A DNA stretch of 35,342 bases from Bryobacterales bacterium. GTDB taxonomy: Bacteria; Acidobacteriota; Terriglobia; Bryobacterales; Bryobacteraceae. Both the position numbers and the translations under genes were made by a program. The notes beneath the pieces are model-generated. The model had not been told where the DNA came from. It saw only the letters and a program-made list of their open reading frames with translations, and searched no databases. Of the stretch, positions 1 to 35,342 are shown in pieces (position 1 is the stretch's first letter; the number at the start of each line of letters is the position of its first letter). The stretch spans positions 1-35,342 of the forward strand of contig JAEUQD010000347.1 in assembly GCA_016789925.1 (NCBI GenBank), given 5' to 3'.

Positions 1-1305
1 GTCTTCGCCCCACGCCAACACGGCGTCGAGTACAGCCTCGAACACCACAGCAACTGGTTCTGCGTCCGGATCAATGATACGGGCCGGAACTTCCGCCTGG
101 TGGCCGCGCCAGTGGAAGATACCAGCCGGGAGAACTGGAAGGAACTGATCGCCCACCGCGAGGATACTCTCATCGAGTCGGCCGAAGCGTTCGCTGAACA
201 CCTGGTCGTCGTGCATCGGCAGGGAGGACTGCGGCAATACCGGATCGACGGTCTCAAGACCGGTGAAACGCACCTCGTGCCGTTTCCGGAACCGGCTTAT
301 CACACCAACCCCGTCGCGAACGCGGAATTCCGGACCAACCTGCTGCGGTTCAGCTACCAGTCGATGGTCACGCCGCCCACGGTCTACGACTACAACATGG
401 ACGACCGGACACGGGAACTCAAGAAACAGGAACCGGTCCTCGGCGGTTACGATCCGGAAAACTACATCACCGAACGTCTCGAGGCCACCGCGCCTGATGG
501 CGTGAAGGTGCCGATGACCGTCGTCTACCGCAAGGGTCTGCTGAAGGATGCAACCAACCCCACGCTGCTGTACGGTTACGGGGCCTATGGCATCAACTGC
601 GAGCCGCGCTTCGCCTCCGCGCGGCTGAGCTTGCTCGACCGCGGCTTTGTCTTCGCCTTAACCCAAACTCGCGGCGGGTCGGAGTTGGGCAAGCGCTGGC
701 ACGACGACGGTAAGATGACCAAGAAGGTGAGTACCTTCACCGACTTCATTGCCTGCGCCGAATACCTCATCCGGGAGAAGTACACTAGGTCAAGCCGGCT
801 CGCCATCGAAGGCGGAAGCGCCGGCGGACTGCTGATGGGCGCGGTGGTGACCCAGCGGCCGGAATTGTTCCATGCCGTGATGGCCCATGTCCCGTTCGTG
901 GACATCCTGAACACGATGCTCGACTCTTCCCTGCCCCTCACCGTCGGGGAGTATGAGGAATGGGGCAATCCGCAGGATCGCGAGTTCTACGACTACATCA
1001 AGTCGTACTCGCCCTACGAGAACACCCGGGCACAGCGCTATCCCCACATGCTGATCACCGCCGGCCTCAACGACCCGCGGGTGTCCTATTGGGAGCCCGC
1101 CAAATGGACGGCCAAGCTGCGGGCCGTGAAGCTGGACAACAATCTGCTCCTGCTTAAGACCAACATGGGCGCCGGCCACTTCGGAGCCTCCGGGCGCTAC
1201 GACCGTCTGAGGGAAATCGCCTTCGAGTACGCGTTCCTGCTCAAGGTGATGGGTAGGAAGTCAGCGCCCGACAGTCTGCCAAGTTCCGGCGCGAGGCCGG
1301 AATGA
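1..1305 (+). CDS. ptrB: Oligopeptidase B (S9A prolyl oligopeptidase family), 5'-truncated by the window edge
   Basis: Serine peptidase that would cut short peptides after basic residues. The frame is open from base 1 with no start in view, so the gene begins outside the window; the GTG at 100 is internal. The visible part holds the end of the N-terminal propeller and the whole alpha/beta-hydrolase domain. The catalytic triad is readable: Ser in GGSAGG (codon at 817), Asp in GLNDPRVSYWEPAKW (codon at 1072) and His in GAGHFGASGRYD (codon at 1177). The YWEPAKW and SGRYD blocks are typical of oligopeptidase B rather than prolyl oligopeptidase. No signal peptide can be judged because the N-terminus is missing. 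Family assignment is firm; the exact cleavage specificity is inferred. Confidence 0.93.
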   Translation, partial: VFAPRQHGVEYSLEHHSNWFCVRINDTGRNFRLVAAPVEDTSRENWKELIAHREDTLIESAEAFAEHLVVVHRQGGLRQYRIDGLKTGETHLVPFPEPAYHTNPVANAEFRTNLLRFSYQSMVTPPTVYDYNMDDRTRELKKQEPVLGGYDPENYITERLEATAPDGVKVPMTVVYRKGLLKDATNPTLLYGYGAYGINCEPRFASARLSLLDRGFVFALTQTRGGSELGKRWHDDGKMTKKVSTFTDFIACAEYLIREKYTRSSRLAIEGGSAGGLLMGAVVTQRPELFHAVMAHVPFVDILNTMLDSSLPLTVGEYEEWGNPQDREFYDYIKSYSPYENTRAQRYPHMLITAGLNDPRVSYWEPAKWTAKLRAVKLDNNLLLLKTNMGAGHFGASGRYDRLREIAFEYAFLLKVMGRKSAPDSLPSSGARPE

Positions 1306-1330
1306 ACAACCAGTAACTTCGCGAGTGGTC

Positions 1331-1651
1331 TCACGCGGCTTCATCGAGGATGCGGCCGTATTTGTTGGCGGGGTAAGCGATTCCGCCGATCAAGTCCTTC
1401 GTTGCTTCGAATCGCTCGCTGGCCGTCACGATGACGTCGACCGGGTACTGCACGTCACCAAGCGCACGACGGATGGTGCCGCTACGGTCACGCGTGTCGG
1501 CCGGGTGCGGCTCGACGACGAGTAAATCGAGGTCGCTGTCGGCATTCATCTCACCGGCGGCGGCGGACCCGAACAGAATAATACTGTCGGGATCGGCGAC
1601 CGTGAGGACGCGCCGAACCACCTCGTGCAGTATCGATTCGTCCACCGTCAT
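1331..1651 (-). CDS. MNT-type nucleotidyltransferase domain protein (orphan)
   Basis: A protein of about 106 residues with the minimal nucleotidyltransferase fold. It shows the family signature G-S-x10-D-x-D (LFGSAAAGEMNADSDLDLLVV, read in two overlapping halves), which binds metal and nucleotide. The ATG at 1651 is chosen because it starts just before the conserved helix; an upstream in-frame start at 1702 would add an unconserved arginine-rich tail. Relatives usually sit next to a HEPN protein, where MNT is the antitoxin that AMPylates HEPN. Here the neighbours are ptrB and the propeller protein, and no HEPN frame is visible on either strand. It could be a lone antitoxin, a decayed module, or a free nucleotidyltransferase. 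Confidence 0.75.
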   Translation of the reverse strand: MTVDESILHEVVRRVLTVADPDSIILFGSAAAGEMNADSDLDLLVVEPHPADTRDRSGTIRRALGDVQYPVDVIVTASERFEATKDLIGGIAYPANKYGRILDEAA

Positions 1652-1785
1652 TCGATTCCATGATATGCGACGACACCGCGAATGATCCCGAATCGCGAGC
1701 AAATCACAAACAGATCGTCCAGATGATGAGAAACAGCTAAGACTGCCAATTTTTGGTATCCCAATTGCTCTCTTCCCCTCCCGAG

Positions 1786-4647
1786 ATGTGGGTTATCGCA
1801 CTAATCGGTCTTTTTGTCACAAGTCTGTGTGCCCAAACCGACTCACCCACTGAGCTAGAACGCCTCGTCCGCTGGCAGAGATCCGTTCCTCCCGGCGCTA
1901 CTTTCAAGATCAACGCAGTTACCTCTGGCAAGGACGGGTATCTCTACCTGGCAGGACTGGCTTCGCTGCCGGAACTGCCTCAGAAGGCGGCGTCGTTCTT
2001 CACGTCCCAGGATCTCGGCCGCACCTTCGATCCCGTCCGCGGCCAGGCAATCGGCAGAGTCGAGGCCATCGCGGTGAACCCCAGGCTTCCCTCTACGTGG
2101 CTGGCCCGAACTTTTGCCGGCATCTACAAGACAACCGATTCGGCTGCGACGTGGCGTCTCGTCCATGCCTTTCGCAACGAGGGCACCGGTCCCATCGAGG
2201 CTGTTTCCACCCTTGCCTTTCATGCCGCCGACCCAAGCCGCGCATTCTGCGCCTTTCGCCAGGAGGTTCTGGCGTCGTTCGATGGGGGTGATACGTGGCG
2301 CCGGGTTGCGAACGTTGCAGGCGGACGTATCCAATTCGACCCCACCAATCCATCGCGCGTCGTGAGTGGCTCTCAACTGTCCCGCGACGGCGGAAGAACC
2401 TTCGAACAATTGGCAGCGAAATGGCTCAGCTTCGATAGCAGCGGCCGGCTCTGGGGCTACACTGGCGCGATTCAGATGAGCGCCGACGAAGGCCGTACTT
2501 GGACGGTGAAGCCAGCGCCCTCCGTCTTCTTCAACTATGACCTACTGGCGGATCCCGACCACGCGAACGTTCTCTACTTCGTGTCGTGGGAAGGCGTCTT
2601 CCGCAGCAGCGACGGAGGTTCCACCTGGACAAGACTGCCGCTGCTCAGCACAATCCGGTCTCGTATCCTTCGGCCGTGCGGGCCGGAGGGTCCACTGGTA
2701 GTCCTGAACCTGGGAGCGACCGTACAATGGAGCAGCGACTCCGGAGCAACCATCCGATCCTCCAGCCTCACGCCAATCGCTGACTTGGCATTTGGGCCCA
2801 ACTGCTCCACCGCCGCCGCCCTGCCGTTGGAATCCGACGCCTTCGTCACCAAGCTCACGCCCGACGGAACAACGGAACTATGGACCACCGTTCTAGGCGG
2901 ATCCGGGATGGACTCCGCCACGGCCGTCGTCGCCGACGACTCCGGCAGCGTTTACGTCGCTGGCAACACCACCTCGGCTGATTTCGGCAGCGACAGTCTC
3001 CGTCCTCCGTCAGCCCAAGGCCTCTTCGTCTCCAAGCTCCACCCTGATGGTTCTGTCGCTTATACGACGCTGCCGGGTCAGACCTTTGAGTTGAAAGCGC
3101 TCGCGGTTGGCAGCGATGGGCGTGCCGTCTTGGTCGGAGCGGCCTCGTCCGATTCGATCCCAGTTACTTCCGATGCCGCGCAGCCCGCCTACGGCGGAGG
3201 AGTTGACGGGTTCATCCTCCGGCTCTCCCCAAACGGTCAACCTGAATACGCCAGCTATTTCGGCGGGAGCGGCTACGACGATTTGGTGGCCGCCGCCAGC
3301 CTCGGATCCCGGATCGCCGTTGCCGGTTGGACCGATGGGACCTCCTTCGCGGGCCGCAACTCGTTTTTGGGTCTCCTAATGGAAGACGGTCGGATCCGCC
3401 GGACGTCAGAGTTGCCGGAAGTACCGCTTGTGATGGCAGTCAGCCCCCGCGGAGAGATCGCGATCGCCGGCGTCGTTCGGAGTGTCCGATGCGAGTATCG
3501 GCCGGCGGACCCACTCTATGATCGCGCAACTGGTGATTTGTTTGTTGCCCGGTTCCGTGAACCCGATCTTCCCCCGTCAGTGAACTACGGTCTGGCTGCC
3601 GACTGCCAGTCCAGTCCTACCGGACTCGCCTTCACCAGCGACAGAACTCTGGTTCTGTCAGCAGCGACGATGGCCTGGGCCTTCCCCCTGCGAACGCCCC
3701 TCTTCGCCGGATTCGCCGCCGGCGTAAGCAGACGGGACACCGGTGTTCTGGTCTACTTGGGCGGCCACAGCGAACTCTTGTTCTCCACTTACGCGCCGCA
3801 AGGTCTGGTGGCCGCCAATAACTCAATCTACACCGCGCCCTATGGGCAGTTCGGTGGTAGCGAGACATCCGCCGCAAAATTAAGAGTCTGGCCTGGCGTC
3901 ACCCACCCGCCACCCGTCCAGTTACACTCGATCGTCAACGCCTTTAGCGGCAAGGGGACCCTGGTGGTTCCCGGCTCGCTGGTCGCCCTCTTCGGTTCCC
4001 ATCTTGGGCCAGACGAAGGAATTGACCTGGGACTGAATGCCCAAGCCACCCTACCGAAGGTCCTCGGAGGCACGCGCGTGCTGTTTGACGGAGCGCCCGC
4101 GCCCATCCTCGCGACCTCCTCAAACCGGATTATCTGCGTGGTCCCCCACGAGGTTCGAGACTGGACTCGAGTTCAGGTCGAGTTCGAGGGCACGCCCTCG
4201 AACACAGTCGCAATCGCGGTGGAACGCAGGCATCACGGTCTTCTGACCCGCAATTTCCCGGACCTCCCCTCCTTCTGGAGTGTGCTCTCGGAAGGCAACA
4301 TTCGCAATACTGACGGCACACTTAACAGTCCAGAGAATCCGGCGGAACCTGACTCTACAATCTACATTTTTGCGACCGGACTCGCCGTTCCGCCGGGTCT
4401 GGAGGCCGGGTCGATCGCCGGTAAGGTCCCGATCACGAACAACAACCCGGCCTTCTGCCAGGGCTGTGGTTCCGGAAGCTTCGAAGGTGTGCAGGGCGCC
4501 ACTCTCCCCGGTTTCGTCACCGCTATTTACGGCATCCCGGTAAAGGCCCCGAAACGGAGCGGACGAAACGAGATCTCCATCAGCACCGAGGACGTCAGAT
4601 CGTCCGCTCACTCCACGTCCAATGCAATTTGGGTGTATGTGAAGTGA
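1786..4647 (+). CDS. Secreted BNR/SBBP propeller protein with TIGR03437 C-terminal domain
   Basis: About 953 residues. The ATG at 1786 gives a hydrophobic signal-like N-terminus ending near LCAQ; a TTG at 1753 would add 11 residues and cannot be ruled out. The N-terminal third carries repeated SxDxGxTW motifs (near codons 2275, 2383, 2479, 2608), typical of BNR/sortilin-type propellers. From about 2870 come SBBP-like blocks (LGGSGMDSATAVVADDSG, then VYVAGNTT). From about 3931 to the end lies the TIGR03437 domain, with IVNAFSGKGTLVVPGS, LFG and FDGAPAPIL, a hallmark of Solibacter-type acidobacteria. It is probably exported and exposed at the surface. The biochemical role of this family is not known to me. 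It stands alone between oppositely oriented genes. Confidence 0.88.
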   Translation: MWVIALIGLFVTSLCAQTDSPTELERLVRWQRSVPPGATFKINAVTSGKDGYLYLAGLASLPELPQKAASFFTSQDLGRTFDPVRGQAIGRVEAIAVNPRLPSTWLARTFAGIYKTTDSAATWRLVHAFRNEGTGPIEAVSTLAFHAADPSRAFCAFRQEVLASFDGGDTWRRVANVAGGRIQFDPTNPSRVVSGSQLSRDGGRTFEQLAAKWLSFDSSGRLWGYTGAIQMSADEGRTWTVKPAPSVFFNYDLLADPDHANVLYFVSWEGVFRSSDGGSTWTRLPLLSTIRSRILRPCGPEGPLVVLNLGATVQWSSDSGATIRSSSLTPIADLAFGPNCSTAAALPLESDAFVTKLTPDGTTELWTTVLGGSGMDSATAVVADDSGSVYVAGNTTSADFGSDSLRPPSAQGLFVSKLHPDGSVAYTTLPGQTFELKALAVGSDGRAVLVGAASSDSIPVTSDAAQPAYGGGVDGFILRLSPNGQPEYASYFGGSGYDDLVAAASLGSRIAVAGWTDGTSFAGRNSFLGLLMEDGRIRRTSELPEVPLVMAVSPRGEIAIAGVVRSVRCEYRPADPLYDRATGDLFVARFREPDLPPSVNYGLAADCQSSPTGLAFTSDRTLVLSAATMAWAFPLRTPLFAGFAAGVSRRDTGVLVYLGGHSELLFSTYAPQGLVAANNSIYTAPYGQFGGSETSAAKLRVWPGVTHPPPVQLHSIVNAFSGKGTLVVPGSLVALFGSHLGPDEGIDLGLNAQATLPKVLGGTRVLFDGAPAPILATSSNRIICVVPHEVRDWTRVQVEFEGTPSNTVAIAVERRHHGLLTRNFPDLPSFWSVLSEGNIRNTDGTLNSPENPAEPDSTIYIFATGLAVPPGLEAGSIAGKVPITNNNPAFCQGCGSGSFEGVQGATLPGFVTAIYGIPVKAPKRSGRNEISISTEDVRSSAHSTSNAIWVYVK

Positions 4648-4652
4648 AGAGG

Positions 4653-4830
4653 TTATTCACGCCCGTTTGAGTCCCAAGTGCGATAGACGAGATACTTCGG
4701 ATTCTCGTGGATAGGTGTTTGATCCGGCACCCGATGCGCTTGTTTCAAAACGACGTACTGAATCCCATAACTCCGCAAACGCGGTAATTTCGACGCGTCG
4801 TAGACCTCGCCGCCCGCAGCGCGAGGCCGG
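4653..4830 (-). pseudogene. Possible 3' remnant of a membrane glycosyltransferase-like gene
   Basis: A minus-strand frame ending in TAA at 4653 reads ASKLPRLRSYGIQYVVLKQ followed by HRVPDQTPIHENPKYLVY. The LRxYGIxYVV pattern resembles the C-terminal tail of large polytopic mannosyltransferase-like proteins. The frame continues into the end of the aminotransferase gene without a start of its own and is too short for a complete protein. I read it as a leftover 3' end brought next to argD by a rearrangement. The similarity is from memory and weak; it may also be chance. Confidence 0.25.
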
Positions 4831-4845
4831 GGCCCACACGAAGGC

Positions 4846-6105
4846 TTAGTTGCCTGCTCGGCTCTGGTACTCTGCCCAAGGGCCACGTGCTCTGGTGAAG
4901 AGCTTCTCCAGGATTCGGATTGCCAGATCCACTTCCCTCCGGCTCAGCGTGAACGGTGGAAGGAATCGCAACACGGTCTCGTGCGTACAGTTGATCAGCA
5001 GTCCCTGTTCAATTGCATCGCTTACGATCTGTTTGCCCGGCATTCGCAATTCAACCCCGAGCATCAAACCAAAGCCGCGAACTTCCTTGATGAACTCATA
5101 CTTCGACATCAACGCCTCCAGACGCGACTTGAAGTACGCACCCTGTTCGCGAACCTGAGGCAGAATCTCATCCAACACTTCGAAGAACTCGCAGGCAACT
5201 CGGCAGGCGAGGACACCACCCCCAAACGTGGACCCATGCATGCCCGCCGCTATGCTCGCCGCCGCCCGTTCATTGCAGGCAATCACGCCGAGCGGCAGTC
5301 CATTTGCGATCGGCTTGGCAGTGACCATGACATCGGGAAGAATCACAGGGTCAAACATCTGATAGGCAAAATACGTACCGGAGCGGCCCACTCCGCATTG
5401 AATCTCGTCGAACACAAGCAGTGCGTCAAACTGTTCGCATAATTGCTTGGCCTTGCGCAACATCCGCTCACAGATCGGATAGACCCCGCCTTCGCCCTGG
5501 ATCACCTCGAGCACAATTCCGGCTGTACGGCTGGTCACCGCGGCTTCCAAAGCAGAGTCGTCCCGTACGGGCACAAAACGAACGCCCGGCAGAAGCGGTT
5601 CGAAATCTTTGCGGTACTTCGGCTGCCCGGTCACCGACAGCGCACCCATCGTGCGACCGTGAAACGAATTCTCCAGAGCGACAATTTCGTATTTCTCTGG
5701 CCCGATCCGGTGCCCGTAGCTCCTCACCATCTTCAAAGCACCTTCAACAGCCTCGGTCCCTGAATTGGCGAAAAAGCACCGGTCCAGGCCACTGCGTTTT
5801 GCGATGACCTCAGCCAAGCGACCCTGGTATTCGTGGTAATAGAGATTCGAGCAATGGATGAGCTTTCCAGCCTGGTCCCGAATCGCTCGCACCAAACGCG
5901 GATGTGCATGCCCCAAGGCATTGACGCCAATTCCAGTGATCAGGTCCAGGTAGCGCTTGCCGCTGAAATCATAGACGTACGAGCCCTTGCCGCGGGCCAG
6001 CGCCAACGGGTAGCGCGCATAATTCTGGAGAAGGTATTGCCTTTCGCGCTCGGCAATCAGTTGAGAGGTGTCCTGTGTGGGCACGACCGCGGATTCACTG
6101 ATCAT
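4846..6105 (-). CDS. argD: Acetylornithine/ornithine-type class III aminotransferase
   Basis: PLP-dependent aminotransferase of 419 residues, the usual length for the family. Visible motifs are the N-terminal GKRYLDLITGIGVNALGHAHP, the PLP phosphate loop FFANSGTEAVEGALKM, SFHGRT, the cofactor Asp in LLVFDEIQCGVGR, and the Schiff-base lysine in VTAKPIANGLPLG. The last motif differs slightly from the common AKG-GG form but keeps the lysine. The likely role is transfer of an amino group from acetylornithine to 2-oxoglutarate in arginine synthesis; other omega-aminotransferases of this class remain possible because no arg gene is adjacent. It starts 9 bases after the EEP protein stop, so the two are probably cotranscribed. 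Confidence 0.8.
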   Translation of the reverse strand: MISESAVVPTQDTSQLIAERERQYLLQNYARYPLALARGKGSYVYDFSGKRYLDLITGIGVNALGHAHPRLVRAIRDQAGKLIHCSNLYYHEYQGRLAEVIAKRSGLDRCFFANSGTEAVEGALKMVRSYGHRIGPEKYEIVALENSFHGRTMGALSVTGQPKYRKDFEPLLPGVRFVPVRDDSALEAAVTSRTAGIVLEVIQGEGGVYPICERMLRKAKQLCEQFDALLVFDEIQCGVGRSGTYFAYQMFDPVILPDVMVTAKPIANGLPLGVIACNERAAASIAAGMHGSTFGGGVLACRVACEFFEVLDEILPQVREQGAYFKSRLEALMSKYEFIKEVRGFGLMLGVELRMPGKQIVSDAIEQGLLINCTHETVLRFLPPFTLSRREVDLAIRILEKLFTRARGPWAEYQSRAGN

Positions 6106-6114
6106 TGTCTTATG

Positions 6115-7311
6115 TTACTTGACCACAACGTCGATACCGATTGCATCGTGGTCTGAAAGAACCGGGTGCCGCCCATCCCTCACCTCGTGGATCACGCGCG
6201 GATCGCGACAGGCAAGCTCCCGCGCGGCAAACCAGTCGATCTTCAATGGACACCCACCGTTGTGTTCCCGCAAGGCCCAACGAATGAACGGGAAGCACCA
6301 GCCAGGCACCCACTCGGCCAGACCCTTGTGCGCACGAATATCGTTAACGTCGTAGAAGATGGTGTGCTCAGCCGGCACATTACAATTCCTGTAGTCGAAT
6401 CCCCGCCCTTCAAGCAAGCGGAACAAGTGACGCTCAAACCAACGATCCGGGTGGAGGTAGTGATTTCGAATCACATTACCCGGCCCCATCAGCACACGGA
6501 GGAAGTAGCCCATGATGGCATGAAACGCAGTCGAGGAGTTGAAAGTGGTTGTGTTCCAATCCCCTCCAACCAGTAGCGGCCCGCTCCGGGAGAGGTTATC
6601 CAGCACATCCCGCATCTGGTCGGCGCGGTGGCGCTGCGTGGAGTTCGCATCCAGGTGAACACAGGCCACCGTCAGCGGGCTGCCGGGAAACTCTACTGTC
6701 GCTGCCAGGGCCGCCTGCGCACCTAGCCGCTTCTCTTTGCCGGCCATCTTATCGATACCATTCCGGAGTTCGATCCTCTTTAGGTTGCTCAGCGGATACC
6801 GGCTCAGGATCGCGTTGCCGTGCAAACCAAGGTCATTCTCACCCTCTACGTCTCGCTCCACCCCCGAACCCTTCACGAGACTCAGGTAACAGGGAGAAAA
6901 CGCATAGTGCATGCCTAGAGCTGAAGCCAGAGTACGGGCTACATCTACGTTGCCGCTCCGGGCCATTCCGATGTCGGTCTCAGTCAACAGCAAGACATCC
7001 GCATCTCGCAAATAGGCATCGTGGCGCAGCACTTCGATTTGCCCGGCAAGCTGTTTGCCGCGCTCGATGTTCCACGCCACAATGCGATAGACAGGCCGCG
7101 CGGGAGCGTCTTCCCTCAGGAACGACCCCGTGTGGACCTTCTCCAATACACGCTGCAAAACTCTCCGATTTCGGTGGTACACATCGAGCGCTTCGAGTTC
7201 CCGTGACGACCGGCATTCGGCCAGCACTGGCAACACGGGCCGGAGTCGCCCCCGGATCAGTTCAGCAATTTCTTGGAATTCGAGACAGTCGTCTCGGTGT
7301 TCAACGAGCAT
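6115..7311 (-). CDS. Endonuclease/exonuclease/phosphatase (EEP) family protein
   Basis: 398 residues with the EEP fold starting near residue 75. Readable motifs are AWNIERG (Asn81, metal site), LLTETDIGM (Glu111), GGDWNTTTF (Asp and Asn pair) and the C-terminal LSDHDAIG, which supplies the catalytic His. The family cleaves phosphodiester bonds in nucleic acids, phosphoinositides or sphingomyelin, and the substrate cannot be read from the sequence. The N-terminal 70 residues are helical and unassigned. No signal peptide is seen. It begins only 23 bases after the last particle gene on the same strand, so transcription of the phage-like operon may run into it. The Shine-Dalgarno site is weak. 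Confidence 0.82.
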   Translation of the reverse strand: MLVEHRDDCLEFQEIAELIRGRLRPVLPVLAECRSSRELEALDVYHRNRRVLQRVLEKVHTGSFLREDAPARPVYRIVAWNIERGKQLAGQIEVLRHDAYLRDADVLLLTETDIGMARSGNVDVARTLASALGMHYAFSPCYLSLVKGSGVERDVEGENDLGLHGNAILSRYPLSNLKRIELRNGIDKMAGKEKRLGAQAALAATVEFPGSPLTVACVHLDANSTQRHRADQMRDVLDNLSRSGPLLVGGDWNTTTFNSSTAFHAIMGYFLRVLMGPGNVIRNHYLHPDRWFERHLFRLLEGRGFDYRNCNVPAEHTIFYDVNDIRAHKGLAEWVPGWCFPFIRWALREHNGGCPLKIDWFAARELACRDPRVIHEVRDGRHPVLSDHDAIGIDVVVK

Positions 7312-7334
7312 GCAGGCAAATCATTATGATACCG

Positions 7335-10070
7335 CTACCCTTGCTGTACGGCGCGCCTTAATCCAGCCTGCACTGGCACCGGGTACCCGACCAAACAGAA
7401 TTGGTCGAGGGCGAAAAGTACGTTCGAGGGACTTCCCTTGCCCTGCGCGATCTCCAACTCCCGTGCCCAAGCCGTTGTCGGATCATTGATACCCACCAAG
7501 AAGCTGCGCTTGGAAATCGGAAATCCTCGCGTCGCCGGATACTCAATAGTCATAGTCGACTTGTTGAGATTCCGAAGGAAGGTGAAAGTGAAGCTCTCGG
7601 TCTTCAGGCAATCGAGAGTTTGAGGCGTCCACGCATTCGCTGGATAGTTGATGAGACGGTTTAGAGCCGTGTCGTTGACGTCAGTCGGGTAGAGCACCTC
7701 GAACCGGCAGTTCGGATGTCTTGCCCGGACGTACTCCATCACGTCCGTCGTGAACTCTCCGATCAAAGCCGGGAGTAGTTGCACCTCGTCAGGAAACATC
7801 CCCGGATCCGTATGGTCGGAGGTGATGATACCCATCGGCCTCCCATAGGCAGCCTCAAACCGCTGCTTTGTATAGTCATCGTAGAACGGCATACCGGAAC
7901 CGGCCTTCGGAAAGTACCACCACTGCACTTCCCCGAACTGCAAATACGGTTGCACTCCAGCTTCGCTCATAACCGTCGCCATATCAGCGTACACTTCTCG
8001 CCAAAAAGCCTTCGATGCGGGCGAGAAGTTCGTCTGTAGTGCAGGGGTGTTCAGCCATGCCGCATCGCCGTTAGGATACCTCTGAGCGATCCCCGCCTCC
8101 CTGGAATCATCTCCATGTTGGAGTTCCATACTGAATGCCGCTGTCACTTCAATTCCATAAGACTTTAGCGCCTCATAGAAGCTACGGCTCCAGTCGCGGC
8201 AGGCTCGGTTGATCCGAGGACTCGCAACCAGATCGGTCAACCATGTCCCATTCACTCCCCCATCCAACCTCGATCCACTGACTACCACGTGGAAGTCACC
8301 TTCACTCGGCGATGCAGCCACGGTCACCATGTTACCCTCGGTTCCCAGCGCCCTCGCAAAAATGGTGAGCCGATTACCCACAGCCTCGGCGCGAATTCCT
8401 GTATAGCCCCTGTTGAACTCAAGCTCGAAAGCCTTGGCGATCGTCTCTGCAGTATCCCCCACTCGATTCAGATGTGTCACCGCAATCTCTGCCGCTTCGC
8501 CCACACGCCCAAGGCGGACTTGTGTGCTTCCGCCGAAGACGGGTACGCCCTCAAAGTCAAGCGTTGCCGACGCGTACACGTTCCCACTGCAAACCAACTC
8601 GTAGTACCACAGCGCTCCGACATAGTGATTCTGCCGTGCTGTAAACCCGAGATCCCGAATGAGCCATGCTGTCCTTTCGGGAGAAATAGCCAGTGAGTGG
8701 TCAGTATCCCAGTCCGTCGCCAGGGTGAGCGTTTCATTACGAGGGAATACCGGTACGCTACTGGACACTATTGCCGCTTCGAGGAAATCGAAATAGAGAA
8801 AACTGCCAGCCGGCCCGGCATGTTCTATCGTCACCGTGTGGGTCCCGGGACCCAGTTCGTCGACGGGCAGCCGGCACAACACGTCTTCCCCTGGAATCAG
8901 CAAGTTCACCGTGCGTGTCGCCGCGGAATCGCACCGAACGCTCACCGCCGCCGCGTTGAATGCACGTCGCGTGCCAAGATATAGCCGGTGCGTCTCGCCG
9001 CATTTGTATGTACACTGTACCTTCGCACCAGGCATCGTCGAGAACCGAATCCGCCCCCCAGAAAAATTCCCCAGCGACTCGGTCCAATTACCGGTGTATA
9101 CCAGTCGTGAGTCATTCTCTTCGATTCGCTGACTCCCCGGTCCAGCCACCACATAACCTGTATTCGTTCCTGATACTTGCCAATTCGTGACCGTAACCGA
9201 GAACTCAGTCCGCATGTACACGCCGGCCTGTAGATCTGCCGAATACGTCCATCGTAACTTTCTTACTTTTTGGGTTGGTACGGTGCGGCCCTCAATATCC
9301 ACAAGCGTCGAAAAGTCAATGTTCACACGCCACTTACTCGGAGATGTTCCTCCGGAGAACTTGGCTGACTGGGGAAACCAGGTCTCCGTCTTGGCACCTG
9401 ATGAGTACCCATACAATCCGATCCGGTTCCCGTTCGCTCCTACCTTACTACCTTCGAGCGTCTGCCCTTCTCCAACGTATTTCAGCTTCAGGACGCGTCC
9501 CTGTCTGCTCGCAACAAGAACAGTCGAAAATGCATTGACGCTGTCAGCGATAGCCTGCACTACAGATTCCGGCGTGTCTCCTCCGAGCACTTGGTAGGTG
9601 TGGTGCTCACTCAGACACGAAATGCCAACATGATCGCCCACTGTCACTGCCCCCAACAACTCCAATTCGGCCTCAGCGGGCGAGTACGATCCTTCCACCG
9701 GAATAGCATGATCTTTGAGAGGCACTCGATAGAATCCTTCAACCCCCTGATCCTCCGCCCAAATTCGAAGATACGGCCAGTCGACGGTGGGGTAAAGATC
9801 CGAATCCACTGAAATACAGTTGACCCGGGTCTCTTCATAACTCAACTGGAGTCCGCTCAAGTCGCCGTCCGGTAAATTTCGAAATGCCGGGTGCTCAATC
9901 ACGTTATCTCGATTCCATTCCACGACCGCCCAGTCAAACTGCTGTCTCCACGTCCCGCTCACAGTAAAGCCGCCAGCACTGCTTCCACTGAAAGCGGCAC
10001 TAGCCGAAGGGCGTTCGAAATAGCATTGCAGATCGCGGTCTGGACGCAATTTCCCGTACATTTGAGCCAT
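7335..10070 (-). CDS. Large tail-associated protein with TIM-barrel-like C-terminal region
   Basis: 911 residues; the last gene of the phage-like operon, 10 bases after the hub gene, with a clear AGGGGAG site before the ATG. The N-terminal two thirds are beta-rich, with jelly-roll-like stretches around residues 330-450 (GTHTVTIEHAG). From about residue 600 the pattern changes to alternating strands and helices: RACRDWSRSFYEALKSYGIEV, then VQPYLQFGEVQWWYFP and FEVLYPTDVND, which looks like a glycosidase-type TIM barrel. GTA and siphovirus tail proteins sometimes carry such barrels (GTA_TIM type). By position it would decorate the tail tip or tail. Catalytic activity is not proven; the Glu in QFGEVQWW is only a candidate. 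Confidence 0.6.
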   Translation of the reverse strand: MAQMYGKLRPDRDLQCYFERPSASAAFSGSSAGGFTVSGTWRQQFDWAVVEWNRDNVIEHPAFRNLPDGDLSGLQLSYEETRVNCISVDSDLYPTVDWPYLRIWAEDQGVEGFYRVPLKDHAIPVEGSYSPAEAELELLGAVTVGDHVGISCLSEHHTYQVLGGDTPESVVQAIADSVNAFSTVLVASRQGRVLKLKYVGEGQTLEGSKVGANGNRIGLYGYSSGAKTETWFPQSAKFSGGTSPSKWRVNIDFSTLVDIEGRTVPTQKVRKLRWTYSADLQAGVYMRTEFSVTVTNWQVSGTNTGYVVAGPGSQRIEENDSRLVYTGNWTESLGNFSGGRIRFSTMPGAKVQCTYKCGETHRLYLGTRRAFNAAAVSVRCDSAATRTVNLLIPGEDVLCRLPVDELGPGTHTVTIEHAGPAGSFLYFDFLEAAIVSSSVPVFPRNETLTLATDWDTDHSLAISPERTAWLIRDLGFTARQNHYVGALWYYELVCSGNVYASATLDFEGVPVFGGSTQVRLGRVGEAAEIAVTHLNRVGDTAETIAKAFELEFNRGYTGIRAEAVGNRLTIFARALGTEGNMVTVAASPSEGDFHVVVSGSRLDGGVNGTWLTDLVASPRINRACRDWSRSFYEALKSYGIEVTAAFSMELQHGDDSREAGIAQRYPNGDAAWLNTPALQTNFSPASKAFWREVYADMATVMSEAGVQPYLQFGEVQWWYFPKAGSGMPFYDDYTKQRFEAAYGRPMGIITSDHTDPGMFPDEVQLLPALIGEFTTDVMEYVRARHPNCRFEVLYPTDVNDTALNRLINYPANAWTPQTLDCLKTESFTFTFLRNLNKSTMTIEYPATRGFPISKRSFLVGINDPTTAWARELEIAQGKGSPSNVLFALDQFCLVGYPVPVQAGLRRAVQQG

Positions 10071-10080
10071 ATTTCTCCCC

Positions 10081-13000
10081 TTACAATCGAACCGTTACCG
10101 TAAGGTCCCGCCCGGGGCTCATGTCCCACCCCTGCGGAACCGAGACTACGTCAAGATTCAGGTGCGCCATCTGCCGCAGTGGACCTAGCCCGAACCCCTG
10201 CACGATATTAGACATCGTCTCGCCTGCGGGAATGTTTAGCAGACAATACTCGTCTCCATCCTGTCGTAGGCGCAGTTCGATGCTGCCACCTGTCGGTGCC
10301 TCGCGGACGACCGCAAAGATGTCTCGCACCGCACGAGTCGACTCGATCACGAGAGGAGGAGTTGCATCGCTATGGATCGCCAAATGTCCTTCGTGTTGAA
10401 TTGTAATTTGGCCGCCAGATAGAGTTCGAATTCCAGAGTCGATATTCAGCGTGAAGTTCGCCCGCCGCGTCTCGCCGTTCCCACGCCCGTTCGTGACGTG
10501 CAAGTCTGCTGCTGCTATGCGAACGTCGGGCAGGTGGATCGGATACATAAAGGACCCACTCGCCGCGCTTCCGAAGAAGTCTTTGACAAACGGTAGAATC
10601 CAAGTCCGGTGCTCGAGCGCATATACCGGTACACCAGCGCCATGATTCGCTGATGACGTCCCATGCGACCCACGGATCACAGTCACCAGTCCTTCACCAA
10701 CTTCGTCCACCTCTACAATCTCTCTTTCGATTTGCACTAACATGCCAGGAGACAACAGGGTCGTATCGCTCAACGTCAAGGCCGTTTCACTGTCGTCGAT
10801 ACTTGCGGCGAGCTCACTTCCAGGCATCCCCGCTAGTTCGTTCCAGAAGAACAGTTTCAACGTTCCGGACGTACCCCCCCGTGTATTTGACAGGTCCTCA
10901 AACCCAACGCCGACCACGTTCAGGGATCCTTGCCCCGCAGGCTGCAGACCGAACACCGGCATCGGGGGAACATCCGCATCGCCGTTCGCGCCCGCGCCAC
11001 CCAGTCGCCAACGCGTAATGTGCGCTAAGTCGTATCCGCTGTCCCGTCCTAGCGCGTTCACCGCACGGCCACAGATTTGAACAGTCGTTCCCGGGCGGTT
11101 CGGCACTCGAAAGCGCAAAGGGCTGCGTGCGCTTCGCGCACCTGTTTGCCACCCCGGCTCTACGATTGAGAACCTGCTGGTACTGTCAGGAACGATACTC
11201 CAGGAACCTTGGATCGACAAAGTAGTCTCGTCGTGGGAAACGATGGCCCGTTCCTGCCCGGCGCCTCTACCCTTCGTGACTCTGACCACGTAGCCGGAAA
11301 ATTCGTCGGGTGTCAGTTGAATCGCGCTGGACCCGACGTATCCGGCACCAAACACCGTTGCAGCGGTCTCAGGATGAACTTCTAGTCGCCACTCAAAAAG
11401 CGCGTGATCGAAGTTCGGGTCTGGAGGACCCTGCAACTCGGTTCCGGAACCCGTGTCGGTGAACACACTCGCGATTGCGAGGGTTGATCCAATTCTGAGC
11501 ACCTCAGATGGGTTCTTTCCTCGATACACATTGAAACTAGCCGTACCTGGAGAGAAACTCAGCCCCTGCAATTGCACCCTGTTTGTGTTTGTTCCAGGCG
11601 GCACCACAGCTCTCACAAGAAACGACAGATCACTCTCCCTTCCGTCTGTGCTGACCGCAGTGATCGCGTAGTAAAGTGTCTGGCCACCCGCGAGGCTGCC
11701 TCCGGTTGAAGCAACCGAAGGCGAGAGTGATAGCAGCGGAATCTCGATGTCGCCGGTAGTCGGCGCACTCGGGACCGCAAAGCCAACCTCCAGTTCTACG
11801 TCTAGACTTCCGTCTCCGTTCTCCAGGATCCTCTCAAGCACGGAGTACCGTGGTGTCAAGTCCTCATCGAGTTCGAGCCCCACGAGCGTTCTTGGCGTTC
11901 CAATCTCTGCGCCAACCCTCCGGCGCGATACTCGGCCGCTGGCCGCTATAGAGGGATTATCTCCGTACCAGTCGTCGCTGTGTACTTGCGCCTCAATCGC
12001 CATCGTGCCTTGATTCAGAGACGGAGAAATGCGAATGACCCGGAATGCCTGTCTTAATAGACCTTCCTTTTGATATGTGATGGTAATTAAGTCCCCAGGC
12101 CGCAGCATAACGCCCTTAACGCTGGTTTCGAACTCGATGTAGAGATTGCCTCGAATCGCCTTGTCGAGTTGCAGTTTCAACACACGAGCCGCCTGGTGAA
12201 AGTTCGCTACGCCAAGCGCTACAGAGGTCACCGCCACCTCCTGGCGTGCTATCGTCACGTCCTCCACATCCACGAGGGACAGGCTGTCCTGTTGGTACTC
12301 ATTGAACACATCCTGAAACTCGATACTCCCTCGGTTCGGGCTCTCGGCTGTACTCCGCGACCACATCCGCACTGACGATTCACCGCTGGCGCGCCGTGCA
12401 ATTCCCGAACCGTAGTCCGACCCGTCACCGAACTCATAGGCAGGCCACCCTCCGGCCATCATCTCTTCGCTGTTGGAGCCCAACGGCTTCAATGGCTGCT
12501 GTGTGTGAAAGGGCCCTTCTACCCGAACCTCCAGCCTACCCGTGACCCCGTAGACTAAATACAAGCGTGACGCGGTTCGAATACCACGAACAAGATCGGC
12601 CACTGAGCGCCGCCGCCGCAGAGCCAGATTGCACTGGAACCGAGGCTGCGCCTGGAGTACTCCGTTCAAGTCCGAAACTTGCAGGGGCTCTTCGCAGAAG
12701 GCCGCTGCGTTGGCAACGCTCGCCAAGTCGATTTCATCCGTCGTCCAGCCGCTTCTACGTAGCAAGTCAAGCAGCACCCAAGCAGGATTGTTGCTGAACA
12801 CCTCACCCGCATATCCCCCATCGTGATGATAAGTTGGCAACTTCTGTCCTTGAAGCAATACCTTCACTTGAGGGATCGCCTTGCCATCACTCACCCTGTT
12901 TGGAACCGATACCGCCAGAAATGCCATGCTGCCGTATGGATCGCCAAGCGGATTCCCCAACGAATCGGTGAACTCCAGATTAAAGCCGCCAGAGCGGCTT

Positions 13001-14007
13001 CCGTTATTCACCAGGTTGTACCACCCCGACGAGGTCATCTGTTCACCGTGAATCCCCGCTGGAATCTCGACTCCATTCACGACGACCCTCAAGACACCTT
13101 CGATCTCTCCCAGCCCCAGCAAGACCTCGAACCGTGTCAAGTTCCCATCATTCCGAGCAAACACGACCGGAGGTTGCACCCACGCTGTCCCGTAAACGAC
13201 CGGAACAAAGTCGTTATACCGAGCCTCGTTCTCACTCACGTTCGATGTCTTGGCCTGTCGTTCTCCGTGTCCTCGCACAAGAACTGATGCCGGTACGAAT
13301 TCAATTCCGCCGAATCTCCTGGTCACGTTCCCGCGGGAATCTTTATCCAACATTCCCCGCTCCTGGCAGGCTGCCCGCGTAAAGTCGCAGCTGCTAAACG
13401 GCACTGTCCCGTTCAGGTTTCCGAGTCCTCCCGGTCTTCCTGCCGAATACCCGCACCGATAAAATGGAGAATACTTGCCTTGCTCACCTCCGTTTACCGC
13501 CTCTGCCTGTTGAGAGTTCGTCGAAGGGAATGTCCACGGGCAGCGGCGCTGAATTCGTACTTCCGGGAGCATGAAGCGCTGAAGGTTGAGACGGCTGTGG
13601 GCACTCAGTCGCACGGTTGATTCTGTCAATTCATCTGGGGGATTCATCAGCCCTTGGAAGATCACGATTTCTTCTGAGGCTGGAACTCCGGCGCGCAAGT
13701 CGAAGAACAGGAACCTGGCAGTCACCTTGGCGCCTTTGAACGACTGCGCGCGAGTCACCTGCGAAATATATGAATCCGCGTTGGCGAGAGTGATCGACAA
13801 ACGAGTCAGCGTGTCAACACCTTCATCGCCTCCCCACTTCATGTCGAAGAGATTGTGTCGTATTACTCTGGGCGCGTACTGTTTGTCCCCAATTGTGACT
13901 TTATGAGTGCTCCAATGTTCTGCGTATCCGTTCGCAAGGACGCAATCGAACGCTACGACTGGCGTTTCCGAGATTTCCTGTTCTTTCAGCTCGCTAATTG
14001 TTCTCAT
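10081..14007 (-). CDS. Tail hub / tip attachment protein (gpL-gpJ-like fusion)
   Basis: 1308 residues, the largest protein of the operon. The N-terminal region (1-230) resembles hub proteins of the gpL/DUF2163 group. It holds four spaced cysteines at about 156, 185, 207 and 214 in RRCPWTFP, YRCGYS and CDFTRAACQERG, followed by RRFGG, a pattern like the iron-sulfur site of lambda gpL. From about 260 comes a gpJ-like tip region (NDFVPVVYGTAWV, then LVRGIRTASRLYLVYGVTGRL). At about 755-850 sits an Ig/FN3-like domain with YYAITAVSTDGRESDLS and FNVYRG. It would close the tail tube and contact the host. Family calls come from pattern memory; position between the distal tail genes and the last tail gene supports them. 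Confidence 0.7.
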   Translation of the reverse strand: MRTISELKEQEISETPVVAFDCVLANGYAEHWSTHKVTIGDKQYAPRVIRHNLFDMKWGGDEGVDTLTRLSITLANADSYISQVTRAQSFKGAKVTARFLFFDLRAGVPASEEIVIFQGLMNPPDELTESTVRLSAHSRLNLQRFMLPEVRIQRRCPWTFPSTNSQQAEAVNGGEQGKYSPFYRCGYSAGRPGGLGNLNGTVPFSSCDFTRAACQERGMLDKDSRGNVTRRFGGIEFVPASVLVRGHGERQAKTSNVSENEARYNDFVPVVYGTAWVQPPVVFARNDGNLTRFEVLLGLGEIEGVLRVVVNGVEIPAGIHGEQMTSSGWYNLVNNGSRSGGFNLEFTDSLGNPLGDPYGSMAFLAVSVPNRVSDGKAIPQVKVLLQGQKLPTYHHDGGYAGEVFSNNPAWVLLDLLRRSGWTTDEIDLASVANAAAFCEEPLQVSDLNGVLQAQPRFQCNLALRRRRSVADLVRGIRTASRLYLVYGVTGRLEVRVEGPFHTQQPLKPLGSNSEEMMAGGWPAYEFGDGSDYGSGIARRASGESSVRMWSRSTAESPNRGSIEFQDVFNEYQQDSLSLVDVEDVTIARQEVAVTSVALGVANFHQAARVLKLQLDKAIRGNLYIEFETSVKGVMLRPGDLITITYQKEGLLRQAFRVIRISPSLNQGTMAIEAQVHSDDWYGDNPSIAASGRVSRRRVGAEIGTPRTLVGLELDEDLTPRYSVLERILENGDGSLDVELEVGFAVPSAPTTGDIEIPLLSLSPSVASTGGSLAGGQTLYYAITAVSTDGRESDLSFLVRAVVPPGTNTNRVQLQGLSFSPGTASFNVYRGKNPSEVLRIGSTLAIASVFTDTGSGTELQGPPDPNFDHALFEWRLEVHPETAATVFGAGYVGSSAIQLTPDEFSGYVVRVTKGRGAGQERAIVSHDETTLSIQGSWSIVPDSTSRFSIVEPGWQTGARSARSPLRFRVPNRPGTTVQICGRAVNALGRDSGYDLAHITRWRLGGAGANGDADVPPMPVFGLQPAGQGSLNVVGVGFEDLSNTRGGTSGTLKLFFWNELAGMPGSELAASIDDSETALTLSDTTLLSPGMLVQIEREIVEVDEVGEGLVTVIRGSHGTSSANHGAGVPVYALEHRTWILPFVKDFFGSAASGSFMYPIHLPDVRIAAADLHVTNGRGNGETRRANFTLNIDSGIRTLSGGQITIQHEGHLAIHSDATPPLVIESTRAVRDIFAVVREAPTGGSIELRLRQDGDEYCLLNIPAGETMSNIVQGFGLGPLRQMAHLNLDVVSVPQGWDMSPGRDLTVTVRL

Positions 14008-14011
14008 CGTC

Positions 14012-14815
14012 TTAGGTCTCCAGTCCGTCCGGAGCGGTAATGCTCACCTTGACTGTGTAATTGTCTACCCCCTCGCAAGTAATCACGAGTGAATCATCCT
14101 TAAACCGTGCTCTTTGATACACTCCTCCGGAGCCTGTGGTCTTCTGATAAGCGGATGGCTCACGTTGTCCTTCCACCTGTAGGCCAACCACGTCGATGGA
14201 TGCACCGGCCGGCAGTTCGATCCCAAACGTTGTCGAAGATCCCTCGCCCAGGCCCCCTCCCGTACTATAAATCCGCCTCCACGCTGGGCCGATCTCACTC
14301 TCCTGCCACAGACTGTCTGTCCCGCTCCTCCACCCCAAGCGAACCTTCCCGGCGGCACTGCCTCTGAAGTAGCCGGAGAAGCAGTAGGTGTAGGACCCAG
14401 GGACGGCTAATGTCTGCTCGACGCTCTGCACAATTTGTCCGCCGTTCACCATTCGCGTCGCCCGCGTGGTTCCCCATAGGTCGCTCACGCCCCCGCTTAG
14501 CAGTAACCCTGCGCCCTTTAGCCACGCCGCATGGCTCAAGTCTTCGCTGTACGAAAGTAGGTTCCCCGCTGGATCGAGAAAGCTAAAATTGAATAGTGAT
14601 CCTTCACTCTCCTCGAACAGGTCTGCAATCCGGCTCGTTTCACGCCCGGTAAGCCCTCGCAGTTCTAGATCCCATTCACACTGTCGCGCTCGGTCGTCTG
14701 CAAACAGGAATCGCCAATTGTCGATCGACTCGTTCACGATCGTACGAGTCTTATGGCGCACCACGACTGGGTATTGAGCGAGCGAACCAGATTCCAATTG
14801 TGGAAAGAACGGCAT
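14012..14815 (-). CDS. Distal tail protein-like, with carbohydrate-binding-like insertion
   Basis: 267 residues. The first 88 residues align by eye with the next gene upstream in the operon: both have a G-x3-QYP opening, a Leu-x-x-LTG-x-E segment and an FSF-x-DP strand. After this point a domain begins with LLSYSEDLSHAAWLKG, a form common at the start of jelly-roll modules on phage tail proteins, and the chain ends with a second beta segment. It probably forms part of the ring at the end of the tail tube, with the insertion as a possible sugar-binding surface. An AGGAGG site lies in the end of the preceding gene, four bases away from overlap, which suggests translational coupling. Confidence 0.6.
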   Translation of the reverse strand: MPFFPQLESGSLAQYPVVVRHKTRTIVNESIDNWRFLFADDRARQCEWDLELRGLTGRETSRIADLFEESEGSLFNFSFLDPAGNLLSYSEDLSHAAWLKGAGLLLSGGVSDLWGTTRATRMVNGGQIVQSVEQTLAVPGSYTYCFSGYFRGSAAGKVRLGWRSGTDSLWQESEIGPAWRRIYSTGGGLGEGSSTTFGIELPAGASIDVVGLQVEGQREPSAYQKTTGSGGVYQRARFKDDSLVITCEGVDNYTVKVSITAPDGLET

Positions 14816-14818
14816 CCC

Positions 14819-15175
14819 CTAACCTCCTGTCTTGTGAATCCACACAACAGCCAACCCTTTTTCTTGCTCCGCCAAAGACCATTGACTGTCATCCTCCCCT
14901 AAGTGACAGCCTTCGTAAGTAACGTCGTCAAATGGGTCTGTGAACGAGAACGTCCTGCTCCTTCCTCCCTGCGCTTTTAAGAACGCTGCAACGCGAACGA
15001 GCTCATCGCCAGTCAGTTTCTCTAGGCGCACCATCCATGCACGGACCACGCCTCCGCACTGCCGAAACCGCTGTTCGCTGCCGTCGACGAATCGAACAGC
15101 GACATTTCTGAAGCGCCTCACTTTCACGGTCGGATATTGCAATACCGCTCCGGTGTTCAGTGTTGGGAAATCCAT
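14819..15175 (-). CDS. Distal tail / minor tail protein (gpM or DUF2460-like)
   Basis: 118 residues. It reads FPTLNTGAVLQYP at the start, LEKLTGDELVRVAAFLKAQ in the middle and RTFSFTDPFDDVTY near the end, which matches the small beta-sandwich proteins that sit between the tube and the hub in siphoviruses. It follows the tape measure by 3 bases and precedes its longer paralogue by 3 bases. The start at 15175 is preceded by GGAG with eight bases of spacing. It appears to be the minimal form of the fold, without the insertion seen in the paralogue. Confidence 0.6.
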   Translation of the reverse strand: MDFPTLNTGAVLQYPTVKVRRFRNVAVRFVDGSEQRFRQCGGVVRAWMVRLEKLTGDELVRVAAFLKAQGGRSRTFSFTDPFDDVTYEGCHLGEDDSQWSLAEQEKGLAVVWIHKTGG

Positions 15176-15178
15176 GGC

Positions 15179-15901
15179 TCACAGCTCCGCCATAACATCG
15201 TTTACCGAGTGCATGTTCAGCATGGCATCACGCACCGCCCTTGCAATATCGTCGCTGTGGTCTAGAAACGAACGGCTATCCATAGTCTGCACCTGCACTG
15301 TAATTTGCGGGATCACGGCAGTAGGTCTGGGTAGAGACCGAACAAGTCCATCCTGACCGTAAGCCACGTTCGAGAAGCCGCTCAAATCTCCCTGGGGCAA
15401 CGCCGCCTCGATTCTTACGGGGGCTGGCTGGACATAGGGAATCACTTCGACGGCTGGCTCCTTCTTGTCCTGACTGAACAATTTCGAAATCCCGCTTATA
15501 GCGGCCCCAAGCCCGCCTGCAAGGTTGAGCCATCCGCTTCCCCCGCCAATGACACTCGACACAGTTCCGGCAACATCACGAAGCTTGGCCGCCGTGCCCT
15601 CAGCCAGCGCCATTGTATTTTGTTCGACCGTTGCCGTTTGTTGTAAAGACGCCGCCTTCATTTCTGCCAGGGCCCGCCCCAATTGCGTCATCTCACCTGT
15701 TAGCGCCTCGGCTGACTTCCCGGCGTAGGACGGGCTGTCCTTGGATTCGGTTTGCGCTTCTACTAACTGCCGGATGCTGTCGGCAGTCGCACGCTCCGAG
15801 GTGAGGCCCCAGAGGCTGCCACTTAACGATTCCCCCAGATCCCCCGCCCCGCGTGTCGACAGAATCATCGCTAGTTGGGTTCGAATATCAGTCTTGTCCA
15901 T
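15179..15901 (-). CDS. Short tape measure protein
   Basis: About 240 residues from the ATG at 15901, which has a GAGGGAG site; an in-frame ATG at 15946 lacks one and lies inside the chaperone frame. The first half is rich in Ala, Gln, Glu and Thr and looks helical. A hydrophobic glycine-rich stretch follows (VSSVIGGGSGWLNLAGGLG, continuing to ISKLF), then a C-terminal part with repeated valine/glutamine strands. Position directly after the frameshifted chaperone pair and before the distal tail genes is where tape measures sit. At about 0.15 nm per residue this gives a tail of about 36 nm, far shorter than most siphovirus tails and close to that of the Rhodobacter GTA. The call rests on position and composition. 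Confidence 0.6.
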   Translation of the reverse strand: MDKTDIRTQLAMILSTRGAGDLGESLSGSLWGLTSERATADSIRQLVEAQTESKDSPSYAGKSAEALTGEMTQLGRALAEMKAASLQQTATVEQNTMALAEGTAAKLRDVAGTVSSVIGGGSGWLNLAGGLGAAISGISKLFSQDKKEPAVEVIPYVQPAPVRIEAALPQGDLSGFSNVAYGQDGLVRSLPRPTAVIPQITVQVQTMDSRSFLDHSDDIARAVRDAMLNMHSVNDVMAEL

Positions 15902-16582
15902 TTGCAAACTCCCTCGCTCTCTCGTTCTCCAGAATCCAAAACGCATCGGCCTTCCGCGCAGTCATCTTCAAAAGGCTGGGCGTGCGGTCTGTCCTCCAGA
16001 TTTCATACTCCTCAAGCCAGGCATAGGATTCGGCGGTAATCATTGACCTCGGACAACGTTCCGCCACAACATTCCGCCTGGCCCACACTACTTTGGGTGG
16101 AGCTGATTCAGACGCTTTCAACCAACCACAGCGTCGGGCCGCTTCCAAGCCGTCTTTACGACACGATTCGCAGTTCCATGCGGCTTGGTTCGCATATTGG
16201 AAGTGGAACGCGATTGCTAGTTTTTTCGCTCTTCCTCCGAGAGGTTGGATTCTTTTCGGATTGCTGCCAGAATCTCGGCTACTAGCGGCTCTGGCCCGCT
16301 TTCGATGAGTGTGTCCGGCCCAGCCTCGCACCCATCAATCGAAAGTCCCTCAATTCCGACCAGCCCCCACTTCAGGTAGATACGATCTATTTCGTGGTGC
16401 GCTATGCTCGCTTCAATTTGGTCTTCGATCCCACTTCCAGCCGCGTGAAACGCTCCCCGAAGTCCGATCTCCCTGAGTCTCTTCGCCAGTTCGATTCGCC
16501 GCCCCAGAGACATGCGCGCCACTTTATACCTCACCCCCGGCAACGTTATCGACTGGTGCTCTGCTTGGCTTGTGTACTCCAT
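15888..16582 (-). CDS. Tail assembly chaperone GT fusion made by -1 frameshift
   Basis: The short chaperone frame stops at 16217-16219, but a second frame without its own start runs through the stop at 15888. A slip of -1 at A AAA AAC (16226 to 16220) joins them. The product would be 121 plus about 110 residues, near 231 in total, continuing LAIAFHFQYANQAAWNCESC and ending in REFANGQD. The added part has cysteine pairs (CESC) and aromatic residues, and the TMP start overlaps its last codons. Lambda G/GT and many siphoviruses make a small and a frameshifted long chaperone in this place to coat the tape measure. The frame is clearly used: it contains no stop and has no start or ribosome site of its own. 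Confidence 0.75.
16217..16582 (-). CDS. Tail assembly chaperone G-like (zero-frame product)
   Basis: 121 residues starting at the ATG at 16582, which carries the leader GGAGGACAACATG. The same 13-base leader precedes the small protein starting at 19373. The protein is mostly helical with a charged tail ending SEEERKN. Position between tail tube and tape measure, and the slippery site at its last two sense codons, identify it as the short member of a G/GT pair. No enzymatic motif is visible. It would bind the tape measure during assembly and be absent from the finished tail. Confidence 0.65.
   Translation of the reverse strand: MEYTSQAEHQSITLPGVRYKVARMSLGRRIELAKRLREIGLRGAFHAAGSGIEDQIEASIAHHEIDRIYLKWGLVGIEGLSIDGCEAGPDTLIESGPEPLVAEILAAIRKESNLSEEERKN
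16220..16238 (-). promoter_or_regulatory. Programmed -1 frameshift site with internal Shine-Dalgarno
   Basis: Reading the minus strand, zero-frame codons are CGA AAA AAC TAG, so a canonical X XXY YYZ heptamer, A AAA AAC, is in the right phase and is followed directly by the stop. A GGAGG at 16238-16234 lies seven bases before it. An internal Shine-Dalgarno near this distance and an adenine-rich heptamer are the stimulators known from dnaX -1 frameshifting. After the slip the next codon is CTA, entering an open frame of 110 codons. Confidence 0.8.
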
Positions 16583-16591
16583 GTTGTCCTC

Positions 16592-17764
16592 CTAAGCGAA
16601 TGCGACCACAACTTCATCGTTTGCGAATCCCTGCGCCCGGCAGTTCCGAAACCGCCACCGTAGTCTCGTCTCTTCGTCATCGAACTCAGGAACCTCCGGA
16701 ACGACTGTCGGCAAGTACAAACCGCATAGTTGCCCTTCCTGCATGCCCAACTGGAGCATCATGCCCACTGGCGAGCGCTGACTCGCCGCCTCATACAACG
16801 CAAGTGTCTCGGGCCTCGTATTACTCACCAGAAGAATGTCCAGTCCCACCTCGCGCTGTCCCGAGATCACGCATGATGCCCGGTTTGTGCCAAAGTCGCG
16901 CCGGCTCAAATCCGTGTTGTTTCTGACACTGAGTTCGGCCTCGACCACCGTATGAAACTGTTCTGGCGTAGCGCCGAACCACGCTTGGCCCATGCTGCCC
17001 GGCACCAACGAGAACCCCACAACATCAATTTCCGGCTCCGCCGGATAACTCGATAAGCCAGCCTGCCCATCCACAAAGCTCCGGCTATCCAGGAGCTCGG
17101 CCGCCTCTCCGACAAACCGGAATTGATGGAAGTCGCCGTTCAGCGATACTCGCATCTCGTCAACCGCTGCGCCAGTGAGCACTCGTTGAACCGCTTCGGC
17201 CGGCTCCCAGTAGTCAAACACACTCACACTAGGAAGCGAGTTTGCAGGCAGATATGTAATTGCTCTACCCGCTGGATCGCCCGGCTGTGGTACCTCGCTC
17301 AACGGAGCGTTCAGAACTACAGTCTGTTCATCGATGACATTTGAGACAAATCTAATTTCCGCACCGAATCGAAGCGCTTGCCCTACTCCAAGCGCATGCG
17401 CCGATGCGAACGTGATTCGATCCCCGCCAGTCGCCATTTCAACGGTTCCGCCGTCAAACGTCACACCAACGCCACCAAGCGCAGCCTGGAAGAGTGGACC
17501 GTAGCACGGTTCCGCTCTTCCCTCTGTCCACCCTGTCATGTATGTCTGAAGATCAAACGTCACCCGCTTCCGCATTCCCGCGGGTGCTCCGATGAACGTT
17601 CTGCCGCCGGTTTTGTCGCGCCGTCTTGGCCGCTCAACCATCTGACGAATCCCGAGTTTCACCGCCGGAATCCGGTTCTCGGACGTTGCCGCACCAGCTT
17701 CTCCAAAGCTCTGCTCAAGGGCGGCGTAGTATCTGTTATCGTTTGAGGATATGTAACAATGCAT
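16592..17764 (-). CDS. Major tail tube protein (putative)
   Basis: 390 residues with a strong GGGGAGGG site before the ATG at 17764. It is beta-rich and opens with MHCYISSNDNRYYAALEQ. Blocks such as GMRKRVTFDLQTYMTGW and the C-terminal LRWRFRNCRAQGFANDE resemble large tube proteins. An inserted beta domain seems present between about residues 90 and 175 (TVEMATGGDRITFASAHALG). The place between terminator and tail chaperones is where the tube gene normally lies. It is longer than minimal tube proteins, which may mean a surface domain. I do not recognise a specific named family. Confidence 0.5.
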   Translation of the reverse strand: MHCYISSNDNRYYAALEQSFGEAGAATSENRIPAVKLGIRQMVERPRRRDKTGGRTFIGAPAGMRKRVTFDLQTYMTGWTEGRAEPCYGPLFQAALGGVGVTFDGGTVEMATGGDRITFASAHALGVGQALRFGAEIRFVSNVIDEQTVVLNAPLSEVPQPGDPAGRAITYLPANSLPSVSVFDYWEPAEAVQRVLTGAAVDEMRVSLNGDFHQFRFVGEAAELLDSRSFVDGQAGLSSYPAEPEIDVVGFSLVPGSMGQAWFGATPEQFHTVVEAELSVRNNTDLSRRDFGTNRASCVISGQREVGLDILLVSNTRPETLALYEAASQRSPVGMMLQLGMQEGQLCGLYLPTVVPEVPEFDDEETRLRWRFRNCRAQGFANDEVVVAFA

Positions 17765-17780
17765 TTTTCCCTCCCCTTTT

Positions 17781-18278
17781 CTAGGCGACGTTTGCTTCTA
17801 ACGACAGCCCCACTTTTGCAGTCTGGGCGAAATTTTTGCCTCCCTTTCCAATCGGCTCAAAGCGCACGTCGTAGCGCCCTGAATAGTAGAGGCCCTCGCT
17901 CAACTCCCCTCGGCTCTGATCTAAAACTCGGAGGACCGCCTCAACACACGCTTGCGTCTCGGCCTCGAGTCTGTCGAGTCGGTCTGCCGAATGGCGAATC
18001 TCAACAACCATGTCAACCTTGCCCGAGAACTGCTGAAATTTCTGCCGCAGTGAATTCTCAACTCTCACACAGTAGACGACAATCTGTGGATACTTCATTC
18101 CTTTGGTACGGTCACTCAGCGCAATCGAATAATTCCCTTTCGATACGCTTATTGGGATATCACTCGACAGCTCACTCAGTCCTGCCTGGCGAAGGGCATT
18201 CAGATGCGCGCCAACACCATCTCGCGAAGTCAACACGTCCCCAAGCACTTCCGTCGCCCGTGCGCTTACCGCTAACAT
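17781..18278 (-). CDS. Tail terminator / completion protein (putative)
   Basis: 165 residues, start at 18278 preceded by AAAGGGGGAAG. The alternating pattern MKYPQIVVYCVRVEN, then VDMVVEIRHS, with a helix DRLEAETQACVEAVLRVLD between, matches the alpha/beta fold of tail terminator and tail completion proteins, which cap the tube at the head-proximal end. Length is typical. Position after the adaptor and before the tube supports this. No catalytic motif is seen. Confidence 0.5.
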   Translation of the reverse strand: MLAVSARATEVLGDVLTSRDGVGAHLNALRQAGLSELSSDIPISVSKGNYSIALSDRTKGMKYPQIVVYCVRVENSLRQKFQQFSGKVDMVVEIRHSADRLDRLEAETQACVEAVLRVLDQSRGELSEGLYYSGRYDVRFEPIGKGGKNFAQTAKVGLSLEANVA

Positions 18279-18290
18279 ACTCTTCCCCCT

Positions 18291-19037
18291 TTAAAACACC
18301 CGCCTCTTTCTCACAAAGTATTCAGGACTCTGCCCTGATGGCGCGCTCGGGCCTGGTACGGTTCCGTCAACTGGAAGAGTCCATGAGCTGCCTGGCGCCA
18401 GAGGAGATTCGTTCTGCCGCATGGTCTGATTCACTGAATCGCCCAGATATACGTCCCATCCGGTACACTCTCCCGGCATCGCGCCCACTTCTACGCTTGG
18501 CACTTCCCCCGGCGCCATTTCAACCACCACCGCGTCACTTGCAGCGCCACTCTGCCCCATCGAATTTCGCCACGCTACCCGTACAGCGTAGACTCCTCCC
18601 GCTCCCGCACCCGGTGCAGCGCTTACTGTAGGCATCGAGGCCTTTATTACGGGATTGTCCACGAGCCCAACACCAAGTTCCATTAATAATTCTGCAGTCT
18701 CCCTCGCCATCTCTTTGAAGCTTTTCCACTTTCCCAGGTAGCGGTCATTCAATTGGCTGCTATAAGCATCGCCGTACACCTCCGCGAGGGTTCGAAGTAC
18801 GTGCCACCGCCTGAGTCCGGGTGTCACGACTACACGCCTCAAGTCGCGGTCTCCACCGAATCCCAGGTTCCCTGTGCGCAAAAGAAACACAGATAGTTCG
18901 AGTTCAATGGCCTGCCGCGCTACGTCGAGCTTCGCCGTCACTGAGATATTTTCGTTTCTCGCCGTCTCGAGAATAGAGCTGTCGACGGCTTGTAAGTCTT
19001 CAATTGTTGAGGCCGGTCCGTCAATGAGCAGAGCCAT
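18291..19037 (-). CDS. Head-tail adaptor-like protein with C-terminal Ig/FN3-like domain
   Basis: 248 residues with AGGAGG before the ATG at 19037. The first 130 residues are helical (TAKLDVARQAIELELSVFLL, VVTPGLRRWHVLRTLAEVYGD), as in connector proteins that bind the portal. Near residue 145 a glycine/proline linker leads to a beta domain with YAVRVAWRNSMGQSGAASD and a tryptophan in GWDVYLGD. This domain has the same plan as the Ig-like domain in the hub protein, so two particle proteins may share a decoration module. The adaptor role is inferred from position. Confidence 0.45.
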   Translation of the reverse strand: MALLIDGPASTIEDLQAVDSSILETARNENISVTAKLDVARQAIELELSVFLLRTGNLGFGGDRDLRRVVVTPGLRRWHVLRTLAEVYGDAYSSQLNDRYLGKWKSFKEMARETAELLMELGVGLVDNPVIKASMPTVSAAPGAGAGGVYAVRVAWRNSMGQSGAASDAVVVEMAPGEVPSVEVGAMPGECTGWDVYLGDSVNQTMRQNESPLAPGSSWTLPVDGTVPGPSAPSGQSPEYFVRKRRVF

Positions 19038-19052
19038 AACTGTGCCTACCTC

Positions 19053-19373
19053 CTAGTCCTTCAGCAGTGACTTCCGCAACGCTTCAAGACCACCCTGCGA
19101 GAACACGTCCAGGGCCATCCTCTTTTGCTGCTCCTCCGCAGTTTGCCGAACGTGCTTGGCCCGCAACTCTGCATAGTACTCTTGAGCCTGTAGAGGGCTC
19201 GCAAGAGTCGCCTTGTCCTCGGCAATTAGCCGCGCAGCCGCGTCTTTTGTGACTTCTGTCAGAATTCCGGCACACCCGCCATCGTCTGTCTTATTACTGA
19301 CGACAACGGCAAACTCGCCCTCAATCGTCCGCGCGATTTCTCGAATATTGTTGTAATATTCCCTCAGGTTCAT
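19053..19373 (-). CDS. Small protein between coat and adaptor, function unknown
   Basis: 106 residues from the ATG at 19373, chosen because GGAGGACAACATG gives an ideal site; the ATG at 19394 sits at the foot of a hairpin and lacks good spacing. The protein starts MNLREYYNNIREIARTIEGE, has a central VVVSNKTDDGGCAGILTEV segment and a long helix rich in Ala, Gln and Glu. I do not recognise it. Genes in this slot often encode head decoration or head completion proteins, but nothing visible decides this. Confidence 0.65.
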   Translation of the reverse strand: MNLREYYNNIREIARTIEGEFAVVVSNKTDDGGCAGILTEVTKDAAARLIAEDKATLASPLQAQEYYAELRAKHVRQTAEEQQKRMALDVFSQGGLEALRKSLLKD

Positions 19374-19394
19374 GTTGTCCTCCACAAATTTCAT

Positions 19395-19424
19395 GGGGCG
19401 TGCCGCGAATCCTCCGCACGCCCC
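19395..19424 (-). promoter_or_regulatory. Intercistronic hairpin after the coat gene
   Basis: A perfect 8-base-pair GC-rich stem (GGGGCGTG with CACGCCCC) encloses a 14-base loop in the gap between coat stop and the next gene. No U-run follows on the minus strand, so it is not a classical terminator. It could stabilise the coat message or lower transcription or translation of downstream genes. The loop contains GGAGG. Confidence 0.5.
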
Positions 19425-19458
19425 GGTTGTCTTCTCTCTCCCGTCGGTGCGAAGACCG

Positions 19459-20370
19459 CTAGCTCTTCACCTGAACACCATGGTTGTTACGCAATACGCC
19501 GGCGCCGTACAGAACATCCACCGTGAATTGTTGCGCCAACGTGTTCGGCTGGTAGCTCATCACTACGCGCATCCCGAAGTTACCGAGTTCAGCGTATTCG
19601 GCGATGGCGCCGGTCCCCGGCAACGGCTGCGGCAGCCGCCTCACCACCAACCCCAGGGCGTTTCGCGCAAAGGCCATGTTGTTCGTCGTCACAGGGCCAC
19701 TCCCTGTCTTCGGCACAAACTGCGACCGGAACACAAAGAAGTCCTTAATCTTTCCAACACTTCCTTCCACCAGCGCCCGCAGACCCGCCTCACCCGCCGT
19801 TTGAAACTCGCTGAAGCGCGGAATCTGCCGCATCTGTGAATACGCTTCACCGCTGACAATCAGATATTTCGGAGAGCTCGCGGGAACCTTCGCGTTGAAC
19901 AACGCCGTCTCCGCCGCATCAATCGCGGCCTCGGTGAGTGCGCTCCCGGCAGTACCGACTGGCGCATTCGACGTAAACTGCGAGTACAGTCCCAGCAGGT
20001 CAGCCTCGATCTTCTCTGCCAGCGCCGCCACTGCGGGCTCCATATACAGCCGAAGAAGATCCGGCACTGCCAGAATTTTGGTCACATCCGGAATCTGAAA
20101 CGTTGCTTCGGCATGCGTGTTCAGCGCAATCTGAGCATTCCCCAGTGACGGGTTCTGTGTAATAACAGATCCGCCATCCGAGATATTGTTCGCCACCAGC
20201 GTCGGAGGGATGGGCACGTTCACCATATCGCCGGCCTGCGCCAGCACTGGCTCAAAGTCCCGATTCACCAGATTACCCATGACAAGGTTCCCCATCAGGG
20301 CCGGCAGCGCGTCGGCTGCGACCAGCTTTACGATCGCTTGTGCGACATTTGAAGATGTAATTGAAGGCAT
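19459..20370 (-). CDS. Major capsid protein, P22 coat-like
   Basis: 303 residues with an AGGAAAAAGAG leader. It begins MPSITSSNVAQAIVKLVAAD and continues with FEPVLAQAGDMVNVPIPP and TFQIPDVTKILAVPDLLRLY, the pattern of coat proteins of the P22 gene 5-like group, which take the HK97 fold. The middle and C-terminal parts (PKYLIVSGEAYSQMRQIPRF, then GLVVRRLPQPLPGTG and VDVLYGAGVLRNNHGV) fit the same family. The gene follows a scaffold gene and no prohead protease is present, consistent with P22-like assembly without cleavage. It would form the icosahedral shell. Confidence 0.8.
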   Translation of the reverse strand: MPSITSSNVAQAIVKLVAADALPALMGNLVMGNLVNRDFEPVLAQAGDMVNVPIPPTLVANNISDGGSVITQNPSLGNAQIALNTHAEATFQIPDVTKILAVPDLLRLYMEPAVAALAEKIEADLLGLYSQFTSNAPVGTAGSALTEAAIDAAETALFNAKVPASSPKYLIVSGEAYSQMRQIPRFSEFQTAGEAGLRALVEGSVGKIKDFFVFRSQFVPKTGSGPVTTNNMAFARNALGLVVRRLPQPLPGTGAIAEYAELGNFGMRVVMSYQPNTLAQQFTVDVLYGAGVLRNNHGVQVKS

Positions 20371-20406
20371 TCTCTTTTTCCTCTTTCTTTCTCAATCGGT
20401 CTTTCT

Positions 20407-20979
20407 CTAATTTCCTGGCTGCAGAGCGATCCGGGCTATCTCCTTGCGGATCTGCTCAAGTTCTCGAGGGTCCATCCCCGGCTTGATTCGGTCTAGGTCA
20501 AATGAACCGGATGGCCCTGTGGGTCGATTCGCCAGTGTTGTTCCCGAACCACCTGTCATCCGCGCCGGTAGAAGTTCTGGGTTCTCATGGACAAATTTCG
20601 TCAGGTAGTCCCGCAAGTCCACCTGACTTTGTCCATCACGAGCGACGAACCGGCCGTCCTCGGCGCGTCCGACGTCGTCTTTGACGGCGCGATACGCCAG
20701 GTCGACCTTCACCACACCCAGTCGCTGCAGTTCCGTCCGTATCGTCGAGGTTCGCTCGGCCTCCTCGGCACGCTCTTTGGAGCGACGGTTTTCATCCGCC
20801 AATTCGTTCATGCGGCGTTCCAACGTTTCCCGCTTTCTGCGTTCTTCCTCCAGTTCCGCCTTGTAGGCCGGCTCGCTCTTGCTTTTCTGGAGTTCCATGT
20901 ATTCCGAAAGAACCTCCGCGATAACTGATCGCATCGGCTTCCCTTCGTTCTCGATCTGGTTTGTCTCCTCAGTAGTCAT
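20407..20979 (-). CDS. Capsid scaffold protein (putative)
   Basis: 190 residues, strongly charged. Residues from about 40 to 100 form a long predicted coiled coil (AYKAELEEERRKRETLERRM, then ELADENRRSKERAEEAERTS). The C-terminal third has a glycine/threonine linker (GGSGTTLANRPTGPSG) and a basic tail helix. This layout, just before the coat gene, is that of phage scaffolding proteins that guide shell assembly. No protease motif is seen. A GGGAGG lies 14 bases before the ATG, a somewhat long spacing. Confidence 0.7.
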   Translation of the reverse strand: MTTEETNQIENEGKPMRSVIAEVLSEYMELQKSKSEPAYKAELEEERRKRETLERRMNELADENRRSKERAEEAERTSTIRTELQRLGVVKVDLAYRAVKDDVGRAEDGRFVARDGQSQVDLRDYLTKFVHENPELLPARMTGGSGTTLANRPTGPSGSFDLDRIKPGMDPRELEQIRKEIARIALQPGN

Positions 20980-21009
20980 ACTCTTGCTATTGACCTCCCT
21001 TGGTCTCCT

Positions 21010-22401
21010 CTATGTGTCTGTGGCATCGCTTGCGCTGTCGATCTCTCCAGCTATCCTGTCTTTCACCTCCTGGCGAACGTCGCTTAAATACTTGAATGCG
21101 ACTTTCTTGTAAACTTGCTGCTTCAATGTCGGCGAGGCGATGCCAAGAGACAGTAGGTGCCTGGCGTCCTCCAGTTCTCCACTGAAATCGGCAATATCAA
21201 ACTCTTCTAGACCTGATACATCGATTGAAATGTCGTCTTGCCGCGCTGCGATGATTGCCCTCAGCACTCGCTTCAGACTGTCCTTCACGGCGTCTCCAAA
21301 TGCCCGAAGCACCTCCTGGGTGATGGCATAGTCTCTCAGCTTGCTCAGTCCCGACTGAACCATCGGCTCTCCAGCGAGGTGCTGAAGATATGACACACGA
21401 TATATCTCGTGTTGAAGACGCTTCAGATTGTCTGCTGCGATTTGGTAAACATTGCCGGCTGGCTCGGTCCATCCGAACTTGTCCTGTGGACCCAGTTGTA
21501 TGTAGTAGGAGTCGCCGATGATTTGGCTCCACTCCCGCTCCGAGTAAATAACTGGCTGCGCGAATAGTCCCTGACTCAGCGCCCAACCTAAGGCGTTCGA
21601 CTTATTGAAGTGCTCTAGCTGGAGCAGCGCGCCGCGGTTCATCAGCCAAAGCCCTTCCGGCATCCGCAAATCAAAAAGCGGCACTTGCCCTAGGTGGGCA
21701 AGACCGTGCGTTCCGCTGTCAATAAGATGCGTGTCGGCCTCCCCCTCGAGCTGTTGGTACACTTCGAAGCGTTCACGGTCAAAATGTGTCCACTGGGTCA
21801 CACGCGACCATTCCGCGGTGCGAAAGCTCCGCTTTCGCAGTTGACTGTTCTTTAGTACGACCCAGTCGAAGTCCCCTCTATCGTCCACGCTCCAATTGAT
21901 CAGCATCTCTGGAGGACAGTGGCTGACGTACGCGCTTGATGTCCCCATCTCGTTCTCTTCTGCACGACTTTGCGGTTGCTTCGAAGCGCGTGGGAAGTCC
22001 ACTAGTATGTAACTGGCTCCACACACTAGGCTGTCAAGCATGGCCTGTCGGTAGAAGTCGGTGAGTGAGGTCCCCCTTCGATCGCAGTCCTCCGAAAACT
22101 TTGCTACAAACGATTTAGCTCCCGGGTCTTTTCCCTCGACTATCAACAATGGTTCCCGCCGGAATAGCGTCGCAACATACCAGTCGACGATGGAGCCGAT
22201 GTAATTCTCATAGAACACCCTCGCCAACCGCTCCCCGTAAACTTCCAGCGGCTCTTTCTGACGCCGCAGAAGGTACTCTGTCGAGTGCGCTCGGAATTGT
22301 TCGCCGCCGACGTATAAGTCGCGGTACTGCCTCAGCAGTCTTTTGCGCACGGCGTAATCGGGATGTTCTGAATCGATCTCATGGGCTATGTTTTTCAGCA
22401 T
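21010..22401 (-). CDS. Portal protein (DUF4055/SPP1 gp6-like)
   Basis: 463 residues, the first gene of the operon, with GGAG five bases before ATG. Motifs fit portal proteins of the DUF4055 type: RQYRDLYVGGEQFRAHSTEY, then FYENYIGSIVDWYVATLFRR, then SLVCGASYILVDFPRA, and a long helical C-terminal part (LRDYAITQEVLRAFGDAVKD). Twelve copies would form the DNA channel at one capsid vertex. Terminase genes normally lie directly upstream; here the upstream sequence is an AT-rich gap and then a divergent alcohol dehydrogenase. The gene is full length and has no internal stop. Confidence 0.8.
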   Translation of the reverse strand: MLKNIAHEIDSEHPDYAVRKRLLRQYRDLYVGGEQFRAHSTEYLLRRQKEPLEVYGERLARVFYENYIGSIVDWYVATLFRREPLLIVEGKDPGAKSFVAKFSEDCDRRGTSLTDFYRQAMLDSLVCGASYILVDFPRASKQPQSRAEENEMGTSSAYVSHCPPEMLINWSVDDRGDFDWVVLKNSQLRKRSFRTAEWSRVTQWTHFDRERFEVYQQLEGEADTHLIDSGTHGLAHLGQVPLFDLRMPEGLWLMNRGALLQLEHFNKSNALGWALSQGLFAQPVIYSEREWSQIIGDSYYIQLGPQDKFGWTEPAGNVYQIAADNLKRLQHEIYRVSYLQHLAGEPMVQSGLSKLRDYAITQEVLRAFGDAVKDSLKRVLRAIIAARQDDISIDVSGLEEFDIADFSGELEDARHLLSLGIASPTLKQQVYKKVAFKYLSDVRQEVKDRIAGEIDSASDATDT

Positions 22402-22830
22402 TTGATCTCCAAGTTGGCGTTAGCCGTCGGCGTTGCTCGCTCTGCAAACCTCACCGCCGCACTCAACGTACCGCCCGATTTTCCGAGTGAGATGATTGAT
22501 TTTTCCTATATTGTTGAAAAATAAGCTGAAAATAAATTTCAATTAGTTGTGAACGAGTTTTTTTTGACGAAGCGAACAAATAGCGTATGATTCTTCTGCT
22601 TCCTGTAAAACAAAGATTTAAAAGCGCTTAGATAATCTCTTGACACCATCGCTTGTGAAGCTGTTCCTTCGGCTTCGTTGGCATTCCACACGCCGTCCTT
22701 GCCGCCGGTCACAGGACTTCCGCGGTGTTTCTTCCCGGTCCTCACCTTCGCTATCCTTTTGGGTGATCATGCGCCTCAATCTCTTCCAAATCGGTCTGTG
22801 CGCCATCCGGTTCGCGACATGAGAGATCTG
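22402..22830. other. AT-rich divergent intergenic region
   Basis: No convincing gene. The stretch 22490-22625 is clearly AT-rich compared with both sides. It holds a plus-strand promoter (listed separately) and a small inverted repeat, TGAAA-5-TTTCA, at 22527-22541, which could be an operator. On the minus strand it must contain the promoter of the particle operon, but I see only weak matches there. The remainder up to 22830 is GC-rich and forms a long leader for the dehydrogenase. Confidence 0.6.
22564..22591 (+). promoter_or_regulatory. Sigma-70-like promoter pointing to the alcohol dehydrogenase
   Basis: TTGACG (22564-22569), 16 bases, then TATGAT (22586-22591): five of six matches in each box. 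The transcript would have a leader of about 230 bases before the dehydrogenase start. It lies back to back with the start of the particle operon. Confidence 0.55.
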
Positions 22831-23928
22831 ATGTCTTCGGGTTTTGTTTCCTATGCTCGTACGACCGTGGTCTTCGGCCCAGGCACATTCGCGTCCCTGG
22901 GAAGTCATGCGAAGCGTCTGGGATTCAGCCGTCCCTTGCTCGTCGCTGACAATGGCATAGTGCGTGCCGGTTACGTCAAGCGCGCCCAGCAAGTCCTGGA
23001 ATCCGAAGGCATTTGCAGTTGTCTCTTCAACGAGTTCGGTGAGAACCCAGACAGTAGCCAAGTAGAGCGTGGCGAAGCTGCCGCACTCGCGTTTGCTCCC
23101 GACTCGATTGTGGCCATCGGCGGCGGTTCGTCTCTCGATTGCGCAAAGGCTATCAATTTCGTCCTTACACAGGGAGGCCGCATTCAGGATTATTGGGGTT
23201 ACGACAAAGCCGCAAACCCTCTTCTTCCGATGATCGGCGTGGCAACCACAACGGGCACGGGTTCGGAGGCTCAATCATATGCCCTGATCTCCGACGCCCA
23301 AACCAAGGTCAAGATGGCCATCGGCGCTCCCTCGGCGGCATTTCGCCTGGTCATTCTTGATCCTGAGCTTGCAGTTTCTCAGCCGCGAAGCGTCCTGGCC
23401 ACCGCAGGTTACGATGCCATTTCTCATGCGGTCGAAACCGCTGCCACAACTCGCCGCAACTTGGCTTCCATCGCACTCGCCAGAGAAGCTTGGCGCCTGT
23501 TGTCGGCTAACTTCGAGAGGCTGTTGAATAACCCAGGGGACATTGAGTCCGCTGGCTCGTTGCAGTATGGCGCGTATCTTGCTGGTCTGGCGATCGAACA
23601 TTCGATGCTTGGGGCGGCACACGCAACCGCGAATCCCCTAACGGCCACCTACGGCCTCACCCATGGACTCGCTATTGCGCTGATGCTGGTTCCGGTCGTC
23701 AACTTGAACGGCATCGCCTGTTACTCCGCACTCGATGGGTTCAGCATCGGTTGCCTTGAGGATCTCGCCTTGGCCGCTGGCTTGCCCAGGCGTCTTCGCG
23801 AAGTCGCTGTGCCGCTGCATGACTTGGATGCCTTAGCCGCCGCCGCGGCCCTGCAGTGGACGGGCCGCTTCAATCCGCAACCTCTTGAGGTGAATTTGGC
23901 TCGGAGAATGTACGAATGCGCCTATTGA
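22831..23928 (+). CDS. Iron-containing (type III) alcohol dehydrogenase
   Basis: About 365 residues from the ATG at 22831, chosen for the GAGAG five bases upstream; an ATG at 22819 is also possible, and the frame stays open further up to 22678 without family-like sequence. The N-terminus VVFGPGTFASLG, the nucleotide loop VAIGGGSSLDCAKAINF and the metal ligands in GYDAISHAVE (Asp, His), GAAHATANPL (His) and YGLTHGLAIALML (His) are typical of Fe-ADH. It would oxidise an alcohol or reduce an aldehyde with NAD(P). The substrate is not predictable. It overlaps the propeller gene by 13 bases, which suggests a two-gene operon. Confidence 0.88.
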   Translation: MSSGFVSYARTTVVFGPGTFASLGSHAKRLGFSRPLLVADNGIVRAGYVKRAQQVLESEGICSCLFNEFGENPDSSQVERGEAAALAFAPDSIVAIGGGSSLDCAKAINFVLTQGGRIQDYWGYDKAANPLLPMIGVATTTGTGSEAQSYALISDAQTKVKMAIGAPSAAFRLVILDPELAVSQPRSVLATAGYDAISHAVETAATTRRNLASIALAREAWRLLSANFERLLNNPGDIESAGSLQYGAYLAGLAIEHSMLGAAHATANPLTATYGLTHGLAIALMLVPVVNLNGIACYSALDGFSIGCLEDLALAAGLPRRLREVAVPLHDLDALAAAAALQWTGRFNPQPLEVNLARRMYECAY

Positions 23929-24998
23929 TTTGCCTTCTGGTCTCTGTCACAACATTTGCGCAGGACTGGCCTCAGTTTCGCGGAAACCCCCGCTTAACTG
24001 GAGTTGCGACGTCTTCCCTATCCTCTTCACTCAAATTGCTCTGGACGTGGGACAGCGGTGACCTTATTGAAAGCTCCCCGGCCATTGTCGGTAGCTCTGT
24101 ATACGTCGCCTCCCACTCCTCCAAACTCGCGGCCCTCGACCTCGCTAGCGGCAGACCCCGCTGGGAGTATCGGACCGACGGTGAAGTTGGGGAGTCGTCC
24201 CCCGCCGTCGCTGACGGCATCGCTTATGTTGGTGACCTCAATGGTGTAGTTCACGCTGTCGATGTAGCGTCCGGCAAGGGTCTGTGGAAACACAAGACAT
24301 TCTCAGAGGTGAAGTCGTCCCCGGCAGTCGTTGGCAATCGTGTCCTGATCGGCAGCTATGACGAGAGCCTCTACGCCCTCGACGCCAAGACTGGAAAAGT
24401 CGTTTGGACAGTCAAGACAAATGGCCCAGTCCACTGCACACCTGCCGTCGATGCTGGCTTGACTTATGTCTCGGGTTGCGATGCCAAGTTTCGCGCTGTG
24501 CGAGTCAACGACGGCGTTGAGGCCTTTGTTGTTGACGCCGAAGCCTACATCGGTGCATCACCTGCTCTGGCCGAACAGTTCGCTTTCTTCGGTACCTATG
24601 AGAACCAGGTTCTCGGGGTCAATCTGGCCACCCGCAAGGTTTCCTGGACGTACGAACATCCCCAACGAAAGTTCCCGTTCTATGCTTCGGCCGCCATAAC
24701 CGGGGACAAGGTTCTGGTCGGCGGTCGTGACAAAATGCTCCACTGCCTGAATGCCAGGACCGGGAAGGCGCTTTGGACATTCTTGACGCGAGCTCGAATC
24801 GATTCGTCCCCGGCAGTCGTTGGTGCCCGGGTATACTTTGGCTCCAACGACGGCCGGGTGTACGGTCTCGACGTGACAACAGGAAACAAGATTTGGGAGT
24901 ATGAAGTCGGTGCCGCGATCTCGGCATCAGTCGCGATCGGTCAAGGCCGCCTAGTCGTCGCCGCCCAGGACAACAAGGTGTATTGCTTCGGCCCTTGA
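23916..24998 (+). CDS. Secreted PQQ-like beta-propeller repeat protein
   Basis: 360 residues with a short signal peptide (MRLLICLLVSVTTFAQ) followed by DWPQFRGNPRLTG, the usual opening of PQQ-repeat propellers. Repeats of the form VY(V/F)GSxDxxxYALDxxTGKxxW occur about seven times, for example LIGSYDESLYALDAKTGK and YFGSNDGRVYGLDVTTG. It lacks the partner domains of quinoprotein dehydrogenases, so it is probably a scaffold or binding protein in the periplasm. The start ATG overlaps the dehydrogenase stop region, so the two are translationally linked, though a periplasmic protein and a cytoplasmic enzyme are an unusual pair. Confidence 0.85.
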   Translation: MRLLICLLVSVTTFAQDWPQFRGNPRLTGVATSSLSSSLKLLWTWDSGDLIESSPAIVGSSVYVASHSSKLAALDLASGRPRWEYRTDGEVGESSPAVADGIAYVGDLNGVVHAVDVASGKGLWKHKTFSEVKSSPAVVGNRVLIGSYDESLYALDAKTGKVVWTVKTNGPVHCTPAVDAGLTYVSGCDAKFRAVRVNDGVEAFVVDAEAYIGASPALAEQFAFFGTYENQVLGVNLATRKVSWTYEHPQRKFPFYASAAITGDKVLVGGRDKMLHCLNARTGKALWTFLTRARIDSSPAVVGARVYFGSNDGRVYGLDVTTGNKIWEYEVGAAISASVAIGQGRLVVAAQDNKVYCFGP

Positions 24999-25108
24999 AC
25001 AAGCGATCTGTTGCCCGACACCCTAGTTCGGTAGCCTACGGAATCCGCACGGCGAATCTCCCCGCGCCTCAGGCGTACGAGACGGCCCAGTGGGCAGAGG
25101 TGGGTTGA

Positions 25109-25559
25109 GCGGTCTGTTTGCCGGTCGGGTTGGGACTGCGTCAACGGGTATCGGCGCGGCTGATTGGTAAACTCCACCAGTATCTGCTGGAGGTGCTGCC
25201 GGAGGTTCTGACGAAGAGCCCGGCCGGGGCCGCGGTGCGCTATGCGCTTAATCAGTGCGAGGCACTCGTGCGCTTTCTGAGGGAGTGAACTGGAGATTGA
25301 TATTGACAACGGCGCCACCGAACGAGCCAACCGCGATATCGCACTGGGTCGCACCAACTGGACATTCTTCGGCAGCGACGGTGGCGGCAAGACCGCGGCG
25401 GTGTTGCGAACCTTCATCGCTTCTTGCAAGGGGTGCGGCCTTGAGTCGTTTGCATGGTTCTGCGACGTGCTCTCACGCATCCCGGCGCACTCCATCACCC
25501 AACTAAGCGTATTACTGCCCCACAACTGGAAACCGACGACTTCACCCACCACAGCTTGA
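25109..25559 (+). pseudogene. IS66-family transposase, C-terminal remnant with frameshift
   Basis: Two frames together match the end of IS66 TnpC-like transposases. The first runs from about 25109 to the TGA at 25286: LHQYLLEVLPEVLTKSPAGA, then VRYALNQCEALVRFLRE. The second runs from 25287 to the TGA at 25557: LEIDIDNGATERANRDIALG, then RTNWTFFGSDGGGKTAAVL and DVLSRIPAH, with LLPHNWKP at the end. A one-base shift lies at the junction. In intact relatives the IDNN-AERA motif carries the last catalytic Glu, still visible as ATERA. The N-terminal part of the transposase and the accessory genes are absent. The element cannot be active. Confidence 0.85.
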
Positions 25560-25678
25560 GCGCTCCGCCCGGACCACAGATTCGGGTCTATCCGCAGCGG
25601 CGGTTTACGAGATGCTTGCAGCCCGCATTCTCATGATCACTGTAGTCCGTCGACCTGGGTCGTCCTCCGCAGAAAAGG

Positions 25679-25867
25679 TCAACACACCGGTCGCTGCGGC
25701 TCCATCCGTCGACATCGAATCCGTCGGCCCAGGAGATTGAAACCAAACTCAAAGCTGAGTTCGAGGTCGTCATCCGAGGCATCATCCAGACTCTACTTCC
25801 CTTCCGTGAAGCCTATGAGGCCGTCCGGACTTGCATGAATGAAGAGGCCGCCGAAGAACTGCAATAG
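25679..25867 (+). pseudogene. Coding-like remnant, unknown
   Basis: A frame without a plausible start reads EIETKLKAEFEVVIRG, then IIQTLLPFREAYEAVRTCMN and EEAAEELQ before a TAG at 25865. The regular helical pattern looks like real protein, but no family is recognised. It lies between the IS66 remnant and yceD in decayed sequence, and I take it as the 3' end of a lost gene. Confidence 0.3.
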
Positions 25868-26189
25868 CTGCCACAACTTCAACTGCGGACCGTCTGAATC
25901 GCAGCGTCGAATCGACGGCCCCCCGGCCCGGTTGCGGACGGAGACGAGCGGATTCGCGATTACTGACAAGGAGGTGTGCACTGAGCAATTCGTTAACTCG
26001 CGGGCGCTGGACTACAAGAAGCCCCTCCCATTGCCCGATCTCTTTGAAAATAAAGGGATGCTCCTCCGGGTCGACGCCTTCCGTCCGATTCCTGACGTCT
26101 AAGAGTCCATCCGTTCCCGTCTCGGCCTCGCCGAGCCTATGGAGAAGAAGTTCTGACAGGGAGGGTCGCGCAACCGCCCCAACCCGCGC

Positions 26190-26195
26190 TATACT
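26190..26195 (+). promoter_or_regulatory. Possible -10 box for the yceD-rpmF-plsX operon
   Basis: TATACT lies about 35 bases before the yceD start. No convincing -35 box is seen at the right distance, so this is a weak call based on the -10 match and position. Confidence 0.3.
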
Positions 26196-26230
26196 CTAGG
26201 TTTAGCTCTGCGCTTCCGCAGTGGAGGTGT

Positions 26231-26755
26231 GTGTTGTTTCTCAATCTGCAGGAACTGGAACTGCGGAAGGTTCGGTTTTCGCTGTCACTGGCTCCTGGCC
26301 AGTTTGATCTGTTCGAGTCCCGGCTGAGGCAGGTGGTTCCCTTGTCCGTTGAAGGGGGCGCTGAAGTCGCCGGATCGCTCGGAGAAATGCGGGTTTATGG
26401 CCATATTCGGGGCCAGCTCGAAACCGAATGTGACCGCTGTCTGGAACCGACCAGCATTCCCTTGGACGGCGATTTTGATCTGGTCTATCGCCCCGACGGG
26501 GAACTCGGATTCGGTGAGGAACGCGAAATCCACGCCGCCGACTTGGATATTGGATTTTATCGTGGTGCGGGGATCGAACTCGCGGATGTGATTCGCGAAC
26601 AGATTCTCTTGTGGCTGCCCATGCATCCCGTTTGCCGCGATGACTGTAAAGGAATTTGTCCGCTCTGCGGCCAAGTCCGGAACCAGCAAGAATGCGGCTG
26701 CCAGTCGCAAACGCTTGACGAGCGATGGCAAGCCCTGAAAAAACTGAGGAGTTAA
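26231..26755 (+). CDS. yceD: YceD/DUF177 family protein
   Basis: 174 residues. DUF177 proteins help 23S rRNA accumulate and are almost always encoded next to rpmF. The core is visible: RGQLETECDRCLEP with a CxxC, then DFDLVYRP, and the C-terminal CRDDCKGICPLCGQVRNQQECGC, a cysteine-rich end typical of the family. GTG at 26231 is used as start, with GGAGG at 26223-26227; the TTG at 26234 would have better spacing and is a possible alternative. rpmF begins 3 bases after the stop. Confidence 0.9.
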   Translation: MLFLNLQELELRKVRFSLSLAPGQFDLFESRLRQVVPLSVEGGAEVAGSLGEMRVYGHIRGQLETECDRCLEPTSIPLDGDFDLVYRPDGELGFGEEREIHAADLDIGFYRGAGIELADVIREQILLWLPMHPVCRDDCKGICPLCGQVRNQQECGCQSQTLDERWQALKKLRS

Positions 26756-26758
26756 CGA

Positions 26759-26941
26759 ATGCCGAATCCCAAACGGAGACATTCCAAGCGCCGCACGAGC
26801 ACTCGCCGTGCCCACGACTTTTTGCGCAAACCCGGCTTGTCGGAGTGCCCTTCGTGCCACCAGCCTAAGACCCCCCATCGCGCCTGCCCGCACTGCGGGA
26901 ATTATAAGGGCCGCGAAGTCATTGAAGTCGAAGAGTCCTAA
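26759..26941 (+). CDS. rpmF: 50S ribosomal protein L32
   Basis: 60 residues, the usual length. It opens MPNPKRRHSKRRTSTRRAHD, highly basic, and carries the zinc-binding CPSC...CPHC pair (the C+ form of L32). The C-terminal GREVIEVEE is also typical. It lies between yceD and plsX, the order conserved in many bacteria, and is likely cotranscribed with both. Confidence 0.97.
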   Translation: MPNPKRRHSKRRTSTRRAHDFLRKPGLSECPSCHQPKTPHRACPHCGNYKGREVIEVEES

Positions 26942-26965
26942 GATCAACCGGTTGCGAATTACACG

Positions 26966-27985
26966 ATGCTGACCATCGCCGTGGATGCGATGGGCGGTGA
27001 CCACGCCCCCAAAGCCGAAGTCGAGGGGGCTCTGTCCGCCGTCCGAGATTATCCCGTCGCGGTGACGCTCGTCGGACGCGAGGAAGTTGTCCGTGCCGAA
27101 CTCACGCGGCGTGACCGCAATTGGGCCTCTCTGCCCATTTCTGTCGTTCATGCCAGCGAGTTCATCTCGATGGACGACAGCGCTGCCAAAGCCGTTCGCA
27201 CAAAGAAAGATAGTTCCATTCGGGTTGCGTCTCGCCTGGTGCGGGACGGCTTGGCCGCAGGCGTCATTTCCGCCGGAAATACCGGCGCGGTGATGGCAAC
27301 CGCCAAGATGGTTCAGGGGATGGTGCACGGTGTCGACCGCCCCAGCCTAGCCACCACACTGCCGACCAAGGCTGGAACTCCGGTCGTCCTGCTCGATGTC
27401 GGCGCCAATGTTGACTGTTCCGCTCGCATGCTCGCCCAGTTCGCCATCATGGGCGAGGTCTACTACCGGGCTGTTCACCACAACGAGTCGCCGCGCATCG
27501 GTATCCTCTCCATCGGAGAAGAGGAGTCGAAGGGTAACGAACTCACGAAAACGGCGACCCCCCTCCTGAAAAGCCTTCCGATCAATTTCGTCGGCAATGT
27601 TGAAGGCCGCGACATCTATACCGGATCCGTCGATGTTATCGTCTGCGATGGCTTCGTCGGGAACGTCGTTCTGAAGACCAGCGAGGGCGTTGCCGACCTC
27701 ATCAAGAGCATGCTGAGAGAGGAGATGACGTCCAGCATCCTTGCCAAAGCCGGCGCAGTTCTTGCCAGCGGGGCTTTCGGGCAGCTCAAACGCCGGCTCG
27801 ATCATACCGAGTACGGTGGCGCTCCACTGCTCGGCGTGAAGGGGATGTGCCTTATTACCCACGGCAGTTCCAACGGCAACGCTATCAAGAATTCGATCCG
27901 GGTCGCGATTGAGTATGCGAACGGTGAAGTGAACCGCAAAATCGAAGAGGAACTCGCCGGCATCAATCAAACTGTGGCCAATTAG
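26966..27985 (+). CDS. plsX: Phosphate acyltransferase PlsX
   Basis: 339 residues. It converts acyl-ACP and phosphate to acyl phosphate for phospholipid synthesis at the membrane. Signatures are [13 protein letters not shown] at the N-terminus, [49 protein letters not shown] and [20 protein letters not shown]. Length and all blocks match the family. It starts 24 bases after rpmF. It converges with the methyltransferase gene, with six bases between stops and no room for a separate terminator. Confidence 0.96.
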
Positions 27986-27991
27986 CTACAG

Positions 27992-28663
27992 TCAAATTGT
28001 CTTAATTTCACCACACCTCTTCGGGGCCACCAGCGACAATCGGAACCACGGCCGGTGTGTTCTTACTCGTGCTCCCGCCAACCCGACGCGGGCCGCAAGC
28101 TTCTGTAATTCCTGCACCGTAAACCCCGCTTGCACCGAAGTCGGTCCATCGGCCAGCGTGATTTCGTTCCACCCGAACAGCCAGTTGGTCGCCGGCAGAA
28201 AATGGCGTGCGAGGACGTGGCGCTGCAAGTCGACAACGATCAGCGCCTTCCGCGCTGTCTGGTGAAACGAAGCGAGCAGTTCAGTGACTTGCCGGTCTGG
28301 AAAATGATGCAGGAACAAGGAGCAAAACACGTAGTCGAAGGCCCCTTGGGCAAAGGGTAGCCGGAACGCATCCGCCGCTACCCGCGGATGAGGTGCAACC
28401 GCCAGATTGCGCACCAAATGATCGGCCGACACCACCGTCGCTTGCGGGAAAGCCCTTCGGACGGCCCGGGCATGGTCACCTGAGGCCGCCCCGACGTCCA
28501 GCAGTGTGAATCGGCCTGACGCACGAACCAACCGGAGGAGATTGACCGTGATGGCATGCCCGCCAAAATAACGGTTGATCCGAACCAGATCCTCCAGGTT
28601 CCGCGCGGCTGCCTGGTCATCGGCTTGATCGAGGATTTCGACGCCAATGTTCCGGGCGCTCAC
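27992..28663 (-). CDS. Class I SAM-dependent methyltransferase
   Basis: About 223 residues. The start is taken as the GTG at 28663, which shares GTGA with the stop of the upstream MEMO-family gene; the longer open frame up to 28795 overlaps that gene and looks unlike protein. The SAM motif is LLDVGAASGDHARAVRRAFP, followed by an acidic strand-end VVSADH and the motif FDYVFCSLFLHHFPD. It belongs to the Methyltransf_11/UbiE-like group. The substrate is not clear; the genetic coupling suggests it acts with the MEMO-family protein. Confidence 0.85.
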   Translation of the reverse strand: MSARNIGVEILDQADDQAAARNLEDLVRINRYFGGHAITVNLLRLVRASGRFTLLDVGAASGDHARAVRRAFPQATVVSADHLVRNLAVAPHPRVAADAFRLPFAQGAFDYVFCSLFLHHFPDRQVTELLASFHQTARKALIVVDLQRHVLARHFLPATNWLFGWNEITLADGPTSVQAGFTVQELQKLAARVGLAGARVRTHRPWFRLSLVAPKRCGEIKTI

Positions 28664-29877
28664 GACGTGAACGCCATCGCCGCGAAGCTCACCACGCTCT
28701 GTTGGTCGATCTGCCACTGCTGGTATCGCAGTAGCCGCGCCCGCGCCTCCGGCACCGCCTTCAAAAACGTGTACAGCGGCGCCGACCCGCACCACTTGAG
28801 GGGATCGTGGTTGTCCTGCACCTGATCCCAGAACCGCGCCGCATCCCCTTGCGAGATGGCCTCAATCCGCTCCTTGTCCAGAGCCGAGACGGAAAGCATC
28901 TCGCCCTGATGGCACTCCGCGGCAAACGGGTCGCCATACCGCCGCCCGATATGAGCCATGTCGACACCCAGCACCCAGGCAAGCTCGTGTCGATGCTTGG
29001 CGTGCATTTCGCCCAACGCCCCCAGAAAGCGTTTGATCGCTTCCGTGTCCTCCGGCAACCCGCCTTCGTACAGGCTGCGCGCGTAGGGTCCGCAAAGGAT
29101 CGGAAGAATCCGCACGCGCGGCCCGTAGAGGTGCTGGAGAAACGCCACCTGAAACTCGATCGAGTGCTCGTGGACGTGGCAGTAGTCCTCCATCTCAATC
29201 GCCTCCGCGGCCTGCCCGGCCAACTGGTCCACCAGGCTCCGCTCGGTGCGAGCATCTCCATACGGTGTCCGAAAGTCTTTGCGCGTCAACCCAAACCGGT
29301 CCGGCGCCCCATAGTGCGAGGTACCCAGCACGACAAACACGCGCTCGGCGTAATCGCCGGGCAGCGCCTTGTAGGCGTCGCGATAGCTCTCCCAGCCGCC
29401 CTCGGGGCTCACATGGGGCGCCGCAATCCCGCACAACCGGTCCGGGATCGCCGGCAGTTCCTCACCCTGCAAATAGCTTGAAAATAGAGCGCGTAGCTCC
29501 TCCGTTGCACCGGGATACGCAGCTCCGGCGTGGCTCGGTTCACGCACGCTCGCCTGGGCGAACTCGCGGTGCCGGGCCTCGCGCAAACTTTCGTAGATCT
29601 CGTTATCCAGGAAACCCGCGTTGCCCAGTGAATCAATCAGATGGCGTTCCAGTTCGCCCACCGCCAGGTCGCCAGTCAGGTCAACGAGCGCCTTTCTCAG
29701 ATCCAGTTCCGTGGACTGCCCATCGAAATACTGAAGCACCTCCACCAGCGCGGGTGGAATGATGAGAGTGGCGTCGGAGTAGTGATAGGGATCGCGAATG
29801 AGAAGTCCCGGACGGTCCTCTACCGGGCTGGCCATGAAGTCCAGGTCCATTCGCAGGCGGGGCAGCGTTTCGGCCAT
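28660..29877 (-). CDS. MEMO-family protein (AmmeMemoRadiSam system protein B) with N-terminal extension
   Basis: 405 residues. From about 115 it matches the MEMO family: AGAAYPG, GIAAPHVSPEGGW, VFVVLGTSHYG, HVHEHSIEFQVAFLQHLYG and the C-terminal SAPLYTFL. The histidines in APH, TSHYG and EHS are the conserved metal/active-site positions. The first 110 residues are an extra helical domain (LIIPPALVEVLQYFDGQSTE, then LERHLIDSLGNAGFLDNE) that resembles a small winged-helix or PqqD-like fold. In other genomes the protein occurs with AMMECR1 and a radical SAM enzyme; neither is in view. Its biochemical role is not established. It is divergent from the pterin dehydratase, sharing a 45-base gap. Confidence 0.85.
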   Translation of the reverse strand: MAETLPRLRMDLDFMASPVEDRPGLLIRDPYHYSDATLIIPPALVEVLQYFDGQSTELDLRKALVDLTGDLAVGELERHLIDSLGNAGFLDNEIYESLREARHREFAQASVREPSHAGAAYPGATEELRALFSSYLQGEELPAIPDRLCGIAAPHVSPEGGWESYRDAYKALPGDYAERVFVVLGTSHYGAPDRFGLTRKDFRTPYGDARTERSLVDQLAGQAAEAIEMEDYCHVHEHSIEFQVAFLQHLYGPRVRILPILCGPYARSLYEGGLPEDTEAIKRFLGALGEMHAKHRHELAWVLGVDMAHIGRRYGDPFAAECHQGEMLSVSALDKERIEAISQGDAARFWDQVQDNHDPLKWCGSAPLYTFLKAVPEARARLLRYQQWQIDQQSVVSFAAMAFTS

Positions 29878-29922
29878 GTCTCCTTATCATCGCGCAAGCA
29901 GGCGGTTGGTACACTCTGGTTC

Positions 29923-30216
29923 ATGGCCAAAAAACTCGCCGATCCGCAAGTGGCCGAAGCCCTGGCGGCCTTGCCGGACTGGACTGTCGAGCAAGGAAAG
30001 CTCCATCGCGACTATCGCTTCGCAGACTTTATTCATGCCTTTGGATTCATGGCCACCGCCGCCATCTACATTCAAGCCAAGGACCATCATCCGGAGTGGA
30101 GCAATGTCTGGAACCGGGTGACCGTCGACCTGACTACGCATGACGCCGGCGGAATCACGGGGAAAGACGTCGATCTGGCATTATTTCTCGAGAAGGTGGC
30201 GAAGAGGTTGTTATGA
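29923..30216 (+). CDS. 4a-hydroxytetrahydrobiopterin dehydratase
   Basis: 97 residues from the ATG at 29923; the longer frame upstream is antisense to the MEMO-family gene. It recycles the pterin cofactor after aromatic amino acid hydroxylation and may also moonlight. The family core DHHPEWSNVWNRVTVDLTTHDA followed by GGIT is complete; the His-His pair and later His are the catalytic residues. The last four bases ATGA overlap the start of the serine hydrolase gene, so the two are translationally coupled, though no functional link is obvious. Confidence 0.94.
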   Translation: MAKKLADPQVAEALAALPDWTVEQGKLHRDYRFADFIHAFGFMATAAIYIQAKDHHPEWSNVWNRVTVDLTTHDAGGITGKDVDLALFLEKVAKRLL

Positions 30217-32540
30217 GCAAGAGGCTGGTAGTGCTGGTCTGTGTCTTGACGGTGGTTTTGGCCGCGCAAAGCAGCTACCCCGGGGCAGCCGATATCGACG
30301 GCGCCATCGAACAGGCCATCCAAGATGATGAAATCCCGGGCGCGGTAGTGCGTATCGGCCGCCCGGGCCAGTTGCTCTACGAGAAGGCGTACGGGAATCG
30401 TGCGCTCACCCCGGCCAAGGAGGAAATGACGGCCGATACAGTCTTCGACGCGGCTTCGCTCACCAAGGTCGTGGCCACCACCTCCGCCATGATGAAGCTC
30501 TTTGAGCAGGGGCGTGTCCGGCTGAACGACCCGGTGACGCGCTACCTGAAGGAGTTTCAAGACGGCAAGAGTGAAATCACGGTCCGCCAACTGCTTACGC
30601 ATTTTTCCGGGCTCCGGCCCGATGTCGATCTTAAGCCCGAGTGGAGCGGCTATGAAACGGGAATTCAGAAGGCGCTCGTCGACAAACCCGTCGCGGCGCC
30701 CGGCGAACGCTTCATCTATAGCGACATCAACTTCCTGCTGCTGGGCGAAATGGTGCGCCGTCTTTCCGGCCGTCCCCTCAATGAATACGTCGAAGCGGAA
30801 GTCTTCGCCCCGCTCGGAATGAAGGATACGCGATTTATGCCGCCCAGATCCTGGCGTCCGAGGGTGGCGCCGACGGAAATTCTCGCCGGGAGCCGGGAGC
30901 CGCTCCGCGGCCTCGTGCACGACCCGACCACGCGTTTCATGGGTGGTGTGGCCGGGCACGCCGGCCTGTTCACGACCGCGCGCGACCTCAGCCGTTTCGC
31001 CGAAATGATTCTGAACGGCGGTCAGAGGAACGGAGTTCGCGTGTTTCAGCCCCAGACTATCCGCAAGTTCACCGAACCGCAAACGCCCGCCTATCAATCC
31101 ACACTCCGCGGCTTGGGCTGGGACATGGATTCGCGCTACTCGGCGAATCGCGGCGAGTTGTTTCCGCTGGGCTCGTTCGGACACACCGGCTTTACCGGCA
31201 CCTCACTGTGGCTCGACCCGATAAGCAAGACGTACGTCATCCTGCTGGCCAACTCGGTGCATCCCAAACTGCGTCCGGCGATCACCTCGTTGCGTGGCCG
31301 TGTCGCGACACTGGCGGCTCTGCACGCCGGCTACACGACCCCGGGCCTGGCACTTACTTCCTATAACGAAACTATGGTGGGCGTCCAGCGGGCTTCCGCC
31401 CGCAACGGGAAGGTCCTCACTGGCATCGACGTCTTGGCCAGGGAGAATTTCGCACGCCTCCGGGGAAAGCGCGTTGGCCTGGTTACGAACCACACCGGGC
31501 TCGCCCGCGACGGACGCCGCAATCTGGACCTGATGGTGGCTGCCGGTGTGCAACTCACCGCCCTGTTTTCCCCCGAGCATGGAATTGCCGGCAAGGAAGA
31601 CCACGAGAATATCGGGAATTCCCGCGATGCCCAAACCGGCGTCCCAATCTACAGCCTCTATCAGGGTGCGAACCGCCGGCCCTCCACCGAAATCCTGAAA
31701 CAACTGGACGTCCTGGTCTTCGATATTCAGGACATCGGTGCGCGTTTCTACACCTATTCATGCACGTTGATCAATACTCTCGAGGAAGCCGCCAAAACAG
31801 GCGTCCCTCTGATGGTGCTCGACCGCCCCAACCCAATCACGGGCGTGCGGGTCGAAGGCCCCATGATGGATAAGGACCTCGAAAGCTTTGTCGGCTGCTA
31901 TTCCCTGCCCGTGCGGCACGGCATGACGCTGGGTGAACTCGCCACGATGGTCAACGCCGAGCGCGCACTTGGCGCCAAGCTCGAAGTGGTGAAGATGGAA
32001 GGCTGGCAGCGGGGCGACTGGTTCGATTCCACCGGCCTGCGCTGGGTGGACCCCTCGCCCAACATGCGAACCCTTACCGCAGCCCTGCTTTATCCGGGTA
32101 TCGCTTTACTGGAATACTCCCGAAACTACTCGGTGGGTCGCGGTACGCAGACTCCATTTCAGCAGATCGGCTCAGATTGGTTGAACGGCGTAGATCTGGC
32201 CCAGTATCTTAATGCGCGGGCCATCCCGGGAATTCGCGTATACCCCTCGAGTTTTCGACCCGACGCGTCGAACCTTGCCAATCAGGACCTCGATGGCCTC
32301 CGTTTTGTCATTACCGACAGAAATGCGTTTTCCCCAACGCATTTCGGGCTCGAACTCGCCGCGGCCCTGGTCAAGCTCTACCCGGGTCGGATAGACCTTC
32401 AGGTCAATGCCAAGCTGATTGGAAGTGCAAAGACAATTGCAGCCCTCCGCGATGGCGTCGATCCCCGAACCATCGTCCAGAACCAGCAGGAAGAACTGGC
32501 TACCTTCCTCGACCGCCGCGCCCGGCATTTGCTCTATTGA
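30213..32540 (+). CDS. Secreted serine hydrolase fused to NamZ-type exo-beta-N-acetylmuramidase (DUF1343)
   Basis: 775 residues with a signal peptide (MSKRLVVLVCVLTVVLAAQS). Residues about 30-380 form a class C beta-lactamase/penicillin-binding fold with Ser82-Leu-Thr-Lys85 (SxxK) and Tyr169 in FIYSDINF, plus HTGFTGTSLW near 330 in place of the KTG motif. From about 395 to the end is the DUF1343/NamZ domain: LRGKRVGLVTNHTGL, LFSPEHGIAGKEDHE, VFDIQDIGARFYTYSCTL, VLDRPNPITG. NamZ removes terminal MurNAc from peptidoglycan fragments. The pairing suggests cell-wall recycling outside the cytoplasm, with the first domain cutting a peptide or ester bond. The domain fusion occurs elsewhere, but the specific activity here is inferred. 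Confidence 0.9.
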   Translation: MSKRLVVLVCVLTVVLAAQSSYPGAADIDGAIEQAIQDDEIPGAVVRIGRPGQLLYEKAYGNRALTPAKEEMTADTVFDAASLTKVVATTSAMMKLFEQGRVRLNDPVTRYLKEFQDGKSEITVRQLLTHFSGLRPDVDLKPEWSGYETGIQKALVDKPVAAPGERFIYSDINFLLLGEMVRRLSGRPLNEYVEAEVFAPLGMKDTRFMPPRSWRPRVAPTEILAGSREPLRGLVHDPTTRFMGGVAGHAGLFTTARDLSRFAEMILNGGQRNGVRVFQPQTIRKFTEPQTPAYQSTLRGLGWDMDSRYSANRGELFPLGSFGHTGFTGTSLWLDPISKTYVILLANSVHPKLRPAITSLRGRVATLAALHAGYTTPGLALTSYNETMVGVQRASARNGKVLTGIDVLARENFARLRGKRVGLVTNHTGLARDGRRNLDLMVAAGVQLTALFSPEHGIAGKEDHENIGNSRDAQTGVPIYSLYQGANRRPSTEILKQLDVLVFDIQDIGARFYTYSCTLINTLEEAAKTGVPLMVLDRPNPITGVRVEGPMMDKDLESFVGCYSLPVRHGMTLGELATMVNAERALGAKLEVVKMEGWQRGDWFDSTGLRWVDPSPNMRTLTAALLYPGIALLEYSRNYSVGRGTQTPFQQIGSDWLNGVDLAQYLNARAIPGIRVYPSSFRPDASNLANQDLDGLRFVITDRNAFSPTHFGLELAAALVKLYPGRIDLQVNAKLIGSAKTIAALRDGVDPRTIVQNQQEELATFLDRRARHLLY

Positions 32541-32554
32541 GGAGCCGGTTTGCC

Positions 32555-32767
32555 CTACTCGATCTTGCCTCCCGCCATCACGGGCTTTCCATTTTTCGCG
32601 ACGATTACTTGTTTCTTGGCGTCTCGCTTTCGGGCTTCCGTGAGCCATGATGGCGGACGTCCACGGCGCTTTCCCTGCCCTTGAGCCAAACGCTCGAGGG
32701 TCAAAATCGCTTCTTCAATTTGTTCTCTTTCCTGGCGGAGTTCCGCCAGCATTTTGGCGACATCCAT
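32555..32767 (-). CDS. Small basic protein with AT-hook-like motif
   Basis: 70 residues from the ATG at 32767, preceded by AGGAG with eight bases of spacing; a longer frame upstream to 32842 lacks a site. It begins MDVAKMLAELRQEREQIEEA, a short coiled coil, then has GKRRGRPPSWL, the core of an AT-hook DNA-minor-groove motif, and a lysine-rich end. It may bind DNA. I know of no characterised member. It converges with the serine hydrolase gene, with 14 bases between stops. Confidence 0.65.
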   Translation of the reverse strand: MDVAKMLAELRQEREQIEEAILTLERLAQGQGKRRGRPPSWLTEARKRDAKKQVIVAKNGKPVMAGGKIE

Positions 32768-32967
32768 TGTCGGGTCTCCTGGCTTTCCTGACTTCGGGAA
32801 CCGTGCCCCCCTGGGCATCGTTCCGCATTCGGAACAGAGCAATTCCGTAATCTTGTCCCGTGCCCCGTTTATACCGTAGTTTCAGACGTGTTTCAAGAGG
32901 TCGTGTTCTGAAAACAGAACAGCCCATTGGTACTACTGCCCCCGCAAGAGGGGGCTAGGACGGTGAT

Positions 32968-34314
32968 TTATCCTTTCTGCACTCCGGCCGACTTCTTCCA
33001 ATATAGATAGAATGGGATTCCCAACAAAATCAACCCTAAACCCATAATCGATTCGCGTGGAGACTCGATAAAGGTGTTCGCCAGCAGCGTAACCGCAACT
33101 AAAATAAACAAAATGGGGACCACCGGATAGCCGACCGTGCGGTACGGACGAACCATGTCCGGACGCTTGATGCGCAGCACGATGACCGATGCGGCCGACA
33201 GCGCGTAAAGTATCCAACTGGCAAAAATTACGTAGGTAAACAATTGCTCGTAGCGTCCGCTGAGGACTAGTACGGCCGCCCACGCACTCAGAGCCAAAAT
33301 AGAGGCTGCCGGCGTGTGGTAATTCGCATGAACCGTACCTAGGGAGCGAAAAAATAGCCGGTCACGCGCCATCGCGTAAGGGACACGCGACCCCGAAAGG
33401 ATCGACCCGTTTATCGCGGCGAACATCGAAATCATCGCCGCAACCGAGACGGCCGCCGCGCCCGACGCCCCAAACACCTTGCTCATGGCCGCGCCCGCCA
33501 CGCGATCGCTGGCGGCCACTTCTTCAGCCGAAAGCAAATAGAAATAGGCGAAATTGGTCCCCAGGTAGAGCACCATCACCAACGCCGTACCGGCGGCCAG
33601 CGCAAGAGGCAAATTGCGTTGGGGCTCCTTGATTTCGCTGGCCACCATGGTGACGTTATTCCATCCGTCGTAAGCCCAAAGGGCGGCCACCATGGCGCCG
33701 AAAAACCCACTGATGCCTGCAATCGCCGGCACGCTAGTTGAAAAATTCGTCGGATTGCCGGCCACTGACGACACGCCGGCCAGGATAATCGCCAAAATAC
33801 AACCCACTTTGACAATCGTGACAACGACTTGAACGCCGCCACCCCACTTCACGCCGAAGTAGTTTAGAAACCCCAAACCGAGGATGACACCGATGGCCGC
33901 TAACTGGCCAACACGGATTTCCAGCCATGGCCCGCGGTACAGATCCCGTTCCAGTGAGGGGTAGAAATTCGCAAGGTAATAAAAAAAGCCGGTCGCCAAT
34001 GCCGCGATTGCGCCGCTCTTGGCCACCCACATCTGGGTCCAACCGTACAAAAATCCAAAAAACGGGCCGTATGCTTCCCGCAGGTAGACATATTCGCCAC
34101 CCGCTTCCGACATCGCTGCCGCCAATTCAGCGTAGGTGAGGGCGCCGGCCAGGGACAGCAATCCGGCGGCAACCCAAACCAGAAAAACCATCTCGACAGA
34201 GCCCACTTTCTGGACCATCGTCTTGGGCACGAGAAAAATCCCGCTTCCAATAATCGTTCCCACGACGATGGAAGCGGCGCCCCAGATGCCCAGATCACGG
34301 CGAAGTTCAGCCAT
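32968..34314 (-). CDS. APC-superfamily amino acid permease
   Basis: 448 residues from ATG 34314; an upstream frame to 34422 lies inside the symporter gene and is rejected. About 12 hydrophobic segments are visible. The first helix has GTIIGSGIFLVPK, the unwound substrate-binding motif of APC transporters, and a later segment reads ALWAYDGWNNVTMVASEIKE, as in the LAT-type group. It likely carries an amino acid across the inner membrane. Start and upstream stop overlap by eight bases, so it is in an operon with the sodium/solute symporter. Confidence 0.9.
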   Translation of the reverse strand: MAELRRDLGIWGAASIVVGTIIGSGIFLVPKTMVQKVGSVEMVFLVWVAAGLLSLAGALTYAELAAAMSEAGGEYVYLREAYGPFFGFLYGWTQMWVAKSGAIAALATGFFYYLANFYPSLERDLYRGPWLEIRVGQLAAIGVILGLGFLNYFGVKWGGGVQVVVTIVKVGCILAIILAGVSSVAGNPTNFSTSVPAIAGISGFFGAMVAALWAYDGWNNVTMVASEIKEPQRNLPLALAAGTALVMVLYLGTNFAYFYLLSAEEVAASDRVAGAAMSKVFGASGAAAVSVAAMISMFAAINGSILSGSRVPYAMARDRLFFRSLGTVHANYHTPAASILALSAWAAVLVLSGRYEQLFTYVIFASWILYALSAASVIVLRIKRPDMVRPYRTVGYPVVPILFILVAVTLLANTFIESPRESIMGLGLILLGIPFYLYWKKSAGVQKG

Positions 34315-35342
34315 TATGTTCCTCCCGGAGCGCCAGCGAAGCCAGGTACGCTGACGCAAATGTGGCCGACGATCCGATGAGGACATACCAAGTCCAGGCA
34401 ACGGGCGTGGCAAAACGGACAAAGATCATGACAAGGAATCCCACCAGCATGCCGAACATCGCGGCCCGTTCCTGCACACGGCGGGTGAGAACGCCCAACA
34501 GAAAAACCCCGAGCAGCGACCCATACACTACAGAGGCGATCGACAGCCCCGCCTCCAGCACCGAGCGCACCCCCTGCGCCAGCACCGCGATCCCGAACAG
34601 CACGCCTCCCCAGACCAGCGTTGTCAGACGCGCCAGGCGCAGCCATTGGGCGTCCGAACGTTCGCCTTTGGACATCGGCTTCACAAAGTCCATCACCGTG
34701 GTGGACGCCAGCGAATTCAATGCCGCGCTCAGGTTCGACATTGCCGCCGCCAGCACCGCGGCAATCACCAAACCGGCGACGCCTGTAGGAAGGTACTTCC
34801 AGATGAATTCCGGATAGATCCGGTCTGGCGGGTTGGGCGGTGGCAATCCGGAATCGCGATAGTACACAAACAAAATCACGCCAATGATCAAAAACAACGA
34901 GAACTGAAAGAAGATCACGGCCCAACTGGCAAACAAGGCCGTCCGGCTCTCTGTCTCCGACCGCGCCGCGAGCAAGCGCTGCACCATCAATTGCTCGGTC
35001 CCGTGGCTGGCCGTTGTCAGAAAACAGCCGCCCAGCACTCCCGCCCAGAAGGTATAGGTACGGGAGAAGAACTCCATGGTCGGTGCAAACCGGAAATCGA
35101 AAACCTGGAACTTCCCCGCCGCGGAAGCGACCTCGGTGACATGGCTCCAGCCACCCGGAATGTGGTCCAGGATGACAAACAGGGAGACAATCGCCCCGCC
35201 CACGTAGATCACCATCTGAATCACGTCGGTCCAGATGACGGCAGTCATTCCCCCTTCGAACGTGTAGAAAAGAGTGAGGCAGACAATGAGGAAAATCGAC
35301 GCCGCCTCGCCCGTGCCCAGGACAATCGACACCACAATCGAA
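34307..35342 (-). CDS. Sodium/solute symporter family (SSS), 5' part outside window
   Basis: The frame is open to the window edge, so the N-terminal helices are missing and the GTG at 35335 is internal. About 345 residues are visible, with the SSS block YTFEGGMTAVIWTDVIQMVI near the cut end and LPTGVAGLVIAAVLAAAMSN, then LSAALNSLASTTVMDFVKPM, the best-conserved region of the family. Such proteins move sugars, vitamins, amino or organic acids with sodium. Substrate is not predictable here. It shares an operon with the permease downstream. Confidence 0.9.
   Translation of the reverse strand, partial: SIVVSIVLGTGEAASIFLIVCLTLFYTFEGGMTAVIWTDVIQMVIYVGGAIVSLFVILDHIPGGWSHVTEVASAAGKFQVFDFRFAPTMEFFSRTYTFWAGVLGGCFLTTASHGTEQLMVQRLLAARSETESRTALFASWAVIFFQFSLFLIIGVILFVYYRDSGLPPPNPPDRIYPEFIWKYLPTGVAGLVIAAVLAAAMSNLSAALNSLASTTVMDFVKPMSKGERSDAQWLRLARLTTLVWGGVLFGIAVLAQGVRSVLEAGLSIASVVYGSLLGVFLLGVLTRRVQERAAMFGMLVGFLVMIFVRFATPVAWTWYVLIGSSATFASAYLASLALREEHNG

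Follow-up and report, generated by a model that had tools for sequence, protein, structure and literature searches.

Gene transfer agents (GTAs) are typically passed from parent to offspring. The formally classified GTAs represent three independent lineages, found in alphaproteobacteria and spirochaetes (PMC9662315). The tape measure protein of RcGTA comprises approximately 216 residues (PMC7296036), and the structural cluster of BhGTA (VSH-1) spans 16.3 kb, with terL located outside it (PMC9662315). We found no description of an acidobacterial GTA in the open-access literature; the term appears in one Acidobacteria genome paper, but just in a general sense.

We analyzed a 35,342-nucleotide stretch of Bryobacteraceae DNA (hereafter, the window), in which the original prediction had placed an intact head-tail operon and proposed it as a candidate acidobacterial GTA. 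The operon at 7335-22401 on the minus strand was confirmed to consist of 13 collinear ORFs, every frame of which is open. The claim that they form a head-tail set from portal to tip was supported by PHROG and Pfam matches and by AlphaFold models compared using Foldseek. The features, in the direction of transcription, are as follows.

22504..22535, minus strand: promoter-like element conserved in the family, now 102 nt 5' of the portal gene
22402..22503, minus strand: leader from the element to the portal gene, the site of TerS and TerL in relatives
21010..22401, minus strand: portal protein, 463 aa (phrog_145, E 2e-46)
20407..20979, minus strand: head scaffold, 190 aa (phrog_206, weak at E 9e-4; syntenic in relatives)
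19459..20370, minus strand: major coat protein, P22-coat-like, 303 aa (phrog_283, E 1e-40; PF11651)
19053..19394, minus strand: small conserved head-region protein, 113 aa (syntenic in relatives)
18291..19037, minus strand: 248-aa protein (AlphaFold pLDDT 92; N-terminal half helical, C-terminal half beta)
17781..18278, minus strand: 165-aa protein (syntenic and of constant length in relatives)
16592..17764, minus strand: tail tube (major tail) protein, 390 aa (AlphaFold and Foldseek)
16217..16582, minus strand: tail assembly chaperone, G-like part, 121 aa (conserved, between tube and tape measure; slippery heptamer at its end)
16220..16226, minus strand: A_AAA_AAC -1 frameshift heptamer, directly 5' of the chaperone stop codon
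15888..16219, minus strand: T-like -1 frame extension (relatives conserve both the frame and its protein)
15179..15901, minus strand: short tape measure protein, approximately 240 aa (15946 as an alternative ORF start; conserved C-terminal motif)
14819..15175, minus strand: candidate distal tail protein of 118 aa with DUF2460 (PF09343, E 2e-6, narrowly missing the curated cut-off)
14012..14815, minus strand: tail tip-associated protein of no family, 267 aa (syntenic in relatives)
10081..14007, minus strand: central tail tip protein, J- or hub-like, 1308 aa (phrog_31, E 2e-21; PF13550)
7335..10070, minus strand: TIM-barrel tail protein, NCTSP family, 911 aa (PF23845, E 3e-20)
4846..7311, minus strand: flanking EEP and argD-like chromosomal genes, outside the particle set (Pfam)

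Portal homologues were present in most Bryobacteraceae genera at 54-71% identity, the coat protein was 75-93% identical between genera, and the TIM-barrel protein was not found in several genera. The tail tube model best matched the P74-26 tail tube (8ed0, E 9e-14) and also the T5 tube (9iny, E 2e-12). The 113-aa head-region protein showed no family match in PHROG or Pfam, and Foldseek found no significant match in the PDB for the fold of the 248-aa protein; going by position, the latter may be the head-tail adaptor and the 165-aa protein the tail terminator or neck. Among the window ORFs that were scanned with PHROG and Pfam, none encoded TerL, an integrase, a repressor, or a replication or lysis function. 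Direct matches between the flanks did not exceed 13 nt, compared with 14 nt reached in shuffled sequences, i.e., there was no att-like repeat. The original prediction was thus correct regarding the missing autonomy genes, the absence of att repeats and the ordinary chromosomal neighbours.

The predicted gaps of 3-36 nt were observed apart from one of 64 nt and an apparent hole at 15947-16216. Judging from the reading frames, this hole is a missed gene part, i.e., the -1 frame extension of the chaperone gene. Shifting at the heptamer (16226-16220) yields a G-T fusion of 231 aa that ends at 15888, and the identical heptamer occurred in the same phase and place in 26 of the 30 loci examined. Among relatives of the downstream ORF (15179-15946), 13 of 24 matched phrog_3779, a tape-measure family; translation probably starts at the invariant Met16 (about 15901) and not at 15946. 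The tape measure of the family cluster has a median length of 213 aa, compared with 944 aa in the related prophage G001:C157.

The cluster is a domesticated prophage that has been inherited vertically, as indicated by its family-wide single-copy occurrence, its agreement with rpoB, the low dN/dS of most of its genes and its housekeeping flanks. The coat protein was detected in 84 of 101 sampled Bryobacteraceae species, compared with 3 of approximately 298 outside the family; these three genomes imply that occasional transfer is possible. The named hosts are almost all metagenome-assembled genomes. The cluster occurred as a single copy per genome across the family, and gene order was identical in every genus read. 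The rpoB and cluster trees had 14 of 24 splits in common (shuffled mean 0.24, maximum 2) and no conflict among splits with support of at least 95, and the Mantel r was 0.74 against a permutation maximum of 0.57. The flanks were common within sub-clades and consisted of ordinary chromosomal or housekeeping genes. In four genomes from three genera, which form one rpoB clade, the genes immediately downstream of the cluster are EEP and argD; the order seen in the window recurs in G001, G024 and G032. Therefore, the domestication and vertical inheritance proposed originally were borne out, including at the argD/EEP locus. The frames of relatives were open in nearly all cases, and the locus extends beyond one strain. 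The proposed check of dN/dS was run on four close pairs, three of which gave low values (0.04-0.3) in most genes, and protein lengths were constant; it did not hold equally for the pair L118-L131, in which constraint was weaker (0.15-0.63), and one gene in the pair L108-L118 reached 0.9. A Pfam search of the regions flanking the cluster in three relatives likewise showed no gene for integration, replication or lysis. No lysis gene was identified for the candidate GTA; known GTAs can hold such genes away from the cluster.

The lack of packaging genes applied to the window locus but not to the particle in general, as TerL was located directly 5' of the portal gene in 127 of the 129 relatives whose upstream DNA could be read. 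In other members of the family, the cluster carries a short gene in the TerS slot (product of approximately 80-90 aa; so labelled by position, size and motif), followed by TerL. The TerS of related prophages comprises 197-203 aa and matches a TerS family through its N-terminal half, a region absent from the short protein. Comparison of the two by hhalign profiles was not significant; therefore, we only infer their homology. In the window's genus (G000 and G001), the locus has neither TerS nor TerL, and the leader in the window bears no trace of them; both were apparently absent from L165 and L166 as well, such that the loss comprises one clade of four lineages. Judging from these sequences, the missing packaging genes are a derived loss in the window's genus and not the family state. 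A merely overlooked TerL was rejected after profile searches of the whole G000 and G001 genomes: no TerL of the cluster lineage was found elsewhere, and the other generic TerL-family matches found in both genomes fell outside that lineage by profile. In G001 only, the TerL of prophage C157 was recovered (E 1.5e-72). Two cases are separate: L116 has no TerL before the portal gene, and G031 has kept the TerS-slot gene with TerL reduced to a C-terminal remnant, indicating that decay does occur. The promoter-like element, derived from 95 non-redundant loci, contains 22 bits compared with 8-9 in shuffled controls; 22504..22535 is its best match on both strands of the window. It lies 5' of TerS in relatives and was retained in the window's genus.

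As TerL precedes the portal gene in relatives and the window's genus lacks both terminase genes, we regard the family cluster as a good candidate for a GTA and the window copy as its terminase-less descendant, which without TerS and TerL would be unable to package DNA on its own. It may still package through a terminase supplied in trans, from another prophage or a relocated gene. The C157 TerL in G001, the further TerL-family matches in both genomes and the position of the spirochaete GTA terL outside its structural cluster (PMC9662315) are consistent with this; however, no cluster-lineage TerL was found, G000 has no such prophage TerL, and that of G001 is only approximately 31-34% identical to the cluster TerLs, and we consider such borrowing unlikely. 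The genus may also have adopted a new function, in which DNA-free head-tail particles act by adsorption (killing or signalling) as a head-keeping, tailocin-like device. All 13 genes are open in G000 and G001 despite the loss of both terminase genes, with no stop or frameshift, and the upstream element and the frameshift site were kept. Synonymous sites between these genomes were saturated; we therefore used relative divergence instead of dS-based tests. The coat was 93% identical between G000 and G001 but 86% in a pair that has TerL and is separated by a similar rpoB distance, and the tail-tip and tape-measure genes diverged faster than in other genera. Nevertheless, the retained portal and scaffold suggest continued entry of DNA into the head, both genomes contain other terminases, and there was no sign of killing or signalling activity; DNA-free particles thus seem doubtful to us. 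The faster divergence of the tip and tape-measure genes, together with the broken TerL in a second lineage (G031), would also be expected of an inactive remnant slowly decaying since terminase loss. Such decay appears improbable given the 13 intact genes at saturated synonymous sites, the conserved coat and the retained heptamer.

The original prediction had allowed for a recent prophage deletion or a satellite. A recent deletion at one site was rejected, given the occurrence of the cluster throughout the family and its agreement with rpoB, and a satellite or mobile element was rejected as neither autonomy genes nor an att repeat was found in the flanks examined. An ordinary temperate phage lineage or satellite of narrow host range is a very unlikely explanation of the element as a whole: true related prophages do exist in the family (G001:C157 and G033:C144), and IMG/VR lists hundreds of these clusters as viruses, but the examined flanks contain no integrase, replication or lysis gene, and the cluster is single-copy and agrees with the rpoB tree. 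We consider it probable that the operon represents the structural genes of a vertically inherited, domesticated Bryobacteraceae prophage, most likely a GTA, of which the window's genus has lost TerS and TerL.

The ancestral order would be TerS-TerL-portal-scaffold-coat-neck-tail tube-chaperones-short tape measure-tip. Computation showed which genes are present, that they are inherited vertically under purifying selection, that the TerS-slot protein lacks the N-terminal domain of prophage TerS, that the tape measure is shortened and that no autonomy genes lie nearby; particle production, DNA content and transfer are predicted. The host would turn the operon on, a head and short tail would assemble, TerS without a sequence-reading domain would allow TerL to fill the head with arbitrary host DNA, and relatives would receive this DNA from the particle. 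In the window's genus, a deletion may have taken TerS and TerL and spared the upstream element and the other 13 genes, leaving a copy that would borrow a terminase in trans, form DNA-free particles or slowly decay. We propose only tentatively that, within a family-wide, independently domesticated Acidobacteriota GTA, selection in this one genus kept the head-tail particle after loss of its motor, either DNA-free or with a borrowed motor.

If true, a further GTA lineage would exist in a dominant soil phylum, in most sampled species of one family, and GTA-driven gene exchange would be a candidate force in soil bacteria. As an independent case, the cluster suggests that two features recur in domestication, namely a short tape measure and a TerS that lacks its N-terminal domain. 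The genus without a terminase is a natural experiment on the particle's purpose once the packaging motor is removed. In addition, IMG/VR contains many soil 'viruses' that are copies of this chromosomal cluster and are likely miscounted.

Compared with the prophages G001:C157 and G033:C144, the cluster has a similar gene order, a coat 73-74% identical and a portal 33-35% identical; however, their TerS is longer, with an N-terminal half matching the TerS family, and G001:C157 additionally carries the 944-aa tape measure, SSB, an exonuclease, a DNA methylase and a polymerase clamp. Unlike a tailocin, a tail without head genes, the operon contains conserved portal, scaffold and coat genes, and unlike an active prophage, no integrase, att repeats, regulation, replication or lysis was found in the window. 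RcGTA and other alphaproteobacterial GTAs (Rhodogtaviriformidae) likewise consist of a vertically inherited head-tail cluster of approximately 15 kb that co-diverged with its host. RcGTA also resembles the family cluster in its short tape measure (approximately 216 residues, compared with a median of 213 in Bryobacteraceae) and, if the TerS-slot protein is indeed a TerS, would also resemble it in a TerS lacking the N-terminal domain of prophage TerS. In contrast, the present coat is P22-like and the tube P74-26/T5-like, the host belongs to another phylum, the window copy has no terminase, and transfer is only predicted here. No RcGTA chain was among the PDB sequence matches for the tip, coat, tape measure and TerL; DUF2460, common to both, is merely a shared wide family. 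BhGTA (VSH-1; Brachygtaviriformidae) provides a precedent for a terminase-less structural cluster, although the ancestral Bryobacteraceae cluster has TerL inside, the window's genus lost it, and no TerL of that lineage was found elsewhere. BaGTA (Bartogtaviriformidae) differs in host and gene set but, by its description, similarly comprises independently domesticated, vertically kept particle genes. Among these systems, the best reading of the Bryobacteraceae cluster, as known here from its genes, would be a new independent GTA-type lineage.

The 13 minus-strand particle genes at 7335-22401 lay where the original prediction had placed them, and every frame was open; one part had been overlooked, a −1 frame extension of a tail chaperone. 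Protein-family searches, together with a structure model and comparisons to relatives, gave a nearly complete head-tail set:

Head: portal, scaffold and P22-like coat
Neck: two or three proteins
Tail: P74-26/T5-type tail tube, tail chaperones and a short tape measure
15888-16219: tail chaperone −1 frame extension, entered at an A_AAA_AAC heptamer directly before the stop
Tail end: DUF2460 distal protein, J-like tip and TIM-barrel tail protein

The heptamer was identical in phase and place in 26 of the 30 loci examined. The best portal match among known phages was 28% identical; judged by the portal sequence, known phages are distant from the cluster. Portal homologues within Bryobacteraceae were 54-71% identical and occurred in 36 of the 61 genomes of the first search, nearly always singly. 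A class-wide survey of 399 genomes detected the coat protein in 84 of 101 family species versus 3 of ~298 others, with one marginal hit left out. G020 and G025 gave no portal hit but nonetheless carry both the small and large terminase genes (TerS and TerL; near a contig end in G025), which makes the family figure a minimum. Contig labels were mostly Bryobacterales, Bryobacteraceae or Acidobacteria metagenome-assembled genomes, and almost all named hosts were draft metagenome genomes. The coat gene outside the family (G044, G057 and G065; 73-78% identity) may reflect transfer or misbinning.

We compared 33 copies with up to 40 kb around each, 2 of them in related prophages. Gene order was identical in every genus read to the cluster end, and the last gene was missing in some: the TIM-barrel NCTSP had no match there in the genera of G013, G026, G029, G030 and G034, in which the J gene was complete. 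The cluster was bordered by typical chromosomal genes, among them a symporter, Tex, peptidase M24 and O-antigen ligase. Related genera had flanks in common, on both sides in the case of G002 and G021. At the argD/EEP locus, singled out in the original prediction, the order was kept, with EEP-argD downstream in G000 (the window's genome), G001 (its congener), G024 and G032. The EEP-family gene (6115-7311), kept in these four, lies on the strand of the tail genes, begins 24 nt past the last of them and may be co-transcribed with them. In 27 genomes, the rpoB tree and the five-protein cluster tree had 14 of 24 splits in common, compared with a mean of 0.24 and at most 2 after shuffling; no splits at support ≥95 conflicted, and Mantel r was 0.74 (permutation maximum 0.57). 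The proposed dN/dS comparison gave mostly 0.04-0.3 in close pairs, lowest for coat; however, pair L118-L131 was less constrained (0.15-0.63), and one gene reached 0.9 in a different close pair. In IMG/VR, at least 590 entries per query, for coat and for terminase, encode genes of the cluster; contigs L165-L244 and L283-L362 were short, none exceeding 28 kb. A chromosomal, vertically inherited cluster is tallied there as viruses.

The absence of packaging genes noted originally held for the G000 and G001 clusters but not for nearly all relatives: TerL stood immediately upstream of portal in 127 of 129 with readable upstream DNA. Searching the remaining sequence, as had been proposed, we found neither TerL nor the short gene preceding it (the TerS slot) in either G000 (completeness 88%) or G001 (completeness 97%), except a prophage TerL in G001. 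In the cluster tree, both grouped with IMG/VR contigs L165 and L166, also without TerL, which suggests a single terminase loss in this group. The claim of terminase absence rests on two genomes and two contigs, the latter being weaker evidence because they are short. G031 (L053/L054) retained only a C-terminal TerL remnant beside its TerS-slot gene and other cluster genes, apparently a second, independent loss.

The family cluster, a candidate gene transfer agent (GTA), carries the marks expected of one, and this is rated its most likely function. The original GTA proposal is thus partly supported: it suits the family cluster, whereas the window copy is unable to serve as a GTA on its own. It may instead borrow packaging; in a spirochaete GTA, the terminase is encoded elsewhere (PMC9662315). 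A 32-nt element before TerS, conserved in 95 loci (22 bits versus 8-9 in shuffled controls), was retained in G000 and G001, 102-106 nt upstream of portal. Since G001 supplied the seed for the motif search, G000 offers the less biased evidence, and its site scored best in the whole window. Production of DNA-free particles is also possible, as is slow decay. All 13 frames remained open in both genomes, and their coats were 93% identical, compared with 86% in a pair about as far apart in rpoB that has TerL; the tape-measure and tip genes diverged faster.

In relatives, the TerS-slot gene lies immediately upstream of TerL and overlaps it; its product has ~80-90 residues and a conserved core. Related contigs G001:C157 and G033:C144 resemble real prophages; both encode TerL and a TerS of 197-203 residues. 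The N-terminal half of this longer TerS matches a family of small terminases and is absent from the short protein. Because homology between the two was not statistically supported, we infer a putative TerS from place, size and motif. G001:C157 also encodes SSB, an exonuclease, a methylase, a polymerase clamp and a 944-residue protein matching tape-measure families, versus ~213 residues for the cluster tape measure. Both features resemble the alphaproteobacterial RcGTA, in which TerS is reported to lack the N-terminal domain for DNA binding (PMC6854486) and the tape measure has ~216 residues (PMC7296036).

Follow-up and report, generated by a model that had tools for sequence, protein, structure and literature searches.

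We propose that gene G, which encodes a putative tail assembly chaperone in a phage-like head-tail gene cluster of the Bryobacteraceae (Acidobacteriota), carries a functional programmed −1 ribosomal frameshift of the phage lambda G/GT kind, with a stem in the downstream mRNA as its stimulator, and we hold this reading with high confidence. The conserved stimulator would be this downstream stem, probably as part of a pseudoknot, and not the Shine-Dalgarno-like GGAGG upstream of the site. The genes lie on the minus strand of the window, by which we mean the whole stretch of 35,342 nucleotides that was analysed, and from their sequences the cluster is a candidate for a domesticated particle resembling gene transfer agents (GTAs).

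The Slippery Site and Its Conservation

A check of the sequence places the slippery heptamer A_AAA_AAC at 16226-16220 of the minus strand, adjoining the zero-frame stop TAG (16219-16217). The minus strand from 16238 to 16217 reads GGAGG AAGAGCG AAAAAAC TAG, with the zero-frame codons ...GAG GAA GAG CGA AAA AAC TAG, and the heptamer thus has the X_XXY_YYZ phase. G (16217-16582, minus strand) has a zero-frame product of 121 aa, while the −1 frame, which we call T (15888-16220, minus strand), runs from CTA (16220), reading CTA GCA ATC and onwards, for 110 open codons to a stop at 15890-15888, where its end overlaps the start of the tape-measure gene (ATG at 15898). T would be reached by frameshift alone, and the predicted G-T fusion has 121 + 110 = 231 aa. 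A first-pass annotation of this DNA had described the in-phase heptamer directly before TAG, the GGAGG seven bases upstream, the 110-codon −1 frame ending where the tape measure begins, and a product of about 231 residues, all of which agree with the sequence; it left the minus strand unmentioned. When both strands of the window were scanned for in-phase heptamers no more than one codon from a stop and flanked on either side by 100 or more open codons, the A_AAA_AAC before the TAG of G was the single qualifying site.

The G/T junction was extracted from 148 species, in 145 of which both halves could be resolved in the −1 register. Of these 145 Bryobacteraceae species 144 retain the heptamer, as A_AAA_AAC in 138 and as A_AAA_AAT in six. 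Among IMG/VR contigs that contain both halves it is present in 168 of 169. The first base of the heptamer is A at all 144 sites, where the codon that it ends encodes R, E, T, I, A or K, and A occupies only 15% of third positions in the same genes; the lysine codon within the heptamer is likewise AAA in 144 of 144, compared with 24% elsewhere in these genes. In 141 of the 145 species the heptamer is followed by a stop either immediately or after one further codon. In three species the zero-frame stop lies 85-142 nt past the heptamer, which makes G longer. In 30 of 144 species the T frame is open for no more than 15 nt ahead of the heptamer, with a minimum of 3 nt, which would confine slippage in them to the heptamer itself.

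The first-pass annotation had named loss of the heptamer with the genes conserved as evidence against a frameshift, and a single such case was found, so that the reading stands. In this species, G235 (locus L015, about 1470-1520), the heptamer is changed to GAGAGAAAC and both frames are open, which counts against the frameshift reading and represents either a natural loss or an assembly error. A contig in IMG/VR (L316), identical in length, repeats this site sequence, and the loss was counted once. In G131 (L084, 1495-1870), the only species without T, T and the heptamer have been lost together and G runs straight into the tape measure. The heptamer is still present in G164, which has an N gap. 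A 285-aa open frame in G174 that looked like a natural in-frame fusion of G and T was rejected as an artefact, the site being covered by 19 N.

The Downstream Stem and a Candidate Pseudoknot

Synonymous constraint is greatest at the heptamer and then at the T codons GTC, TTC, GCC, TGC and GAC downstream, and it is from these constrained codons that stem 1 arises, a helix of 10-11 bp in which GUCGC-N-UUCCA pairs with UGGAA-NN-GCGAC. In the window its 5′ arm, AUCGCGUUCCA (16204-16214, minus strand), starts 5 nt after the heptamer and its 3′ arm, UGGAACUGCGAA, lies at 16167-16178 of the same strand, forming 10 bp with A-A as the outermost pair. Spacers of 5-9 nt are usual for such stimulators (PMC5009743), a range that includes the 5-nt spacer before stem 1. 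Stem 1 is paired in 93.8% of cells, with compensatory changes at four pairs and with G-C, C-G, A-U and G-U all found at the base pair at +12, and it is recovered unaided by RNAalifold. In a held-out set of 78 sites, each 8 nt or more away from every training site, 94.1% was paired as against 92.0% in shuffles, none of 1000 of which was as high. Here and in the tests of stem 2 the shuffles leave relatedness in place, and their counts are not to be taken as probabilities. We regard the predicted stem 1 as a solid, conserved downstream structure.

A second helix is less certain. This stem 2 would pair CAGGCC in the loop of stem 1 (CAAGCC in the window) with GGCCUG further downstream (GGCUUG in the window), the two arms being CAAGCCGC at 16180-16187 and ACGGCUUG at 16146-16153 of the minus strand, with 7 bp formed with 16181-16187. 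When 720 column pairs of the training set were scanned without bias, six of the top eight covarying pairs belonged to stem 2, and the two helices taken jointly had a covariation of 0.214 compared with 0.131 ± 0.006 in shuffles (0 of 500 as high) and 0.03-0.11 when the helices were slid. The held-out signal is weaker. The 78 sites gave 76.4% paired versus 73.7% in shuffles (0 of 1000), a small excess carried by two pairs, and an earlier held-out set of 49 sites had given no excess over shuffles, and for both reasons our confidence in stem 2 is lowered. The 80-nt single-structure minimum-energy fold of the window alone contains stem 2 instead of stem 1, and an Rfam search of positions 7000-23000 of the window returned no match. 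Stem 2, and hence an H-type pseudoknot, is likely, though less secure than stem 1.

Slippage could instead be stimulated mainly by the upstream GGAGG, in the way that a Shine-Dalgarno (SD) sequence acts in Escherichia coli dnaX, and to this we give little probability. The window does have GGAGG (16234-16238, minus strand), ending 7 nt short of the heptamer, and 51 of 144 relatives carry a partial GAGG upstream, but the complete GGAGG is present in just three of 144 species and at one of the 78 held-out sites, and is not a conserved part of the signal. The upstream stretch pairs with the anti-SD at −4.9 kcal/mol, more weakly than the −6.2 kcal/mol of synonymous recodings, and the value for the window is mid-range for its own amino acids. 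Rarity in relatives and the synonymous controls together led us to reject GGAGG as the stimulator, and with it the internal Shine-Dalgarno of the dnaX kind that the first-pass annotation had proposed. That annotation had likened the slippery tract and stimulator as a whole to dnaX, and the likeness holds in part: an A-run heptamer is followed by downstream RNA structure in both, whereas the dnaX heptamer is A_AAA_AAG and is accompanied by an upstream SD stimulator that is not conserved here.

Slippage of the polymerase rather than of the ribosome, by which the A-run would gain one A in some mRNAs and so join G and T, is highly improbable. The run of six A, and the ten A in one relative, could be cited in its favor, but a tract of six A is short for a polymerase to slip on, its length stays at six A before a C or T and in exact reading phase, and a conserved compensatory stem at the distance of ribosome entry has no role for a polymerase.

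We infer for the programmed frameshift the following course. Most ribosomes would end at the TAG and release G, while others would meet the folded mRNA, with stem 1 5 nt downstream, as lysyl- and asparaginyl-tRNA are on A_AAA_AAC; held back by the structure, a minority would slip one base into T and complete the 231-aa GT, with G expected in excess. By analogy with lambda, G would coat the tape measure and T would recruit tail-tube subunits, and the whole would belong to a domesticated, GTA-like particle in which tail assembly continues. Also counting against the frameshift, besides G235, is that A_AAA_AAC is much less shifty than A_AAA_AAG on E. coli ribosomes (PMC5009743).

The G and T Proteins

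The identity of G and T rests on position and fold because sequence libraries (Pfam and PHROG) give a name to neither protein of the window; one relative of G matches phrog_290, a minor tail protein. In each of the 20 long loci G is flanked by the genes for the tail tube and the tape measure, and the lambda G/GT gene arrangement recognized by the first-pass annotation, with overlapping ORFs between these two genes, is thereby upheld together with the conserved heptamer. The AlphaFold model of G has a pLDDT of 89.8, and its named fold matches among viral models (BFVD) are largely tail-assembly or tape-measure chaperones, each individually weak with the best named match at E 0.04; searches of the PDB with the sequence and the fold of G gave no match. 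From its predicted structure G resembles tail-assembly chaperones.

No match to T was found in Pfam, and searches with T proteins started from two other clades found one and zero loci. T has four invariant cysteines (C17, C20, C31 and C56 of T, window 15888-16220), which suggest a zinc-binding fold. The window and the related locus L032 differ in T at two bases, each in a first codon position and each altering the encoded residue, and there is accordingly no dN/dS value for T in this pair.

The first-pass annotation had held that the second frame has no start of its own, which is true in effect. Start-type codons (TTG, GTG and ATG) occur inside T, the first being a TTG at 16148, and a GTG lies upstream at 16331, but no start position is conserved across relatives, 21 of 144 species have no ATG in T at all, and a start of any type with an SD between −60 and +75 is found in 14 of 144. 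Homologs in which T has its own start and ribosome site, which that annotation had set against a frameshift, were thus not found as a conserved feature, and we rejected an own start for T. That T is a separate protein, translated from an internal start or by ribosomes that re-initiate past the stop of G, is very improbable, since the scattered start codons and occasional SD that would permit it leave unexplained both the conservation of the heptamer and its loss along with T.

A Head-Tail Cluster Inherited Within the Family

The genes around G and T form a 14-gene block of 15-16.5 kb that is collinear in the 20 long loci, save for single weakly conserved genes that are unmatched in some of them. 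All of the window's genes in this block are on the minus strand. The head genes are those for the portal protein (21010-22401; phrog_145, E 2e-46), a scaffold-like protein (20407-20979; a weak phrog_206 match, E 9e-4, and synteny) and a major capsid protein of the P22-coat type (19459-20370; PF11651, E 4e-14, and phrog_283, E 1e-40). They are followed by three ORFs of 113, 248 and 165 aa (17781-19394) in what is by synteny the head-tail joining region, their putative function being read from position alone. The tail tube protein (16592-17764, 390 aa) is recognized by its predicted fold, which matches those of P74-26 (8ed0, E 2.6e-14) and T5 pb6, and beyond G and T lies a short tape-measure protein (15179-15898, 239 aa; median of 210 aa in relatives) assigned from position and a weak PHROG match (E 0.005). 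Two DUF2460-like tail-tip proteins of 118 and 267 aa (14012-15175) match PF09343 at E 2e-6, which is below the curated cut-off, and at E 0.03, and the block continues with a 1308-aa tail hub or fiber protein of the Phage-tail_3 type (10081-14007; PF13550, E 8e-6) and a 911-aa protein with a TIM-barrel that belongs to the 'non-contractile tail sheath' family (7335-10070; PF23845, E 3e-20). The conserved genes of the block are all head, packaging or tail genes, and no replication, integration or lysis gene was recognized among them.

The terminase large subunit gene lies just upstream of the portal gene in 19 of the 20 long loci. No terminase is found there in the window (22401-22678) or in G117 (L067, 17365-17637), which belongs to the same genus. 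A direct search of the window's genome, which is 87.6% complete, found no terminase, and in G117 a relative at only 34% is present elsewhere in the genome. DNA packaging in this genus is doubtful because the linked terminase is absent, and the particle there may rely on a borrowed packaging motor or may take up no DNA.

The capsid gene is present in 198 of 237 genomes of the family (about 83%) and in 70 of 76 genera, usually once and at near 80% identity, and among 396 genomes from across the phylum good capsid matches are confined to family members. Free phages in the phage collection match at only about 23-37% identity. A tree of five proteins of the element from 20 genomes has 11 of 17 splits in common with the RpoB tree, compared with an average of 0.27 and a maximum of four after random relabelling. 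In ten genomes the cluster has common downstream neighbors, an M24-type peptidase and an ABC ATPase (identified from the sequences themselves and not by library search), and these shared genes place it at one chromosomal location across genera. The lineage of the window is elsewhere: in the window, G117 and G233 the common neighbors are an endonuclease/phosphatase and an aminotransferase.

For most genes, those of the major capsid, tube, portal, scaffold and large tail proteins among them, dN/dS in a comparison of the window with its nearest relative is 0-0.1, as under purifying selection, and gap-free gene alignments of the window with a close relative contain no stop codons. With the near-universal heptamer, these low values support the earlier statement that the operon is still under selection. 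We lean, with modest confidence, towards an undescribed, family-wide domesticated viriform that has been inherited since the ancestor of the family, tunes the assembly of its tail by a pseudoknot-stimulated A_AAA_AAC shift, and in the window's genus is without terminase yet under selection.

That these loci are instead an ordinary group of temperate prophages of Bryobacteraceae appears unlikely. PMC11924767 lists them, in its group (i), among predicted proviruses, and a terminase accompanies nearly all long loci, but a single copy in most genomes of the family, absence at comparable identity outside it, congruence with RpoB, shared downstream host genes and a block with no recognized gene for replication, integration or lysis all argue against it. 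Very improbable is a decaying remnant in which the heptamer is a frozen accident: the window's genus has indeed lost its linked terminase, but its alignments are free of stops, five genes have the low dN/dS given above, and the heptamer is retained while flanking codons diverge.

Comparison With Known Systems

The slippery heptamer of phage lambda is G_GGA_AAG, whereas the Bryobacteraceae pair has A_AAA_AAC, a conserved downstream stem or pseudoknot and a T with four invariant cysteines, and resides in a vertically inherited cluster rather than in a phage. The two share a pair of overlapping ORFs placed between tail tube and tape measure, a −1 shift, here a proposed one, near the end of G and a T that has no start of its own (PMC5009743). 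Both lambda-type G-T frameshifting and pseudoknot stimulators are established in bacterial systems, pseudoknots acting with bacterial ribosomes in IS3-type elements (−1) and in the capsid gene of Listeria phage PSA (+1), where the genes differ from those here, and A_AAA_AAC itself is used in g-t expression by the archaeal virus HCTV-2, whose host domain is unrelated (PMC5009743).

As for the candidate particle described here, the head and tail genes of RcGTA of the Alphaproteobacteria form a cluster that is passed on vertically, and the tape measure is short. The RcGTA tail tip has proteins of the DUF2460 and Phage-tail_3 types, as does the Bryobacteraceae cluster. The latter differs in belonging to another phylum, in its tail tube of the T5/P74-26 type and in a capsid that is of the P22-coat type and not HK97-type (Phage_capsid), the window capsid having no match to Phage_capsid PF05065.

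The group (i) Bryobacteraceae proviruses of PMC11924767 are the same element, since IMGVR_UViG_639633060_000001 from Ca. Solibacter usitatus is our locus L424. The accessible text of that paper calls them proviruses and reports no vertical inheritance, domestication or frameshift, and our search of the open-access literature turned up neither the frameshift, nor a pseudoknot in a tail-chaperone pair, nor any description of the cluster as domesticated. As a mark of selection on tail assembly the frameshift lies in the nucleotides and is independent of protein conservation, and we argue from it that a cluster usually labelled 'provirus' goes on building tails in over 140 species of abundant soil bacteria; the retention of the signal in so many of them makes it probable that they still benefit from the phage-like particle. 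The pair also offers a clean bacterial case, in which compensatory mutants and one loss exist in nature, for studying how RNA structure may set a chaperone ratio.

If the particle carries DNA, it would represent a GTA lineage in the Acidobacteriota, and the capsid contigs in IMG/VR would be host genes and not viruses. At least 597 IMG/VR records encode the cluster capsid, and many of them may be host chromosomal rather than viral. Elsewhere in the window, an ORF at 1331-1702 of the minus strand has a GS...DSDLDLLV motif and looks like an MNT-type nucleotidyltransferase, possibly a toxin-antitoxin partner.
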